Shown here: positions 1 through 64,000 of the stretch, one piece after another
How the letters are laid out: every line of letters begins with the position of its first letter
How positions within the stretch are numbered: the stretch's first letter is position 1
Source of the DNA: Parapedobacter tibetensis
GTDB lineage: Bacteria > Bacteroidota > Bacteroidia > Sphingobacteriales > Sphingobacteriaceae
Reading direction: 5' to 3'
Length of the DNA: 64,000 bases
Assembly (NCBI RefSeq): GCF_024704835.1
Contig: NZ_JAMXBE010000004.1
Coordinates: 1-64,000, forward strand
The notes under the pieces: model-generated
Told to the model about the DNA's origin: nothing
The model's database searches: none
What the model saw: only the letters and a program-made list of their open reading frames with translations
Position numbers and translations under genes: made by a program

Positions 1-21
1 CGAAAGCAGCAGAAGTATCAA

Positions 22-141
22 TTGATTTCGTTCAGAAAGTCCGCTCTGCCCTGCAGAAGAAAAAATCTTAGGCCTTTTCTGTTGATTTCGTATAGAAAGT
101 TCGCTTTTTTTTGCAGAAAAAGAAATGAGTTTTTCTATAGA
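22..141. repeat. two imperfect 60-bp tandem repeats
   Basis: Two adjacent units start at 22 and 82, each opening with TTGATTTCG and sharing AGAAAGT, CGCT and TGCAGAA at the same offsets, so the period is 60 bp. The rest of the first 246 bases shows no convincing gene. A rightward open frame here merely translates the repeat. The function is unknown. Confidence 0.6.
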
Positions 142-246
142 ATAGCAAAGCCTAGAGGTGGCTTTTTATGTTTGCTTACCCCTCGTCAACCTCAACACCT
201 TCTTCCCGGAATCCGTTGTATAATAAGTCTGGGCGGGGCCGGCCTC

Positions 247-759
247 TTATTTCTTCTTCGAATACAAATTTGTGCCCCCTTTGTCAGGGTGTGGTTCAAT
301 TTTGATAAATTTCGGCATATTTTTCAGAGCATTGGTTAATGAATTGCCGTTAATTTTCCAACCATAATTGTCAGAAATAAATTTTACGATTTGTCCTCTT
401 TCTTTCGGTGTATCTAAGAAACCTGTCCTTAAAACTTTGTATTTAATGCAGTGTGGTATCGAGGGAGGGCCGCTTAATATGACGTAAATGGCTGGATTAC
501 CTTTGTATCGTTGGAGTAATTTTTCTCTTAAGTTTTCTGATGGTTTGAACCCCTTTTTGCTTAACTTTTCTAGTTCGACTTTGGTAAAGCCGACAATACC
601 GTCTAATGACTTGACTTTAATTGACTTTATGCCACTTTCGATATTAACTAGAGTTGCTCGTGATATCCCTGCTAGTAACGCAAAATCCTTTTGCGATAGG
701 CCAATCGCATCTCTTAATTCGACTACGTTTTCACTAATTGTCTTACTGGATGTATCCAT
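247..759 (-). CDS. XRE-family helix-turn-helix regulator
   Basis: A 170-residue protein with an N-terminal Cro/C1-type helix-turn-helix at about residues 10-65. The core LRDAIGLSQKDFALLAGIS followed by ATLVNIESG is the classic XRE pattern. The C-terminal ~90 residues are basic, end in a lysine run and match no domain I recognise. The ATG at 759 is preferred; a further-upstream TTG at 780 is the only way to lengthen it. It is divergent from the gene string starting near 1.1 kb and could regulate it, but that is inference from position. A type II antitoxin-like role is possible, although no toxin gene is adjacent. Confidence 0.8.
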   Translation of the reverse strand: MDTSSKTISENVVELRDAIGLSQKDFALLAGISRATLVNIESGIKSIKVKSLDGIVGFTKVELEKLSKKGFKPSENLREKLLQRYKGNPAIYVILSGPPSIPHCIKYKVLRTGFLDTPKERGQIVKFISDNYGWKINGNSLTNALKNMPKFIKIEPHPDKGGTNLYSKKK

Positions 760-806
760 AAAGCAAATGGAGTAAGACAAATAGTGATATTTTGACTAAA
801 AAAGTA

Positions 807-834
807 TTGTTTTTAAAATGATTTACTATATTTG
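807..834 (+). promoter_or_regulatory. candidate Bacteroidota promoter
   Basis: TTG at 807-809 and TATATTTG at 827-834 match the Bacteroidota -33/-7 pattern with a 17-nt spacer. It points right, toward the hairpin at 992-1071 and the small ORFs from 1117. A second -7-like TAATTTTG lies at 970-977 without a good -33 element. Confidence 0.4.
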
Positions 835-991
835 CATTGTTGATATACAAATAATTGTGTGAAAAAAGATAGAAATATAATTTAGGTATTAAAAAGTCTT
901 GCAACTCCAATCTCAGGCCAAGTGGCAAGGCAGCAGAATAAATACCTCACGCTTTCAATGGAAAAGTGCTAATTTTGCATTTCATTTCATT

Positions 992-1071
992 GAAGTGTGG
1001 GGCTGCTGTTCACCCGTCGCGACTAAAGGCCTGAGAATCTTCTGGGGTTACGGGATGCAGCCCCACACTTC
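992..1071. other. strong hairpin, possible structured RNA
   Basis: GAAGTGTGGGGCTGC at 992-1006 is perfectly complementary to 1057-1071. Inside it, CCCGT at 1013-1017 pairs with ACGGG at 1050-1054, so a 15-bp outer stem and a 5-bp inner stem are separated by a small internal loop. No T-run follows, so it is not a standard terminator. It lies between the divergent regulator and the small ORFs. It could be a leader RNA, a small RNA or a mobile-element end. Apart from this, 840-1116 holds no evident gene. Confidence 0.55.
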
Positions 1072-1116
1072 TTTGTCTGCATACCATATTGCAAGGCTTG
1101 TTGAATAAACAGGCCA

Positions 1117-1362
1117 ATGAACCAACAGAAAAAAACCATCGAATTTAAACTCATCCAGCCTATCCAAGATAGGAGAGATGATGGTCGTTTGGTATCAAAA
1201 CCATGGAAAATTACTACCGTAAACCTTTTTCAAAACATCATCAGAAGTCCCGATTGAAGGCGTTCAATGAAGTGGCTTTGGCACTTTCAAGATAGGAGAG
1301 GAGAAGTTGTTAAAAGCCATGACTACCTAAAGGAAAAGAAATCTAAATTCTTAAACGACTAA
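1117..1362 (+). pseudogene. small ORF split by an in-frame TGA
   Basis: ATG at 1117 opens a 46-codon frame that ends at TGA 1255-1257. The same frame continues with ATG at 1267 for 31 codons to TAA at 1360-1362. Both halves contain a similar QDRR segment (IQDRRDDG and FQDRRGEV), encoded by the 13-nt direct repeat CAAGATAGGAGAG at 1165 and 1288. It may be one ~81-codon gene with a nonsense mutation, or two short genes. No family is recognised. It sits at the head of the coupled gene string leading to the TlpA-like gene, where another TGA interrupts a frame. Confidence 0.4.
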
Positions 1363-1375
1363 TAACCAATACAAA

Positions 1376-1507
1376 ATGAAGCAAAAATTATGCTTGTGGG
1401 AATACTATGTCCTTATAAAAACTAACAATGCATTAGTAAAAATCGAATTTAGAAAAGTCAGTGTGCATAGACCTATGTCTATTCTAAACATGGAGGTCGC
1501 CTTATGA
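1376..1507 (+). CDS. small hypothetical protein, 43 aa
   Basis: A short frame beginning MKQKLCLWEYYVLIKT. Its stop overlaps the next start in an ATGA arrangement (next ATG at 1504, this TGA at 1505-1507), the usual sign of translational coupling and the main reason to believe in it. It is basic with no membrane segment. No family is recognised, and it may be only a leader peptide for the 133-residue protein. Confidence 0.4.
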   Translation: MKQKLCLWEYYVLIKTNNALVKIEFRKVSVHRPMSILNMEVAL

Positions 1508-1905
1508 TAACGGAGAAACTGAAATTAACCCAAGTTCCAAAGGAGTTCTTCACAAAATTTTTGGAACCCTTTGATGAAGGATACGATGCTTCCAAAATAA
1601 TCAACCAATTTTGGGAAAAATACTCACTGCAGGAAGTGATGATTAATGTCTACCAAGTCTTGCAAAAGGCGAAGGATTATGAAAACGACTACCCCCTGTT
1701 TAAGACGGGCCTCGATGGTTTTATTGGCGAGGCGGTATCGGTACTTGTAGCCCATTACTTTTATTTCCAATGGGAATTTACTGAAGAAGAAGTGGATATA
1801 CCCATAAATAAAAGTTTCCATGGAGCTGTCTACCCGAAACGAAAGGGCTTCATTGATGAGCTTCAAGCCGTTTTTGATCTTATTTCAAGAGAACCTGCCA
1901 CTTAA
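1504..1905 (+). CDS. hypothetical protein, 133 aa
   Basis: A soluble, acidic, probably all-helical protein with no signal peptide and many aromatic residues (for example VAHYFYFQWEF). It matches no family I can name. It overlaps the preceding 43-residue frame by ATGA and the following TlpA-like gene by TAATG, so it is almost certainly co-translated with them. Because the next genes encode a periplasmic thioredoxin-fold protein and a SusC/SusD pair, it is probably part of the same expression unit. A direct role in uptake cannot be shown. Confidence 0.65.
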   Translation: MITEKLKLTQVPKEFFTKFLEPFDEGYDASKIINQFWEKYSLQEVMINVYQVLQKAKDYENDYPLFKTGLDGFIGEAVSVLVAHYFYFQWEFTEEEVDIPINKSFHGAVYPKRKGFIDELQAVFDLISREPAT

Positions 1906-3305
1906 TGAACCTAATCAAAATGAAAATACAACAGAATAACAAACGAGCCGGTCTTAAGTACTGGTTGATGGCCGACAACCGACTATTGATAGCCATCCTA
2001 ACAATAAACATGTGTGCAGAAGCCCATGCACAGCGCCCCGAGCCCTCGGGGCCTGTGCCTCTGGGTATCCACATAGATAGCATCAAGCCCCTGCAAATAG
2101 GGGATACGATACCTGAAGCGCTGTTGAACCTGCCACTACAGGTGGTGAACCATCCCGAGGGTAAGGAAACCATTACGCTTGCTGACTACAAAGGAAAGCT
2201 CATCATACTGGATTTCTGGGCCACGTGATGCAACAGTTGCATTGCTGCGATGCCAACGCTGCATCAGCTCCAGCAACAATTCGGAAATAACTTGGTGATA
2301 TTGCCGGTGACCTCCGATGCGCATGGAAAGGCTGAGCAATTCCTGCGGGAAAATAAGCACATGAAAGGTTTAAAGATGCTGTCCGTTGTCGATAATGGCT
2401 CACTGAAAAAATCCTTTCCGCATGGAAGCATCCCGCACTATGCATGGCTGGACGCCGGTCCATCCTTGTCCGCGGTGACCGGTACGGACCAGCTCACACC
2501 CGATAACATAGCCAAAGCCATCTCCGGGGACCGTGTCGCGCTGGCCGAGAAACTCAATATAAACGTGGACAACCCGGATCCTTTATTCCTGGATGGCGAT
2601 TTGCTGGATACGGAGTTGCTGCAATACGCACTGCTGGTGAAAGGCCAGCATTTGGGATTGTCGACATTCCATATTGCGCGGCAAAAGCGGGGGGTTGTCA
2701 ATGGACGGATGTGCACGAATTTCCCGTTACTCGTAATGTACGAAACCGTAGCACGGCGGTTGTTCAAGTCGATAGGGGAGCGCTACTCAACAAAACGGCT
2801 GCTGATCGAATCGGACAGACCGGAATACCTTTCCTATGGACTTAGCAACGGGGAGGTCGAAGAAGAAACCTGGAATCGGTCAAACCTGTACAGCTACGAT
2901 ATCGTTGTGCCCCTACAAACAGCCGGCCAACTGGACAGCCTGATCCTCCGCATGCTCAATGGCTGCTCGGGATATAATGGAACCATGGTTTACACAAATA
3001 CCAAGTGCTATGTGCTCCGTGAAAGGGCCGGTTTCCGGGCGGAACACAATGATTCCACCGGTGCCCCGGATACACCGGGGTCCCGCAGGCTGATGCTGGC
3101 CCTGAACCATCCGGATGTGACGCGTTTGCCGGTTATAGACGAAAGCCATTTCAATGGGATATCCCCCATAGCGCTGGAAAAAGTGAAGGGGTTGCCGCTC
3201 AATGCAATCAACGAGAAGTTGGATAGCGTTGGCCTTGAACTCGTTGAAGAGGAGCGCCGGATGGCCATGTTCGCCATCCGTGACAATGACACGCCACTGA
3301 ATTAA
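1905..3305 (+). pseudogene. TlpA-like thioredoxin protein interrupted by TGA
   Basis: One 466-codon frame broken only by TGA at 2226-2228. Residues ~1-43 form a signal peptide (LLIAILTINMCAEAHA then Q). A TlpA/ResA-type thioredoxin domain follows, reading DYKGKLIILDFWAT, the TGA, then CNSCIAAMPTLHQL. The stop is exactly where the tryptophan of the WCxxC redox motif belongs, so a single TGG-to-TGA change explains it. The C-terminal ~200 residues resemble the TIGR03435-type domain often attached to Bacteroidota TlpA proteins. If translated, it would be a periplasmic disulfide reductase serving the adjacent SusC/SusD. As it stands, only a 107-residue fragment, or a 351-residue restart at 2250 without the cysteines, would be made. 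A sequencing error is possible. Confidence 0.75.
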
Positions 3306-3327
3306 AACAATCAAACCATTTTATCAC

Positions 3328-6300
3328 ATGAATTCCTTACAAGTTTACTTTTCCATTTTAATCGGATTTGCCGGCCTTTCCATTTCGCATGCGCAGCAGC
3401 CGCAACGGATACGTGTGGTAGACGGCCAAACCAATGATCCGGTTGCCGGTGCAACCGTCAAATATGTCGACCATGAAACGATGTCGGACGAGCAGGGGAC
3501 GCTGCTGCTCGCTGCCCTGAAACAAAGAGACGATGTTTTATTCAGGATCACGGCAGTGGGGTATGCCGCAAAGGATACCCTGATCCGGTTTCCGGTGGCT
3601 GGGCCGATCACTGTTGCCCTCACACCGCAGGCCCATGTCCTGGAAGAGGTGGTGGTTTCCACCGGATACCAGCAGCTTCCGAAAGAACGGGCTACAGGAT
3701 CCTTTTCGTATATCGACAACCGTGCTTTCAACGAGCAGGTCGGTACTGATGTGATGAGCAGGTTGGAAGCGGTGGCCAACAGCGTACAAGTGGACAGGAC
3801 ATCCCGGCCAAGTTCCGAACGCCTGATGGTACGCGGGTTGAATACGATAGCGGGGCCGACCGAACCGCTCATTGTCCTGGATAACTTCCCGTATGAAGGA
3901 AGCCTGGACAATATCAACCCCAACGATATACAGGATATCACCATCCTGAAAGACGCGGCCGCAGCTTCCATCTGGGGCGGCAGGGCAGGAAACGGGGTGA
4001 TCATCCTGACCACCAAAAAGGGACAGACCCGGCAGCCGCTCCATGTCGAGTTCAACAGCAACATCCACGTGGGCAGCCGACCGGATCTGTTTTATGTGCA
4101 GAAAGTTCCTTCATCGGATTTCATCGACGTGGAGATGATGCTGTTTGATGCCGGCTACTATAATGGCGATATCGACGATAGGAACAAGCCTGCATTATCG
4201 CCGGTAGTGGAGCTACTGATCCGGTGTCATGGTGCGCCTCCAGGGGAACAGGCTGCTATAGACACCGAAATCGCACGTTTGAGGGGGATGGACGTGAGAA
4301 ATGATTTCAATAAGTATGTTTACCGGCAAGCCGTGGACCAGCAATACTACCTTGGATTACGGGCGGGAACGGACCGTATGGGATGGAACATTTCGGCTGG
4401 GTACGACCGCAATGTCGACAACCTCCATGCGCGCTTCCGGAGGCTTAACCTCCGGGTGCAGCATACCATGAAGCCCGTGAAAGGACTGACGCTCAACACG
4501 GCCATGTACTATACGCAGAGCGGATCACAGGGCGGGGTGGAAGGCTACGGGCAGTTGGCATCAATGAACAACGGGCTGTTCCCCTATGCGGAATTTGCGG
4601 ATAGGGAAGGGAATCCTTTGCCGATGACCAAGACCATACGGAGGGAGTTCGTGGAGAATGAAGCCGATCCACGCCTGCTCGATTGGAAATACTATCCGCT
4701 GGAAGATGCGCGGCATATCAATCGTACAACGTCGCTGAGCAGTATACTGCTGAATGGGGGAATGAATTATTCACTGCCATCCGGCCTTGGCCTGAACGTA
4801 AACTACCAATATGAGCGCCAGCAGACCACTGGACGTAACCTCAACGGGGCGCAGAGTTTCTTCGCAAGGGACCTTGTAAACCGGTACACCCAGATCGATG
4901 GGCAAAATGGGCTAGTGTACATCGTACCGAAGGGAGGGGTACTGGATCTGTCACAGGGATTGCTGCAATCCCACAACCTGCGGGGCCAGCTTGATTTCAA
5001 CAGGGATTGGGGCAGCCATGGCATAAGCTTCATCGCCGGCTCGGAAATCCGCTCGGTGGTCAATGAGGGAAACGGCAACCGGCTGTACGGTTACAACAGT
5101 GACATATTGACCCATGGCAACGTAAACCATAACCAGGCATATCCGGATTACATATCCGGAAGAACATCATTCATCCCGGATGGCAGATCCCTTTCAAGTA
5201 CAACAAACCGCTATGTGGCAATGTACTCAAATCTGTCTTACAACTTCAGGGGCCGGTACCTTTTCTCGTTAAGCGGTAGGCAGGATGCCTCAAACCTGTT
5301 TGGACTGAACATAAACGACAAATGGAACCCGCTATGGTCCACGGGTGTCAGCTGGGATCTGTCCAAGGAAGAATTCTATGGGCTTGATTGGTTGCCATAC
5401 CTCAAATTCAGGTGGACATATGGCAAAAGCGGCAACGTGAACCCCGAAATGGTGGCGCTCACGACCATACAGTATATGCCCATCCTCTCATTGATTACAC
5501 AGACACCCTATTCGAGGTTCAATAACTATGCGAATCCGGAGTTGAGGTGGGAGACGGTAGCGACCATGAATGCGGGGATCGATTTCAGAACGAAGAACAA
5601 CCGGATAAATGGAAGCCTGGAGTTTTATACCAAGCGGGGGGAAGACCTGTATGGTCCGGCGCCGGTCGATTATACCGCCGGAGTGGGTTACACCATCACC
5701 CGAAACGTGGCGAGCATAAAAGCCCGAGGAGTCGATGTGGAGTTGAACACGCTGAATCTGGATGCAGGATTTCAATGGCGGTCCCGCGCCAACCTAAGCT
5801 TAAACAAAGAGTGGGTAACTGATTATCATTTGTCCGATCTGCGTGCCAATCGTTTCGTCGGCTTGACCAATCCGATATCGGGTGTTGAGGGAAAACCCGT
5901 ACGATCAATTTATTCGTACAAATGGGCTGGACTGGATCCGGAAACAGGTGAGGCAAGGGGGTATCATGGAACTGAAATCAGCAAAAACTACAGGGGGTTG
6001 ACGGGCAATGATGTGCTCCTCGATGACTTGGTCTACCATGGGTCAACCCTTCCTACGGTGTTCGGCTCATTGGGCAATACATTATCGTACAGGGATTTCT
6101 TCCTGACAGCCGGGATAACCTACAAATTCGGTTACTATTTCAGGAGGGAGACGATAAACTATACCGCTCTTTTCGGCAATTTCAATGGGCATGGCGATTT
6201 CATGAAACGCTGGAAAGAGCCGGGAGACGAAGTCTTTACGGATGTCCCGGCAATGCAATATCCCATCCCCGCCCGATCTGAATCCTTCTTCCAGATGGCT

Positions 6301-6543
6301 GAACCGTTTATGGAGCGGGGCGATCACATCCGGCTGCAATACATAAACATAGGATATGAGTTGACGAAAGCAGTGTTGCCAACAATGCCCTTCAAAAAAA
6401 TGGTCTTTTCCTTGAATTTCGCTAATCTGGGTTTACTATGGAAATCGACCAAGGCGCCCGTGGATCCGGATTTTACCAATGCGCAGTCCACATCGGCTCC
6501 CACGCCATTGACTTGGACGGTGGGCTTGCGGGTAGATTTATAG
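3328..6543 (+). CDS. SusC/RagA-family TonB-linked receptor
   Basis: A 1071-residue outer-membrane transporter. After a signal peptide (to about residue 22) comes a carboxypeptidase-like regulatory domain (~25-105; RVVDGQTNDPVAGATVKY). The TonB plug follows, with the SusC signature VVVSTGYQ, then LMVRGLNTIAGPTEPLIVLD and ILKDAAAASIWGGRAGNGVI. The remainder is a 22-strand-type barrel ending WTVGLRVDL. It pairs with the SusD downstream and follows the TlpA-like gene by 22 bp. Cargo cannot be read from sequence. SusC/SusD pairs next to TlpA-like proteins without glycosidases are often associated with peptide or non-glycan uptake (inference). The length is typical. Confidence 0.93.
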   Translation: MNSLQVYFSILIGFAGLSISHAQQPQRIRVVDGQTNDPVAGATVKYVDHETMSDEQGTLLLAALKQRDDVLFRITAVGYAAKDTLIRFPVAGPITVALTPQAHVLEEVVVSTGYQQLPKERATGSFSYIDNRAFNEQVGTDVMSRLEAVANSVQVDRTSRPSSERLMVRGLNTIAGPTEPLIVLDNFPYEGSLDNINPNDIQDITILKDAAAASIWGGRAGNGVIILTTKKGQTRQPLHVEFNSNIHVGSRPDLFYVQKVPSSDFIDVEMMLFDAGYYNGDIDDRNKPALSPVVELLIRCHGAPPGEQAAIDTEIARLRGMDVRNDFNKYVYRQAVDQQYYLGLRAGTDRMGWNISAGYDRNVDNLHARFRRLNLRVQHTMKPVKGLTLNTAMYYTQSGSQGGVEGYGQLASMNNGLFPYAEFADREGNPLPMTKTIRREFVENEADPRLLDWKYYPLEDARHINRTTSLSSILLNGGMNYSLPSGLGLNVNYQYERQQTTGRNLNGAQSFFARDLVNRYTQIDGQNGLVYIVPKGGVLDLSQGLLQSHNLRGQLDFNRDWGSHGISFIAGSEIRSVVNEGNGNRLYGYNSDILTHGNVNHNQAYPDYISGRTSFIPDGRSLSSTTNRYVAMYSNLSYNFRGRYLFSLSGRQDASNLFGLNINDKWNPLWSTGVSWDLSKEEFYGLDWLPYLKFRWTYGKSGNVNPEMVALTTIQYMPILSLITQTPYSRFNNYANPELRWETVATMNAGIDFRTKNNRINGSLEFYTKRGEDLYGPAPVDYTAGVGYTITRNVASIKARGVDVELNTLNLDAGFQWRSRANLSLNKEWVTDYHLSDLRANRFVGLTNPISGVEGKPVRSIYSYKWAGLDPETGEARGYHGTEISKNYRGLTGNDVLLDDLVYHGSTLPTVFGSLGNTLSYRDFFLTAGITYKFGYYFRRETINYTALFGNFNGHGDFMKRWKEPGDEVFTDVPAMQYPIPARSESFFQMAEPFMERGDHIRLQYINIGYELTKAVLPTMPFKKMVFSLNFANLGLLWKSTKAPVDPDFTNAQSTSAPTPLTWTVGLRVDL

Positions 6544-6554
6544 CACTAAAAACA

Positions 6555-7967
6555 ATGATGGAAATGAAACGTATCAAATCAATATTTACAGTTGTTGCAA
6601 TGGCGGGCGTTGCCTGCGCCTGCCAGGGTTTTCTTGATGTGAAACCCGATAAGAGTCTCACGGTACCATCGGGTCTGGACGATCTGCTATCATTGCTGGA
6701 CAACCAGGGGGTGTATTTGACGGTGTCCAATGCCGGTGAAATCAGCTCGGACGACTTCCACGTGACCGATGAAGATCTGGCTTCGCTATCATCCGATTGG
6801 CACAGGAGGATTTACGCCTGGGAGAGCGATTTTCTTTTCGAAAATCGGTCCAGGGATTGGAACGTCATGTTTGCAACCCCTATTTATTATTGCAACTCCA
6901 TGCTGGAGCATCTCGAAAATATCGAGCGGAATACGCAAAACCAGGCACTGTTTGATAATATCAAAGGGTCGGCCAAGCTTATCAGGGCGAGGACGCTGTT
7001 CCATGCTTCGCTTATCTGGACACTGGCCTATGATGAACGCACCGCGGGTTCGACGTTGGGTCTTCCCCTGCGGAAAAGCACGGATTTCAATGAGCTGTCG
7101 GTAAGGGCCAGCCTCAAGGAAACGTATGACTTTATTCTCGCCGACTTACAGGAATCGGTAGCCTTGCTGCCCGAAACCCCGCTCCATGTTGTCCGGCCGT
7201 CAAAGCCGGCAGCTTATGGGCTGCTGGCCCGTATACATCTTTATATGGGGGATTATGAAAAGGCATTTTCCTATGCCGACTCCTGTTTGAGAATAAAGGA
7301 TACATTGATGGATTATAACGAATTGGACACGGATCTGGCCAACCCGATACCACAGTACAATCCGGAGGTCATCCTTGATTATGCCATGGTAGCCGAGCAA
7401 GTTCTAAGTATATCGAGGGCGCGGATCAAACCGGAGATCATCAATAGCTACGAAAGTGGGGATTTGAGGCAACGGATTTTTTTCACCCTCGGTCAAGATG
7501 GAATCATGGGGTTCCGGGGCAGTTATTCCGGTATGACGGTTACGCTTTTTGCAGGGATTGCCACCGACGAGATCTATTTGATACGTGCGGAATGCAGTGC
7601 TAGGATGGGGAATGTACAGGACGCTTTGGCAGATCTGAACCGATTGCTTTCGAAACGATATGAAAACCGGGAGGGCACATCACTTCATATGCCCATCACC
7701 TCGGGCCAATGGGAAGAAGTCCTGCAGGTGGTAATGGAGGAACGCCGTAAGGAACTGATCTTCCGCGGGCTACGGTGGTATGACCTGAAGCGGCTGAATA
7801 GGGATGGGGCAAACATTGAAATGGTCAGGCTGATCGACGGCCAACAGCGGACGTTTCCGCCGAGTGATCTGCGGTACTCCTTCGGTGTGGCTCCGCTGCT
7901 GCACCGGAAAACGAACGGAGAACAAGCGGAGAACAACCGGACAATAAGCGGAGAAATGGCTTCGTGA
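6555..7967 (+). CDS. RagB/SusD-family lipoprotein
   Basis: About 470 residues. The start at 6555 gives a lipoprotein signal (MKRIKSIFTVVAMAGVACAC, a lipobox-like end) followed by GFLDVKPDKSLTVPS. Family marks are the TPR-like helices, AKLIRARTLFHASLIWTLAY, DEIYLIRAECSARMGN, and VMEERRKELIFRGLRWYDLK near the C-terminus. It is the substrate-binding surface partner of the SusC just upstream. The C-terminus is odd. After FPPSDLRYSF, where these proteins usually read a PIP-type strand, the sequence becomes VAPLLHRKTNGEQ and is encoded by repeated GCGGAGAA motifs. A late frameshift is likely. A longer upstream start at 6438 would overlap SusC and is not needed. Confidence 0.88.
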   Translation: MMEMKRIKSIFTVVAMAGVACACQGFLDVKPDKSLTVPSGLDDLLSLLDNQGVYLTVSNAGEISSDDFHVTDEDLASLSSDWHRRIYAWESDFLFENRSRDWNVMFATPIYYCNSMLEHLENIERNTQNQALFDNIKGSAKLIRARTLFHASLIWTLAYDERTAGSTLGLPLRKSTDFNELSVRASLKETYDFILADLQESVALLPETPLHVVRPSKPAAYGLLARIHLYMGDYEKAFSYADSCLRIKDTLMDYNELDTDLANPIPQYNPEVILDYAMVAEQVLSISRARIKPEIINSYESGDLRQRIFFTLGQDGIMGFRGSYSGMTVTLFAGIATDEIYLIRAECSARMGNVQDALADLNRLLSKRYENREGTSLHMPITSGQWEEVLQVVMEERRKELIFRGLRWYDLKRLNRDGANIEMVRLIDGQQRTFPPSDLRYSFGVAPLLHRKTNGEQAENNRTISGEMAS

Positions 7968-8208
7968 GTGCTGCACGGGTACCCCGCAGGCACGGCATGG
8001 ATGCGTAGGCACAACGGAATTGCTCCGGATACTCCGCGGAGCGGGTTCGTTTTTCTTCGCCTTCCTACGCTCTTCTACTAATTCCTTCACTTAATCTTTC
8101 GGCGTAGGTGGGCTGCCTTATGTTTGCCCTTGTGATACAGCAAACCACCGGTGGAATGAACGTATCCATGTTAGTTAACAGATTAGTGAATTTTAATTTT
8201 TTAATGTT

Positions 8209-8856
8209 ATGGCAACTTACAAACAGGGCGTAAATGGCGCCTTCTCCGGCAAAGCCGGCAGTGTAGTGGGCAGCAACTGGCGCAGCATCGGATATCTGCG
8301 CGGATTGTCCCGCTTCAAAAACAAATCAAATTCACCCAAACAGGCGGCGCAACGCATGCGTTTCGGCATGGCGGTGAGCTTTTTGCAACCCATGAAATCG
8401 CTGTTGCGCATCGGCTTCAACGACCGCGCCCGGGGCCGCAACACGGGTTTCAACCAGGGCCTTCGACGCTTCGTCAACCAAGCCGTGGTGGGCGAATATC
8501 CAGACCTGCAGATCGATTATTCGCAGGTGTCTCTGAGTCGTGGCGCACTTGAGAAGCTCATCGGGTTGTCGGCAGTGTCGGATACCCCGAACATGGTGGC
8601 GATACATTGGGCAAACTTACATGACCCGGCGTCTGAATCCGCTTTTGCGGATGACCAGCTCATCGTGGTGTTGTACAACCGCACGGAAGATATCTTCACC
8701 TCTAACCGGAGTGCCGTGCGGCAGGATGAAACCCTTCAACTGGAACTTCCGTCGGCATTTGTCGGCCATGAGTTCCACATATGGGTATTCGCCCGGCACC
8801 GTGAGGGTGTCGAGGTTTCCACCAGTCAATATGCAGGCACGGTAGTGCTCGCCTAG
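8209..8856 (+). CDS. DUF6266-family protein
   Basis: A 215-residue protein beginning MATYKQGVNGAFSGKAGSVV followed by GSNWRSIGYLRG. This is the hallmark N-terminus of DUF6266, a Bacteroidota-restricted family of unknown function that often appears in several copies near phage-like genes. There is no signal peptide or membrane segment. The N-terminal half is basic and glycine-rich; the C-terminal half looks like a beta-sandwich (LIVVLYN, FHIWVFARH). It is followed by a strong terminator, so it can be expressed alone. It is the first gene of the compact set with a holin-like membrane protein and a CHAP amidase, hinting at a phage-derived structural role (inference). Confidence 0.8.
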   Translation: MATYKQGVNGAFSGKAGSVVGSNWRSIGYLRGLSRFKNKSNSPKQAAQRMRFGMAVSFLQPMKSLLRIGFNDRARGRNTGFNQGLRRFVNQAVVGEYPDLQIDYSQVSLSRGALEKLIGLSAVSDTPNMVAIHWANLHDPASESAFADDQLIVVLYNRTEDIFTSNRSAVRQDETLQLELPSAFVGHEFHIWVFARHREGVEVSTSQYAGTVVLA

Positions 8857-8861
8857 TGGGT

Positions 8862-8901
8862 AAGGTGGTGGGGAGCCATGGTGGTTCCCCCGCCACCTTT
8901 T
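8862..8901 (+). terminator. rho-independent terminator
   Basis: AAGGTGGTGGGG (8862-8873) pairs with CCCCGCCACCTT (8888-8899), a 12-bp stem with one G-U pair, followed by a short T-run. It lies directly after the DUF6266 gene. Confidence 0.75.
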
Positions 8902-8935
8902 AATGTTTGATGTTTAACTTTTAACTTCTGAAAAT

Positions 8936-9319
8936 ATGTATACCTTATCATTTCCCATTGAGCGACCAGCACGGCATGTACCGCGCTATCGCTTCCCGCG
9001 ATTATTCATCGCTACTTTGGTAGCCTTACTACTATTCATGCAGGCGGGCGATCTGCTCCGTTTCATGGATTCCACGGCTGCCGCCGTAGACATCGGCGTG
9101 CTTAGTTTGATCCTGTTGGCGCTGTTGGCTACACTCGGCTTCATCGCCGTGAGCCGCTGGCTGCTGGGTTTGCTCTGGCCAGTGCTGCGCGATTATCAGA
9201 AATATCATTTCGAATCCAATTTCAAATCCTTACAACCATGGCAAAAAATCACGTTTTACCTTGTTATCTTCTTTGGGCTGCTGTATGCGTTTGTGTGCTG
9301 CTTGGTGGCGGTGTTTTAG
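8936..9319 (+). CDS. small membrane protein, holin-like topology
   Basis: A 127-residue protein with three hydrophobic helices: about 25-42 (LFIATLVALLLFMQAG), 50-80 (IGVLSLILLALLATLGFIAV) and 105-127 (ITFYLVIFFGLLYAFVCCLV). The N-terminal tail is Arg/Pro-rich and a charged loop (RDYQKYHFESNF) precedes the last helix. No family is recognised. Size and three-TM topology resemble class I holins, and the next gene encodes a cell-wall amidase whose start lies inside this gene, so a lysis or secretion role is a reasonable inference. Its last codons end just before a palindromic repeat at 9325. Confidence 0.6.
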   Translation: MYTLSFPIERPARHVPRYRFPRLFIATLVALLLFMQAGDLLRFMDSTAAAVDIGVLSLILLALLATLGFIAVSRWLLGLLWPVLRDYQKYHFESNFKSLQPWQKITFYLVIFFGLLYAFVCCLVAVF

Positions 9320-10020
9320 TTTTGTTTCACGCAAAGAGCGCTAAGTCGCTTCGCTCGCTCGCAGAGCCCGCCGAGGTTTTTCCCCAGTGTGGCTCCCCTG
9401 AACATTTCCAAGAAAACATGGAAGAAAAATTCTTTGCGGCCTTTGCGGGAGATCCTTTGCGGACTTTGCGTGAACCATCAACCTTGGCTTTGCGTAAAAT
9501 ATATACGACTGAAATCGGCGTCCGCGAAGCTACGGGCAACAACGACGGCGATCGGGTAGCCGAATACCTCCGCTATTGCGGGCTAGGGGAGGGTTACTCC
9601 TGGTGTGCAGCTTTCGTGAGCTGGTGTTTCGGGCAGGCAGGGTACGCGGAACCTCGCAACCCCTGGAGCCCGGCACTTTTTCCGCATCAGCGGGTGGTGT
9701 GGCGTTCTTCTGCCGTCACTGCGAGCAAGCGCGCAGGGAATGTGCACAAGAGCGAGGCAGTCTACGCAACGGACCGGATGGTTTCCTTCGGAGCTGCTTC
9801 GCGGTCAGCTCGCACTGCCCATCGCCTGCCTCGTGACGTTCGGCCAGGCGACATCTTCGGCGTCTACTACGCCAACCTCAAACGCATCGCCCATGTGGGC
9901 TTCGTAGACGAGTGGGGTGACACCTATATGGTAACTGTGGAAGGCAACAGCGATAATGCCGTGCAACGAAAAAGGAGGCCTATTAGCAGTATCCATGCCG
10001 TGGCACGCTGGATAGAGTGA
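9238..10020 (+). CDS. CHAP-domain peptidoglycan amidase/endopeptidase
   Basis: A 260-residue protein. Residues 1-30 form a hydrophobic signal (LLWAAVCVCVLLGGGVLVLF). A CHAP/NlpC-like domain runs from ~88 (TEIGVREATGNNDGDRV) to 260. The catalytic Cys is at 123 (YSWCAAFVSWCFGQAG) and the His at 219 (IAHVGFVDEWGD). The chemistry would be cleavage of peptidoglycan amide bonds in the periplasm. It overlaps the membrane gene by 82 bp in another frame. Two stretches look foreign: residues 30-79 and 159-200 are encoded by palindromic repeat elements, the second lying between the Cys and the His. Both leave the frame open. Whether the enzyme tolerates the ~42-residue loop is unknown. Confidence 0.75.
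   Translation: MAKNHVLPCYLLWAAVCVCVLLGGGVLVLFHAKSAKSLRSLAEPAEVFPQCGSPEHFQENMEEKFFAAFAGDPLRTLREPSTLALRKIYTTEIGVREATGNNDGDRVAEYLRYCGLGEGYSWCAAFVSWCFGQAGYAEPRNPWSPALFPHQRVVWRSSAVTASKRAGNVHKSEAVYATDRMVSFGAASRSARTAHRLPRDVRPGDIFGVYYANLKRIAHVGFVDEWGDTYMVTVEGNSDNAVQRKRRPISSIHAVARWIE
9325..9474. repeat. palindromic repeat element within the CHAP gene, copy 1
   Basis: It begins TTTCACGCAAAG (9325-9336) and ends CTTTGCGTGAA (9464-9474), an inverted pair, with further internal CTTTGCGG repeats. It encodes residues 30-79 of the CHAP protein in frame, between the signal and the catalytic domain. Confidence 0.65.
9714..9838. repeat. palindromic repeat element within the CHAP gene, copy 2
   Basis: The left end CGTCACTGCGAGCAAGCG matches 17 of 18 bases of the element at 63861. 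The internal GGAGCTGCTTCG is also shared with it. The right end is CTCGTGACG. It contributes about 42 residues (159-200) to the CHAP protein without breaking the frame. Confidence 0.7.
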
Positions 10021-10072
10021 ATGGTAGGAAGGTGCCCAATACACCCTCCTTTTTATTATAAAACATAAAGCA

Positions 10073-10885
10073 ATGAAAACGTGTCTCTTATTTACTGCTA
10101 TATTAAGTGTAGCTTGCACCGCCAGCAAGCTTCGAAAGCAGGAAAGCACCACATTACACCACGTGCAATTAGGCAGACAGCTGTATACAGATAGCACCCG
10201 CATGGATCATCGGTATGGAGATTTACAACTCGCTACAGAAGCGATCAGCTCGCTGGTAGCCATCAGTCCAACGGGGACCTTTAGGTTCCATCCCGATTCG
10301 GGCTTTATCGGCGATGCGGAAAAGGTGTTGGTATACAGACGGGCTGAAGCCGCACAGATGAAAACACAGCTAGGGGAAACCCATACGCAGTGGAAAACAG
10401 CCTCAACCACGGTTGACAGCTTATCCCAAGAGGAAGCGCACCACGATATATCCAAGGATATACAGCGCACACCTGCCTCGTGGAGCCGTTGGATGGGTGT
10501 GGTTATCGGTGTGGGACTGTTATGCGTTGTTATCTATCTACGCATCAGGCGATACTTCATGACACTAACGATCTATATAGCATCCTTACTGCGGCATCTG
10601 CAGCACCTGCCATTCCGCCATTTGGAACAGGCCTCCAGAAACAACAGCCGTGACCGAAACGCGGTAGAAACTATAAGCCGTGCTATTTTCATACGTGAAT
10701 GTCTTCGTTTGAAAACGCTCATCGAACACCTGATCCGTACGTTCATCCAACAATACCCAGTTTTCCCCGTCCGTAGAACCTTCTACCCTCCAGTTTTTGG
10801 GATCGCGGCCCGATGCATCGTTTGCCGAGGTGAATGTATAGCCACCAAGCACAATAGGTTCGAAATATTCAAGCTCAAACCATAG
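10073..10885 (+). CDS. lipoprotein with C-terminal TM, spanin-like
   Basis: The N-terminus MKTCLLFTAILSVACTAS has a lipobox-like end with Cys 15. A charged, helix-prone periplasmic stretch runs to ~135. One membrane segment at ~141-157 (MGVVIGVGLLCVVIYL) is followed by RIRR. A lipidated N-terminus plus a C-terminal TM is the topology of unimolecular phage spanins, which bridge both membranes in lysis; this fits the preceding CHAP gene (inference). From ~165 on, the frame runs 300 bp antisense into the opposing lipoprotein gene and looks non-native. The true gene probably ended near 10560 and lost its stop. Function is unproven. Confidence 0.5.
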   Translation: MKTCLLFTAILSVACTASKLRKQESTTLHHVQLGRQLYTDSTRMDHRYGDLQLATEAISSLVAISPTGTFRFHPDSGFIGDAEKVLVYRRAEAAQMKTQLGETHTQWKTASTTVDSLSQEEAHHDISKDIQRTPASWSRWMGVVIGVGLLCVVIYLRIRRYFMTLTIYIASLLRHLQHLPFRHLEQASRNNSRDRNAVETISRAIFIRECLRLKTLIEHLIRTFIQQYPVFPVRRTFYPPVFGIAARCIVCRGECIATKHNRFEIFKLKP

Positions 10886-11650
10886 ATCACCAGCAAAGTT
10901 GAATTGGAGGAATTTGGTGCCCGTATCATTGTCAATCAGTTTCAATGAACCTTCTCCAGCAAACTGGCCCCCATCGTTATCACGCGATACGCGGAATACA
11001 CCTTGATTGGTCATGTCGCGGACGATGCCTAGATCTGTTAACAAGCGTGAGATTTGAGCAATGGATCCATTTGGGGTCTTCACACGCAGGGTATAGTCTT
11101 CAAATTGCCCGGATTCTACAGCGATGTTCAATAATTCGTCATTGCCCAGGAAATCGCCACCTATGCCTACACCTTTATACCAAAAGACACTGTCTATGGC
11201 CATGCCAGAACTTACGGACAAATCAAGACTTCCGTCCGGTTTTGGTATGGTAGCTACCTCTACGATGCTATCCGGACGAATTTCAATCATCGTTTCGCTC
11301 TCCGCCCAGAATCCTTCGCTGTTTTCCGTACGCATGGTTACCCGGTAATCGCCCGTTCGCAGGAAGGTGTGCATAGGCGAATCATCCAGTGATACGCTAT
11401 CGTCACCAAACTCCCACCGAACAAGGGAAAAGTTCGTGCCGTTGTTCGTAAAGGCGTATGAAAAAGGGTCATCAGCCGCAATTTGTTCATGCTGAAATAG
11501 CGCGGTGGGCTTCGGTTCTTCAGGGTCTGGTACCGGGAGAGGATCGTCCTTGCAGGCAACCACCAGCACCAAATACGCCGGCACCAGCCATATATGTTTT
11601 GCTTGGTGCGCTATGTCGCGCAATCGAACCATCCGTTTTTTAAGCTTCAT
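10586..11650 (-). CDS. PKD plus discoidin-like surface lipoprotein
   Basis: About 354 residues. ATG at 11650 gives the signal MKLKKRMVRLRDIAHQ...LVLVVAC with lipobox Cys. An earlier start at 11707 would overlap the upstream gene. After a Pro-rich linker comes a PKD-type domain (~residues 45-120; WEFGDDSVSLDDSPMHTF). A middle beta domain follows, then a C-terminal F5/8 (discoidin)-like module from ~225 (GSLKLIDNDTGTKFL, DPKNWRVEGSTDGENWVLLD). Such modules bind surfaces or glycans. It is the last gene of the 11-gene leftward operon. The same C-terminal module recurs in two other proteins of the operon. Confidence 0.8.
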   Translation of the reverse strand: MKLKKRMVRLRDIAHQAKHIWLVPAYLVLVVACKDDPLPVPDPEEPKPTALFQHEQIAADDPFSYAFTNNGTNFSLVRWEFGDDSVSLDDSPMHTFLRTGDYRVTMRTENSEGFWAESETMIEIRPDSIVEVATIPKPDGSLDLSVSSGMAIDSVFWYKGVGIGGDFLGNDELLNIAVESGQFEDYTLRVKTPNGSIAQISRLLTDLGIVRDMTNQGVFRVSRDNDGGQFAGEGSLKLIDNDTGTKFLQFNFAGDLWFELEYFEPIVLGGYTFTSANDASGRDPKNWRVEGSTDGENWVLLDERTDQVFDERFQTKTFTYENSTAYSFYRVSVTAVVSGGLFQMAEWQVLQMPQ

Positions 11651-11682
11651 ATCGTTATTTTTGATTCCTTGTCTTATTTTTG

Positions 11683-13071
11683 TTAGGGTATCCTGATTAT
11701 CCGCCATTCCGCGAGTTGGAATAATGAGCCACCATTGTTTTCGCCGAAATCGATGCGGTAATGGGTATACGCTTCGGGGGGTTCAAATTCGTAGCGCTTG
11801 GTCTGGAAGCGATTGGTGAAAATCTCATCCTCCCGCGTATCAACGGCTACCCAGTTTTCCCCGTCATTTGAACCTAGCAACTGCCAGTTTTTTGGATCGC
11901 GGTCTGCTGCATCATTCGCCGATGTGAGGGTATAGGCACCTACTTTTGTCGGTTCGTCATACACAAGTTGCGCCCAAAGATCGCGCCTGAAGTCACCCAC
12001 AAGGAACTTGGTGCCTGTATCGTTATCAATCAACTTAAGCGATCCCTCACCTCCCTCGGGGCCACCACCGTTATCCCGACTTACACTATATGTGCCTTCG
12101 TTCGTGATGTCTACCTCTAAGACGTGCTGGGGATGGATAAGGATGATCACTGATTTTTTCGATTCATCGAGCACGTGGGTCGAGGGATTGCCCAACGTGA
12201 CGGCAATGGCAAGAAGATCATCCATGTGCTCCTCGATGACCGACCATTGGACAAATACGTCCAGCGGAGCTGAGCTGGTATTGGATCCGATACGTCGTAC
12301 GGTGTCCATGGTCACCTGCGAGATATCTAAAGCCACTGTGTTGTCGGGCAGTGTGCCATTGGCTACCAGTGCAGCAATGGTGTCTGGGTTTACTTTGGCC
12401 TCCACCGTAAAGGCGTGGCCGGGTACACCGGCTAAAGAAATACCCAGCGGTACGTTGAGTCCGCCGGAGCGGACCTGGTAGTTTTGGCGGTTGCGTACGT
12501 CAAGGATTTCGCCTCCACCATTTGTGATGGAGAGATAGCGGATATCGCTGGGATCCAGGATATCAACCGTGTTTAAGATCACGACGCCGCTACTACCCGA
12601 AGGATCCAATTCGTTGCCTTTACTGGCGTTGAGCAGGCGATAAGCGAAGGCCATATTCTTGCCGAAGTTACGTTCGGCAAATCCCAGGTTGATGGAGATG
12701 GTAAATGTACTGCTATCGGCACCGAAAGGTACCACTACGACACTTGGGGCCGTTATTTGATTTACGGGGATACCCACCGTGTTTTGCAGGGATCCGCTGG
12801 CGATCAGCTGTTCCACGGTATCCGGAATCAGTTGCAACTCCACCTGAAAGGACTTGCCAGCCGGATTGGATGTTTGGATTTGCAGTGGAACCAAGATATG
12901 TTCACCTTCCTTCTTTATACCAAGTGGCGTGCCATCGAATGAAACGACGCTCGGGCTTGTTCCCTCCAATCGGAATTCCTCCAGGTCGTTTGGGGAGCAG
13001 GCTACCGCAACTAGTGCAATAGCGGGTACTATCCACCGCGATTTTTGATTCATATGTTTCAATATGCTCAT
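11683..13071 (-). CDS. DUF1735-type lipoprotein with discoidin-like C-terminus
   Basis: A 462-residue lipoprotein (WIVPAIALVAVACSPND, lipobox Cys ~25). Two DUF1735-like beta domains occupy ~40-170 and ~180-320. Each carries the same order of motifs: LQIQTSNPAGKSFQVELQL then DTVEQLIASGSL, and ISLAGVPGHAFTVEAKV then DTIAALVANGTL. A discoidin-like module (~325-462; GSLKLIDNDTGTKFLVGDF, LLGSNDGENWVAVD) closes the protein. DUF1735 proteins are usually surface-exposed binding proteins in Sus-type loci. It sits 10 bp after the phosphatase-fold gene and 32 bp before the PKD/discoidin gene. Confidence 0.82.
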   Translation of the reverse strand: MSILKHMNQKSRWIVPAIALVAVACSPNDLEEFRLEGTSPSVVSFDGTPLGIKKEGEHILVPLQIQTSNPAGKSFQVELQLIPDTVEQLIASGSLQNTVGIPVNQITAPSVVVVPFGADSSTFTISINLGFAERNFGKNMAFAYRLLNASKGNELDPSGSSGVVILNTVDILDPSDIRYLSITNGGGEILDVRNRQNYQVRSGGLNVPLGISLAGVPGHAFTVEAKVNPDTIAALVANGTLPDNTVALDISQVTMDTVRRIGSNTSSAPLDVFVQWSVIEEHMDDLLAIAVTLGNPSTHVLDESKKSVIILIHPQHVLEVDITNEGTYSVSRDNGGGPEGGEGSLKLIDNDTGTKFLVGDFRRDLWAQLVYDEPTKVGAYTLTSANDAADRDPKNWQLLGSNDGENWVAVDTREDEIFTNRFQTKRYEFEPPEAYTHYRIDFGENNGGSLFQLAEWRIIRIP

Positions 13072-13081
13072 TGTTGTAATT

Positions 13082-14797
13082 TTATCGATCTAACCATACA
13101 CGCCCGTCCAGTTCCCAGTTTTCTTGCCGGGGGATCTTTAGCCAAGTAAGGATCTGCGTAGGGATATCTACATTACGGGGCACGGTCCTGCTGAGTTCTT
13201 CCGATCCTGGAGCGCACACATAATCGGCTTGTTGCTCACGCACCAAATCACCACCACCCAAGGTCATGTGGCTACCGAAAGGCCCCTCGTCCATGATCAT
13301 ATCATCCTCAGACCCAACCACCGGCCACAGGCCGGCAAGGAAGTCGTAATAGGGGTGGTCCTGTGGGATGTTGGTTTCACATGAATATTGGCTGATGATA
13401 TCGTCAGGCAACGCGACTTTCCAGAAGCGTACATCACTGATGAAACAGTCGGCCTGTCCTTCCTGCTCCCGCCCACCCAGAATCAACGGCAGGTCATTTT
13501 CGATGCTACCATAACCTGTAATATCGACCTCCTCATTGAACTGGCCATTGGTATAGGTACGGATGTACCGGCGGTCCTCCCGCAATACCCCCACGACCGC
13601 GAGGCTGTTCCATGTGGCGTTCGCCAGTGTACCGCCACGCGTCTGGCCCACGTTTCCACCCAGACCCCGCGCATTGAACATCCAGAAGTTGTTTTCGAGA
13701 AAAATGGTCCAGCCTACATCGTCGTGACTCCAATGTGCGCGTTTCGATAACAATGCCGGGAAGCGGTATTCATAGTTATTATTGGGCCCCGGATTTTTCT
13801 TTACCTTCAGCTCAATCGTAAACGCCGTACTGTCCGGGTTATAATAGTCGTTATCACCCGCCGTCACTTCGCCTTGAAGCAGTCCTTGAAAACGGACAAA
13901 ATCGCCCTGGTAGCGGATGCCCAGGAAGGGTTTGTTAATAATTCGGGTGGTGTACCGGGGTGCGTGAAGGATGGTAAATGTATTCACCGCCGGATTGCTA
14001 AAAATGGTATTGTCATTTTCTTCGTCCGGAATGGTATACTGCCCACCTTTACTGGAGGTAACCACCACCAACCAGCTCTCCTGGCTGTAGTTTGGTCGGT
14101 TGTGTATTGTTTCCAGTAGCTCGGCTACATGGCCGTTAAACTGCTGTAGGGCTTCGGCATATTGTGGCACGGAGAGGTCGTATCCATATTGTGTGCCAAC
14201 CGCATCTATGCCCGTGAAATGCGCCGTCACCATGGTGATCGTGTCTACCTCAAGTGCCGCCATGGCCGCTGTTTTTACCGATTCATCATCAGCCAGCAAT
14301 TCGCGTTCATCGGTGCCGGCTGTCATGTGGTCAAAAAATGTTTGCGAAGGCGTGTATGCCCGCAAATCGCTATTCGGTAAGGCCGTTTGAATACGTTCAA
14401 AAAGCAAGGGAAAATCTTCCAAGTCTGCGTTTGTGAAATCGTCTCCGTTGATGCCGTGTTTGTCTTTTTGCACACCAGTGAGCATATCTCCCCAGTTGGT
14501 ACCGTTTTCCGGCGTTGTTTCCTCATCGGCCAGCGATTCCCAGGAGTAGATCGCGTTTGGCAGCAGCGAAGTGATCGCCGGAAGTTCGGCATCGCGCACG
14601 GACCGGCCGCGCGCACCATCGGCGATAATGTACAGCACCCTCGGATTGCCGAATACGACATCTACGGAGTCATCGGGCTCGATATCCGGGATAACGCGTG
14701 CAAATTCTTCTTTACACGCCCATACCCCAATAATCAGTACCGACGCCAATAGGAGTAACATCGGCTTTGTCTTTGTATGTGATCGTTTATTCATCAT
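13082..14797 (-). CDS. alkaline-phosphatase-fold lipoprotein fused to LamG-like domain, probable pseudoenzyme
   Basis: 571 residues with lipobox Cys 28 (LIIGVWACKEE). Residues ~50-290 have the phosphodiesterase/alkaline phosphatase fold: IIADGARGRS with metal-type Asp 60, and NGTNWGDMLTGV with the nucleophile position at Thr 100. Later ligands deviate. Where the family reads DxxGH the protein has DAVGT (198-202), and where it reads SDHG it has SSKG (248-251). Catalysis by the usual two-zinc mechanism therefore looks lost. Residues ~300-470 form a concanavalin/LamG-like (DUF4983-like) domain (NSLAVVGVLREDRRYIRTY). It probably acts as a surface binding protein in this operon. The assignment is from motifs only. 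Confidence 0.75.
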   Translation of the reverse strand: MMNKRSHTKTKPMLLLLASVLIIGVWACKEEFARVIPDIEPDDSVDVVFGNPRVLYIIADGARGRSVRDAELPAITSLLPNAIYSWESLADEETTPENGTNWGDMLTGVQKDKHGINGDDFTNADLEDFPLLFERIQTALPNSDLRAYTPSQTFFDHMTAGTDERELLADDESVKTAAMAALEVDTITMVTAHFTGIDAVGTQYGYDLSVPQYAEALQQFNGHVAELLETIHNRPNYSQESWLVVVTSSKGGQYTIPDEENDNTIFSNPAVNTFTILHAPRYTTRIINKPFLGIRYQGDFVRFQGLLQGEVTAGDNDYYNPDSTAFTIELKVKKNPGPNNNYEYRFPALLSKRAHWSHDDVGWTIFLENNFWMFNARGLGGNVGQTRGGTLANATWNSLAVVGVLREDRRYIRTYTNGQFNEEVDITGYGSIENDLPLILGGREQEGQADCFISDVRFWKVALPDDIISQYSCETNIPQDHPYYDFLAGLWPVVGSEDDMIMDEGPFGSHMTLGGGDLVREQQADYVCAPGSEELSRTVPRNVDIPTQILTWLKIPRQENWELDGRVWLDR

Positions 14798-14829
14798 GCG
14801 TAATTGGTTGCGTTTGTTTATAAAGCTGA

Positions 14830-16464
14830 CTATTCAATGATTACCCGGATCAGATTATTGGCTTCTTCACTGTTAAATTGCCAAAAAATACCATAAATCA
14901 AAAGCGCCCGTTTATCGTCGGCTGCGGTGGTTTCAATGATGTCTTCAATCCCTCCACTGAACGTACCGGTTGCGTTATATCCGGGAATCAGGTCCCCTTG
15001 TTCGTCCAATACCATGAAACCGTTGCGGGTAATACCGGCATAGGTACGGAAATCGCCACTCACGATGATTTTTCCATCGCTGAGCTGTTTAATGAAATTG
15101 GGACCACCACCGTCAAGCTCCTTGGCCACAAAAGACCCATCCAGCGAACCATCTTCATTTAGCATGGCTAGCCGATTGGCCGGCTGGCCGTTATAGTTCC
15201 GGAAATTGCCGCAAATCATGTATTTCTGCGTGGTTGGATTGTAGAACAATCTGTGGATCGGTTGGTCGGCTCCGGTGCCACTGGGATTGAACGTATCATC
15301 AATGGTGCCGTCAGCATTCAGGCGGAGGATATAGCCCTTTTGCTGCCCGTCGAACCGGGTGAACGTCCCATAGACCATCAGTTTGCCCTCGTTCGGTCCA
15401 CCGGTGATCAGCATCGCCCGGGCTTCGCCATTGCCGCCCTCCCAACTGCGACCTGTTGCCGTGTCAAAGCGATAGCTACGATCCAGTGTGCCATCCGCAA
15501 GCAAGCGGGCAAACTGGCGCATTTCCACACTATCCATAATCACCGAATCGCGGGTTTCGAGTTTGTTTGGCTTGTCGTACTGCCGACTGATGTAATACCG
15601 GAAGTTGCCGTTCACAATCACTTTATCGTCTTGCGGATACAAGTGGTCTACCCACTGATCAAAGCCGCCGTTAAATGTGGGGTAATACTTGATGGTATCC
15701 AACTGATCGGGCCGGCGGAACGGGCGTACACCCATCGTATCTATGGTGCCATTCCCATTGAGGTGGGTGAGGTTGCTGATATCCGCCCCGCGCTGTGCAT
15801 ATCCATTGAACGCGCCACCGATGAGGTAGCCGTTGTTAAATGGGATGATGTGGCCGATCGTGCCGTTAGCGCCACGTCCTGAACGCAAGCTGGCGTCGTA
15901 GGTACCATCGGAAAAAGCCCGGGCAATGCGGTTTATGGGACGGATAACGCCTTTATTGTCGTAGTCGGTAAAAGCGCCCACGATAAGCATACGTCCGTCG
16001 TTGGTATGGATTACTTGTTCCACACCGCCGTTTGTCCCCCGGGTTACGTTGAACGTCGGATCGATGCTGATTTTTCCAGTCACGGAAAATTGGGGGCCAA
16101 AGACCACCACGTCGCCAATGGAGATGATGGTGACGCCGGTGCTGGCGTAATCGGGTACCACAACCTTGATTTGGCTGTCTGTTACGTCTACAATCTCCGC
16201 TTGTTCGCCGTTAAACCGGAATATAAGCTCCTCCCGGAATGGCAACAAGCCGTAAGCGTTGATGGTGACTTCCGTGCCGGGTAAACCACTGGCCGGCGAC
16301 GGGGCTTGGTTTTGATTCACTTCGATGCCTAATGGTACTTTTCCGGTTCCATAAGGCTCTTCCAATACCTCTTCTTTGGAACACGACCACAAACACGCGC
16401 CGAGAATGCCAATAGTTAGTAAGGTGTATAGGTATATAGGTTTCATATCCATTGTTCCGTTCAT
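14830..16464 (-). CDS. IPT/TIG plus delta-60-repeat lipoprotein (DUF5008-like)
   Basis: A 544-residue lipoprotein (LTIGILGACLWSCSKEE). An IPT/TIG domain at ~55-130 (PASGLPGTEVTINAYGLLPF) precedes a propeller-like region of delta-60-type repeats: IDPTFNVTRGTNGGVEQVI, YDASLRSGRG, DRSYRFDTATG, IDDTFNPSGTGADQPIHRL, LDGSFVAKELDGG. This arrangement is the one labelled DUF5008 in Bacteroidota. The role is presumably extracellular binding or scaffolding. Its start overlaps the fasciclin gene's stop by one base (TAATG), so it is translationally coupled to it. Confidence 0.82.
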   Translation of the reverse strand: MNGTMDMKPIYLYTLLTIGILGACLWSCSKEEVLEEPYGTGKVPLGIEVNQNQAPSPASGLPGTEVTINAYGLLPFREELIFRFNGEQAEIVDVTDSQIKVVVPDYASTGVTIISIGDVVVFGPQFSVTGKISIDPTFNVTRGTNGGVEQVIHTNDGRMLIVGAFTDYDNKGVIRPINRIARAFSDGTYDASLRSGRGANGTIGHIIPFNNGYLIGGAFNGYAQRGADISNLTHLNGNGTIDTMGVRPFRRPDQLDTIKYYPTFNGGFDQWVDHLYPQDDKVIVNGNFRYYISRQYDKPNKLETRDSVIMDSVEMRQFARLLADGTLDRSYRFDTATGRSWEGGNGEARAMLITGGPNEGKLMVYGTFTRFDGQQKGYILRLNADGTIDDTFNPSGTGADQPIHRLFYNPTTQKYMICGNFRNYNGQPANRLAMLNEDGSLDGSFVAKELDGGGPNFIKQLSDGKIIVSGDFRTYAGITRNGFMVLDEQGDLIPGYNATGTFSGGIEDIIETTAADDKRALLIYGIFWQFNSEEANNLIRVIIE

Positions 16465-17267
16465 TATCGTTTGCTTTGTACAATATCATTAAACACGTCG
16501 TAAGCGATAAATCCAAAGAAGCCTACCGTATAATCCAATACATGCACCACGCCGTTGTTCGGTTGGATATCCGAAGAAGCTACGGATACAGTTTCCCAGT
16601 TGTCGGGCTGAGACAAATTGGGGATGTATGAGATGTGTAGCTGCCGATAACCCTGATACTTCAGCCGGGTTTCCGTGGGCTTGCCCGCATCGGTCACTGC
16701 GTCGTGAAAGACCACCCCGATGTTGCTCACCGTATTGTTATAGGCATAGTAGTTCTGTCCGCCATAGGTTGCCAGGATAGCAAAATCGATCTGGGGGTAA
16801 TCCACTAAGAGGTTTTTGTTGCGAAACATGTGTCGCTCCAAATATTTTCGCCAGATGGCCGAATCGACATCGGCGAGTGTTTGGATGGTATCCAGGCCCA
16901 GATCGTAAAGCCGTTGGTTTACACCGCCCATCAATAAGGGGTCGTCGCCTGTGTAATTGACCTGTCCGATGAGGTCTTTGATGTCTTCATCCCGTGGTGC
17001 GAAAAATGTCAGCTCATGTGTGGTGAATACCTCTTCCAATCCAGCCAGGCGAACGATCTGTGCGATGGTATCAAACTCAATGGGGCGGGATTCTAGGTAT
17101 TCCAATACCGTGCCATTGAAATACGGGTTGGCCAATCCGCCATCCGTATAATAATCGTCTCGTTTGCACGACGAAAGCCATAGCGAGCCGAGCAGCAAGA
17201 CCAAGCCTAATGCGCGGTAAGCTGCGGTAAATCGCTGTTTATTGTTTATAATTCCTAATCTCTTCAT
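16464..17267 (-). CDS. fasciclin-domain lipoprotein
   Basis: 267 residues with a lipoprotein signal (LGLVLLLGSLWLSSCKRDD). A FAS1 domain spans ~45-250: VLEYLESRPIEFDTIAQIV, the H1-like ELTFFAPRDEDI, and the H2-like NNGVVHVLDYTVGF. FAS1 domains mediate adhesion between proteins or surfaces. It lies between a SusD gene and the DUF5008-like gene, with a 1-bp stop/start overlap to the latter. A second fasciclin gene at 23168 takes the same place after the other SusC/SusD pair, so the two halves of the operon are paralogous. Confidence 0.85.
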   Translation of the reverse strand: MKRLGIINNKQRFTAAYRALGLVLLLGSLWLSSCKRDDYYTDGGLANPYFNGTVLEYLESRPIEFDTIAQIVRLAGLEEVFTTHELTFFAPRDEDIKDLIGQVNYTGDDPLLMGGVNQRLYDLGLDTIQTLADVDSAIWRKYLERHMFRNKNLLVDYPQIDFAILATYGGQNYYAYNNTVSNIGVVFHDAVTDAGKPTETRLKYQGYRQLHISYIPNLSQPDNWETVSVASSDIQPNNGVVHVLDYTVGFFGFIAYDVFNDIVQSKR

Positions 17268-17286
17268 GATACGTTGAAAGCGAATG

Positions 17287-18840
17287 TTATCTGGTTAACC
17301 AATATTCATTTAATACCATACGTGGGTTGTTATTGCGTGCCGATGGGTCAATGGGCCAAGTCCACGCCCGCCTATTGTATTGATCGGAGTTCAATGGGTT
17401 ACGGGCAAAAGTGGGGTTCATGATGCGCTGCGTACGTACCAGGTCGAAGTATCGGTGCCCTTCGCCAAACAGTTCGCGGCAGCGCTCCCAAAAGATGAAA
17501 TCCTTGAGTTCCTGACCGCCTCCACCACCGTAGGGTGTTGCTTCCGCCCGTTCGCGAATCATATTGAGCGAGGCGATAGCCTCATTGTCGCGCGCAAGTT
17601 CTGCCAGCGCTTCGGCGTGCAATAAGATGGCGTCTGGATAACGAAAGATCAGGAATGTATTGTCGGGGTTGCGGTCTTCATTGCCGGAAGCATATACGTT
17701 GAACGCAAATTTGACCGCAATGAACTGCCCACTGTTGGAGAGCATGTCCTCAAACCAGAAATCAGCCCGTTTATCGGCCACAGCTGATGGATATAGACGT
17801 GCCATGTAGGTATCGATATAATAGCAATGGCTGATCTGGTTGTTGAAGCGAGGGAACTTGTAGGGCCAACGCAGGAAATGGTCGCCAAAAGGGGACAGGG
17901 CAGCGTTATTATCCTGGTAATTGATACTCCGGTAAAACTCAAACAAGCTCTCGTCTGAGCGCCCTTTCATTACGGTACTCCAGCCCTCTTCGGTAAGCGG
18001 GTACAAGCGGTAGGTATTGCTCTGAATCAGTTCGGTACCGAGGCTGGCAACTTCCCGGAAGTAGCCTTCGCGATTATTGCGGTCAAACCCGGCATTCCAC
18101 ATGTTCATGTGCATCAGCAGCGCGATGATGCTGCCCCGCGAAGCCCGTGCACCTTTGAGCGCCGGATCGGCATGCGCCCAGGGCATATTGTCCTTGTGGG
18201 GTTTCAAATCAGCTATGCACTTATTCAGCACAGATACCATGCCTTCGCGTGGTAGCGATTCGGCGTTATAGGGGGTGGTGTAGTACACGACATCCCCGTA
18301 TAGGCGTACCATCCACCAGTATGCAAAACAACGCATGAACGTGGCTTCCGCGATATAACGCTGCTTATCCACATCACTGACGCCGGGAATACCTTCTTCC
18401 AGTTTGTTGACGAGGATATTGGCTGTTTGAATCACTTGATAGTAGCGGGTCCAATTGGTTACCCGCTCATAATGGTACCATTCCCAAGGCGCGCTGGGAT
18501 CCATGGCATACAATAGGTCGTTTTCACCCAGCACCTCCACCACACGACGGGCTGAGTAGCCGTTTGCACCCGGCGACGCGATGATTTCACCAGACCGGGC
18601 TTCGCCGATGCCGCCCATGATCCACCCCTCGTTGATTTTATCAAAAAACATGCTGTACATGTTGGCCACATTGCTCTCTACATCGTCTATAGAGCGGTAA
18701 AAGTTGTTGCCCGTGAGTCGGTCAACCGGCTCTACGGTTAAAAATTCCTTACAGGAAAAGCAGCACAATGTCAGGGCAAGGACACCAATGGCGCCTGCTA
18801 TTTTCTTGTTTCTCATTATTTTTACACTATTCATGATCAT
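17287..18840 (-). CDS. RagB/SusD-family lipoprotein
   Basis: About 517 residues, starting MIMNSVKIMRNKKIAG with lipobox FSC before KEFLTVEPVDRLTGNNFY. The body shows SusD hallmarks: RYIAEATFMRCFAYWWMVRL with YGDVVYYTTP, AILLHAEALAELARDNEA, and FIFWERCRELFGEGHRYFDL. It ends with the usual NPRMVLNEYW type. ATG at 18840 is chosen because it follows the SusC stop by 7 nt; an earlier ATG would overlap SusC. It is the ligand-capturing surface lipoprotein of the second SusC/SusD pair. The ligand is unknown. Confidence 0.92.
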   Translation of the reverse strand: MIMNSVKIMRNKKIAGAIGVLALTLCCFSCKEFLTVEPVDRLTGNNFYRSIDDVESNVANMYSMFFDKINEGWIMGGIGEARSGEIIASPGANGYSARRVVEVLGENDLLYAMDPSAPWEWYHYERVTNWTRYYQVIQTANILVNKLEEGIPGVSDVDKQRYIAEATFMRCFAYWWMVRLYGDVVYYTTPYNAESLPREGMVSVLNKCIADLKPHKDNMPWAHADPALKGARASRGSIIALLMHMNMWNAGFDRNNREGYFREVASLGTELIQSNTYRLYPLTEEGWSTVMKGRSDESLFEFYRSINYQDNNAALSPFGDHFLRWPYKFPRFNNQISHCYYIDTYMARLYPSAVADKRADFWFEDMLSNSGQFIAVKFAFNVYASGNEDRNPDNTFLIFRYPDAILLHAEALAELARDNEAIASLNMIRERAEATPYGGGGGQELKDFIFWERCRELFGEGHRYFDLVRTQRIMNPTFARNPLNSDQYNRRAWTWPIDPSARNNNPRMVLNEYWLTR

Positions 18841-18847
18841 ATTGTGC

Positions 18848-21800
18848 TTAAAATTCAACACTTAACCCCAGGTTGTACGTACGGGGTACTGGATAACCGG
18901 ATGAAACGTCGCGTCCCATGTTCGTTACGTTTTCTGGATTTGGTCCTGAATAACGGGAGAAGGTATGTAGATTTTCACCGGATACATATACCCGTAGATT
19001 GGCCAATCCCCAGCGACTTATCCAATCCCGATCGAACATGTAACCAATTACGATGTTGTTGATTTTGAAATAGCTGCCGTCTTCCGCCCACAGGTTTTGG
19101 TCAAACCGAAACGGCTGGATATATCCATATCGCCGGTAATCGTAGGCATAGGGGTATGTGGCCACATCACCCGCTTGCCGCCACATATCAACGTCGTTTA
19201 GGGGCACTACCGCCCTGTTGCCAAACGGGTTGCCCATGAGACCCAGGCGCTGGGCGAGAGCGTTGTTCAGGATGGTTCGCTTACCCGTGATGGAACCATT
19301 GAGGTTGAAGTTAAAGTTTTTATACGTGAGCATAATGGATGCGCCACCAGTAAACAGCGGCTGGGAGTTGCCCGTGCGCCGATAGTCGTTGCCATCCAAA
19401 ATATAATCCCCATTGAGGTCGCGCAGCATGGGGTCGCCCCCTGCAAACGCCACACCATTGGTCTGGTAGCGTAGGCCAGTCACCGGGTCGACCGGTACAT
19501 CGGCATCCGTGGGAAATACGCCATCATTGATGCGCAGGTAGTTGGCCAGGGTAGACCCGCCCACACGGAGGATGACGTGTTGGAGGTGTTCGTTTTGATC
19601 GAACTCCCACCGTATAAATTGTCCGCCGTAGTGTTCTGGTAGTGTGAGTAGCACATCCTTGTTATAGGCACCGGTGAGTGAAAAGGATAAGCTGAAATCG
19701 CTGCTCAACGGAAGCGGGCGCATCATCAGGAACAGTTCGTGCCCGTAATTGGCGATACCCGCACCGTTGCTAAACAGCTTGTTAAACCCGGTGGTGTTGG
19801 GCAACAGCTGTTCGAACAGTTCATTTTCTACCTTTTTATAATAGGTATCATAAATGACTTCAATCTTCCCGTTGAAGAGGGAGAAATCGAGCCCCAGGTT
19901 ATACTGCGTATTGGTTTTGGGTTTCAGATCCGGGTTTGGGATCTGATCAAAATCTAAACCAATCCCCTGTTGACCATTGTAATTGCCTGTGATGTCAAAA
20001 CGGCCGTAAATGCGCTCCAACGTACCGGTAGGGATGATATTTACCCCCCAACTCATGCGGAGTGCGCCATAGTCCAGCCATTCCGAATTTTCGAAGAACG
20101 CCTCTTTGTCAAAATTCCAACGTAGACCAATGGCTGGATTGCGTGCATAGAGGTTTTCAAACCCATTGGCCGATGAACCGTCAAGTCGGTAGGAAAGGTC
20201 GACGACATATTTCTTTTGAAAGTCATACGAAGCGGCGAACGCAAACGAAGCCGAGCGCTCGTCGGTATAGTCGTCTAGCAAGCCACCCCCGCGGGAGTAA
20301 TATCCGTCAAACCCGATGGGGCCTTGCAGCTGGTCGTTCGGGCTCCGTTCCTGGCGGGATACCGAGCTTTGCCGACCTGCGATCCGGAACTCATTGAAAA
20401 AGTTGATAAATAGGTTGTGGCTGTCGTTTAGCGAGGTGGAGTAGTTCAAGCTATTCCGGTTGTACAATTGCGTGGTACGCCCGTTGTACGAATACACCCT
20501 TGCAAATTGGTTGTTGGCGACGGCTGGGGTAAACGTGTCTTCCGTTTTCGATTCAAATTCATAGCTCAAACTGGTACTGGCCCGGAGCCCTTCGATAAAC
20601 ATGTAATTGGCCTCCAGGTTGGATCGGATGAGCCGTGTGGCATTGTCGTTATCTGTACTTAAGGCGGAAGAATGGCTGCCGCCAGCCTGATAAAAGGAAG
20701 GTGGGGGCAGCAGGGTGGAGGATAAGCCGTTTTCGGCGATACCGGTCTGGAGCATACCAACACCATCACCTATGCTTTGCTTACCCATTTGTGCAAAAGC
20801 AGCACCTATGATCTGGAATCGGCGATCGGCCGGCTGGTACTCCATACGGAGGTTGGCATTGTATCGGGTGAATCCAGTGTTTTCGATGATGCCCTGATCG
20901 GTAAAATACCCCAGGTTCGCTTTGTAATTGAACAGCTGGTCGCCTCCATCGATGTGGAGGTTGTGGCTTTGGTTATACCGCGAACGGTAGTAATAATCTT
21001 GCCAGTTGGTCGAATTATTCCAATACGCATTGAGGCTATCCGACAAGAAGCCGGTTTGGGAAATTCGCCAAATGTCAAAATAGTCCAAGGCGTTTCCGTA
21101 GATCTGTTGCAATTTCAATTGGCGTTCGAGGTTGCCTCCCAACGTTTCCCTGAGTTTCGGGGGTGTGCGGACGAAGGAATTGTGCGTATACCGTACACGT
21201 GGAATGGGCGAATTGCCACGTTTGGTGGTGATGATGATGACGCCGTAGGCCGCCATGGATCCGTAGAGCGAAGTTGCTTGCGCGTCCTTCAGGATTTCGA
21301 TGCTGGCAATATCTTCCTGTGGAATGAGGGATAGTGGGCTCATGCCCGGCCCTTGCTGCTGGAAGCCATATTCCGTAGCCCGGTCGGCGTCCATCGGAAT
21401 CCCATCGATGACATATAGCGGTGAGGTGGGTTGCAGGAACGACTGGTCGCCTGAGCCCGTCATCGAAACGGTGGATAACCCACGTATCTGCGTAGAGCCC
21501 CGGAACCCGGGTGCACCCGTATTCAATTGAATGTTCATACCGGGTACACGGCCCTGAAGCAAGCTCTCGATGTTTGCGGTGGGCACATCCGGGAGGTCTT
21601 TGGCGGTGAGACTGAAAGAGGAGCCGGTACTCAGTTCCTTGGAGCGTTTTTGATAGCCTCGGATGACTACTTCCTCCAAAGCACTGGCATCTGGCGCCAT
21701 CTGCACGCGCAGATTGGTGCGGCCCGAACCTGTGTTTTGTGAGGCTTGCTGGTAGCCGATGATCCGGAATACCAAGGGGGCATTAGCTGGTACGGTAAAC

Positions 21801-21988
21801 CGGAAATTGCCGTTTTCATCGGTGGTGCCTAGCGCGCGTGGCGGTTTCCCCACCAACACGGTTACCCCACCAAGGGGTTGCCTGTTTTCGTCGATTACGT
21901 TACCGGTGACCGTTACATTGGTCTGTGCCTGTACATATCCAGTGACGAGGAATGCTACACAAGCGAATATAACGTGTATCGTCTTCAT
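18848..21988 (-). CDS. SusC/RagA-family TonB-linked receptor
   Basis: About 1046 residues. The ATG at 21988 gives a clean signal peptide (MKTIHVIFACVAFLVTGYVQ then AQ). The carboxypeptidase-like domain follows (TVTGNVIDENRQPLGGVTVL), then a plug with GYQKRSKELSTGSSFSL, QIRGLSTVSMTGSGDQSFL and EILKDAQATSLYGSMAAYGV. The barrel ends TYNLGLSVEF. Possible earlier ATGs at 22018 and beyond overlap the upstream gene's end. The plug carries a longer insertion (TSPLYVIDGIPMDADRATEY) before the ILKD motif. It is an outer-membrane transporter energised by TonB, paired with the SusD at 17287. Confidence 0.92.
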   Translation of the reverse strand: MKTIHVIFACVAFLVTGYVQAQTNVTVTGNVIDENRQPLGGVTVLVGKPPRALGTTDENGNFRFTVPANAPLVFRIIGYQQASQNTGSGRTNLRVQMAPDASALEEVVIRGYQKRSKELSTGSSFSLTAKDLPDVPTANIESLLQGRVPGMNIQLNTGAPGFRGSTQIRGLSTVSMTGSGDQSFLQPTSPLYVIDGIPMDADRATEYGFQQQGPGMSPLSLIPQEDIASIEILKDAQATSLYGSMAAYGVIIITTKRGNSPIPRVRYTHNSFVRTPPKLRETLGGNLERQLKLQQIYGNALDYFDIWRISQTGFLSDSLNAYWNNSTNWQDYYYRSRYNQSHNLHIDGGDQLFNYKANLGYFTDQGIIENTGFTRYNANLRMEYQPADRRFQIIGAAFAQMGKQSIGDGVGMLQTGIAENGLSSTLLPPPSFYQAGGSHSSALSTDNDNATRLIRSNLEANYMFIEGLRASTSLSYEFESKTEDTFTPAVANNQFARVYSYNGRTTQLYNRNSLNYSTSLNDSHNLFINFFNEFRIAGRQSSVSRQERSPNDQLQGPIGFDGYYSRGGGLLDDYTDERSASFAFAASYDFQKKYVVDLSYRLDGSSANGFENLYARNPAIGLRWNFDKEAFFENSEWLDYGALRMSWGVNIIPTGTLERIYGRFDITGNYNGQQGIGLDFDQIPNPDLKPKTNTQYNLGLDFSLFNGKIEVIYDTYYKKVENELFEQLLPNTTGFNKLFSNGAGIANYGHELFLMMRPLPLSSDFSLSFSLTGAYNKDVLLTLPEHYGGQFIRWEFDQNEHLQHVILRVGGSTLANYLRINDGVFPTDADVPVDPVTGLRYQTNGVAFAGGDPMLRDLNGDYILDGNDYRRTGNSQPLFTGGASIMLTYKNFNFNLNGSITGKRTILNNALAQRLGLMGNPFGNRAVVPLNDVDMWRQAGDVATYPYAYDYRRYGYIQPFRFDQNLWAEDGSYFKINNIVIGYMFDRDWISRWGLANLRVYVSGENLHTFSRYSGPNPENVTNMGRDVSSGYPVPRTYNLGLSVEF

Positions 21989-22010
21989 GTTGAAGGTATT
22001 GTTTGTCAGG

Positions 22011-23135
22011 TTATTCATCTTCAAACTTTGGTAATTCATTTTTAAAATGGAATACGATTTCCCAATCGCCGGGCCGGTAGATGTTGAAGTCCAAGCCAAA
22101 CGAAGCATAGATAAGTCCCCCGCCGAAGCCCCGCCGCGAATACTCGATATTCACGCTGGCACTGCCGCCGTTAGTGTAAGGTGTCTGGATATTGACCAGT
22201 GGGATGGGATAAGCTACGTCATACTGCACGTATTCTTCGGTTTTCTCGGTATTGAAACCGTGCACCAATTCATTCCAATTGGTTTCGTTGAATTCGTCAG
22301 GGTTTATAAACGTACTATCGTTCGCCATGAATTTAAAGCGGAGGTTATGCCCGTTTCCGCCTTCGAAAGGCCGGATATACACCACCACATCTTTCCTCTC
22401 GTTATTACTTACTAAAAAATTGTTTGAATTGGCACCGACAACCCCGCTCAGGCGTGGCCGAATGTAATCCTGCTTATTGGGATTCCTCGGGTCGATGGGA
22501 TCAGGAGCCGGCTCGCCGGTATAAGGGTTAATGTCATTATACGGAAAGTACGGCCGCTCCCGCCAAGGGACCAACTGGAAATCAGCCAAGTACACTTCCC
22601 CTCCGGAATTGCTTACCTTGAGGTCGAAATGCCTGATGTCTTGCACCAAGTTGCTACTGTCGGTGGGACGGGGCCCGATAAGCTCGTTGGTAGTAGATGC
22701 CCAAAGGATGAATTGCCCCGATTCGCGTACTTCGAATAGTGGGCGGTCTTCCAGGCGCCTTTTGGCTTCGATTTCTTCAAGGGATGCTTCCTCGCCATCG
22801 TAGGCATCAATCCACACATACGTAGGCCGTACCTCGAACAAATCGGTAACCGGACGGCCATCACCATACCGTGCATTAACGATTTCGAAGGTCAGTGGTA
22901 GCGAAGAGTTATCCGAATTGAACTGCCCCATGAGGTTGGTGCGGCCAATGATGGGTTCAAGGAGCTTGGAACCGTAATTGATGTTTTCACTGATGAATTC
23001 TTTCTCCTCAGGCAGGTCTAATGCTTTTTCACAGCCCCCAAGGCAGATCGCACAGAGCAAGGCGCCGATTAGTGCTATGTGGTGCATGGCACCTCTTGGA
23101 GTGTTTATGCTACGCGTTATGTTGTATCTTCTCAT
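22011..23135 (-). CDS. DUF5007-like lipoprotein
   Basis: About 374 residues from ATG 23135 (MRRYNITRSINTPRGAMHHI, then a hydrophobic run ending ICLGGC). The longer frame to 23204 overlaps the upstream stop and lacks a good signal. All-beta in appearance, with motifs RPTYVWIDAYDGEEASLEEI and PLFEVRESGQFILWAST, and a C-terminal strand FGLDFNIYRPGDWEIVFHF. It resembles the Bacteroidota DUF5007 family of unknown function that accompanies fasciclin genes. It probably sits on the cell surface with the SusC/SusD partners. Confidence 0.75.
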   Translation of the reverse strand: MRRYNITRSINTPRGAMHHIALIGALLCAICLGGCEKALDLPEEKEFISENINYGSKLLEPIIGRTNLMGQFNSDNSSLPLTFEIVNARYGDGRPVTDLFEVRPTYVWIDAYDGEEASLEEIEAKRRLEDRPLFEVRESGQFILWASTTNELIGPRPTDSSNLVQDIRHFDLKVSNSGGEVYLADFQLVPWRERPYFPYNDINPYTGEPAPDPIDPRNPNKQDYIRPRLSGVVGANSNNFLVSNNERKDVVVYIRPFEGGNGHNLRFKFMANDSTFINPDEFNETNWNELVHGFNTEKTEEYVQYDVAYPIPLVNIQTPYTNGGSASVNIEYSRRGFGGGLIYASFGLDFNIYRPGDWEIVFHFKNELPKFEDE

Positions 23136-23167
23136 ATGCTTTTTCAAAATATGATCGTTCCACAGTT

Positions 23168-24280
23168 TTATTCTTCTACTTCGTCTGGTGCATTGACCGA
23201 CCAATCTGCCATCTGGAAAGTGTTGCCACTCCGGTTCCTCATGATATTGAGCCGGTAGAACGTGTAGGCCACCTCATTGTTGATACGGTACACCTTCATT
23301 TGGAAACGCTCCTCGAATATTTCGCCCGATCGGGAATCCAGTGTGGTCCAGTTTTCCCCATCGTGCGATCCCTGGAGGTTCCAATCAATCGGATCACGTT
23401 CCGGAAAGTCGTTTGCCGAGGTGAGCGTGTAGGCGCCGGCAACAGCAGATGTATTCAGCTTATATTGCAGCCACGCGCCATTAAAACCACCCAGGAGAAA
23501 CTTGGTTTCCCGGTTACCGTCAAACGCAAATTGGGCTGCTTCAATGGCATTGGGGCCACCTGAGTTTTCGCGTTCGGTGCTCCAGATACCGCCGATGGTT
23601 TGGAACAAGTTTGGCGGTGGCGGGATGTAGGTTAACCTGCTGACAAAATCGCCAAAGCCGAATACGTGATCGTTATTGATGACGTGTACAAACGCGTTAT
23701 TGGTTTCGATGTTAATGGAACCCGTGTTGGTGGTAATCCAGTTGCGTCGGAATTGGCTTTTCTTCGTGTCGCTAAAATCAATGGTCTCCGGTCCGCCATC
23801 GCGGAATCCTGAGGAGGTGGTGCGCGCCAATTTTGCATGCATTGGATAACCATGGCGAATAGCCACTAGGTTAACCCCATCTTGCAACAGCATGGAGTCT
23901 GTGGGGTACTTCCCACGGATGATATACTGTGTAATCATCGTATCCAGGTGCCTCGGATTGATCGTAGCGAGGTATTCCGGTGAGCGGTCTGCCAATAGCC
24001 GGATATTGTTGAGGTTGGTAATGGCTAGTTGGAAGTTTTCATTAGTGAGTGCAAATAACGTGATGTTACTATCACGTAAGGTCGGGGCCAATTCCATCCG
24101 ATCGATTACCTGGATGAGCGAATCGTAGACCCCGGGCTTGCTTTTGAGGTATGCGTAGGTATCGCCATCGAACTGTTTCTCGACAGCCACGGGGTTGTAA
24201 TAGCCTCCGTCTTTGGCACATGCCACTAGTAGTAATCCAAAGAATAGGAGGTAGCCGTATGTATTTATCAATTTCTTCAT
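23168..24280 (-). CDS. fasciclin plus discoidin-like lipoprotein
   Basis: 370 residues with signal MKKLINTYGYLLFFGLLLVA then C. The FAS1 domain (~35-225) includes TYAYLKSKPGVYDSLIQVID, NITLFALTNENF and AFVHVINNDHVFGF. The C-terminal discoidin-like module (~240-365) carries FDGNRETKFLLGGFNGAWLQ and DWNLQGSHDGENWTTLDSRS, plainly related to the tails of the proteins at 10586 and 11683. It follows the first SusD by 13 bp. The fusion of adhesion and surface-binding modules suggests attachment to a matrix or particulate substrate (inference). Confidence 0.82.
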   Translation of the reverse strand: MKKLINTYGYLLFFGLLLVACAKDGGYYNPVAVEKQFDGDTYAYLKSKPGVYDSLIQVIDRMELAPTLRDSNITLFALTNENFQLAITNLNNIRLLADRSPEYLATINPRHLDTMITQYIIRGKYPTDSMLLQDGVNLVAIRHGYPMHAKLARTTSSGFRDGGPETIDFSDTKKSQFRRNWITTNTGSINIETNNAFVHVINNDHVFGFGDFVSRLTYIPPPPNLFQTIGGIWSTERENSGGPNAIEAAQFAFDGNRETKFLLGGFNGAWLQYKLNTSAVAGAYTLTSANDFPERDPIDWNLQGSHDGENWTTLDSRSGEIFEERFQMKVYRINNEVAYTFYRLNIMRNRSGNTFQMADWSVNAPDEVEE

Positions 24281-24293
24281 GATACTCGGATCG

Positions 24294-25841
24294 TTATTGC
24301 CAATATGCGTTTTGTGTCAACTGATCGTTTTGCGTAAGCAGGGCACGCGAAACAGGCCATAAGATACCGCCATTGGTGATGAGCTGGCCAATCATGGGAT
24401 GGCTGGGCCGGATGCGGTTGTACCGCACCAGATCATACCAGCGGTGCCCTTCGCCCATCAACTCGCGTTGCCGTTCGAGGAAAATGGTATTAATGAGGTC
24501 GCCATTGATGTCTTCATTATAGGGGTCCAATCCACGGCGGGTTCGGATTTCATTCAATAGGTTAATGGCACCTTGCCGCTCACCTAGCACCGCCAAGGCC
24601 TCAGCCCTGAGTAGGGTGATGTCTTCCAGACGTGTGAAGACAATCGCGCTGGTGAAAATGCGGAATGACGGATCATTCACTCCACCCATTATGCATTTGA
24701 TCTTGCTGAAGATGGGGTACTTGCCGTTGTAGTTGGAGAAGTAGCGCTCCGAAACCGGCGTACCCAGTGTATCCAGGGCAAACCGCTCATCGCCGGCTTC
24801 ATTGAAGATGGTGATGATAGAATCCTTGGGCAGGTAAATATCGGGGATTTGCTTGTTGACCACTGGTTCGGCTAACGTGAGTTCCTCAATATGGCCAGTA
24901 AATGACGCATCCACGTGCCCCCAGTCAAATGCAAAGCCGAACAACTGGTTGGTTTTCTTATTGAAGAAAAAGCCGTTGGCATCGGTGAGATGGCCCGTAG
25001 ATATATATCCCATGCCGGCTCGCGCATAATCATCCAATACAAACTTGCTGTAATTGGCCGCATCGGGGTAGTTGCCCTGCCAGGCAGCCAGATGGGCTAA
25101 GACGGCATATGCCGTGAGCTTACGGGCCAATGCGCCGTCCCAGCGACCGCTATCTTCATTGTAGTAATCGCCCTGTTGTTGTTCATCGCTGGCACTGTAT
25201 CGGTAAGGAAGGTCCAATGCTGCAGCCAGCATCTCCTGTTCGGCCCAGGCTAGCACTTTGTCCTGGTTTTCACGGGGCTTGTTTTCAAAACTACCATCAT
25301 GGGAGGAAATGATCAACGGCACATCGCCCCAAATGCGTACCATATAGAAATAGGCAAATGCACGCAGGAAGCGGATTTGTGCGATATCTACGGTCATGTT
25401 ATTTACCGAATACCGCAGGTCTTTTTCGCGCACCTCCGGCACACGCTCCAGAAAGATGTTGGCGGAGTTGATTACGGCATACCAGCGCCGCCAGTTGGAA
25501 AGGGCCTCAAGGGATGGATAGGAGGCCGTAAGGTCGTTGGCGATGATGGCACGCAGATCCTGCCGATTAGGGCTGGCGAACTCACCTGCACGGACATCCC
25601 CATATAACCAATGGGCATTGTGGTCGGCCAGTGCGGCACGCATCAGGCCATAGGTACCCATGAGCGCTGCACGGGTATCTTCCAGCGAGTTCCACATGTA
25701 TTTCTCGCCCACGATGCGCGACGAATCGACATCCAGCATCTTTTTGCAGCCGCTCAACAGTAAGGTGAAGGCCACCAATACACCTATGCATAGCGTTGAG
25801 GTGGTAACCAATCTGTTCGTTGTGTATTTATTCATGATCAT
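24294..25841 (-). CDS. RagB/SusD-family lipoprotein
   Basis: 515 residues, starting MIMNKYTTNRLVTTSTLCIG with lipobox LLLSGC before KKMLDVDSSRIVGEKYMW. Family features are QIRFLRAFAYFYMVRIWGDV then PLIISSHDG, ITLLRAEALAVLGERQGAIN, and FLERQRELMGEGHRWYDLVR. It ends in the canonical QLTQNAYWQ. It is the surface binding partner of the SusC at 25863 and the second gene of the operon. The ligand cannot be deduced. Confidence 0.92.
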   Translation of the reverse strand: MIMNKYTTNRLVTTSTLCIGVLVAFTLLLSGCKKMLDVDSSRIVGEKYMWNSLEDTRAALMGTYGLMRAALADHNAHWLYGDVRAGEFASPNRQDLRAIIANDLTASYPSLEALSNWRRWYAVINSANIFLERVPEVREKDLRYSVNNMTVDIAQIRFLRAFAYFYMVRIWGDVPLIISSHDGSFENKPRENQDKVLAWAEQEMLAAALDLPYRYSASDEQQQGDYYNEDSGRWDGALARKLTAYAVLAHLAAWQGNYPDAANYSKFVLDDYARAGMGYISTGHLTDANGFFFNKKTNQLFGFAFDWGHVDASFTGHIEELTLAEPVVNKQIPDIYLPKDSIITIFNEAGDERFALDTLGTPVSERYFSNYNGKYPIFSKIKCIMGGVNDPSFRIFTSAIVFTRLEDITLLRAEALAVLGERQGAINLLNEIRTRRGLDPYNEDINGDLINTIFLERQRELMGEGHRWYDLVRYNRIRPSHPMIGQLITNGGILWPVSRALLTQNDQLTQNAYWQ

Positions 25842-25862
25842 TTCTCGTGCTTATTTCTCTCG

Positions 25863-28862
25863 TTACAAATTCATTCGAATACCCAATGTGTAGGTACGCG
25901 GAATAGGCATACCATAACCCGTATCATATCCCATGTAATCCACCAGTTCTGGATCGCGACCGGTATATGGCGACAACGTAAACAAGTTGTGCCCGGAGCA
26001 GTAGATGTAGAGCCTTTCGATAGTGGATGAACGGCCTTTTAGCAGATCGCTCAAATCGTAGCCCACTGAAAGCGTACGCAGCTTGACGAACGAGCCGTTC
26101 TCGAGAAATAGATCCTGGTCGGCCCGGTAGGGGATGACATTGCTCCAGGGATTATATAGTGGATATTGACTATAATCGCCCCGCTTTTCCCAGAACGTGA
26201 TTTCCTTTACGGAATTCATATTGGTGGTACCCTCTCGGTTGATGAAGTCAAACCGGTTAGCCATATCGGCATTCAACACGTTGCGGCCGATGTTAAAATA
26301 GAAGTTTGCATCCAGGCTCCAATTGCCATAGCTAAACTGGTTCATGAAGCCACCGGCTACCTTCGGAAAAATATTGCCTATCAACGATTTGTCCACATCA
26401 GTGATGGCATTGTCGCCGTTGGTGTCGACCCAGCGCGGATCGCCAGCACGCAGGGCAATGCCATTGAAGTGTTGCGGGATACCGCCAATTATCGGAATCT
26501 CGGCGTCGGTGAGGTAAATGCCTTCATTTTGGAGCAGCCAGAACTGATCGATACGCTCGCCCACACGAAACAGGCGGTTGCCGATGACGATTTCATCAAG
26601 CCCGCCCGGCAATGCGGTAAGCTTGTTTTGGTTGTAACTGACGGCCAATGTGGGTGTCCATGAAAAGCGGCCCTCCGATCGCTGGATGACATCTGCGCTT
26701 AATTGCAGCTCCACGCCGGTATTATTAACGTCCATGCCGGCTTCGTACGATAGGTTATACCCATATTCGGCATACGAAGGGATACCCAACAATTGATTCT
26801 TATCATGCTTGGTATACCAATCGAGGTTGATGCGGATGCGCTCGTCGGCCAGGCCCATGTCCAAGCCGATATTCAACTGATCGGTATATGCCCAAGGGAT
26901 GCCATATCCAGACCATCCGAACTCGTACGGGCGCGCAAGCACACCGAAGCCGTTGTAGCCTGGGGCGACGACATTGCCGGTATAACTCAACTGGGCGGAA
27001 TAGGAAGGGCCTTGCGAAAAATTGTCGAACACATTCAGACGGCCCATCCTGCCAGCACTGGCCCGTAGATTAAATGTGGAAAATGTGGCATCATCACCCA
27101 TGAGGTCATTTTTGATATTCCAGCCCAGCGAAAGCACCGGCGCGAACAACCACCTACTGGTAGGCTGTGCATTGGAAGAACCATCCGACCTCAGCAGTAG
27201 CGATGCCGTGTATTTATCGTTGAAGTTGTATGAACCGCGACCATAGAATGACACGAGGTTTTGTTTGGTATAATCTAGAAACTTATAAACCAATTGGCTG
27301 GGGAACGCCTGCGGCACCAGGTAGTCTAAGTTATCGGGGTCGGATTCCAGCAAGTTAATCTTGATGAAGTCATTGATGCCCTTATAGGCGTATGCATAGT
27401 TGTACTTGAATGCATCCCATTGCAGCGTGCTGCCTGCTTCGAGGTAAAGCGTATGCTGGGCGCCGAGGTCGACATCATACGACAGGTGATTGTCAAACAG
27501 CAGCCGCTGGTTGTACCCGTAGTAATTGGAGGCATAGCTATTTTCTTCCATGAGTGTACGCGGGTAAAACAGGTCGCGATAGCCTTCGTTATAATCGACG
27601 GCCACGCGGGAAGTCACCTTCAAACGGTTGAAATCAAATACCAGTTTGGCATGCCCCTCCACAATGTTCGTGGCGTTATTATCGAAGCTGTTGTCAAACT
27701 GCTGGAGGTACCCCCGGTAAATATCGTTGTTTGGCGACAACGGCGAAGCCAGATCCGGGATGTAAGACATGGTTGCAAAGCGGTCGCGCAGGGTACGGTT
27801 TCGGTCGCGTTGCACCCGGTTGCCATTGATCATGGCTGAAAACAACAGCCATTCCAGTGGTTTCATATTGATGTTGAACAGGGCGCTATAGCGTTTAAGA
27901 CCGGTTTCATCGGCCACGCCCCGGTTTTGCATGTGTCCGACGGCGAACCGGAAATTCGCTCGGTCACCTCCACCGGAAATATCGGCATCGGCCGAATAAA
28001 CCAATCCGTTTTGGTAGTAGTTGTCCGTCCAGTTCGAAGAGCCGTAGTAGGCTGTATTCAGGGAGTCGCTGAGGTACAGGGGGTAAGTATCATCGGCGGA
28101 ATATTGTCCCGAGGCGGTGTAGCGGTCGTAAAACTGCCTACGGAAATTATTTTCGTATGCCCCATTGATGGTCGTCACCGTCGGCCGCTGCGCTATGCCC
28201 ACATACGAATTGAAACTGATCTTGCGTGTGGGGGAGGGCTGCTTGGTGGTAATGGCAATGACGCCGTTAGCCCCCAATGGTCCATAGATGGCGGTACCCG
28301 CCAAATCTTTCAATACCTGCACCGACGCGATGTTGTTCATATCGATGTTGCTCAATAGGTTGGTAGCCGGCCCAATGCGATTGAAATCATATTGTTGAAT
28401 ATCATAAGCAAAAGGATGTTCGCTGATCAGCGGAATGCCATCCAGCACCACCAGGGGTTGCGATTGATAGACTTCTTTTTGGGAAAGAATGGGCATGGGA
28501 AGCCCTCGGATGAACATGGGTTGAATGGTGCCCGGCTCACCTGAACTTTCCTGTATATACAGCCCTACAGCTTGATCCTTTAAATATTGTTGGAGTGAGA
28601 CAGCGGGGTAGTGCGCAATGTCTTCAGAAGGCAGGGAAATGGATTGTGGGTTGCGGTCTGTGAAAAGCGAGCGGTCACGATCTATAGGCAGAAATTGCAC
28701 CACTGCTGAATCGTTGGTGAGGCTATCTTTTTCAATGGTCGCATTGATGGTGTCAACCAGCGGTCCTTTTTTGCTGTCGGCAATCAGGTTGGGACAGCCA
28801 AATGATGGGCACGCGCCGAGTATTAGAAGGGTACAAAACAGCGACATTCTTTTATTGCGCAT
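25863..28862 (-). CDS. SusC-family TonB-linked receptor without the usual N-terminal domain
   Basis: A 999-residue protein, first gene of the 11-gene leftward operon. A signal-like start (MRNKRMSLFCTLLILGACPS) is followed by ~70 residues with no carboxypeptidase-like domain (EKDSLTNDSAVVQFLPIDRD). The plug follows at once: VSLQQYLKDQAVGLYIQESS, PMFIRGLPMPILSQ, VLKDLAGTAIYGPLGANGVI. The barrel ends TYTLGIRMNL. The other SusC proteins in this window keep the N-terminal domain, so its lack is a real difference, perhaps signalling a different mode of partner coupling. It pairs with the SusD at 24294. Confidence 0.88.
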   Translation of the reverse strand: MRNKRMSLFCTLLILGACPSFGCPNLIADSKKGPLVDTINATIEKDSLTNDSAVVQFLPIDRDRSLFTDRNPQSISLPSEDIAHYPAVSLQQYLKDQAVGLYIQESSGEPGTIQPMFIRGLPMPILSQKEVYQSQPLVVLDGIPLISEHPFAYDIQQYDFNRIGPATNLLSNIDMNNIASVQVLKDLAGTAIYGPLGANGVIAITTKQPSPTRKISFNSYVGIAQRPTVTTINGAYENNFRRQFYDRYTASGQYSADDTYPLYLSDSLNTAYYGSSNWTDNYYQNGLVYSADADISGGGDRANFRFAVGHMQNRGVADETGLKRYSALFNINMKPLEWLLFSAMINGNRVQRDRNRTLRDRFATMSYIPDLASPLSPNNDIYRGYLQQFDNSFDNNATNIVEGHAKLVFDFNRLKVTSRVAVDYNEGYRDLFYPRTLMEENSYASNYYGYNQRLLFDNHLSYDVDLGAQHTLYLEAGSTLQWDAFKYNYAYAYKGINDFIKINLLESDPDNLDYLVPQAFPSQLVYKFLDYTKQNLVSFYGRGSYNFNDKYTASLLLRSDGSSNAQPTSRWLFAPVLSLGWNIKNDLMGDDATFSTFNLRASAGRMGRLNVFDNFSQGPSYSAQLSYTGNVVAPGYNGFGVLARPYEFGWSGYGIPWAYTDQLNIGLDMGLADERIRINLDWYTKHDKNQLLGIPSYAEYGYNLSYEAGMDVNNTGVELQLSADVIQRSEGRFSWTPTLAVSYNQNKLTALPGGLDEIVIGNRLFRVGERIDQFWLLQNEGIYLTDAEIPIIGGIPQHFNGIALRAGDPRWVDTNGDNAITDVDKSLIGNIFPKVAGGFMNQFSYGNWSLDANFYFNIGRNVLNADMANRFDFINREGTTNMNSVKEITFWEKRGDYSQYPLYNPWSNVIPYRADQDLFLENGSFVKLRTLSVGYDLSDLLKGRSSTIERLYIYCSGHNLFTLSPYTGRDPELVDYMGYDTGYGMPIPRTYTLGIRMNL

Positions 28863-29553
28863 ATCTATTTATTTTGTAGACATTTACTGTCGTTATAGTT
28901 TACGAGTAGGAGAGTCTTCATACATACCATGATGATAGCCGCCACGACCAGTGGCCACAAAATGGATGGTGAAATAACCCAATATAACATCAGGTAGCTA
29001 ATTAGCAGCCGTATGAATACGCCATATCAAGGCGCCAATAGGCAAGCTAATTGCATTAAATAAACTAATGGGAATTACAAACGCGATACATGGTATCCGT
29101 TATAATTTCGAGCGGTTAAGTAATAAAAGTAAACAGATTCTTCATAATTAATTTTGGTTAAGTTTTAACAGGTCACTTTGTTCGATTTAGCGGTCATTTA
29201 TCACATTGGTGTTTAATTTGAATTTACCACTGGATAATGGCACCAAAAATCATTGTTTGGTTTTGCAACGGCTAAATTACAAACAAAAAACGTTTTAGCA
29301 AGATTTTTTTTATTTTTTTTATTTTTTCCTTGTTAGTCACACAATCATACTATTCAGATACCCGTCGCCTGGTTTCCCCGTAGCTATTTTATCGTGATTT
29401 TAGCCATGATTAATATTGGTAATAGGTTACGGTAATTTGCAGAAATAGAATCTTAAGATGTTCTTTTTGCAAAATTGTTAAAATTCTGTAATTAATTGTG
29501 ATAATTAGGAAATAACCGATTCCAGTCATTATTTTTGCAGCAATTGGAAAAAA
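28863..29553. other. 690-bp intergenic region between divergent operons
   Basis: AT-rich spacer upstream of both the leftward SusC operon and mqo. It contains nearly uninterrupted T-runs at about 29304-29329 and a rightward -7-like TAATTTTG at 29149-29156. TATTTTTG at 29530-29537 lies just before mqo. No convincing leftward -7/-33 pair, RNA gene or small ORF was found, so the operon's own promoter remains unassigned. Confidence 0.5.
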
Positions 29554-31071
29554 ATGGGTAAAAGAAGTAAAAAGACCGCCGAAGAGGTGGATGTCGTTCT
29601 TATAGGCGCCGGCATCATGAGTGCCACCCTGGGCACATTGATCAATGAGCTGCATCCCAGCGCTAGTATCGAGATTTTTGAAAGGCTGGACGAGGTAGCG
29701 GCCGAAAGTTCAGATGCTTGGAACAATGCAGGCACGGGCCATTCTGCGCTTTGTGAGTTGAACTACACCCCACAACTACCTGATGGATCGGTGGATATCA
29801 GCAAAGCCATCAAAATTGCGGAAGCATTTGAGGTTTCCAAGGAATTTTGGTCGTATTTGGTCGCCAATAACTTGGTGGATCATCCAGAAAGTTTCATCCG
29901 GAGTGTTCCCCACATGAGCTTTGTCTTCGGGAAGCAGAATGTCTCGTTCCTTCGTAAACGATACGAAACCATGCAGGAACACCACCTTTTTCAGGGAATG
30001 GAGTACGCAGAGAACCATGAGGTACTGCAACGATGGATTCCGCTGGTCATGGAAGGACGCAGTGCCAATGAAGAGTTGGCCGCCACCAAAATCGATATTG
30101 GAACGGATGTCAATTTCGGTGCATTGACACGCGCGCTTTTCCTTCATCTTGTCCGCAAAGATAAGGTGAAACTCCGGTTGGCACATGAAGTGCGTGATAT
30201 CGAGCGGGCAAGCAGCGGCCGTTGGGAAGTGACCACCAAAAACCTTACTACCGATCGGAAACGTACCGTTTCAGCCAAATTTGTGTTTATCGGGGCTGGC
30301 GGAGGGTCGTTACTGCTCCTTGAAAAATCCGGTATCCCCGAGGCCAATGGCTTCGGTGGGTTCCCCGTCAGTGGACAATGGCTGAAATGTACCAATCCTG
30401 AAGTCATCGCTAAACACCATGCCAAGGTATATGGTAAAGCGGCTGTGGGATCACCACCGATGTCGGTACCCCATCTCGACACCCGGGTCATCGATGGGAA
30501 ATCAGCCTTGTTATTTGGTCCATATGCCGGATTCTCGACTAAATTCCTTAAGAATGGCTCTTGGATGGACCTGCCCGCCTCCATCAAATTTAATAACATA
30601 CGCCCGATGTTGGCGGCAGGTATGGATAATATCCCACTGACCAAATACCTCATTAACCAAGTCCGGCAGAGCCCGGATGACCGCTTGGCTGCATTAAAGG
30701 AGTATGTGCCCACAGCCCGGATGGAAGATTGGACACTGGAGGTTGCTGGACAACGTGTGCAGGTCATCAAAAAAGACGGGAAACACGGTGGGATACTCGA
30801 ATTCGGTACGGAAGTGGTGAGTAGTGCCGATGGTTCCATCGCGGCCTTGCTGGGTGCCTCACCGGGAGCTTCCACATCGGTATCCATCATGATCGACCTG
30901 TTGGCCCGTTGTTTCCCCGAAAGGGCAAAAACGGCGCAATACCTGAGTAAATTGCAAGAAATGATTCCTTCTTACGGCCTATCTATTGCGAAGGACGAGC
31001 AGTTGTGCAAGGAAACACGCGAACGCTCAGCAGCCATCCTACAATTGGAAAAGCAAGTTGAGCAAGTCTAA
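29554..31071 (+). CDS. mqo: malate:quinone oxidoreductase
   Basis: 505 residues, the usual length for the family. The FAD-binding N-terminus is [20 protein letters not shown], followed by [20 protein letters not shown] and [15 protein letters not shown], the diagnostic Mqo block. Later motifs are [34 protein letters not shown], and [13 protein letters not shown]. It is a peripheral membrane flavoprotein oxidising L-malate to oxaloacetate and passing electrons to the quinone pool, in place of or beside NAD malate dehydrogenase. A -7-like TATTTTTG sits at 29530-29537, leaving a very short leader. pnuC follows by 56 bp and may be co-transcribed. Confidence 0.95.
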
Positions 31072-31127
31072 CGTGGCAAACACAACGAGCACGCCTGGCG
31101 CGGATTGACGTGTTGTTTTGAAAAGCC

Positions 31128-31754
31128 ATGAAAATTACCGAATGGATACATGAGCTGGGGGGACAATTAATCAACACCCCATTATTGCATTGGATAGGGG
31201 TGGCCTGCGGTGTTGTCCAAGTATTGCTCGCCAAAGCCAATAAAGTGCTGCTTTATCCTTTTGGAATTGCCAGCATATTGATTACGCTTTATGTATTGTA
31301 TGAAGCTGGGCTGTATGCCGAGTTGCTGCTGAACGTGTATTACCTTGTCATGAGCATCTACGGGTGGGCCTATTGGTTGAAACGCAAAGATGACAAGCCC
31401 GTAAACGCGACCTATTCGGAAAAGCGGGATTGGTTGATCACCATACTTATTGTCGGCGCAGGTTTCCCGCTCCTTTATTATGCACTGGTTTACTTTACAG
31501 ACTCCTCCGTACCCGCATGGGATGCTTGGGTGAGCGCCACGGCATGGGCCGGGATGTGGCTATTGGCCAAACGTAAAATCGAAAATTGGATATTGCTCAA
31601 CATCAGCAACGCCTTTGCTATTCCGCTTTTGGCGTATAAAGGGCTTCACCTCTATGCCTTATTAACCTTATTTTTGTTTGTTGTGGCTATTTTCGGGTAT
31701 ATGGAATGGAGGCGCATCATTGCACGGCAAGATGATTTGGGCAAACACGTTTAA
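31128..31754 (+). CDS. pnuC: nicotinamide riboside transporter PnuC
   Basis: 208 residues with about seven hydrophobic helices and the PnuC marks LLYPFGIASILITLYVLYEA, LLLNVYYLVMSIYGWAYWLK (the WxxW-type substrate motif) and NWILLNISNAFAIPLLAYKG. It imports nicotinamide riboside by facilitated diffusion for NAD synthesis. A thiamine-importing PnuT variant is possible, but no TPP riboswitch or thiamine kinase is seen nearby. It follows mqo by 56 bp. A palindromic repeat element follows it at 31770. Confidence 0.88.
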   Translation: MKITEWIHELGGQLINTPLLHWIGVACGVVQVLLAKANKVLLYPFGIASILITLYVLYEAGLYAELLLNVYYLVMSIYGWAYWLKRKDDKPVNATYSEKRDWLITILIVGAGFPLLYYALVYFTDSSVPAWDAWVSATAWAGMWLLAKRKIENWILLNISNAFAIPLLAYKGLHLYALLTLFLFVVAIFGYMEWRRIIARQDDLGKHV

Positions 31755-31769
31755 AAAATTACTGTCTTG

Positions 31770-31862
31770 CGTCATTGCGAGCAAGAGCGTTTGGAAGTGA
31801 AATAGAGCGAAGCAATCTAGATTGCTTCGGCTCACACCGCCCAACAGAGCCTCACAATGACG
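31770..31862. repeat. palindromic repeat element (GTCATTGCGAGC family)
   Basis: It opens CGTCATTGCGAGCAAG and closes ACAATGACG, with an internal 16-nt perfect palindrome AGCAATCTAGATTGCT at 31811-31826. It belongs to the same family as the elements at 9714 and 63861. It lies between pnuC and the flavoprotein gene and could form a hairpin at the pnuC mRNA 3' end. Confidence 0.7.
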
Positions 31863-31893
31863 AAAAGGATGTAAATGCATTTACCCTTACAAG

Positions 31894-33006
31894 ATGACGA
31901 AGCCGGCGGTAAAATTGGATAGCAAAACAAAAGACATGGATGACAAACCTTTCTTAGCAGATCAATTAATCGAGAAGCTACGTGCACAGTCGGAACGGGC
32001 AGAAGTAGCAGGAAAACTGACAGACGAACAGCTGGCCATCATCTATGATAACAAATGGTTTAAACTATTCGTTCCCAAGTCTTTCGGTGGCTTGGAATTA
32101 ACCGTTCCAGAAGGTGTGCGCTTGGAAGAAGAGCTGGCATGGATAGATGGCAGCTTGGGATGGACAATCACCTTGTGTAGTGGGGCCAATCTGTTTGTTG
32201 GCTACATCAGCCAGTCGATCGCCCCGGCAATGTTTTCAGACACCACCGTATGTTTGGGAGGGAGCGGACAAGCCTCGGGCAAGGCAATAGTTGAAAACGG
32301 GGGGTATAACGTGACCGGGAAATGGCGCTATGCGACAGGCGCACCCCATAACACCTTTTTTACGGCCAATTGCGTTATTGAACAAGATGGAAAAACAGTA
32401 ATCGACAAAGAAGGCAACCCCCTGACCAAGTCTTTTTTCTTTGCCAAAGCGGATGTCCGGGTCATTGAGGACTGGAATGCGTTTGGGTTAAAGGCTACAG
32501 CGAGCCATTCGTTTGCGGTGGACAATCTTTGGGTAGACGAGTCCCATGCTTTTTTGATAACACCCCAACATGCCACCTTAGACCATCCTATTTACCGATA
32601 TCCTTTTTTACAATTCGCCGAAGCAACCTTAGCGGCGAATACCCTAGGCATGGCACGTCATTTTATAGCTTGTGCTGACGTACTAATCAGCCAAAACCAG
32701 AAGGGCATCGAAGCAACGAAGTCACTTGGATTGGTGACTTCGGCCAACACACAGTTGAAGGAAATTAAGCAATCATTTTATGACGCACTTGATGCATCAT
32801 GGGCTGAATTGCTGCACAACGGAAAGGTTTCAGACCGCTCGTTGAGTACGGTGAGTGCCCTGAGCCGGTCATTGGTGGCCATTTGCCACCAACAGGTTGT
32901 ATTATTATTTCCGCACTGCGGCATGGCCGCCACAATTAGTTCGGCCGAAATCAACAGGATCTGGCGAGACATCTTCACGGCAAGCCAGCATAGCCTGCTT
33001 CGTTAG
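31894..33006 (+). CDS. acyl-CoA dehydrogenase-like flavoprotein
   Basis: 370 residues. The fold follows the acyl-CoA dehydrogenase / flavin-dependent monooxygenase layout: helical N-domain (LFVPKSFGGLELTVPEGVRL), middle beta-domain with GGYNVTGKWRYATGAPHNTF, then a helical C-domain ending IWRDIFTASQHSLLR. That end is like the group D monooxygenase/desulfurisation subset rather than true fatty-acid dehydrogenases. The substrate is unknown. The start could be 31894 or the ATG at 31936 (MDDKPFLADQLIEKL). The stop overlaps that of the convergent lipoprotein gene by 4 bp. Confidence 0.8.
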   Translation: MTKPAVKLDSKTKDMDDKPFLADQLIEKLRAQSERAEVAGKLTDEQLAIIYDNKWFKLFVPKSFGGLELTVPEGVRLEEELAWIDGSLGWTITLCSGANLFVGYISQSIAPAMFSDTTVCLGGSGQASGKAIVENGGYNVTGKWRYATGAPHNTFFTANCVIEQDGKTVIDKEGNPLTKSFFFAKADVRVIEDWNAFGLKATASHSFAVDNLWVDESHAFLITPQHATLDHPIYRYPFLQFAEATLAANTLGMARHFIACADVLISQNQKGIEATKSLGLVTSANTQLKEIKQSFYDALDASWAELLHNGKVSDRSLSTVSALSRSLVAICHQQVVLLFPHCGMAATISSAEINRIWRDIFTASQHSLLR

Positions 33007-33500
33007 GGTTCCTCAACGCAATCCACCGCTTCATAGGCTTCCAAAAATCCGCTACTATCCAACGTGACTTGCCGACCATTCGACGTATCGACGGAGAACG
33101 GTTTCCGTACCAGCGTCCCATTTTGCAACTTAAATACCACACGCAGCGTATCTTGCATGCCTTCTTGGGTGAAGGTCCACACCAAATCCAGTACTTCTCC
33201 AGCTGCCTTGCCTAATACGGTGCCGCGCCTCGCGTCTTTTTCATGTGGAATGACGTTATAAATCCCGTTGACCGTTTCATTCCGGATCGTCAATTGAAGG
33301 AATGAAGAATCCTGTTGCTCCGTTCCTTCGGTCCGTAGGAAACAATATTTCTGTTCTTGATCGACAGTTAATAGCGGATCTGCTTGCGAAAGGGTGTCAT
33401 TGGATTGTTCCCCTTCTTTTTGGCCGCCGCTATTGCAGGAGACCAGAAAACCCAAGCAAATCATGCTTAAACGTGTTACTGTATTCATAGGAATGTTCAT
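33003..33500 (-). CDS. small lipoprotein of unknown function
   Basis: 165 residues with a lipoprotein signal (MNTVTRLSMICLGFLVSC, Cys ~22) and a Ser/Gln/Glu-rich linker. The single beta-rich domain (YCFLRTEGTEQQDSSFLQLT, VLDLVWTFTQEGMQDTLRVV) resembles small periplasmic or outer-membrane lipoproteins common in this phylum. The start at 33500 or 33488 both give the signal. It is monocistronic and convergent with the flavoprotein gene. I do not recognise a named family. Confidence 0.72.
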   Translation of the reverse strand: MNIPMNTVTRLSMICLGFLVSCNSGGQKEGEQSNDTLSQADPLLTVDQEQKYCFLRTEGTEQQDSSFLQLTIRNETVNGIYNVIPHEKDARRGTVLGKAAGEVLDLVWTFTQEGMQDTLRVVFKLQNGTLVRKPFSVDTSNGRQVTLDSSGFLEAYEAVDCVEEP

Positions 33501-33601
33501 TAATTGGAGTTTTATTTACAACATACGAATTGATGGATGGTTGAAGCAACCATCTTTTGTGCAAGATACAACATTTAGTTAAATCAAACATCTCGAAAAG
33601 C

Positions 33602-33609
33602 TATATTTG
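33602..33609 (+). promoter_or_regulatory. candidate -7 promoter element for the DinB-ispE operon
   Basis: TATATTTG matches TAnnTTTG and lies 23 nt before the ATG at 33633. No clear TTG lies at the expected upstream distance. Confidence 0.4.
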
Positions 33610-33632
33610 TAATCCATATACTATTGTAGACC

Positions 33633-34121
33633 ATGGATAGAAAATCAATACTCATGCAATACTGGCAGTCGGCTTTAGAAACCGAAGGCTGGTATCCACC
33701 ATATCGCGATGCGCTCAAGGATGTGGATGCTGAACTTGCTAATTGGCGGCCGGAAGGCGTGGCAGCCAATACGATATGGGAAACAGTTGTTCATGTTAGC
33801 TATTTCAAGGAACGTTTGTTGCGCCGTTTACAAGGAAAACCTGATTCACCGCTTCCCGGAGGGAATGATGATACATTTGTGGTCGTGGGCCAACAGGAAG
33901 CCGATTGGCAGGAAGCCGTTGCCAAACTATTCGACATCCACCGGGAACTATACCAGCTACTAAAGGAGCTTGATGAATCAGACTTGGATAAGCCCATGCC
34001 GGAGACCGCGATAGGTGCCCAGTTTTTTGATCTTATTGCCCATGACGCTTACCATACCGGGCAAATCATCCTCATTCGCAAACTCACTGGATCGTGGCCT
34101 GAACGCCGTAGTTTTCTATAA
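33633..34121 (+). CDS. DinB-family protein
   Basis: 162 residues of a four-helix-bundle DinB/YfiT-like metalloprotein. Likely metal-ligand histidines lie in ETVVHVSYFKERLL and near the C-terminus in IAHDAYHTGQIILIRKL, the family signature. The biochemical role of most members is unknown; relatives are thiol transferases or stress proteins. It begins a rightward run with ispE (9 bp gap), the DUF1905 gene and the peroxiredoxin. A TAnnTTTG element precedes it. Confidence 0.85.
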   Translation: MDRKSILMQYWQSALETEGWYPPYRDALKDVDAELANWRPEGVAANTIWETVVHVSYFKERLLRRLQGKPDSPLPGGNDDTFVVVGQQEADWQEAVAKLFDIHRELYQLLKELDESDLDKPMPETAIGAQFFDLIAHDAYHTGQIILIRKLTGSWPERRSFL

Positions 34122-34130
34122 TCCCGCAAA

Positions 34131-34934
34131 ATGATTACGTTCGTAAACGCTAAGATTAATATCGGGTTACAAGTGCTCGGCCGCCGGGACGACGGATACC
34201 ATAACCTTGAAACGGTTTTCTACCCCTTGAAGGTCTATGATGTACTGGAGGTGGTGGAGGCAGCGGCAACCCAGTTTATCCCTTCAGGATTGCCCATCCC
34301 CGATGATGGGCAAGCTAATCTCTGCCTAAGGGCTTACCGATTGCTGCAAGGTGAGTTTGACCTGCCTCCTGTACACATCTACCTGCATAAGGTAATCCCC
34401 ATCGGTGCCGGGCTCGGCGGCGGTTCTGCAGACGCCGCTTTTTTATTGAAGGTACTTAACGATAAATTTCAATTGGGGCTAGATGAACTACGATTAACAA
34501 CCTATGCGCGTCAGCTGGGGGCCGATTGTGCGTTCTTTATCAAGAACACCCCGGTATTGGCAACAGGAATCGGTGATTTGTTTGAGGATGTGCAAGTTGA
34601 CTTATCATCTTACCATGTGGTGGTGGTTAAACCAGCGGTGCATGTTTCCACTGCAGATGCATATGGTACCGTAAAACCCGATCCAAAGGGAAAGGGGCTG
34701 GCTTCAGCGATAACCCTACCGGTGGAAGCATGGCGAGATTCGATTTTCAATGATTTCGAGGCGGGAATCTTTACTAAATATCCTGAAATAAGCGCCATAA
34801 AATCTTTGTTGTATGAAAACGGAGCACTATTTGCGGCGATGAGCGGTAGCGGATCAGCGGTATATGGCATATTCAAGGATAAAACGGAGCTCCCTGCGCT
34901 AGACGCAAGTTATGCCGTTTTTTATATCAATTGA
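34131..34934 (+). CDS. ispE: 4-diphosphocytidyl-2-C-methyl-D-erythritol kinase
   Basis: 267 residues. It phosphorylates CDP-methylerythritol at the 2-hydroxyl using ATP, a step of the methylerythritol phosphate isoprenoid route in the cytosol. GHMP-kinase hallmarks are the start ITFVNAKINIGLQVLGRRDD then GYHNLETVFYP, the ATP loop PIGAGLGGGSADAAFLLK, and a C-terminal MSGSGSAVYG loop. The length is typical for Bacteroidota IspE. It lies 9 bp after the DinB gene and 18 bp before the DUF1905 gene. Confidence 0.95.
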   Translation: MITFVNAKINIGLQVLGRRDDGYHNLETVFYPLKVYDVLEVVEAAATQFIPSGLPIPDDGQANLCLRAYRLLQGEFDLPPVHIYLHKVIPIGAGLGGGSADAAFLLKVLNDKFQLGLDELRLTTYARQLGADCAFFIKNTPVLATGIGDLFEDVQVDLSSYHVVVVKPAVHVSTADAYGTVKPDPKGKGLASAITLPVEAWRDSIFNDFEAGIFTKYPEISAIKSLLYENGALFAAMSGSGSAVYGIFKDKTELPALDASYAVFYIN

Positions 34935-34952
34935 TACACTGATACCTACGAT

Positions 34953-35474
34953 ATGATGGTAAACTTCGACGCTGAAATAGTAAAAGATCATCGAAAAGGG
35001 GCCACACAGGGGTGGTCATATGTGGAAGTGCCCCAAGCGATCGCCCACCAGCTAAAACCCGGTTACAAGCAGGTTTACCGGGTGCGGGGGAAAATCGATG
35101 GTCAGCTATTTTCGGGCATGGCGCTGACACCCGCGGGTGATGGAGACTATAGCTTGCCCATCAATGGGAGGATGCGGAAATTGTTGAAGAAAGGGGAGGG
35201 GGATATGTTGTCCCTCAGTTTGGAAGAAGACAAAGACTTCACGATTGAAATGCCCGAAGACTTGGAAATATGCCTATTGGATGACGAAGCCGACTTGATG
35301 GGGCGCTTCATGGCATTAGCCAAATCGCATCGTAACTATTTCATCAATTACATCAACGGGGCCAAAACGGAGCCTACGCGAACAAAACGCATCGTGATGA
35401 CCATAGAAGCCATGGCATTAGAACTCGATTTTGGCGCCATGATAAGACTGGATAAATCAAGGAGGATGGTATGA
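34953..35474 (+). CDS. DUF1905 / YdeI-OmpD-associated protein
   Basis: 173 residues. The N-terminal ~95 form a DUF1905 beta-barrel (YVEVPQAIAHQLKPGYKQVY and PINGRMRKLLKKGEGD). The C-terminal part is a YdeI/OmpD-associated helical segment (KSHRNYFINYINGAKTEPTR). It is cytosolic with no known reaction. Its stop overlaps the start of the peroxiredoxin gene in an ATGA, so the two are translationally coupled. Confidence 0.82.
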   Translation: MMVNFDAEIVKDHRKGATQGWSYVEVPQAIAHQLKPGYKQVYRVRGKIDGQLFSGMALTPAGDGDYSLPINGRMRKLLKKGEGDMLSLSLEEDKDFTIEMPEDLEICLLDDEADLMGRFMALAKSHRNYFINYINGAKTEPTRTKRIVMTIEAMALELDFGAMIRLDKSRRMV

Positions 35475-36022
35475 ATAACGTGACAGGACGTATGGTACTG
35501 GCGATGGCCGTGCTCATAAGTGGTGCAATGGCTTGCGCACAAGAATCAGAAAACAAAACAAGGGATAACATGAACACATTGGAAATCGGTGATGAAGTAC
35601 CCCATTTTGTCTTAAAAGACCAAGATGGAAATGAATTCGATATCAAGGATTACATCGGCAAGAAAAAACTGGTCATTTACTTTTATCCGAAAGATGAAAG
35701 CCCAGGATGTACCAAACAAGCCTGTGCATTCAGGGATGATTTTGAGGCGTATACCGATGCCGGAGCGATGGTCATTGGCATCAATTCCGGTGACGTAAAA
35801 AGTCATCAGTCTTTTGCCCAAAACCATCGGATACCGTTTACGCTGCTCAGCGATCCGGGAAATAAGGTATTGAAGGCTTTCGGGGTAAAAAATGTGTTGT
35901 TTTTCACCGGTCGGGAGACATTTGTTGTCGGGATTGACGGGCGGGTAGCCTTCAAATACCGCGCGATGATGAACGCCACCGAACACAACAACCACGTGTT
36001 GGATTTTCTGGAAAGCAAGTGA
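35471..36022 (+). CDS. bcp: PrxQ/BCP-type peroxiredoxin, exported
   Basis: 183 residues. A thiol peroxidase with peroxidatic Cys in DESPGCTKQACAF and a resolving Cys five residues on, the atypical 2-Cys PrxQ pattern. Other marks are KKLVIYFYPKDESPGC and VIGINSGDVKSHQSFAQNH. An N-terminal hydrophobic signal ends ISGAMACAQES, lipobox-like, so it is probably a periplasmic or lipid-anchored form rather than cytosolic. An internal ATG (MNTLEIGDEVPHF) could give a cytosolic version. It is coupled by ATGA to the DUF1905 gene. Confidence 0.9.
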   Translation: MNNVTGRMVLAMAVLISGAMACAQESENKTRDNMNTLEIGDEVPHFVLKDQDGNEFDIKDYIGKKKLVIYFYPKDESPGCTKQACAFRDDFEAYTDAGAMVIGINSGDVKSHQSFAQNHRIPFTLLSDPGNKVLKAFGVKNVLFFTGRETFVVGIDGRVAFKYRAMMNATEHNNHVLDFLESK

Positions 36023-36198
36023 TCAATAGGGTCTGGGACCGCGAGCTTCACTTTCCTTATAAGTAATATATTTTTTCTATGATTATTTTCCGGTATTTTT
36101 TATGTGAAAAAGATGTTAAATGTTGTTAAAAGGAATTAAACCAAGAGGTTATTAATTTTAATTGATTATCTTTCCCATCTTAATCGAAGAAAAAGAAA

Positions 36199-37266
36199 GT
36201 GTCAAAAATCAGTTTTAACAACAGCGGTTCAGCGTTTTCCAGTACATTGCGGCAGCGTGTCAACGGATATTTTAAGGCAAATAACATTTCCAATACAGGG
36301 AACAGGAGGCTATATATCAAAAGTGCCTTGCTGGCAGGGCTTGCCATTGCCAATTATGTATGCTTGGTTTTCTTTACACCGCCGGTGTGGATTGCTGTGA
36401 TGCTGTGTATCTTATTAGGGATCAACCTGGCCACTGTAGGTTTCAATGTGATGCATGAGGGTGGCCACCAAAGTTTTTCCCGACACTCATGGCTCAATAA
36501 GGTATCGGCCTATTCGTTGAATATGATGGGTGGTACCATCTATTTTTGGAAGCAAAAACACAACATCAGCCATCATACGTTTACCAACGTGGATGGTCTT
36601 GACCATGATATTGATGTCAAATTCATGCGGATGCATGCGGACCAACCCCGGAAATGGTTTCACCGTTTCCAATTTACCTATTGGTTTGTACTATATGGCA
36701 TTTCGTATATTGCGTGGGTGCTTTATCAAGATTTCGAGAAGTATTTCTCCGGAAGGATGGGCGTCAAGGCCGACCGGAAACCGATGCCTATAAGGGAGCA
36801 TTTTATCTTTTGGTTAACCAAGTTGAGCTATATTGGAATTTATATCGCTGTCCCCGTAATGATGCTGGGCTGGTTACCGGCCTTAATCGGTTGGCTGATT
36901 GTAGGTACAGCTTGTGGCTTTTGCCTCGCTGTGGTTTTCCAATTAGCGCATGTGGTAGAGTCTACCAATTTTCCGAAACCAGATGCTGACACGCATAAAA
37001 TCGAGCAGGAGTGGATGGTACATCAACTGAGTACCACCGCTAATTTTGCAACAAAAAGCAAAACGATTTCATGGTTACTTGGCGGACTCAATTTTCAAGT
37101 AGAGCATCACCTTTTCCCCCGGATAAGCCACGTGCACTATCCGGCCATCAACAAGCTCGTGAAAGAGACCTGTGCAGAATTCGATGTCGTCTATTTAGAG
37201 CACCGCAGTATGGTGCAAGCATTGGCATCCCATTTAAGGTTAATATACAGCTTGAGCAGGTCATAA
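36199..37266 (+). CDS. membrane fatty acid desaturase
   Basis: 355 residues with a GTG start (no in-frame ATG gives a full N-terminus). It is a di-iron acyl desaturase with three histidine boxes: HEGGHQSF, HNISHHTF, and QVEHHLFP near the C-terminus. Two pairs of membrane helices fall at ~50-85 and ~200-245. The QxxHH third box is of the front-end/acyl-lipid type but no cytochrome b5 domain is fused. It likely adjusts membrane fluidity. The cold-shock gene follows by 104 bp, but with its own promoter. Confidence 0.9.
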   Translation: MSKISFNNSGSAFSSTLRQRVNGYFKANNISNTGNRRLYIKSALLAGLAIANYVCLVFFTPPVWIAVMLCILLGINLATVGFNVMHEGGHQSFSRHSWLNKVSAYSLNMMGGTIYFWKQKHNISHHTFTNVDGLDHDIDVKFMRMHADQPRKWFHRFQFTYWFVLYGISYIAWVLYQDFEKYFSGRMGVKADRKPMPIREHFIFWLTKLSYIGIYIAVPVMMLGWLPALIGWLIVGTACGFCLAVVFQLAHVVESTNFPKPDADTHKIEQEWMVHQLSTTANFATKSKTISWLLGGLNFQVEHHLFPRISHVHYPAINKLVKETCAEFDVVYLEHRSMVQALASHLRLIYSLSRS

Positions 37267-37310
37267 TCCGGTAGTCGATTTAGCAAAAATGATTAATTTA
37301 AAAAAATTAA

Positions 37311-37340
37311 TTGATATTCAGGAATATATGCATACCTTTA
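37311..37340 (+). promoter_or_regulatory. cold-shock gene promoter
   Basis: TTG at 37311-37313, a 19-nt spacer and TACCTTTA at 37333-37340 give a near-ideal Bacteroidota promoter. It would start transcription about 24 nt before the ATG at 37371. Confidence 0.6.
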
Positions 37341-37370
37341 CACTTTATTCATATTTAATAATTTAATACA

Positions 37371-37562
37371 ATGCCAGAAGGAGTAGTAAAGTTTTTCAAT
37401 GAAACCAAGGGTTTCGGATTCATCACCCCCAATGAAGGTGGACGTGAGATTTTTGTTCATTCATCAGGGTTGAAAGACCGTATCCGTGAAAATGACGACG
37501 TTTCATACGACGTGGAACAAGGTCAAAAAGGATTAAACGCAGTAAATGTTAAGGTAATTTAA
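37371..37562 (+). CDS. cold-shock domain protein
   Basis: A 63-residue single OB-fold CSD protein: [20 protein letters not shown] carries RNP1 (KGFGFI) and IFVHSSGLK carries RNP2. It binds single-stranded RNA/DNA and acts as an RNA chaperone in the cytosol. It is monocistronic, with a clear promoter at 37311-37340 and a strong terminator at 37584. A DEAD-box helicase gene is convergent downstream; both types act on RNA structure in the cold. Confidence 0.95.
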
Positions 37563-37583
37563 GACCTATTCAGATATTGTCAG

Positions 37584-37620
37584 AAGGCTGCCCTAAATTA
37601 GGGCAGCCTTTTTATTTTAA
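37584..37620 (+). terminator. rho-independent terminator of the cold-shock gene
   Basis: AAGGCTGCCCTAA (37584-37596) is perfectly complementary to TTAGGGCAGCCTT (37598-37610). The T-rich tract TTTATTTT follows. Confidence 0.9.
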
Positions 37621-37652
37621 TAAGAATTTTGGATCCTTTACAACAACTATCG

Positions 37653-38942
37653 TCAGACGGCGATTCGCCTATTCCACTTATTGTTCTTCTTATGATTGTT
37701 GTTTTTGTTGGGAGTTGATGACTTCTGGGTCTTTGCCGGTGGCCGTTCATATGACTCCAAGTCTCCCACAATAAAGGGATGTTTTGTTACCAATGGAAGT
37801 TGCTGCCCGATGAGCTTATTGATTTGCCAGAGGTATTCGCGCTCTTCCGAGTCACAGAATGACCACGCTTCTCCACTTGATCCAGCCCTTCCGGTCCGTC
37901 CGATACGGTGTACGTAGGTTTCGGGTTCGTTGGGAAGGTCGTAATTGATAACCAACGGTAAATCTTCCACATCAATACCTCTTGCGGCTATATCTGTCGC
38001 GATGAGTACACTCACCTTTCCTGATTTGAACCCGTTAAGTGCCTTCTGCCTGGCTTGCTGCGATTTGTTGCCGTGGATGGCTTCCGCAGCGATATTAGCT
38101 TGCTTTAGCTTTCTCACCACTTTATCGGCGCCATGTTTTGTTCTGCTAAAGACCAATACATGGTTTGCTCCTCCATGGAGAATCAGGTGTGTGAGCAACT
38201 TGATCTTGTCGATTTTGGCAACTGGATAGATGGATTGCACAACTTTTTCGGCCGTGGAAGATGCTGGAGTTACCTCTACTTTTGCAGGATTGTCCAATAA
38301 GGTATCAGCAAGTGAGGCAATCTCTTTGGGCATGGTGGCCGAAAACAACAAGGTCTGGCGTTTCTCGGGTATGAGTTTAAGGACTTTCTTGATATCGTTT
38401 ATAAAACCCATGTCAAGCATCCGATCAGCCTCGTCCAGCACAAAAAACTCGATGTGCCTGAGTGAAACGATGCCTTGTTGTACCATATCTAACAACCTGC
38501 CGGGTGTAGCGACCAGTATATGGGGGTGCTTCCGGATGTCATTGGCTTGTTGGTGCGTAGAAACGCCTCCGAAAATGACGGAGTGGCGGATTTTCGTATT
38601 GCTGGAATAGTTTCCGATGTTTTCGCCGATCTGTATGGCCAGCTCCCTAGTGGGAGATAAGATAAGCGCGCGGATATTGGTCCTGTTATCCCTATGCGTG
38701 TTGTCTGACTCATGCAACAGCTGAATGATGGGGAGCGCGAATGCTGCGGTTTTACCGGTACCGGTTTGCGCACATCCTAATATATCGCGGTGTTTTAAAA
38801 TTAATGGAATGGCCTGTTCTTGAATAGGTGTTGGGGTGTTATATCCCGAAGCTTTCAGTACCCGTAATAGTGGTTCAGAAAGCATTAAATTTGAAAATGA
38901 CAATCTATTTAAATTTAAGGATGCAGAATAAATTAACGACAT
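37653..38942 (-). CDS. DEAD-box RNA helicase
   Basis: 429 residues. An ATP-dependent RNA unwinding enzyme with the ordered motifs: upstream Phe plus Q motif (TPTPIQEQAIP), motif I AQTGTGKT, Ia SPTRELA, Ib TPGRL, II VLDEADRMLDMGF, III FSATMP, V ATDIAARGID and VI HRIGRTGRAG. The tail (~380-429) is short, basic and Asn/Lys-rich, as in RhlE-like cold-adaptation helicases. The chosen start keeps the Phe upstream of the Q motif. It is convergent with the cold-shock gene. Confidence 0.95.
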   Translation of the reverse strand: MSLIYSASLNLNRLSFSNLMLSEPLLRVLKASGYNTPTPIQEQAIPLILKHRDILGCAQTGTGKTAAFALPIIQLLHESDNTHRDNRTNIRALILSPTRELAIQIGENIGNYSSNTKIRHSVIFGGVSTHQQANDIRKHPHILVATPGRLLDMVQQGIVSLRHIEFFVLDEADRMLDMGFINDIKKVLKLIPEKRQTLLFSATMPKEIASLADTLLDNPAKVEVTPASSTAEKVVQSIYPVAKIDKIKLLTHLILHGGANHVLVFSRTKHGADKVVRKLKQANIAAEAIHGNKSQQARQKALNGFKSGKVSVLIATDIAARGIDVEDLPLVINYDLPNEPETYVHRIGRTGRAGSSGEAWSFCDSEEREYLWQINKLIGQQLPLVTKHPFIVGDLESYERPPAKTQKSSTPNKNNNHKKNNKWNRRIAV

Positions 38943-39060
38943 CCGTATGCTGCGGCAATGTATCGATACAAAGATGACAGCGCCGCAAAGATAGCGTTAT
39001 TTCCTGTTATTAACAATATATTAGCCATAGCTAACACACAGGAGTATTCCTGTACCTTAT

Positions 39061-39102
39061 TAGCATGTTTCTATGCGATATAGTTCGCATAGAAACATGC
39101 TA
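39061..39102. repeat. perfect 18-bp inverted repeat
   Basis: TAGCATGTTTCTATGCGA (39061-39078) is exactly complementary to 39085-39102, with a 6-nt loop. It sits 22 bp past the stop of the His-rich lipoprotein gene. No T-run follows on either strand, so it may be an mRNA 3'-end stabiliser or a weak terminator rather than a classic one. Confidence 0.7.
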
Positions 39103-39124
39103 TATATACTACATACTAACCAAT

Positions 39125-39733
39125 TTAATGATCACCATGACCATCACCTTCCACTATATGCAGATCAAATTTCAAATTGAGGTCATTGGCACCGCCAAAC
39201 TGTGTGTAATTGGGATTGTTCCAATCGGCTGCTGTGATGTTGCTTTTTACGCCTACATTAAGGTGCCGCAGTACGTAATTGAATGTAAAACCCGTTTCAG
39301 TGGCCTCCAGTACATGCAGGTATCCGGTTACTCCAACCTGTGCGTCAACATAAGTATAATCTAATACGCCGTCAGGGGCGCCTAATAGGAAGGCCTGGTG
39401 GATATCAGCATCGTCGACAAACTCATCCTGTACTTCATTACCGTCACTATCGTAGGCTGTCAATATCAATCGATAGGTTTTGCCTTCATCGAGATCGACA
39501 TGTCCATTCCCCACGGGCGACATTTGTCGATCAAATTCAATCTCCACCGTTTCAGGATTATCAACGTCATGAGGGTGACTGCCGTGCCATTCCACTTCCA
39601 CGAACGTCAATTTGGCTTTCGCTACTTCTTCCTGGGGTGGTTCAGGGGTGGGATCATCTTTACTGCACGAGGCAAATGTGATTATCCCAATTGCCAAGAA
39701 CATCCATGCTACCTGTTTTACTAATTTTTCCAT
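39125..39733 (-). CDS. His-rich lipoprotein, putative metal binding
   Basis: 202 residues with a lipoprotein signal (MFLAIGIITFASC then SKDD) and a Pro/Glu linker. The beta-sandwich domain has histidines in VEWHGSHPHDVDN and ADIHQAFLL, and an end rich in His/Asp/Gly (LHIVEGDGHGDH). It lies 55 bp downstream of the ZnuD-like TonB receptor on the same strand, so both are probably one transcript. A surface or periplasmic zinc-capture role fits the histidines and the context, but is inference. No named family was recognised. Confidence 0.75.
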   Translation of the reverse strand: MEKLVKQVAWMFLAIGIITFASCSKDDPTPEPPQEEVAKAKLTFVEVEWHGSHPHDVDNPETVEIEFDRQMSPVGNGHVDLDEGKTYRLILTAYDSDGNEVQDEFVDDADIHQAFLLGAPDGVLDYTYVDAQVGVTGYLHVLEATETGFTFNYVLRHLNVGVKSNITAADWNNPNYTQFGGANDLNLKFDLHIVEGDGHGDH

Positions 39734-39788
39734 GATGTTAGCTTTAATTTAATTTGTTGTAAGTAAATAGTTAAATTTCAAATTGTTA

Positions 39789-42131
39789 TTAAAATGAATA
39801 AGCGAGCTTTATGCTCATGTTCCGCCCGATATCATGGCTGAAATACCTGAATCGATTCATATACTCTTTGTATTGCTTGTTGAATAGATTCGTCGCCGAT
39901 AGGGTGATGTCCAATGTCCGGTCGCCCCATGATAGCTGGGTGCCGGCGTATACCGCATACAATTGGTATGCAGGTGGCGGGGCGGCATAATCCGATTCCG
40001 GTTCATACCGCGTCTGGCGAAGCACGATGCGTTGCTCCAATTTTGCATACGTATGTTGCAAACTATTGGACATAAGCGGTATTTCCCAACGCAGGTGGTG
40101 GTCTGCCCGGTCTGCCGGGATATAGGGCAAATAGCTGCTGTGTTCGGTGTCTTTGGCCCGGATAATGGAGGCGTTGAGGTGATAGGAAAGCCCTACGGGC
40201 ATACGGTATTGGCCGGCAAAATCAATGCCCCAGAAGCTGGCATTAGTCTGCACATACCGGAATATGGGAAATGTACCCCGTATACTTTGTAGGAACTCAC
40301 CTGCCGAGGGCTGTGCATAGATATAGTGATGGATGTATTGGGCATACACATCCAGATCAAACGAAAACCGTTCGCCGGAATAGGAGGGACTCACCATCCA
40401 TTTGTAGCTTTGCTCGCTCTCCATGTCTGGATCGCCGATTTCATAGAGAGCGGCCCCTTGGTGCAGGCCACTGCTATAGAGTTCATTGGCATTGGGTGCA
40501 CGCCATGCCAAGCCGATGTTGCTACGCAATTGCCAGTCCGGGTGTAGATGTAAAACGCCTCCAACGGTACCGCTGAGGTTGTGAAATTGCCGGTAGCCGC
40601 CATAGTATTCCAATTGGCTATCATAACCAGCAGCATCAAACGTCCTGAAATCATAACGTAGCCCCGCTTCCCATTCATGGGTGTCTTTTACCAACCGTTG
40701 AATAGCGAATAAACCGGCGGTGAAGCTGTCGTAATTAGGTATTATTGGCGTATTTAGCGTGCCGGGAACATTGTTGTTGACTTGGAGCATGAGGTTGCTG
40801 CCCACCTGGGTTGTCCATCCCGCATAAGATGGCGTATGGTAGCTCGCATCGAGCGTTTGGGTGGTCAATACCATGTCAAGCATCGGCAAAGCATCGCGAT
40901 CGCCACGGCGGATGTCATACTCTTGCCTGTGGTTGCGTTGGAGGCCGTATTGGATATCCAAGGATGCACCACTTGCCAGGTCTTGGTGCCATTTGATTTT
41001 ACCCAAATCGTGTACCGCACGCTGGCGAGGGGGTTGGATCTGGTAAGAGAATCCGTAATTTTCCAATGGCCTGCCAGCGTCAACCCTGGCCTGAATATCA
41101 TCGATATCGCCGATATGGGCACTGGTCAATATGCCCAAGGAGGTGTAGAAACGGCTATAATATGCGTCCAGCGAAGTGGTCGCCCGAGAGTACTGTAAGG
41201 CGGCTGAAAAGTTATATTCGCCCACTCCGGTATTACCTAAGTAATAATCCGCGGCCCGTATATTACCACCGCGTTTTGCTGTGCCCTGTACGCGCCAACT
41301 CAGTCCCTTGATGCGGTTGATCCCCGATTGCAACATGCCAGACAATACACCTATCTGTCCATTGGTGCTATACAAGGTATGGATTTCGCCCGAGAGGTGC
41401 GGGTCGACAGGCAGTGGAGGCGATGATACCAGGATAACTCCCCCAATGGCATCTGCACCATACCGTACACCTTCTGCGCCTTTGATCAGTTTGAAATCCT
41501 TGGCCATGAAAGGGTCGATTTCCGGTGCATGCTCGCTTCCCCATTGCTGACCCTCTTGGCGTACGCCATTATTGAGGATGAGGATACGATTGCCATACAT
41601 TCCATTGATGACAGGCTTGGCAATCGTACTGCCGGTTTGCAACATGCTAACCCCCGGTAATGCATCGAATATTCCGGCCAATGTTCCTCCACGCGCTTCG
41701 GCTATCGCCTCTCGGGATACGGCCTTGGATGGATTGGTGGTCACAACAGACTGTTGATGGCCAACGACATCAACATCATGCAGCTTAATGTGGCCATGGC
41801 TAAGCGTGATGTTCAATGTTTCATTTCCAGCAAGTGTAAGCGTTGTAGTTATGCTATCAAAACCGATGCTGCTAGCCATTACCGTATAGGACGTACCCTC
41901 ACAAAGCTGTGAAAACTGAAAATAACCATGGCCATCTGAAATCGTTTGGTGGATGCCGGGGCTAACTTTGATCGTTACCCCAGATAATGGTAGTTGGGTA
42001 TCGTTATCGATAACTCTTCCCCGAAGCGTCAATGTACATGATTCATCTTGGGCGAATGCCAAGGAAACATATACGAAGAGTATGATTAAAAGTATCCCTT
42101 TTTGTATTCGCATGTTAGTTATAATCCTCAC
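39789..42131 (-). CDS. TonB-dependent receptor, ZnuD-like
   Basis: 780 residues with signal peptide (LLIILFVYVSLAFA then Q). A carboxypeptidase-like domain (~30-115; LRGRVIDNDTQLPLSGVTIK) precedes the plug, which reads AKPVINGMYGNRILILNNGV followed by RQEGQQWGSEHAPEIDPF. That block closely follows the pattern of the zinc receptor ZnuD. A 22-strand barrel follows, ending YFSHDIGRNMSIKLAYSF. It would import zinc or another metal complex across the outer membrane with TonB energy. It is co-directional with the His-rich lipoprotein gene. ATG at 42131 or 42113. Two palindromes overlap its promoter, suggesting metal-responsive repression. Confidence 0.88.
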   Translation of the reverse strand: MRIITNMRIQKGILLIILFVYVSLAFAQDESCTLTLRGRVIDNDTQLPLSGVTIKVSPGIHQTISDGHGYFQFSQLCEGTSYTVMASSIGFDSITTTLTLAGNETLNITLSHGHIKLHDVDVVGHQQSVVTTNPSKAVSREAIAEARGGTLAGIFDALPGVSMLQTGSTIAKPVINGMYGNRILILNNGVRQEGQQWGSEHAPEIDPFMAKDFKLIKGAEGVRYGADAIGGVILVSSPPLPVDPHLSGEIHTLYSTNGQIGVLSGMLQSGINRIKGLSWRVQGTAKRGGNIRAADYYLGNTGVGEYNFSAALQYSRATTSLDAYYSRFYTSLGILTSAHIGDIDDIQARVDAGRPLENYGFSYQIQPPRQRAVHDLGKIKWHQDLASGASLDIQYGLQRNHRQEYDIRRGDRDALPMLDMVLTTQTLDASYHTPSYAGWTTQVGSNLMLQVNNNVPGTLNTPIIPNYDSFTAGLFAIQRLVKDTHEWEAGLRYDFRTFDAAGYDSQLEYYGGYRQFHNLSGTVGGVLHLHPDWQLRSNIGLAWRAPNANELYSSGLHQGAALYEIGDPDMESEQSYKWMVSPSYSGERFSFDLDVYAQYIHHYIYAQPSAGEFLQSIRGTFPIFRYVQTNASFWGIDFAGQYRMPVGLSYHLNASIIRAKDTEHSSYLPYIPADRADHHLRWEIPLMSNSLQHTYAKLEQRIVLRQTRYEPESDYAAPPPAYQLYAVYAGTQLSWGDRTLDITLSATNLFNKQYKEYMNRFRYFSHDIGRNMSIKLAYSF

Positions 42132-42162
42132 TTTGCTCTGCTTATGCCATCTTTACAGTGCG

Positions 42163-42190
42163 CAAAAATACAACAATGTTGTGTTATAAC
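42163..42190 (-). promoter_or_regulatory. promoter with overlapping palindromes, possible Zur/Fur-type operator
   Basis: On the minus strand TATTTTTG (42170-42163) matches the -7 consensus about 32 nt before the ATG at 42131. Immediately upstream are ACAACAATGTTGT (42170-42182, a perfect 6-1-6 palindrome) and GTTATAAC (42183-42190, a perfect palindrome resembling half of known Zur boxes). A repressor bound there would block transcription. Confidence 0.45.
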
Positions 42191-42194
42191 GTAA

Positions 42195-42218
42195 ATTAAA
42201 TGCAACAAAATTTCATTT
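42195..42218 (+). repeat. 24-nt direct repeat, copy 1
   Basis: ATTAAA, then T, then GCAACAAAATTTCATTT. It is identical to 46608-46631 except for one base (T versus C). The two copies bound a 4.4-kb AT-richer segment. Confidence 0.7.
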
Positions 42219-42550
42219 ATATTGGCGTTGTTGGTAGTTAGTTCATGGCTAATACCTAATAACTGTTAGCTTATTATGACCTCGGATGGAATTGCAAAAA
42301 TACCGAGCGATGATTGAATGCTGACGAACATAATAGCCAGGTTTTGATTAGTTAATTTTTGCTACTAGTCGTGGCGGGGCTTTCCGTGCTCAGGCCGCAC
42401 GAGCTCGTTAGTTATTCGCTTTCATACTTGCTTTTGATGGTGCTCATGCTTTCCCCGCCGGTTGGAGGTTCAGGTTGTCTTGTCAAAGTGACCAAACCGC
42501 TCGGCTGTGGATGCTCCATCCAGTTTTCGATGTGACCTTTGATTAACTTC
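42219..42550. other. 332-bp region without a clear gene
   Basis: It holds a GC-rich imperfect hairpin near 42369-42401, with TCGTGGCGG facing CCGCACGA, and the palindrome CGAGCTCG just after it. A leftward 66-codon frame (42412-42612, ending MSTIKSKYESE) overlaps the end of the next gene. It may be a decayed gene but cannot be supported as coding. Confidence 0.4.
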
Positions 42551-45313
42551 TTACAAACCGAATCTCCTAAATTGATATGCCAAGGAAAACATATAGAATC
42601 GACCAAGTACATTGTTATGCCTCAGGGAAGACAATTCGGTGTTTACGTTGTATGAATATTGATTGTTGTTATCGAACAGATCATATATGCTGAAGGATAA
42701 TAGGCCTTTACCATCTTTAAGAAACGATTTGGTCAATGATATGTTCCAAGTCAGTACATCCTGAGAGCCGAAATCGGAAGACTTGTTACCGTAGTAGCTC
42801 AAGTTTGAACTTATATCAAAAAGTGTTATACCCTTTAACCTCATGGTATTGGTGATAACCTGTTTAATGACATTTAGATTTTTTGAGGCGAGCGAGTTGT
42901 CAATGTGTTGATAGCCTAATTGGTAAGAAAAGCTGCATTGATATGTTAAGCTAAAGAAATTCATTATCAGCTGGCTTGATACTGAATTGGATTTCAGTCT
43001 ATTGGGTTGTTCATTAACGTAATACTTGTTGCGCATAGAACTAAAATTCAGATTAAAGTTGGTGTTTACCCGGTTATTGAATAATGATTTGGTATAGGAC
43101 GTGTTGGCGTTCAAGAACATGTATCCATTTACGTTTACTGGCTGTGAAATCCTTGCTCCTCTTTGGAGCGATACCTCATTAATTATTGTATCCCTTTCAA
43201 GGTATGATATCCTATCTGTTATCTTGTTCTCATTGATATTTAAGTTGATGATGGTGTTTAATGCGCTTTGACTTTTTGCTAGGATATAATTGTTGGATAT
43301 TTGGACCTGGTGGTTTACTTCGTTTTTTAAATGGGAATTTCCCAGAGCTATCCTTTGCGGGTCTTGAATACTGGTTGCCTCTTGGAGCTGAAACAGACTT
43401 GGTGGTACCACACTTTTCGTGTAGTTTAACGACAGGCTATTATTGGGCCGGGGTGCAAACGAGATATTTAAAAATGGAAGGTAATTGCTGGTTGTAAATC
43501 TTTCTTTCGCGTCAGGGTTTAATCCGTCAGTATTTGCCTGTAAATATCTTTGGTAGTACATGCCAACAACGCTTCTCATCTTGGGTTTTGAATACGCCAG
43601 TCTGAATCCAAATGAACTATTGCTGTTCTGCGTCCTATAGTTGTGGGCAAGGAGGACATTGTCCCCTGTCCCTAAGTTTTCCCCGTCGGCTTCCATCGCA
43701 TTGAAGATGCTATTCTTGAATTCATTGGTATTCCGATTAGTGGAGATAGACATTACTGTTTGTAATGAAATATCTTGATTCAGTGGTTCATTGTATTGCA
43801 CGTTCATGGTATACTGGCGAGAAAAGTCGCTGCTAGTAGTCTCATAGTTGTTGCTATTTAATATCCCATTATCTGAGCTTTGGCTTTCGGTGGACAGGCT
43901 GTTGTTACGGCTGTTGTTGAAGTTGTTTAGGGCAGTGAAGGTGAGCGAAAGGCTACGTCCTGCTGAATCGATCTTGTAACTATACATCCCATTTATGACC
44001 GGGCTTGAAACGGAATAGTTGCCGTTGTTGCTGAGAAGCAGATTTCTTACATGATTGTCTTGTCCAATTATGCTCTGTGATGTCACGTCCTGCATCTTGT
44101 TGGTATTTAACTCAAAACCAGGGATAACCATCAAGGAATGCTTATTGCTTCGGTATTCAAGCTTGCTTGTAAGTTTGAAACCTTTCAGATTATCCTTGCC
44201 ATCGACGCTTCGTCTTAATTCCCTTATACCTGATTCCTCCACACTGATTAAATCATCCGAATTCGACCTATTGTAAATCGCATTGTTGTTAACTTCAAGT
44301 CTTAACAGAAATTTGAGGTCCCTGTCCCTTTCATTGGAGTAATTAAGATCAAGGTTGGCGAAATAAGGTTTTTTTGCAGCATCCGCAATCGTACCAACCT
44401 CGTTACTGCCCATGCTACCCCAGCCCCTACTTATGTTATTCAGCGAAATATTGGAGGCGTATCTGTCCTTCTCCCTGAATGCGTTGGCTTCCACGTCAAG
44501 CTCCTTCAATTCCTCGGTCCCGAGTTGGCTACGCGCCTGTCCAAAATAACCTGTTCGTTTGTCCGGTTTGGTTACGATATCGATCTGTTTATAACGAAGG
44601 CCATCATCGAAGCCGGCGAAATCTGATTCCGGGCTTCTGGCATTGACGATTTTCACTTTGTCTATTGCTTCCGCCGGAATTATTTTCATGAGCTTCAAGG
44701 GATCGGTTAAAAAGAAATCACTGCCATCAACAGTGATCTTGGTTATTTCCGTTCCTTGCGCGATCAATTCCCCTTCGTGGTTTAAGTAAACACCCGGTAT
44801 CTGGAAAAGGATGATATCCGCATCATCGTATTTACCGTATTTAAACTCTGACACATCGTAGATAACTGTGTCGCCACGGCGCTCCATAGAAGCCCTAGGG
44901 AGAGTAACGGAAACAGAGTCAAGCACATGGTTTTCCATACTCAGAAGGACTTCAAGGTAAACTCTGATTCCGGATTTAGCGGGTTCGTTTATGGGGAAAG
45001 TCCGCGGTCTATAGCCGATATGCGTAAATGATATGGCGGTGAAGCTGTCAACATCAACGCTGAATTCAAACCTGCCGTTCTTAATTGTTCGTGCTGCCAA
45101 GTATTTGGTACTATCTCCATCGTTGAACAGCGAAATATTTATGTTATCCAAAGGCAATAATGATGTTGAATCCAATACATGTCCATAATAAATTCTCTCC
45201 CGCTTTGTTTGCGCACTACTGGGAAAGGAACATATCAATGCCAGGGCAAGCGCGGAAATCGCTGTGGACGGAAAGCGGGGGACATAATGTGTTATCCTAA
45301 GCACAGTTATCAA
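42551..45313 (-). CDS. outer-membrane beta-barrel protein, TonB-receptor-like
   Basis: 920 residues. Signal (ALALALICSFPSSA then Q), a carboxypeptidase-like domain (~40-120; GHVLDSTSLLPLDNINISLF), and a plug-like region with ASMERRGDTVIYDVSEFKYG, QIPGVYLNHEGELIAQGTEI and TVDGSDFFLTDPLKLMKIIP. A long Asn/Ser-rich barrel follows, ending FYMFSLAYQFRRFGL. It fits the OMP_b-brl family of Bacteroidota barrels rather than true SusC. The codons are visibly AT-richer than in the neighbouring genes. It forms an islet with the secreted protein at 45403. Transport versus secretion role is unknown. Confidence 0.82.
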   Translation of the reverse strand: MITVLRITHYVPRFPSTAISALALALICSFPSSAQTKRERIYYGHVLDSTSLLPLDNINISLFNDGDSTKYLAARTIKNGRFEFSVDVDSFTAISFTHIGYRPRTFPINEPAKSGIRVYLEVLLSMENHVLDSVSVTLPRASMERRGDTVIYDVSEFKYGKYDDADIILFQIPGVYLNHEGELIAQGTEITKITVDGSDFFLTDPLKLMKIIPAEAIDKVKIVNARSPESDFAGFDDGLRYKQIDIVTKPDKRTGYFGQARSQLGTEELKELDVEANAFREKDRYASNISLNNISRGWGSMGSNEVGTIADAAKKPYFANLDLNYSNERDRDLKFLLRLEVNNNAIYNRSNSDDLISVEESGIRELRRSVDGKDNLKGFKLTSKLEYRSNKHSLMVIPGFELNTNKMQDVTSQSIIGQDNHVRNLLLSNNGNYSVSSPVINGMYSYKIDSAGRSLSLTFTALNNFNNSRNNSLSTESQSSDNGILNSNNYETTSSDFSRQYTMNVQYNEPLNQDISLQTVMSISTNRNTNEFKNSIFNAMEADGENLGTGDNVLLAHNYRTQNSNSSFGFRLAYSKPKMRSVVGMYYQRYLQANTDGLNPDAKERFTTSNYLPFLNISFAPRPNNSLSLNYTKSVVPPSLFQLQEATSIQDPQRIALGNSHLKNEVNHQVQISNNYILAKSQSALNTIINLNINENKITDRISYLERDTIINEVSLQRGARISQPVNVNGYMFLNANTSYTKSLFNNRVNTNFNLNFSSMRNKYYVNEQPNRLKSNSVSSQLIMNFFSLTYQCSFSYQLGYQHIDNSLASKNLNVIKQVITNTMRLKGITLFDISSNLSYYGNKSSDFGSQDVLTWNISLTKSFLKDGKGLLSFSIYDLFDNNNQYSYNVNTELSSLRHNNVLGRFYMFSLAYQFRRFGL

Positions 45314-45319
45314 CTATTT

Positions 45320-45365
45320 AAAAAAAGGGAAATTACCAAGATCACAATAGATTTTGGTAATTCCC
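45320..45365 (-). terminator. rho-independent terminator, leftward
   Basis: GGGAAATTACCAA (45327-45339) pairs with TTGGTAATTCCC (45354-45365) with a one-base bulge. On the minus strand the stem is followed by a run of seven T. It ends the transcript of the secreted-protein gene at 45403 and separates it from the barrel gene. Confidence 0.8.
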
Positions 45366-45402
45366 TGGTCACCCCCCTTAAACAAATTTGAAAATTAATT
45401 AA

Positions 45403-45981
45403 TTAAAATGCCGATTTCAATACAGATTCAGAGATATAACCGGAATATTCCCTGACATTATATGTTTCAAGAATCCAATAAAGGCCTAACCAGTCCTTTT
45501 TCCTTCTCTGGGAAATCGTATATATTGTATGAAGCCTCGATGAAAAATGTACATACTCATTATCTTCCGAGTTGGATGGCAACCAAATGAACTGGGTGCG
45601 ATTGTTGGGAGTGTTGTTATTATTAAACACTTTATACGCCACTGGTATACCATCGTCGCTGGGAACCCCTATCGTAGTGTAGGCATATGGCCCCGGGTTT
45701 ATACTGTACCCCCATGCCACGTAGGAAGGGCCAACAACGTTGATATCCTTCTTCTGACCTTGGGGGCCATTATTTGTGTCAAAGAAGAAATCAAATTCCA
45801 AAAGCGCATAGTACTTGTTATCTGCTCCCCTCTGTACCTTTTTGATTCCCTTATAGACAACTTGGTCACCGGGTAATGGATTGTAATAAGGTATATCGCT
45901 CCAAGGGATTTGCGCACTTGCTGAATTGCTTATAAATAGAACCGATGCAAATAAAATAAAAAACTGTTTTAACTTTTTCAT
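45403..45981 (-). CDS. hypothetical secreted protein, 192 aa
   Basis: A clear Sec signal peptide (MKKLKQFFILFASVLFISNS then ASAQ) precedes an aromatic-rich, beta-looking domain: IPYYNPLPGDQVVYKGIKKV, YYALLEFDFFFDTN, SYVAWGYSINPGPYAYTTIG. No lipobox and no family I recognise. The base composition is AT-rich like the barrel gene downstream. A terminator at 45320 separates them, so it has its own transcript. It lies in the repeat-bounded islet beside xerD. Confidence 0.72.
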   Translation of the reverse strand: MKKLKQFFILFASVLFISNSASAQIPWSDIPYYNPLPGDQVVYKGIKKVQRGADNKYYALLEFDFFFDTNNGPQGQKKDINVVGPSYVAWGYSINPGPYAYTTIGVPSDDGIPVAYKVFNNNNTPNNRTQFIWLPSNSEDNEYVHFSSRLHTIYTISQRRKKDWLGLYWILETYNVREYSGYISESVLKSAF

Positions 45982-46100
45982 AAGATTAAATTTTTAATTG
46001 AATAAGGGGCGATAAATACAACTAAGTTGCGAAACAATGTTAGGCAAAAGATTTTAGCTTCGCAAGTTATTTTTATTTAAACTTAATGTTTCACTCCGTA

Positions 46101-46597
46101 GCAGAGCTGCGAGGTGTCCCGTGGCGTCAAAACAAACGTAGTTGACCTTTGTACCACGGCTTATTTATTCTTTTCCCCTTTTCCTTGATTGGAAACATAT
46201 CTCTTTATTATTTATTTCTTCATTCGCATATTGAGCAACTGTGTTGATATAATAGCCATCCGTCCAAAATTGGCCACCCGATAATTGCTGTTCTATCTCC
46301 TGATGCATCCTGAACAACTCTTACGCTGTTATACTTTTTATCCGCTGGACTATAACCTTGGGAGATAACATCGGAACACCCTATCTCAATAAAATAAATC
46401 CTCATATTGCCGCTATTTCTCCACATATCAAACCTATACTATGAGAGACTCCCGAACTTAATACCGAACGCCTGTACTTTATAGTAACTACAATGTGAGA
46501 CAGCAGCAAACTCTTGTTGTGTCGCCTGTGGATATGATCGCCCCATGTAGCAAAGATAATCTGCTTGCCACTTTTGCCCCGCAGCAGAGCTGCGAGG
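46101..46597. mobile_element. decayed IS200/IS605-like element flanked by short direct repeats
   Basis: The 14-nt sequence GCAGAGCTGCGAGG occurs at 46101-46114 and again at 46584-46597 in the same orientation. Each copy contains the self-complementary GCAGAGCTGC-type hairpin. Between them lies the broken tnpA fragment. The two small leftward frames here (46220-46426 and 46439-46621) are not intact genes. Confidence 0.5.
46161..46405 (-). pseudogene. IS200/IS605 TnpA transposase fragment
   Basis: Reading the minus strand across frames gives SPKVIVQRIKSITA, a stop, then ELFRMHQEIEQQLSGGQF, WTDGYYINTVAQYANEE, and, after a frameshift, RYVSNQGKGEKNK with stop TAA at 46161-46163. This is the C-terminal half of the small Y1 (HUH) transposase of IS200/IS605 elements, in which WTDGYYxNTV is diagnostic. 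At least one in-frame stop and one or two frameshifts show it is dead. The N-terminal half with the HUH motif was not found. Confidence 0.75.
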
Positions 46598-46607
46598 AAT
46601 TCTGCTG

Positions 46608-46631
46608 ATTAAACGCAACAAAATTTCATTT
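46608..46631 (+). repeat. 24-nt direct repeat, copy 2
   Basis: It matches 42195-42218 in 23 of 24 bases. It lies 41 bp beyond the stop of xerD. Confidence 0.7.
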
Positions 46632-46672
46632 CCGTAAGCATAAGCATGGGTACGACGTGCAACGCCGTTAGC

Positions 46673-47569
46673 TTACGATCGTGGGTGGTATTGGATAATG
46701 ACTGAACGCAGGTAGTCACGATCTATATGGGTATAAATTTCCGTGGTAGTGATGCTTTCATGGCCTAGCATTTCCTGCACGGCACGTAAATCGGCGCCGC
46801 CTTCTACCAAATGGCTAGCAAAGGAATGCCGGAAGGTGTGCGGGCTTATTTTCTTTTTTAATCCCATTTTTTTTGCCAGTTCCTTGATGATCAGGAATAC
46901 CATGACACGGGATAGGGGAGAACCTCGCCGGTTGAGAAACACAAAATCCTCATACCCCGGCTTAATTTTTTGGTGTACACGCACTTCTTCCAAGTATATG
47001 TGGAGGTATTTCGCTGCTTGTGTTCCGATGGGCACCAAGCGTTCCTTGCTTCCTTTACCTTCTACTTTTATAAATTCCACATCGAGAAAGAGGTTGGAAA
47101 TCTTGAGTCCGACCAATTCACTGACCCGGAGGCCACAGCCGTATAATATTTCGAGTATGGCCTTGTTGCGCATACCTTCAGGCGCTGAAAGATCAATGGC
47201 CGCTATGAGGCCATCGATTTCGGTGATATTAAGTACGTCGGGGATTTTCCGCCCTAAACGGGGAGCTTGGATAAGCGCCGTTGGGTTTTCCAGCAGTCCA
47301 TGTTCAATACTAAGGAAAAGATAAAATGTTTTGACGCCTGAAAGGATGCGTGCTTGGCTATATGCTGATATTCCGAAGCTATTGATCCAGGTAAGGAAAG
47401 CCTGGATATGCTTAGGCGTGATTTCCATGGGTCGGATATGGTCCGGTTCTGCATACCGCTGCAATTTGCTCACATCATTCAGGTAAGCATCCACGGTATT
47501 GGTAGACATGGCTCGCTCCAATTGAAGGTATTGTTTGAACGCCGTGATTGTCGCTTCCCAGTCCATCAT
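46673..47569 (-). CDS. xerD: site-specific tyrosine recombinase XerD
   Basis: About 298 residues from ATG 47569 (MMDWEATITAFKQYLQLERA); an earlier in-frame ATG at 47593 lies too close to the -7 element. N-terminal SAM-like core-binding domain, then a catalytic domain with R in GCGLRVSELVGL, K in VEGKGSKERLVP, HxxR in HTFRHSFASHL, H in LGHESI and the nucleophile Y in TTEIYTH. It resolves chromosome dimers at dif with XerC, at the division septum. The length is the standard one. It might also act on the direct repeats just downstream (inference). Confidence 0.93.
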   Translation of the reverse strand: MMDWEATITAFKQYLQLERAMSTNTVDAYLNDVSKLQRYAEPDHIRPMEITPKHIQAFLTWINSFGISAYSQARILSGVKTFYLFLSIEHGLLENPTALIQAPRLGRKIPDVLNITEIDGLIAAIDLSAPEGMRNKAILEILYGCGLRVSELVGLKISNLFLDVEFIKVEGKGSKERLVPIGTQAAKYLHIYLEEVRVHQKIKPGYEDFVFLNRRGSPLSRVMVFLIIKELAKKMGLKKKISPHTFRHSFASHLVEGGADLRAVQEMLGHESITTTEIYTHIDRDYLRSVIIQYHPRS

Positions 47570-47604
47570 TACATCGGGGTGTTTGATATACATATATATA
47601 TCGA

Positions 47605-47612
47605 CAAATATA
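47605..47612 (-). promoter_or_regulatory. candidate -7 element of xerD
   Basis: On the minus strand TATATTTG matches TAnnTTTG. It implies a start of transcription near 47599, which favours translation from 47569 rather than 47593. Confidence 0.45.
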
Positions 47613-47688
47613 ATGGATATCTGTAATAAGGGTTGCTATTCATTTATTTGAAATGGCTATTTTTACATCGCCCTTGCTAAAAGTCTTG

Positions 47689-47696
47689 TACTTTTG
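47689..47696 (+). promoter_or_regulatory. candidate -7 element of the MscS-type gene
   Basis: TACTTTTG matches TAnnTTTG. It lies inside the longest possible frame (from 47653) and supports initiation at the ATG at 47725. Confidence 0.45.
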
Positions 47697-47724
47697 CGCT
47701 AGTTTTTTTGTAACCTGCTTATTT

Positions 47725-48513
47725 ATGGATAAGATACAATTGGCATTGGAACACATCATCGACTCGGTATTGTCAAGTATACCGAGCATCGTATTGGCCA
47801 TTATCATTTTGGTGTTGGGAAGCTGGTCCATCCGGATGATTATGAAAATTATTCGCCGCAGGTTCGAGCGACGTAATGTAGATCTGTCGCTCCGGGATTT
47901 CGTAGGCAGTATCATCAAATTCATCCTGTATACGATGCTTATCCTGTCTGCTGCATCAATGATCGGCATACGCACGACATCGTTTATCGCCGTATTGGGG
48001 GCGGCAAGTCTTTCCATCGGCCTAGCCCTGCAAGGTAGCCTAGCCAATTTTGCGGGTGGCGTACTGATTTTACTGTTCCGGCCTTTCAGGGTTGGAGACT
48101 TTGTCGATAGTGCTGGGGGAGCTTCGGGTATGGTGGAGAGAATAGATATTCTGTATACCACGATGCGTACTGCTGACGGTATTGCAGTGTTTGCTCCCAA
48201 TGGCCCCCTTGCCAATTCCGTTATCACCAATTATTCAAATATCACAAACCGAAGGGCGGAATATAAAATAAGCATCTCCAATGGCTCAGACATCAAACGG
48301 GCCAGGGGAGTGATTCTACAGGCGCTCGCGGCTGATAAGCGGCTATTGGTTGCTCCGGCACCAGAGGTGCGTGTTGCCGAATTGACGGAAAGCTCAGTAA
48401 ATCTGTTGATCAGATGTTGGGTAGAAAAGCAGCTTTATTGGGATGTTTATTTCGATAATCTTGAAAAGATTAAGATAGCACTTGACACCCATGACATTTC
48501 GCTTACCTCCTGA
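47725..48513 (+). CDS. small-conductance mechanosensitive channel (MscS family)
   Basis: 262 residues from ATG 47725 (MDKIQLALEHIIDSVL). Three helices: ~18-36 (SIPSIVLAIIILVLG), ~62-82 (FILYTMLILSAASMIG) and the Gly/Ala-rich pore helix TSFIAVLGAASLSIGLAL followed by QGSLANFAGG, the MscS signature. The cytosolic beta domain has RPFRVGDFV and FAPNGPLANSVITNYS. It releases solutes on hypo-osmotic shock in the inner membrane. The frame could begin at 47653, but a promoter element lies within that extension. Its end overlaps ribE's end by 11 bp. Confidence 0.92.
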   Translation: MDKIQLALEHIIDSVLSSIPSIVLAIIILVLGSWSIRMIMKIIRRRFERRNVDLSLRDFVGSIIKFILYTMLILSAASMIGIRTTSFIAVLGAASLSIGLALQGSLANFAGGVLILLFRPFRVGDFVDSAGGASGMVERIDILYTTMRTADGIAVFAPNGPLANSVITNYSNITNRRAEYKISISNGSDIKRARGVILQALAADKRLLVAPAPEVRVAELTESSVNLLIRCWVEKQLYWDVYFDNLEKIKIALDTHDISLTS

Positions 48514-49093
48514 GCTCCATTATCCGCGACACGTACTTACCAATAATGTCAAATTCGAGGTTGACGGTATCACCTGGTTTCACATGCTTGAGGTTGGTAT
48601 TTTCAAAGCTATAGGGAATGATGGCTACGGAAAAGTGGTCGAGTTGGGAATCTACCACCGTGAGGCTGATGCCATTAACCGTGATGGAACCTTTTTCAAC
48701 CGTGATGTTGCCCGCATTGGTGTCATACTGGAAGGTATATAGCCAGCTACCCTGTTGATCTTCCACGCTGATGCAAGTGGCAATTTGGTCGACATGCCCC
48801 TGCACGATATGCCCATCAAAACGATCGCCAACCCGTGTACAGCGCTCCAGGTTGACTGGATATCCAACGGACAGTGATTCCAAGTTGCTTTTTTGAAGCG
48901 TTTCTGCAATGGCCGTGACGGTATGACAACCGGGGGATCTAGCCACCACAGTGAGGCATACGCCGTTATGGGATACACTTTGGTCTATTTTTAGTTCATC
49001 AGAAATTGCTGATATGACTTGGATGTGGAGATTTGCACCTTCTTTTTGGAGATTGGTAATCGTGCCTAATGTTTCGATAATGCCTGTGAACAT
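48503..49093 (-). CDS. ribE: riboflavin synthase alpha chain
   Basis: 196 residues. It dismutates two 6,7-dimethyl-8-ribityllumazine molecules into riboflavin and a pyrimidinedione. The start MFTGIIETLGTI is diagnostic. Two lumazine-binding repeats follow, each with a lumazine-binding motif: SHNGVCLTVVA in the first and GSITVNGISLTVVD in the second; GHIVQGHVDQIA joins them. The length is normal. It is monocistronic here and convergent with the MscS gene, the two coding regions sharing 11 bp. Confidence 0.95.
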   Translation of the reverse strand: MFTGIIETLGTITNLQKEGANLHIQVISAISDELKIDQSVSHNGVCLTVVARSPGCHTVTAIAETLQKSNLESLSVGYPVNLERCTRVGDRFDGHIVQGHVDQIATCISVEDQQGSWLYTFQYDTNAGNITVEKGSITVNGISLTVVDSQLDHFSVAIIPYSFENTNLKHVKPGDTVNLEFDIIGKYVSRIMELRR

Positions 49094-49231
49094 GGGTTAC
49101 TTGATTGCTTAAAACTACAAAGATACATGAATTTTCGATGTTTTTTACGTGATCATGTAGGGTTGTTTTTTTATGCGTAAGAACTCCGTATCTTTATGCG
49201 CTTATGAACTAGACCATGTAAAATAAATAGG

Positions 49232-50440
49232 ATGGATTACAACAAAATAATTGATGACGCGGCAACTTGGGTTAAACAATATTTTGAAGGAAAGAATACG
49301 AGCATCTATTGTTTCCATGATTTGACCCATACCCTTGACGTAGTGGCTGCTGCACAGCAGATGGCGGAGCATTATAAGCTTGGTGAAAAAGAAAGGTTCA
49401 TCGTCATAATCGCTACCTATTTTCATGACTTAGGGTATTTTTCTGGTGGAGCCGTAGGCCATGAATTACGCAGTGCCGACTTAGCTGAAAGTTTCCTCAG
49501 ACAGCGAGATATCGATAAGGATGTCATCGATTCCATCAAGAAGTGCATCATGGCGACACACTTGCCCCAAACACCTGGGAATCTCTTAGAGTCGATTGTC
49601 TGTGATGCCGATTTATTTCACTTGGGAAGCGATCATTTTGTTGATCGCAACAAATTGATGAGAAAGGAAAAGAAAGCGACTTCAGGCGTGATCCTCACTA
49701 ACGACGATTGGTGCCGAGGTACCTTGTCACTTATGAACACGCATCATTATCACACCACATATGCTCAACAATTATTGAATGACAAGAAAGCGGAGAACAT
49801 GGCAGCTTTGCGTGAACAGGAAAACGAGAACAACTTAACAAATAACAACGAAGGGGAGCCGCACGTACCCAAAGGCAGCAAGAAAAAAAAGGAAGCTAAT
49901 GATCGGCCCGATCGAGGCATCGAAACCATGTTTAGGGTTACATCGACCAACAACCAGCGACTAAGCGATATGGCTGACAATAAAGCCAATATCCTTTTAA
50001 CCGTGAATTCCATTATCCTATCGGTGGTTATTGCCTTGCTGCTCCGCAAACTTGACAATAATGTATACCTGACTATTCCTACGTTCATGTTGCTGATTGT
50101 AAGTTTGTCAACCATGGTGGTGGCCATCCTCGCTACACGACCTAAAATACCCGATGGGAAATTTAACGACGAAGATGTAACAAACAAAAAGGTAAACCTG
50201 CTTTTCTTCGGCAATTTTTATAAAATGGGGCTAGATGAATACTACGAAGGGATGAAAAAAGTGATGGAAGATCGTGAATTTCTCTATGGTACCCTGACGA
50301 GGGATGTATATTCACAGGGTGTTGTGTTAGGACGGAAATACAAGCTTCTTCGACTCGCATACAGTATCTTCATGTTTGGATTGATTTCGTCTGTATTGGC
50401 GTTTCTTGTAGCGATCATCGGTTATGATTTTATTGACTAA
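49232..50440 (+). CDS. HD phosphohydrolase fused to PycTM-like membrane domain
   Basis: 402 residues. N-terminal HD domain (~1-190) with metal ligands in CFHDLTHTLDV, ATYFHDLGYFSG and VCDADLFHLGSDHF. A charged Asn/Lys linker (~195-225) leads to a C-terminal two-TM domain (DUF5706/PycTM type): GIETMFRVTSTNNQRLSDMA, DNKANILLTVNSIILSVVIA, and a last helix at ~378-398. PycTM is the membrane effector of Pycsar cyclic-nucleotide immunity, but no pyrimidine cyclase is adjacent. The fused HD domain could hydrolyse a nucleotide. A weak promoter (TTG, 23-nt spacer, TATCTTTA at 49189-49196) precedes it. It overlaps the next gene by 17 bp. Confidence 0.85.
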   Translation: MDYNKIIDDAATWVKQYFEGKNTSIYCFHDLTHTLDVVAAAQQMAEHYKLGEKERFIVIIATYFHDLGYFSGGAVGHELRSADLAESFLRQRDIDKDVIDSIKKCIMATHLPQTPGNLLESIVCDADLFHLGSDHFVDRNKLMRKEKKATSGVILTNDDWCRGTLSLMNTHHYHTTYAQQLLNDKKAENMAALREQENENNLTNNNEGEPHVPKGSKKKKEANDRPDRGIETMFRVTSTNNQRLSDMADNKANILLTVNSIILSVVIALLLRKLDNNVYLTIPTFMLLIVSLSTMVVAILATRPKIPDGKFNDEDVTNKKVNLLFFGNFYKMGLDEYYEGMKKVMEDREFLYGTLTRDVYSQGVVLGRKYKLLRLAYSIFMFGLISSVLAFLVAIIGYDFID

Positions 50441-53400
50441 CGCGGTGGATAAAACACTATTTATTTTAGTAGTAGCGCTGTTGTCGGCTTTAGTAATGAA
50501 AGCCAACGCCCAGGACAGCATCAGGGCACGGGTCATTTATATCGGTGACGCCGGTGAAATCAACCACAAACAGGAAGCTATCATTCCCCGTGCAGCGGAA
50601 CTGATTATTCCCGGTAAAACAACGGTTATGTTCCTTGGCGACAACATCTATCCCCGGGGAATGGGGTTGCCGGGCAGCCCTGAAGAACAGCGGACAAAAG
50701 AAATCCTAAGGGCGCAATTCGAACCCATGCGAGCTAAGAATGCACCCGTTTATTTCATCCCAGGCAATCATGATTGGGACCGGATGGGTAAGCAGGGGTA
50801 TGCCAAAATAAGGGCGCAATGGCAATATCTGGAGGACCAACAGGATTCCTTATTAAAGATGGTGCCACCAAATGGTTGTCCGGATCCCGTTGACATTGTG
50901 CTTTCTGATAGCCTTGTCTTGATTGCCTATGACAGTGAATGGTGGGTTTTCCCCCATGAGCGCAGCAGTGACCAGGTTGAATGCGAATGTGAAACCGAAG
51001 GGCAGGTAATCGAACGGTTGGAGGAAATGCGCTATAAGCATCATGACAAGACTATACTATTGACTTCCCATCATCCTTTCCGTTCCTATGGTGTGCATGG
51101 TGGGTATTACTCCTGGAAACATCATGTCTTCCCGCTCACTGCCGCCAAAAAAAACTTATATATCCCATTGCCCGCCATCGGGTCGTTATATCCGCTACTT
51201 CGGAGAACGGTACTCCTCAATCCGGAAGATATGCCACATCCTATTTATAAAAAAATGATAGCCGATGTGAGCGAGGTATTCGAAAGTTTCGACAACATCA
51301 TCCATTTCTCCGGGCATGATCATGGGCTACAGCTCATTAAAGATGGAGATTTCATTCAGGTGGTCAGTGGTTCTGGCGCAAAAGATTCCTACGCAAAAAA
51401 AGGGCGAAACTCATTGTTTGCATATCCAAAGCAAGGGTTTGTAACGTTAGATTACCTCAATGACAGGAGTAGCCGGATCACCTATTATACATACGCTCAT
51501 GATAGCATAACCGAAGCTTTCTCGTATACCGTGCCCTATACAGACCCCCAACCGCTGCTCGATTCGGTGTACGGCGAAACGATAGGGTCCGACAGTATGT
51601 GGGTACAGGCCAACGAGAAATTTGAGCAAGCGGGGAGTTTTCGCCGCACGTTTTTCGGAGAGAACTATCGTAAGGAGTGGGCGGCGGAGGCCAAAGTCCC
51701 TGTCATCCGCATATCCGAAATACACGGTGGGCTCACTCCCTTGAAACGTGGTGGAGGTATGCAATCTGTTACACTTAGACTGGAGGACCCTTCGGGGAAA
51801 CAATGGGTGATCAGGAGTGTAAACAAAAGGTCGGAAGCGCTGCTCCCGGAAGCACTGCACCATACGCTGGCACATGATTTCCTTGATGATGCCAACAGTG
51901 CCCAACACCCGTATTCCGCATTGATGATACCTCCTTTGGCTAATGCGGTAAATGTGCCCGCTACTAATCCTGTCATTGGCATCATTGCCCCTGATAGCGC
52001 GCTAGGTGCGTATAATGCAGTTTTTGCCAACACACTTTGCTTACTCGAAGAACGGGAGCCCTTGGGCGATTCCGACAACACCCTCAAAATGATGCACAAC
52101 ATCTATAACGACAACGACGACATCTATAAAGCAAAAACGTTCCTGCGGGCGCGGATACTCGACGTGCTTGTCAACGACTGGGACAGGCATGAAGACCAAT
52201 GGCGTTGGCGCGATGTGAATAAAGGGAAGAAAGGCGAAGACAGGGATTATCTGGTGGTCCCCCGTGACAGGGATCAGGCACTTCGCCTCACAGAAGGTGT
52301 TTTCCCGAAAATCGCCTCCAAGCCTTTTGCGTTACCCATGATGGAGGGATTCGCGCCTGAAATCAAGCGGGTGAATTACTCGATGCTCAAGTCTCATTTC
52401 CTCAATGCACACCCTAAAACCCAATTCAATTACGAAGAATGGACGGAAATCGTGAACGATTTCGTAGCTGATATGACCGATAGCATCTTGGAAGAAGGTA
52501 TAAAGCGACTGCCCGAATCGACCTATGAAACCAGACGTGCCCAGCTGCTTAATGTTTTAAAGCAAAGGCGAGATAACCTACCAAAGGAAATGGACAAGCA
52601 CTATCGGTTCATTAACCGCATTGTCGACATCAAGGTAAGCAATAAGCATGAAAAAGTAATCGTGGAAGATGCACCCGGCAATGCCTTGCGGGTGACTATC
52701 CGGAAGATTAATAAAGAAAGCGAGGTGAAAGGGAAGCTGATGGAAAAAATTTATGATCCAGGGTTAACCAAGGAAATTCGTATATACCTAGCTGCTGGTC
52801 ATGACAGTGTGATGGTCAATACATCCAAATCGCCCATTAAGTTGCGGATCATTGGCGGTACCGGCGATAAGCACTATGATGTACAGTCATCCAGCAAGCG
52901 CGTGCACATATATGACCGTGGTATCCGTTCCTCCTTTACCGGTGACACCAAGCATATCCGCAAACATTTGCGTACCGACAGCGCTAATACAGCCTTTGTA
53001 CCGGTAAACCTATACAACATTTGGTTGCCATTGATAGCTGCCGGTTACAACGCTGACGACGGCGTATTGCTCGGCGCCGGATTCAAATACACCCACCAGC
53101 GTGGATTCAGGAAAACTCCGTTTACCCATGTCCAGGAGTTTGTGATTTCAAGTTCCTTTGCCACAGGAGCCATAAAGGCGAGGTACAACGGGCAATGGAA
53201 AGAAGCTATTGGCAAGGCCGATATCGTGATGGAAGCGCGTGCTTTTGTTCCAAGCACGCAGAATTATTTCGGACTTGGCAACGCTTCCGAGTACGATCGG
53301 GATACCTATGACGCTGCGTATTATCGGGCCAGGTTTAGCCTATATGAGTTTCAACCCGCCCTACAATGGCATCCCAACAGCACCACCACGCTACGTATGG

Positions 53401-54071
53401 GCCCGGCTTTGCAGTTCTATCAATTTAGGCAATCGGATAACGCGGGTCGGTTCGTCAATCAAGCCGGTCAATTACATACTTACGATAGTCTCACCGTACA
53501 TCAAGATAAATCTTTTGCCGGCCTATTGCTTGGTTTCATCAAAGACAACCGTAACAGCAAGATAATACCTACCCGTGGAGGCCATTTTCAGACCAATGTC
53601 AAGGGGTATACGGGCTTGAACGGGCATGCCAAGTCATTCGTACAGGCAACGGCTGAACTATCGGTATACGGAAGTATTGCACAAGATGCCATTGTGGTGG
53701 CCAATCGTATAGGAGGTGGTACAACGTATGGAAACACGACGTTTTATCAATCCCTGTTTTTAGGGGGGCAAGGTAATCTGAGGGGATTCAGGCAATTCAG
53801 GTATGCGGGCGAACATCTTTTTTACAACAACCTCGAATTGCGGATGAAGGTGGCACAAGTAGGTAATTACATCATGCCCGGTCAATTGGGCATGATCGCA
53901 TTTTATGACGTGGGCAAAGTTTGGGCAAATGGGTACAACAGTAATCGTATCCACCAAGGTAAAGGAGGGGGCATTTATTATACGCCGGCAAACATCGCCG
54001 TATTGCAACTCGTCGCTGGGCACTCAAAGGAAGGGTGGTATCCTTATTTTAGCATGGGTTTCCGTTTCTAA
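50424..54071 (+). CDS. metallophosphoesterase / kinase-like / Omp85-barrel fusion protein
   Basis: 1215 residues. Signal (LFILVVALLSALVMKANA then Q). Residues ~37-330 form a calcineurin-like phosphoesterase: YIGDAGEI, FLGDNIYPRGM, PGNHDWDRMG, LLTSHHPFRSYG, FSGHDHGLQLI. The middle (~450-620) contains RSVNKRSEALLPEAL, VNDWDRHEDQWRWRD (~581-595) and VVPRDRDQAL, reminiscent of the catalytic loop of FAM20/HipA-like kinases. The C-terminal ~370 residues are an Omp85/surface-antigen barrel with GGQGNLRGFRQF, ending YPYFSMGFRF. An enzyme tethered to the outer membrane by its own barrel; substrate unknown. It overlaps the upstream gene by 17 bp, so they are probably co-expressed. Confidence 0.82.
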   Translation: MILLTNAVDKTLFILVVALLSALVMKANAQDSIRARVIYIGDAGEINHKQEAIIPRAAELIIPGKTTVMFLGDNIYPRGMGLPGSPEEQRTKEILRAQFEPMRAKNAPVYFIPGNHDWDRMGKQGYAKIRAQWQYLEDQQDSLLKMVPPNGCPDPVDIVLSDSLVLIAYDSEWWVFPHERSSDQVECECETEGQVIERLEEMRYKHHDKTILLTSHHPFRSYGVHGGYYSWKHHVFPLTAAKKNLYIPLPAIGSLYPLLRRTVLLNPEDMPHPIYKKMIADVSEVFESFDNIIHFSGHDHGLQLIKDGDFIQVVSGSGAKDSYAKKGRNSLFAYPKQGFVTLDYLNDRSSRITYYTYAHDSITEAFSYTVPYTDPQPLLDSVYGETIGSDSMWVQANEKFEQAGSFRRTFFGENYRKEWAAEAKVPVIRISEIHGGLTPLKRGGGMQSVTLRLEDPSGKQWVIRSVNKRSEALLPEALHHTLAHDFLDDANSAQHPYSALMIPPLANAVNVPATNPVIGIIAPDSALGAYNAVFANTLCLLEEREPLGDSDNTLKMMHNIYNDNDDIYKAKTFLRARILDVLVNDWDRHEDQWRWRDVNKGKKGEDRDYLVVPRDRDQALRLTEGVFPKIASKPFALPMMEGFAPEIKRVNYSMLKSHFLNAHPKTQFNYEEWTEIVNDFVADMTDSILEEGIKRLPESTYETRRAQLLNVLKQRRDNLPKEMDKHYRFINRIVDIKVSNKHEKVIVEDAPGNALRVTIRKINKESEVKGKLMEKIYDPGLTKEIRIYLAAGHDSVMVNTSKSPIKLRIIGGTGDKHYDVQSSSKRVHIYDRGIRSSFTGDTKHIRKHLRTDSANTAFVPVNLYNIWLPLIAAGYNADDGVLLGAGFKYTHQRGFRKTPFTHVQEFVISSSFATGAIKARYNGQWKEAIGKADIVMEARAFVPSTQNYFGLGNASEYDRDTYDAAYYRARFSLYEFQPALQWHPNSTTTLRMGPALQFYQFRQSDNAGRFVNQAGQLHTYDSLTVHQDKSFAGLLLGFIKDNRNSKIIPTRGGHFQTNVKGYTGLNGHAKSFVQATAELSVYGSIAQDAIVVANRIGGGTTYGNTTFYQSLFLGGQGNLRGFRQFRYAGEHLFYNNLELRMKVAQVGNYIMPGQLGMIAFYDVGKVWANGYNSNRIHQGKGGGIYYTPANIAVLQLVAGHSKEGWYPYFSMGFRF

Positions 54072-54105
54072 CCAGCAGGTATTATTTTAAAAGTCAAAGT
54101 GAATT

Positions 54106-56454
54106 ATGCAAACACGTTTATTTAACATATTTGATGAAAAGGCTGATTACCTTTCCGAGCTGGATAGTAAATTATCCTTTGATAAATTCATCAGCCACTT
54201 AAAAGCATTATGTGCGCAGCCCGATGAAGGCAAGCGAGAGATGTTTGCGTTTATACTGGATAGATTTCTAAAAGCCCAGGAGAAATATGGGCCTATCGCT
54301 GAAAATAACCTCGAAAAATTCAATAAGGAGCTCTATTATGTGTATTGCCTATTGGTGCCCCTCTTTAACGACGAACAGACCGCCATATGGGGTTTGGGGC
54401 ATCCTGTACACGGCAAAATAATCTATGGAACAGATACATTTTATGACTTCCTGAAGAAAGAATATGCTGAAAACAACTGCATGGGATGTTTAGTGAGCAA
54501 TGACAGAGCCGATATGAGCATTCAAGTCATTTATAGCCTAATCCTAGAGCGATTATATGACGTGCATCTTCCCAATATGGAACCGCTGGTATACACGTCG
54601 ATGGATGAGCAAACCGGGTTGCCCAAATATTACAGCATATCCGTAGACTATACATTTGTAGACGTAAAGCCAAAAGGTGAGCTGCCGCCCCTCAATTATG
54701 AGCGACTGAGGGGGGTAAACGTACAGAAGCAAATAGATTGGCGAGACATTTTGACGTTCCTTCCGCTAAAAAATTTCCAAATCGAGGGGTTTTCCATCAT
54801 CACCATGACCGACAACTGTCAGGAGCAAGTGATGGAAAACATCAAAAGGATCATCATTAACAGAACGAAAGACGACCGATATGCATATCAAGCCGAGCTT
54901 GAACAGTCTTTGCGCATATTGACAGGCAATCCACATCTGCACATTGGCTTGACCCCATTATTGCGCGTAAATGGTATTCCCGTCATTGAACCCCAATTGA
55001 CTAAGGATAGCATCCTGTTCAACCAACTGCTGAATAGTGGCCACGCTAATGGGACAGTGGTTTCCCTGGTGAACGAATACCTGGAAAACCCATATCCCAT
55101 TACCTATAATTTGACGTTTGGACCATCAGACACACCTTCCTCCTTGATTGCAGAAATTGCTAAACTTGCGATATGCTGCTATACTTGTGCGCCGCTGTAC
55201 TTCAATAACGAAGTAGTCGGCTTGCTGGAAATCCATACGATACAAGACCATCGAATCGACAAAAGTAACCTTCCGAAACTGAGAGCGACCACGCCATTGC
55301 TGGCACAGCTATCTTATAACCTTATCAGCGATTTTGACAATAAGCTGGACGCAATCATTAAAGACCGTTTCACGGGATTGCAGCCTTCCGTGCATTGGAA
55401 GTTTAACCAGGCTGCTTGGGAATACCTCTTCCAAAGTGATATCGGGAAAACTCCGGCAAGTGTAAGTAATATTTATTTCAATAACGTATATCCGTTATAT
55501 GGAGCTGTGGATGTACGAAACAGTACGCTCGAACGCAATTTGGCCATAATAGGGGACTTGGAAAACCAATTACAGGTATTGATGGAAACATTGGAAGCAA
55601 TCGGCGTGGTACACCATTTTCCCGATCTGGACACCCTGATAAGCAAATGTAATTATTGGAAAAGCGAGCTTTCTCTGGATGTGTTGGACCATTTTCAATT
55701 TGGTATTACAGACTTCTTGAGTGAGGAGATATCTATTTTGTTCCGAAAATTAAAGCCTAAAAACCAAAAAATCCAAGCGATTATCGAACGGTATGAAGCA
55801 GACACGGACCAGCAGTCGGGTTTCTGCTATGCTCGTCGACGGGCGTTTGAGTCGTCATTGATGGCAATCACCAATACCATATCGCGGCATTTGGATGTTT
55901 TAAACGAGGAAGTTCAGCAGTGCTATCCCAGTTATTTCGAGAGGTTCCGGACTGATGGCGTGGAGCATGACATATACGTGGGGCAATCCATCACACCGGG
56001 AAAAAAATTCGAGAAGGCGCACTTAACCCAGATACAATATATGCAACTGTCTGCGATGGCTAGCATCACGCAAGCAACATCAACGCTAAAGCCCAGTATC
56101 GCCCTACCACTCGAAACCACCCAATTGATCTTCATAAACACCTCAGATATTGACATTAGTTTCCGGGTGGATGAGCGTAGATTTGATGTAGAGGGGTCTT
56201 ACAATGTACGCTACCATGTCATTAAAAAGCGGATTGACAAGGTGCTGGTAAAGAATACATTCGAACGGCTCACACAGCCGGGGAAAATTGCTTTGGTTTA
56301 TTTTCATGAAGATTCCATCAAAGACTACCGCAAGCATATTGCGGCACTCCAACATCAAGGCATGCTATTGGATGATCTGGAAAAATTGGAATTGCAAGAG
56401 TTGCAAGGTGTCAATGGATTGAAAGCACTACGAGTTGGTGTGCATTTATCTTAA
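54106..56454 (+). CDS. large GAF-type cytosolic protein of unknown function
   Basis: 782 residues, no signal or membrane helices. A GAF-like core lies at ~330-420 (AEIAKLAICCYTCAPLYFNN then EVVGLLEI). Further on, YPLYGAVDVRNSTLERN (~464-480) is a conserved signature of this Bacteroidota family and superficially resembles the metal-binding start of class III cyclases. The remainder is helical (for example QQSGFCYARRRAFESSLMAI). It follows the fusion gene by 34 bp on the same strand, so it may belong to one operon with the HD-PycTM gene. The function is unknown; sensing of a small ligand is likely from the GAF fold. Confidence 0.72.
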   Translation: MQTRLFNIFDEKADYLSELDSKLSFDKFISHLKALCAQPDEGKREMFAFILDRFLKAQEKYGPIAENNLEKFNKELYYVYCLLVPLFNDEQTAIWGLGHPVHGKIIYGTDTFYDFLKKEYAENNCMGCLVSNDRADMSIQVIYSLILERLYDVHLPNMEPLVYTSMDEQTGLPKYYSISVDYTFVDVKPKGELPPLNYERLRGVNVQKQIDWRDILTFLPLKNFQIEGFSIITMTDNCQEQVMENIKRIIINRTKDDRYAYQAELEQSLRILTGNPHLHIGLTPLLRVNGIPVIEPQLTKDSILFNQLLNSGHANGTVVSLVNEYLENPYPITYNLTFGPSDTPSSLIAEIAKLAICCYTCAPLYFNNEVVGLLEIHTIQDHRIDKSNLPKLRATTPLLAQLSYNLISDFDNKLDAIIKDRFTGLQPSVHWKFNQAAWEYLFQSDIGKTPASVSNIYFNNVYPLYGAVDVRNSTLERNLAIIGDLENQLQVLMETLEAIGVVHHFPDLDTLISKCNYWKSELSLDVLDHFQFGITDFLSEEISILFRKLKPKNQKIQAIIERYEADTDQQSGFCYARRRAFESSLMAITNTISRHLDVLNEEVQQCYPSYFERFRTDGVEHDIYVGQSITPGKKFEKAHLTQIQYMQLSAMASITQATSTLKPSIALPLETTQLIFINTSDIDISFRVDERRFDVEGSYNVRYHVIKKRIDKVLVKNTFERLTQPGKIALVYFHEDSIKDYRKHIAALQHQGMLLDDLEKLELQELQGVNGLKALRVGVHLS

Positions 56455-56466
56455 AAAAAATAGGTT

Positions 56467-56474
56467 TATTTTTG
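56467..56474 (+). promoter_or_regulatory. candidate -7 element of the ubiD gene
   Basis: TATTTTTG matches TAnnTTTG and lies 27 nt before the ATG at 56502. No well-spaced TTG was found. Confidence 0.4.
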
Positions 56475-56501
56475 TCGATCGCATCTTAACAAAACTCAGC
56501 T

Positions 56502-58340
56502 ATGGGATATAAAAGCCTTTCCGAATGTATTAACGATTTAGAGCGACATGGGCACCTCATCCGTATCAAGGAAGAGGTTGACCCTTATTTGGAGATGGCA
56601 GCTGTACATATGCGGGTTTATGATGCCCAAGGCCCAGCGCTCCTCTTCGAAAACGTCAAAGGCACTCCGTTTCCGGCAGTATCCAACTTATTTGGTACAC
56701 TGGAACGGTCACAGTTTATGTTTAGGGACACGCTCGAGAAAATCAAGGTGCTGGTGGATGTAAAATCAGACCCGATGAAAGCCCTCAGGAATCCATTCCG
56801 ATATACCCATGTGGCTACCACAGCCTTATCCGCACTACCGTGGAAAAAAAGGGGAGGGGCACCTATTTTGCATGGTACGACCCGCATCAGCCAATTACCG
56901 CAGATTGTCAATTGGCCGATGGATGGTGGCCCGTTCGTGACCATGCCCCAGGTCTACACCGAGGATATATCCAAACCAGGTGTGATGCAGGCCAACTTAG
57001 GAATGTACCGTATACAAATGGCTGGAAACGATTATATACAAGACACGGAGGTGGGGCTCCATTACCAACTCCACCGTGGTATCGGGGTACACCAGAGCAA
57101 AGCCAATGCTTTGGGCCAACCATTGAAAGTGAGCATTTTTGTGGGTGGCCCCCCTGCCCATGCATTATCAGCGGTGATGCCGCTACCTGAAGGGTTATCC
57201 GAACTTACCTTTGCAGGCGCCCTTGGTAATCGGCGCTTTCGGTATTTTTACGATGAAGAAGGGTTTTGCATCTCGGCGGATGCCGATTTTGTCATCACCG
57301 GAATGGTCTATCCCAACGAAAACAAACCCGAGGGGCCCTTTGGCGACCATTTGGGATATTATAGCTTAGTACATCCATTCCCTTTGATGCGTGTGCATAA
57401 GGTTTACCACCGTAAGGATCCGGTTTGGTCGTTTACCGTAGTGGGGCGCCCCCCGCAGGAAGACACCAGTTTTGGAGCATTGATACATGAAATAACCGGA
57501 TCTGCCATCCCACAGGAAATCAACGGGCTCCATGCTGTCCACGCGGTTGATGCCGCTGGAGTTCATCCACTTTTATTTGCCATTGGTAGTGAACGTTACA
57601 CACCATACTTGCAAATGGACCGTCCGCAGGAAATCCTCACCATTGCCAACCAGATACTGGGCAAAAACCAATTGAGCCTAGCCAAGTACCTCTTTATTTC
57701 GGCTTTCCAAGACAACCCTCGTTTGGATATTCATGATGTGAGGGCATTCTTGACACATATGCTCGAACGGATCGATTTTGAACGTGACCTGCACTTTCAC
57801 ACGCAAACGACCATTGATACCCTGGATTATTCAGGGGATGGACTCAATGCTGGCTCCAAGGTAGTTTTTGCAGCGGTTGGCCGTAAAAAACGGGAATTGA
57901 TTACCGAGTTGCCTGGAGGTTTTGACCTGCCTAGACCTTTTCACCAATGTAAACTGGCCTTGCCGGGCATCTTGGCGGTAGAAGCATCGGCATTCACGGA
58001 TGACGAGACCGAAAGCAACACCATCAACACTTGGTGCCATGAAATGCGGGATACCGATTTTTCGGGCATCCAGCTATTGGTATTATGCGATGATGCTGCA
58101 TTTACTGCCGCAAATGTGAACAACTTCGTGTGGGTCACCTTCACGCGGAGTAATCCATCACATGATATCCATGGCGTAAATAGCTTTACGAAACACAAAC
58201 ATTGGGGATGCCGGGGCCCGGTTATCATCGATGCACGGAAGAAGGCCCACCATGCCCCCGAGTTGGAAAAGGTGCCTGAGGTGGAAAAACGCGTGGACGC
58301 ACTGGGAACCAAAGGTGGACCGTTGCATGGGGTTATATAA
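56502..58340 (+). CDS. UbiD-family prenylated-FMN decarboxylase
   Basis: 612 residues, longer than the ~490 of E. coli UbiD. Family blocks are GHLIRIKEEVDPYLEMAAVH, GPALLFENVKGTPFPAVSNL FGT (split here for length), MQANLGMYRIQM, ALGQPLKVSIFVGGPPAHAL, and PEGPFGDHLGYYS with the acidic catalytic residues. It would need prenylated FMN made by UbiX, which is not in the window. In organisms using menaquinone, such enzymes may decarboxylate an aromatic acid in menaquinone synthesis or another aromatic; the substrate is not fixed by sequence. It ends 15 bp from the convergent ABC permease gene. Confidence 0.9.
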   Translation: MGYKSLSECINDLERHGHLIRIKEEVDPYLEMAAVHMRVYDAQGPALLFENVKGTPFPAVSNLFGTLERSQFMFRDTLEKIKVLVDVKSDPMKALRNPFRYTHVATTALSALPWKKRGGAPILHGTTRISQLPQIVNWPMDGGPFVTMPQVYTEDISKPGVMQANLGMYRIQMAGNDYIQDTEVGLHYQLHRGIGVHQSKANALGQPLKVSIFVGGPPAHALSAVMPLPEGLSELTFAGALGNRRFRYFYDEEGFCISADADFVITGMVYPNENKPEGPFGDHLGYYSLVHPFPLMRVHKVYHRKDPVWSFTVVGRPPQEDTSFGALIHEITGSAIPQEINGLHAVHAVDAAGVHPLLFAIGSERYTPYLQMDRPQEILTIANQILGKNQLSLAKYLFISAFQDNPRLDIHDVRAFLTHMLERIDFERDLHFHTQTTIDTLDYSGDGLNAGSKVVFAAVGRKKRELITELPGGFDLPRPFHQCKLALPGILAVEASAFTDDETESNTINTWCHEMRDTDFSGIQLLVLCDDAAFTAANVNNFVWVTFTRSNPSHDIHGVNSFTKHKHWGCRGPVIIDARKKAHHAPELEKVPEVEKRVDALGTKGGPLHGVI

Positions 58341-58355
58341 ACACTAAAATAAATG

Positions 58356-59684
58356 CTATCCCCTATACCGGAACCACTTGAGTAATTCCTTGTAACTGGC
58401 TTTTTTTCCATACATCAAGATACCCACGCGGTAAATCCGACTGGCTACCCAAGTAGTGAATATAAAACCACCGACCAATAGTATCAGTGATAGGGCCAGC
58501 TGCCATCCAGGTACCCCGAAAGGTATACGCACCAGCATCGCAATGGGGGAGGTGAACGGAATCATGCTTAACCAAACTGCCAAGGATCCATTGGGGTCAT
58601 TGATGAGTACCCCAAAGGAAAGGATATAGGTGAACAGCAATGGCATGGTTATCGGAAGCATGAATTGCTGTGTTTCCGTTTCGCTATCCACGGCAGAGCC
58701 AACGGCTGCAAATAGGGCACTATACAACAGGTAACCTCCCAAGAAATACAGGATGAACGTGATGAAGATGGTCCGGAAATCTACGGTATCCAATGCTTGC
58801 TTGAAATTGCCAAAGGCGCTGCTTTTGCTATTGGCTGCTTCGGCCATTTCTTGGTCTCCAGGCGTCGATAATTGGGTGTTTGCCGAAGCTTCTATATGTT
58901 GTCCATCCATGAAGCCTATACTGGCCACGCTCATTAAGGCTGTAGAAAGTACAATCCACAAAATAAACTGCGTGAGCCCCACCAATCCGATACCGATGAT
59001 TTTACCCATCATGAGTTGGAAAGGCTTGACTGAGGAAATGATAACCTCCACAATGCGGTTGTTTTTTTCTTCGATGATACCCCGCATTACTTGGGCACCA
59101 TAAATGAATAGACAAATATAAATTAGGACGGAGAGCGTCATGGCAATTCCCATGGCTGCACCGGCGCTACTGTCTTTTTCACCATCCACCGTGATTTCCT
59201 TCGGTTGGATATTGAGCTTGGGGTTGATATTTTCAACGGTGGCCCTATCGATACCTGCCTCCTCAAAAGCTCTGATGCGAAGCACACTTTCCAATTGGCC
59301 CTTGATTTCTCCCTGTGTGCCAAAGCCGGCCACTTCCGACGAAAATAGTTCCACGTTGGTAGATTCCTTTACATCCTTCGGTATGATGAGCAAATAAGTC
59401 TTGGACTTGCCCTCGAGGATCGTTGCTTTTTCCTGTTCAATGTCCTCGGATACGTCAACAAAGGTAATGTTCTTACTGTTGGCCAACTGTCCCTGGAATA
59501 GACCGCTTTGATCAATCACGTGCACGGTTGCTTGGTTGTTTTCAAAGCTTTTCTTCGTCAACAGAATGGCAGCGGCATATATTCCGATGAGGAAGAGGGG
59601 TACCAAAAATGTCACCAGCAGGAAGGATTTCTTCTTTACCCGGCTGAGGTATTCGCGTTTGATAATCAGTAATATTTTGTTCAT
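58356..59684 (-). CDS. ABC-2 type transporter permease
   Basis: 442 residues of the NatB-like ABC-2 family. The N-terminus LLIIKREYLSRVKKKSFLLV leads into the first helix (~22-42). A large extracytoplasmic domain (~50-180; AFEEAGIDRATVENINPKLN) follows, then five more helices in the C-terminal half, including GKIIGIGLVGLTQFILWIVL and FIYGAQVMRGIIEEK. It is the membrane partner of the ATPase encoded upstream, whose stop overlaps this start by 4 bp. An exporter is likely, possibly of Na+ or a toxic compound; the substrate is not known. Confidence 0.9.
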   Translation of the reverse strand: MNKILLIIKREYLSRVKKKSFLLVTFLVPLFLIGIYAAAILLTKKSFENNQATVHVIDQSGLFQGQLANSKNITFVDVSEDIEQEKATILEGKSKTYLLIIPKDVKESTNVELFSSEVAGFGTQGEIKGQLESVLRIRAFEEAGIDRATVENINPKLNIQPKEITVDGEKDSSAGAAMGIAMTLSVLIYICLFIYGAQVMRGIIEEKNNRIVEVIISSVKPFQLMMGKIIGIGLVGLTQFILWIVLSTALMSVASIGFMDGQHIEASANTQLSTPGDQEMAEAANSKSSAFGNFKQALDTVDFRTIFITFILYFLGGYLLYSALFAAVGSAVDSETETQQFMLPITMPLLFTYILSFGVLINDPNGSLAVWLSMIPFTSPIAMLVRIPFGVPGWQLALSLILLVGGFIFTTWVASRIYRVGILMYGKKASYKELLKWFRYRG

Positions 59685-60616
59685 TCGTGTGTTTCAATTA
59701 GCGTTTCGGGGGCTTGAGTGGTCACTTGTTGTACAAAAATATCGTGTATGCTTGGTATGATTTCCTTGAGTTCATGGATTTGGACAATCGGAATCAGATA
59801 GGCCAGCACATCGTTTATCGTTTTACCTTCAGCTATTCTGATGGTAAGGGTGGTGTTTTCTAGGCTGTCTCCTCGGTCTTCGATGGTAAATAAGCCATCC
59901 ACCGCAGATATTTGCTCCTGGTGGGGGAGGTGTTCCACTCGATAGGTGTTCGAACGGTATGTGTTTTTGATATCTTTTACTTTACCATCCAATATTTTTT
60001 TGGATTTATTGATTAATACAATGCTGTCGCAGAGCTCTTCCACCGACTCCATCCGGTGGGTAGAGAATATGATGGTAGCGCCATTACGGTTGAGGGCGAG
60101 TATTTCCTCTTTGATGATGTTGACATTGACCGGGTCAAAACCGGAGAAAGGCTCATCGAGGATAATCAAATCAGGCTGGTGTACTACGGTGGCCACAAAT
60201 TGCACTTTTTGCTGCATCCCCTTGCTCAAGTCTTCGACCTTTTTATTCCACCAGGTCTGCATTTCCATTTTCTCAAACCAATGTTTTATGCGGTCGGTCG
60301 CCTCTTTCTTCGAAAGTCCCTTCAATTGGGCCAGGTACAGCATCTGTTCGCCGATTTCCATTTTCTTGTAAAGGCCCCGTTCTTCGGGTAAATATCCGAT
60401 GCGCCCGATATGGTCGGGGTTGAGGAGCTTGCCGTCGAAATGTACCTCTCCGCTATCGGGAGCCGTGATTTGGTTGATGATACGGATAAGGGATGTTTTT
60501 CCAGCTCCATTGGGACCAAGTAAACCAAAAATACTTCCCTTTTCTACGCGAGTGGAAACATCATCAAGTGCCCGGTGCTTTGCGTATTGTTTTACAATAT
60601 TCTTGATTTCAAGCAT
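59681..60616 (-). CDS. ABC transporter ATP-binding protein
   Basis: 311 residues from ATG 60616 (MLEIKNIVKQYAKHRALDDV); the longer frame to 60646 adds only MVNKKPPNTH. Walker A is GLLGPNGAGKTS, signature DLSKGMQQKVQF, Walker B LIILDEPFSGFDPVN, then the switch His in STHRMES. A C-terminal DUF4162-like segment (~215-311) is typical for the NatA-type exporter subfamily. It powers the permease encoded immediately downstream, with a 4-bp overlap. A terminator at 60693 insulates it from the TonB gene upstream. Confidence 0.93.
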   Translation of the reverse strand: MLEIKNIVKQYAKHRALDDVSTRVEKGSIFGLLGPNGAGKTSLIRIINQITAPDSGEVHFDGKLLNPDHIGRIGYLPEERGLYKKMEIGEQMLYLAQLKGLSKKEATDRIKHWFEKMEMQTWWNKKVEDLSKGMQQKVQFVATVVHQPDLIILDEPFSGFDPVNVNIIKEEILALNRNGATIIFSTHRMESVEELCDSIVLINKSKKILDGKVKDIKNTYRSNTYRVEHLPHQEQISAVDGLFTIEDRGDSLENTTLTIRIAEGKTINDVLAYLIPIVQIHELKEIIPSIHDIFVQQVTTQAPETLIETHE

Positions 60617-60692
60617 ATGTGTGTTTGGTGGTTTTTTATTCACCATTAAGACACCGCATTGGCCACAATGTTACAGCTGGTTGCTAAACAAA

Positions 60693-60736
60693 AACCTCAT
60701 AGACTCATGCAATCACAAGCATAAACCTATGAGGTT
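60693..60736 (-). terminator. rho-independent terminator of the TonB receptor gene
   Basis: AACCTCATAG (60693-60702) pairs perfectly with CTATGAGGTT (60727-60736). On the minus strand TTTGTTTA follows the stem. It lies 8 bp past the stop at 60745. Confidence 0.7.
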
Positions 60737-60744
60737 CAAAAACA

Positions 60745-63700
60745 TCAATTCAACAACTCATCAAACATGATGGAAACATAATACATGCCCCCTACGGAAG
60801 GATTACCCCATCCCGTGGTGTAAAGCTTATTGCCGATATTCGTACCACCTAGCTTGATGATGGATTTGATATGAGGAATTTTCTTGCTTACCTGTGCATC
60901 AAATGTAGAGAAGGCGGGAATGATGCTGTGCCGTTCAATATTGACCGCCGGGGTACCCATCGTACTATTCCACAGCATTTCGGTTTGATGGCGGAAGGTA
61001 AGACCGAAACCCCATCCTGTGCGATTGACATCGCGGTTGGAGAAACCTAGGTTGAATCGGTATTTGGGCGAATTGAAGAACGTAACGAACGAAGGATCAC
61101 TTTCGCGCAGCTCATCCTCATTGAGCAATACATTCTGCGTTACATTGCCCGTTGCGGTGTATCCATTTCCGATTGAGTAGTCTAATCCAATACCCCAGCC
61201 AGAGTTCTTGAGTATCTGGGGTGCATTCACGGGCATGCTGTACACATTACGTCGTGTGGGGTCGGCTAGGTCTGCAATGGTTCCTGAGGGGTCGCGCAGC
61301 TGCACCAGCACCGCCGTGCCTTCAAAAGTAAGGAAGCGGTTGTAATAGTAAAAAAGGTCTACAAAAAACCGGTTGTCGATAACACTTTTATAGCCGATTT
61401 CGTAAGTTTCAACACGTTCGGGCTCCCACTCCTTGAATTGATAACGCGTGATATTGCCGCTTTGGACATCCGATAGCGCGTATACGGGGTTATCAATCAT
61501 GTTATACCGCTCGCGAAATAGAGGTAAACCTCCCACTAATCTCGCCTGAGGCGTATTCAGGTCGATGTATTGATTTTGTGTAGTAGGTATGCGGAAACCA
61601 CGTTGGAACGACGCCCTGAAATTATGGTCTTCGGCCACGGTAAATACGCCGGATATACGGGGACTAAATTGCCCTTTGAAATTTTCGTTTTTATCATAGC
61701 GTAGGGAAGCCGTAAGCTTGAAAACATCGTTGAAACTACGGCCTGCCTGTATATAGGCGCCATACTCCCGAATATTAAATTCCTCTTCATTATCGTCCAA
61801 AGCGAAGAGCGTCCCTTCCGAGTTAAGGTCATAAACGCGGTAATTTGCCCCGGCGATGATTTCTACGATGGCCGGATCGATCTGGCGTTTGAAATTATAC
61901 ATCGCTTCAGCATGGTATAGGTTGGAGCGGTCAAGGAAATTCGCGCCCATAGGTATCGCACGGGTCTTGATATCTGCCATGGTCGCATCAAACTCGGAGC
62001 CGCCCGGAAGGAACATACCATTGGCGTCATCCAAAGCAGGGGCCATGGCACCGTTCATCCACTGCACGCGGTTGTTGGCTGCATGGGTATTAGCCACTAC
62101 CTGCCCTTGTTGTAAAGCTTGTTCATGTGTGGCACCCCCTTCCCGGGCGGTTTGATACGTTTGCAGTAATGCACCTGCATATTGCTGGTAGGCATTACCC
62201 ACAAAATCAGTCGCGCCGGCTCCAATGGCCGTTTGGAGATAACGCTGGCTCATTAAGCTTCCCAGCACGCCAAGTGCATGCGCATCTCCCGAGTTTTCAC
62301 GCGTAGTATACCCCCGCACGAAAAAATTGTCTCCACGTACTTCCGCCTTGTATTGCCCCATGGTGAAATTCTGTATGTTGTAGCGATCTGCGGCAGTATA
62401 TACGGCCGACCCCTTACCCCAATTGGCTTGTAAAATCGCTTCCACATTATCATTGACTCGATAATGCAGCGATGCGTTCAGCTTCAAGCTTTTTGCAGGA
62501 TAATCCGTCAATTGTTGTTCGGAATAGCCTGGTGCCGGCTGGTAATATTGGGGCACCATATTCTGAAAAATAGTGCGGGCAGCTGTAAGTTGAGCCGCAG
62601 GGTCAGCCCCTGCTATAAATTGCGGAAGTGTGGTGCCCTCTTGATTTATTGGTCGCGTAAATATTGCACCCAAAGCCGCTGAAGTACCATTCGAACCATC
62701 TCCAGGCATCCCATTACCATAGAGAACATCGTACATATTTGCACCCACATCACCATACCAGTTGACTCCGTCGTAAGTGGGATTTTCATTCACATTGCCC
62801 ACATTGTTTTCAAGATTGGTGTTATTGGTAAAGCTCTGGTCGCGGTAGTCCGTGGCCTGCCAATCATCGGCAGTCAGATACGCCACATTCGCTTTGAAAG
62901 CAAATTTATTGTTAAAGGCTTTGGCAAAGCGGACGGCCACATCATAAAAAGCCGTGTTTTGCTGTGTACGATTGGAAGCGCTCATCATCCCCGTCTTGAC
63001 GTAGGCACTCACCCCTTGGTAATCAAAAGGCGATTTACTGTTCATCAACAGGAGTCCATTGATGGCATTGGGCCCATACAGTGCCGATGCCGCGCCTGGC
63101 AAAAGTTCCACACTCGCTACATCCAATTCAGACATACCCACCACATTGCCCACTGGGAAGTTCAACCCCGGGGCTTGGTTGTCCATGCCATCCACGAGCT
63201 GTACCAAGCGGGTGTTGCCATTTGCGCCGAACCCACGGGTACTTACGGAACGGAAGGTGAGTGATTGGGTGCTCATTTCTACACCCTTGAGGTTTTGGAG
63301 TGCATCATAAAACGTAGGTTGCGGACTTGATCGGATACCCAATATATTCAACTTCTCGATGGAAACCGGTGATTTGATAACACTTTCCTCCACCCGCGAC
63401 GCCGAAACAACCACTTCCGATGCCATAATGGATTGCTCCTCCAAGGCAATGGTCAATGTTGCCGTAGATTGATCGACGATTATTTCCTGAGTGGCAAAGC
63501 CAATGGAAGAAACCAGCAAGGTCAACGGTGGCGCATCATTTATATTCAACGTAAACCGACCCTCATTGTTGGTGGTGGTACCCGCTACCTTGCCTTTTAC
63601 GTGGATGCTTACCCCGATGAGTGGAGCATTAGACGTGGCGTTTGTAACGGTTCCCGAGATGGTGGTCTGTGCAAATACAGGATGGATGGATAAACTAAAT

Positions 63701-63753
63701 ACGGATAGCAACATACACCATCCGATTCTCTTGAGCGTAAGTGATCGTTTCAT
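60745..63753 (-). CDS. TonB-dependent receptor
   Basis: 1002 residues. Signal (LLSVFSLSIHPVFA then Q). The carboxypeptidase-like domain (~30-110; ISGTVTNATSNAPLIGVSIH) is followed by a plug with VVVSASRVEESVIKSPVSIE, STRGFGANGNTRLVQLVDGM and ELLPGAASALYGPNAINGLL. The barrel ends with GTNIGNKLYTTGWGNPSVGG. It is not of the SusC type (no SusD next to it). The barrel has a long loop, ~335-395, rich in Gly/Asn/Pro. The cargo is unknown. Upstream are two 18-bp tandem repeats (63764-63799), and a terminator follows. Confidence 0.9.
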   Translation of the reverse strand: MKRSLTLKRIGWCMLLSVFSLSIHPVFAQTTISGTVTNATSNAPLIGVSIHVKGKVAGTTTNNEGRFTLNINDAPPLTLLVSSIGFATQEIIVDQSTATLTIALEEQSIMASEVVVSASRVEESVIKSPVSIEKLNILGIRSSPQPTFYDALQNLKGVEMSTQSLTFRSVSTRGFGANGNTRLVQLVDGMDNQAPGLNFPVGNVVGMSELDVASVELLPGAASALYGPNAINGLLLMNSKSPFDYQGVSAYVKTGMMSASNRTQQNTAFYDVAVRFAKAFNNKFAFKANVAYLTADDWQATDYRDQSFTNNTNLENNVGNVNENPTYDGVNWYGDVGANMYDVLYGNGMPGDGSNGTSAALGAIFTRPINQEGTTLPQFIAGADPAAQLTAARTIFQNMVPQYYQPAPGYSEQQLTDYPAKSLKLNASLHYRVNDNVEAILQANWGKGSAVYTAADRYNIQNFTMGQYKAEVRGDNFFVRGYTTRENSGDAHALGVLGSLMSQRYLQTAIGAGATDFVGNAYQQYAGALLQTYQTAREGGATHEQALQQGQVVANTHAANNRVQWMNGAMAPALDDANGMFLPGGSEFDATMADIKTRAIPMGANFLDRSNLYHAEAMYNFKRQIDPAIVEIIAGANYRVYDLNSEGTLFALDDNEEEFNIREYGAYIQAGRSFNDVFKLTASLRYDKNENFKGQFSPRISGVFTVAEDHNFRASFQRGFRIPTTQNQYIDLNTPQARLVGGLPLFRERYNMIDNPVYALSDVQSGNITRYQFKEWEPERVETYEIGYKSVIDNRFFVDLFYYYNRFLTFEGTAVLVQLRDPSGTIADLADPTRRNVYSMPVNAPQILKNSGWGIGLDYSIGNGYTATGNVTQNVLLNEDELRESDPSFVTFFNSPKYRFNLGFSNRDVNRTGWGFGLTFRHQTEMLWNSTMGTPAVNIERHSIIPAFSTFDAQVSKKIPHIKSIIKLGGTNIGNKLYTTGWGNPSVGGMYYVSIMFDELLN

Positions 63754-63763
63754 AACCTAGCAG

Positions 63764-63799
63764 TTTATGTGGTTTATATACTTTATATGGTTTATATAC
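63764..63799. repeat. two tandem 18-bp repeats upstream of the TonB receptor gene
   Basis: TTTATGTGGTTTATATAC at 63764-63781 is followed directly by TTTATATGGTTTATATAC at 63782-63799, 17 of 18 bases identical. They lie 11 bp before the start codon, so they would fall in the leader or promoter and could be binding sites for a regulator. Confidence 0.7.
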
Positions 63800-63860
63800 A
63801 ATAATACGAAATATTCAATGATATTGGAAAAAATGTTAGTCGTTGTACATGGCAAACTAG

Positions 63861-63950
63861 CGTCATTGCGAGCAAGCGGGCTGAAATGAGTGTAGGAGCT
63901 GCTTCGTGGTCGCTCCACTTCTTATGCTAACGCGCTTGCTCGCAATGACG
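63861..63950. repeat. palindromic repeat element (GTCATTGCGAGC family)
   Basis: CGTCATTGCGAGCAAGCG (63861-63878) is a perfect inverted match of 63933-63950. The loop contains GGAGCTGCTTCG, also found in the copy inside the CHAP gene. Outside this element and the tandem repeats, 63754-64000 shows no gene. Confidence 0.85.
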
Positions 63951-64000
63951 ACAGACCGTATTTTGTTTAAATACGGTTGCCCTAGATAGCTAGAAAAACA

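What the first reader, a model, noticed from the sequence alone, without database searches (positions are those of the whole stretch)
42195..46631. 4.4-kb AT-richer islet bounded by a 24-nt direct repeat next to xerD
Repeats at 42195-42218 and 46608-46631 are 23/24 identical. Between them lie a large outer-membrane barrel, a secreted protein, transposase debris and GC-rich hairpins, with visibly lower GC than both flanks. The right copy is 41 bp from the xerD stop. This is the layout expected of an inserted element with attachment-site duplication, possibly one using the host Xer recombinase, as some integrating elements do.
Basis: partly seen in the sequence, partly recalled or inferred. Interest (0 to 1): 0.6.

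Follow-up and report, generated by a model that had tools for sequence, protein, structure and literature searches.

The report
Duplicated promoter around an added operon
The 24-letter repeat beside xerD is half of a nutrient-receptor gene's promoter that was duplicated when an extra pair of outer-membrane genes was added next to it in one bacterium, so it is best read as an ordinary species-specific DNA insertion and not as a Xer-driven mobile element.

Summary
In detail: 23/24-nt direct repeats at 42195-42218 and 46608-46631, GC 0.409 inside against 0.474 and 0.451 outside, a Y1 (IS200-like) transposase relic, right copy 41 nt from the xerD stop. The islet is a lineage-specific addition: in 6 of 8 other species of the genus xerD is followed directly (77-468 nt) by the same TonB receptor. 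The attachment-site reading fails. The 24-mer is the upstream part of that receptor's conserved promoter/operator; it occurs once before TonB in those six and is missing near xerD in the two species lacking TonB there. The duplication also exceeds 24 nt: the promoter's second part recurs before the islet's first gene (46014-46040), cut off by the transposase relic; the post-xerD spacer recurs; and a decayed 3' end of bcp (convergent with this operon in three relatives) lies between islet genes and second promoter. The locus reads as two tandem units of promoter-operon-bcp 3' end, one with secreted protein + barrel, the other with TonB + lipoprotein. Most likely it arose by homologous/illegitimate recombination (additive uptake of a relative's segment, or tandem duplication plus replacement). 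No integrase domain in the two islet genes, no dif-like site at the repeats. Ordinary.

The parts
46673..47593 (-). xerD, ordinary chromosomal recombinase gene, right neighbour of the islet
   Evidence: TIGR02225 XerD equivalog 337.4 bits, cut-off 329.6; orthologues 79-85% in 8 of 8 congeners
46608..46672 (-). promoter copy A, upstream part (24-mer 46608-46631) and the post-xerD spacer (46632-46672)
   Evidence: 23/24 to left copy; spacer with stop codon aligns with the stretch 42219-42275, 15 of 2000 shuffles reach the score
46089..46597 (-). decayed IS200/IS605-like element: Y1 transposase relic between two direct copies of a 26-nt hairpin end (46089-46114, 46572-46597); its right hairpin ends 10 nt from the 24-mer, its true tips are not fixed
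   Evidence: PF01797 E 1.9e-14 with X at stops; direct repeat D1; folding
46014..46040 (-). probable promoter copy A, downstream part (inner dyad and -7 region) in front of the secreted-protein gene
   Evidence: 27 nt, 74% to 42166-42192; GCAACNNNGTTGTATTT within 2 mismatches at only 2 places in 64 kb; 0 of 300 shuffled islets hold it exactly; whole-promoter alignment only marginal
45403..45981 (-). 192-aa secreted protein
   Evidence: ORF; no Pfam or NCBIfam hit; weak homologues in 3 of 300 other family genomes; one of them lies beside a related barrel
42551..45313 (-). 920-aa outer-membrane beta-barrel with N-terminal carboxypeptidase-regulatory-like domain
   Evidence: PF14905 E 1.2e-16; PF13620 E 1.4e-4, below its cut-off; best relative 28% identity; none at E<=1e-85 in 398 other family genomes, two candidates scored in each listed genome
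42279..42350 (+). relic of the 3' end of a bcp-type peroxiredoxin gene (intact copy at 35471-36022 +); ends approximate
   Evidence: top 4 of 2624 window tiles and top 10 of 5676 congener tiles are bcp 3' ends, same relative orientation; blastn 38/49 to 35954-36001; 0 of 500 shuffles for 4 of 5 bcp sequences, 72 of 500 for G002
42219..42278 (-). second copy of the post-xerD spacer and the junction to the bcp relic
42166..42218 (-). promoter copy B, intact: 24-mer 42195-42218, 12-nt spacing, inner dyad 42166-42182
   Evidence: same two motifs (or close variants) and 12-nt spacing upstream of TonB in 6 of 6 congeners that have TonB beside xerD
39789..42131 (-). TonB-dependent receptor (heme/zinc-receptor-like) behind copy B; beside xerD in 6 of 8 congeners
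   Evidence: PF00593, PF07715; TonB-hemin and ZnuD models hit below their cut-offs
39125..39733 (-). lipoprotein-like gene with His-rich end, conserved after TonB
   Evidence: 56-62% in 6 of 8 congeners

Best explanation
The islet is one of two tandem units, each made of promoter/operator - outer-membrane operon - 3' end of the convergent bcp gene, in the xerD-bcp interval of a Parapedobacter species. The resident unit is promoter B - TonB receptor - lipoprotein (bcp intact further on). The added unit is promoter A - secreted protein - barrel - bcp relic. The 24-nt repeat is the upstream part of the promoter present in each unit. An IS200/IS605-like element later landed within about 10 nt of the 24-mer of promoter A and decayed, leaving that 24-mer stranded by xerD. 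The addition most likely came by homologous recombination at the xerD/promoter end plus an illegitimate join at the bcp end, using DNA from a relative whose xerD-bcp interval carries the secreted protein + barrel. Tandem duplication followed by replacement gives the same layout. Shown here: repeat, empty sites, conserved promoter motifs, second promoter part (probable), bcp relic, transposase relic. Inferred: foreign donor, one-step mechanism, order of events, co-regulation of both operons (perhaps by a zinc/Fur-type regulator).
For: xerD and TonB are 77-468 nt apart in G001 and G003-G007. The promoter motif pair has 12-nt spacing in 6 of 6, and no such motif lies near xerD in G002 and G008, which lack this TonB gene there. 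The first three of 17 direct-repeat families listed for the region are the IS ends, the 24-mer and the inner promoter motif. The inner motif ends 32 nt before the start codon of the islet's first gene. The bcp relic: top 4 of 2624 window tiles and top 10 of 5676 congener tiles are bcp 3' ends. bcp follows the TonB-lipoprotein operon convergently in G004, G006, G007 and follows xerD directly in G002. Spacer homology: 15 of 2000 shuffles. Y1_Tnp relic. The islet genes lack close relatives in the genus and family samples.
Against: No genome with secreted protein + barrel in the xerD-bcp interval was found, so the donor is hypothetical. bcp was found in the fetched xerD stretch of only 4 of 8 congeners (not in G001, G003, G005, G008), and the bcp of G002 matches the relic no better than shuffles (72 of 500). 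The inner motif before the islet gene is 74% over 27 nt, is part of an imperfect palindrome (46013-46079), and lacks an exact TAnnTTTG. A whole-promoter alignment to that region is only marginal (12 to 460 of 1000 shuffles, depending on the species). About 48 nt lie between the IS hairpin and the inner motif, so a clean restoration of promoter A is not shown. A competing reading of overlapping bases as a xerD 3' relic scored well at protein level.
Confidence: 0.65

Rival explanations
1. Integrating element: an element carrying an attachment site identical to the 24-mer integrated site-specifically downstream of xerD, by its own lost integrase or by host XerC/D.
For: Species-specific insertion and a single-copy empty site in 6 of 8 congeners; low GC; the repeat is found at two places only with the 131-nt query.
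Against: The duplicated layout extends beyond the 24-mer on both sides; the 24-mer is a conserved promoter part and is missing near xerD where TonB is missing; no integrase domain in the two islet genes and a Y1 transposase relic as the only recombination gene seen; no dif-like site at the repeats.
Confidence: 0.08
2. Resident tandem duplication of the segment from the xerD stop to bcp, followed by replacement of TonB-lipoprotein in the first unit by the secreted protein + barrel genes.
For: Explains both promoter copies, the second spacer and the bcp relic; the relic is slightly nearer to the resident bcp (score 54) than to those of congeners (47-53, and 31 for G002).
Against: Needs two events; the islet's four non-coding pieces searched against the window gave no match at E<=0.1 on the TonB or lipoprotein genes.
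Confidence: 0.22
3. Chance: two unrelated operons carry similar regulator sites and an IS landed nearby; there was no duplication.
For: Regulator sites do recur, and the 24-mer is a regulatory element; the inner-motif and spacer similarities are each modest.
Against: The 16-nt core with 0-1 mismatch occurs at only three places in the genome, two of them here, and the bcp relic and spacer copy sit where a duplicated unit predicts.
Confidence: 0.05

Closest known systems
Additive integration by homology-facilitated illegitimate recombination, or tandem segmental duplication, at a flexible chromosomal interval (from general knowledge, no call)
   Same: Extra operon flanked by directly repeated resident sequence; one homologous end, one broken gene end (bcp relic); empty site in relatives
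   Different: No donor identified; the long repeat is visible only as 24 nt because an IS relic lies beside one promoter copy and the rest has diverged
Integrase-driven genomic islands with duplicated att core
   Same: Direct repeats around a lineage-specific, AT-richer segment; single-copy empty site
   Different: Repeat is a promoter part, the duplicated layout is longer than the 24-mer, no integrase domain in the two islet genes
IS200/IS605 (Y1 transposase) elements; palindromic ends as described in passages of PMC8266576
   Same: Y1_Tnp relic with two hairpin-like ends in direct orientation, within the islet's right end
   Different: Decayed; it accounts only for about 46089-46607, not for the islet

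Membership tests
Integrative element with attachment-site duplication | Recombinase gene in the element | tested here: not met
   The two islet genes hit barrel domains or nothing; the only recombination relic seen is Y1_Tnp. Short overlapping ORFs in the islet were not scanned one by one.
Integrative element with attachment-site duplication | Single copy of the repeat at the empty site | tested here: met
   6 of 6 congeners with xerD-TonB adjacency have one copy, 1-5 mismatches to the left 24-mer and 2-6 to the right, but as the TonB promoter
Integrative element with attachment-site duplication | Duplicated sequence is limited to the recombination core | tested here: not met
   Inner promoter motif, spacer and bcp 3' end also belong to the duplicated layout
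Xer-using integrating element | dif-like site at the junctions | tested here: not met
   Best match to the recalled E. coli dif is 13 of 28 mismatches, rank 164 of 127,946; the Bacteroidota dif itself was not available
IS200/IS605 element (46089-46607) | Y1 HUH transposase | tested here: met
   PF01797 54.2 bits (cut-off 23), E 1.9e-14, with X at stops; the two pieces alone are below the cut-off (E 0.0034 and 0.00046)
IS200/IS605 element (46089-46607) | Palindromic ends | tested here: inconclusive
   Two direct 26-nt copies, 85% alike; one folds well (z -3.8), one weakly (z -0.87)
IS200/IS605 element (46089-46607) | Insertion without target duplication | not tested
   Left tip cannot be fixed; about 48 nt between hairpin and inner motif
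ZnuD zinc receptor (39789-42131) | Curated NCBIfam score | tested here: not met
   91.6 bits against a cut-off of 950: a relative at most

The most novel reading that the evidence does not exclude
The xerD-bcp interval of Parapedobacter is an exchange slot for outer-membrane operons in which the shared operator and the convergent bcp end act as the homology anchors, so an incoming operon is fitted behind a copy of the resident metal-responsive promoter and is co-regulated from the start.
Probability: 0.2. Interest if true: 0.4.

Novelty: new member of a known kind. Interest (0 to 1): 0.2.

Why it matters
It shows how a promoter duplicated with an added operon, with a later insertion sequence beside one copy, can look like an attachment-site-bounded mobile element. 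If both operons prove co-regulated, it is a clean example of a new surface operon acquired together with its regulator site.

Tried and rejected
xerD 3' relic in the left flank: 42277-42312 read on the minus strand gives RSVFLQFHPRS*, against RSVIIQYHPRS* in xerD. The score is 48, against a maximum of 27 in 60 shuffled islets (best elsewhere in the window 26) and 29 in 2000 local shuffles, with a Gumbel estimate of p about 1e-6. Synonymous changes exceed chance (p 0.0026). I first took it as a duplicated xerD end. I dropped it because the same bases, on the other strand, belong to a longer bcp 3' relic that wins at DNA level (bcp 0 of 500 shuffles for 4 of 5 sequences, 72 of 500 for G002; xerD 12 of 500) and ranks first over all tiles. 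The protein-level score of the xerD reading stays unexplained. A family-wide pattern search for its peptide VFLQFHP gave 16 of 399 genomes with a match; of the 10 loci read, one was the window itself and nine were frames without a xerD-like tail; six matches were not read.

A foreign TonB gene: TonB groups with G001 (99/98) while xerD and the riboflavin-synthase-like protein are more similar to other congeners. The XerD tree is unresolved, so I draw nothing from it.

Plasmid origin: no megablast match to the islet DNA and no tblastn match (E<=1e-5) to the 192-aa protein in 72,556 plasmid records. Phage records were not searched.

Zur box: the 24-mer resembles recalled gram-negative Zur boxes (AAATG-N11-CATTT). 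One paper search for a Bacteroidetes Zur site listed two papers, and passages of one of them (PMC6613475) gave no motif. Left as inference.

xerD-linked islands: one paper search, 10 of 33 papers listed, none opened.
Full report
What was checked. The window is contig 34 of a 5.98-Mb, 85-contig genome. The direct repeat is real and is the only such same-strand 24-nt pair in the window. Islet GC is 0.409, against 0.474 and 0.451 in equal flanks.

Empty site. In 6 of 8 other species of the genus (G001, G003, G004, G005, G006, G007) the TonB receptor gene follows xerD directly, with 113, 223, 126, 77, 140 and 468 nt between the protein matches (coordinates; sequences). G002 and G008 have no orthologue of this TonB receptor beside xerD. 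By the listed rows, adjacency also holds in G022, G023 and G024, 532-611 nt between the matches (in G023 the TonB match begins at residue 109, so its gap is overstated), and in 5 of 80 GTDB loci, 413-545 nt (in one of these the match begins at residue 115). None of these xerD-TonB intervals is long enough to hold the islet. The barrel has no relative at E<=1e-85 in 398 other family genomes (the best in 59 relatives is 28% identity), and the 192-aa protein has only weak matches in 3 of 300 others, none in the genus.

What the repeat is. Read towards TonB, all six congeners carry TTGCATTTAAT, then exactly 12 nt, then an inner dyad of the form GCAAC-N-GTTG or a variant of it (G001, G005) (6 of 6). 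The window's left copy has the same layout (42195-42218, 12 nt, 42166-42182). An exact Bacteroidota -7 element TAnnTTTG follows in the window, G003, G004 and G005, and is one base off in G001, G006 and G007 (read by eye; the consensus is as stated in passages of PMC6414381). The 24-mer is thus the upstream part of the TonB promoter/operator. Its 16-nt core with up to 2 mismatches occurs beside xerD in those six and in the window, but not in G002 (no match on the xerD contig) or G008 (nearest about 30 kb away). In the own genome 19 sites pass 2 mismatches against 9 for the reversed control, so the weak matches are largely chance; only three sites have 0-1 mismatch. An attachment site should persist without TonB; a promoter part should not.

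The right copy. Ten bases inside it ends a decayed IS200/IS605-like element: two direct 26-nt ends at 46089-46114 and 46572-46597 around a Y1 transposase relic. Beyond it, 32 nt before the start codon of the secreted-protein gene, is the inner promoter motif (46014-46030). It matches GCAACNNNGTTGTATTT exactly; within 2 mismatches the motif occurs at only two places in 64 kb, the other being the TonB promoter. So the second copy of the promoter is probably complete but split by the insertion. Against this, a whole-promoter alignment to that region is only marginal (12 to 460 of 1000 shuffles, depending on the species), the motif also sits in an imperfect palindrome, and about 48 nt separate it from the IS hairpin.

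The left side. Between the barrel and promoter B the bases 42279-42350 (+) are a relic of the 3' end of bcp, a peroxiredoxin gene (named by its sequence, from general knowledge) whose intact copy lies at 35471-36022 (+). The top 4 of 2624 tiles in the window and the top 10 of 5676 tiles in eight congener xerD regions are bcp 3' ends: window 54, G006 49, G007 47, G004 47. The next non-bcp scores are 44 in the window and 39 in the congeners. The peptides KYRAMI and LNADEHNSQVL match KYRAMM and MNATEHNNHVL across a frameshift (blastx E 0.24 and 0.005). In G004, G006 and G007 bcp is the convergent gene after TonB-lipoprotein, and in G002 it follows xerD directly; it was not found in the fetched stretches of G001, G003, G005 and G008. 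The G002 bcp itself does not match the relic above shuffles (72 of 500). The spacer after the xerD stop codon also recurs before promoter B (15 of 2000 shuffles). The layout therefore reads as two tandem units of promoter - operon - bcp 3' end. Part of the same stretch had looked like a xerD 3' relic on the other strand; that reading is set out and rejected in Tried and rejected.

How it likely arose and works. One-step additive recombination with a relative's segment (homologous at the xerD/promoter end, illegitimate inside bcp) explains the duplicated features in a single event; a resident tandem duplication with later replacement of one operon is the main rival. The present function is inferred: a secreted protein and an OMP_b-brl_3 barrel, probably driven by a copy of the promoter of the neighbouring receptor. 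A similar pairing is seen in G275, where a related barrel (24%, E 1e-13) lies between a related secreted protein (29%, E 2.7e-8) and another that looks related by eye. The receptor resembles heme/zinc receptors (NCBIfam TonB-hemin E 6.6e-41, ZnuD E 4.8e-26, both below curated cut-offs), so a Fur/Zur-type regulator is a guess.

Verdict. A real, species-specific insertion in a variable interval, with an ordinary explanation for its 24-nt repeats. It is not evidence of a Xer-using element.

Noticed in passing
36199-38942: A fatty-acid-desaturase-like gene (36199-37266 +, named by eye) and a DEAD-box-helicase-like gene (37653-38942 -) lie between the lipoprotein and bcp genes; in G004, G006 and G007 those two are only 102-107 nt apart, so this looks like a second addition in the same interval.
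   Followed up: partly
42410-42475: 66 nt are 82% identical to contig 10:67858-67923 of the same genome; both stretches read as the end of a short peptide with PEPP.GGES.STI in common (by eye), origin unknown.
   Followed up: partly
46013-46079: Imperfect palindrome (50 of 70 aligned positions) in front of the secreted-protein gene, overlapping the inner promoter motif.
   Followed up: no
L094, xerD-TonB gap of G007: Most of the 468-nt gap is simple tandem repeats such as TTGATAG and TCCATTA.
   Followed up: no
L098 (G008) 4709-8215: The xerD-side interval holds a different, oppositely oriented TonB-like receptor (24% identity) instead of the conserved one, and the sequence right after xerD is His-codon-rich on the opposite strand (by eye).
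   Followed up: partly
L101, L102, L103 between xerD and TonB: A small open frame with His-rich stretches (clearest in G023, by eye) precedes the TonB gene in these other genera; the short gaps of the six Parapedobacter congeners do not show it.
   Followed up: no
52005 (+): Best, still poor, match to the recalled E. coli dif in the window: 9 of 28 mismatches.
   Followed up: no
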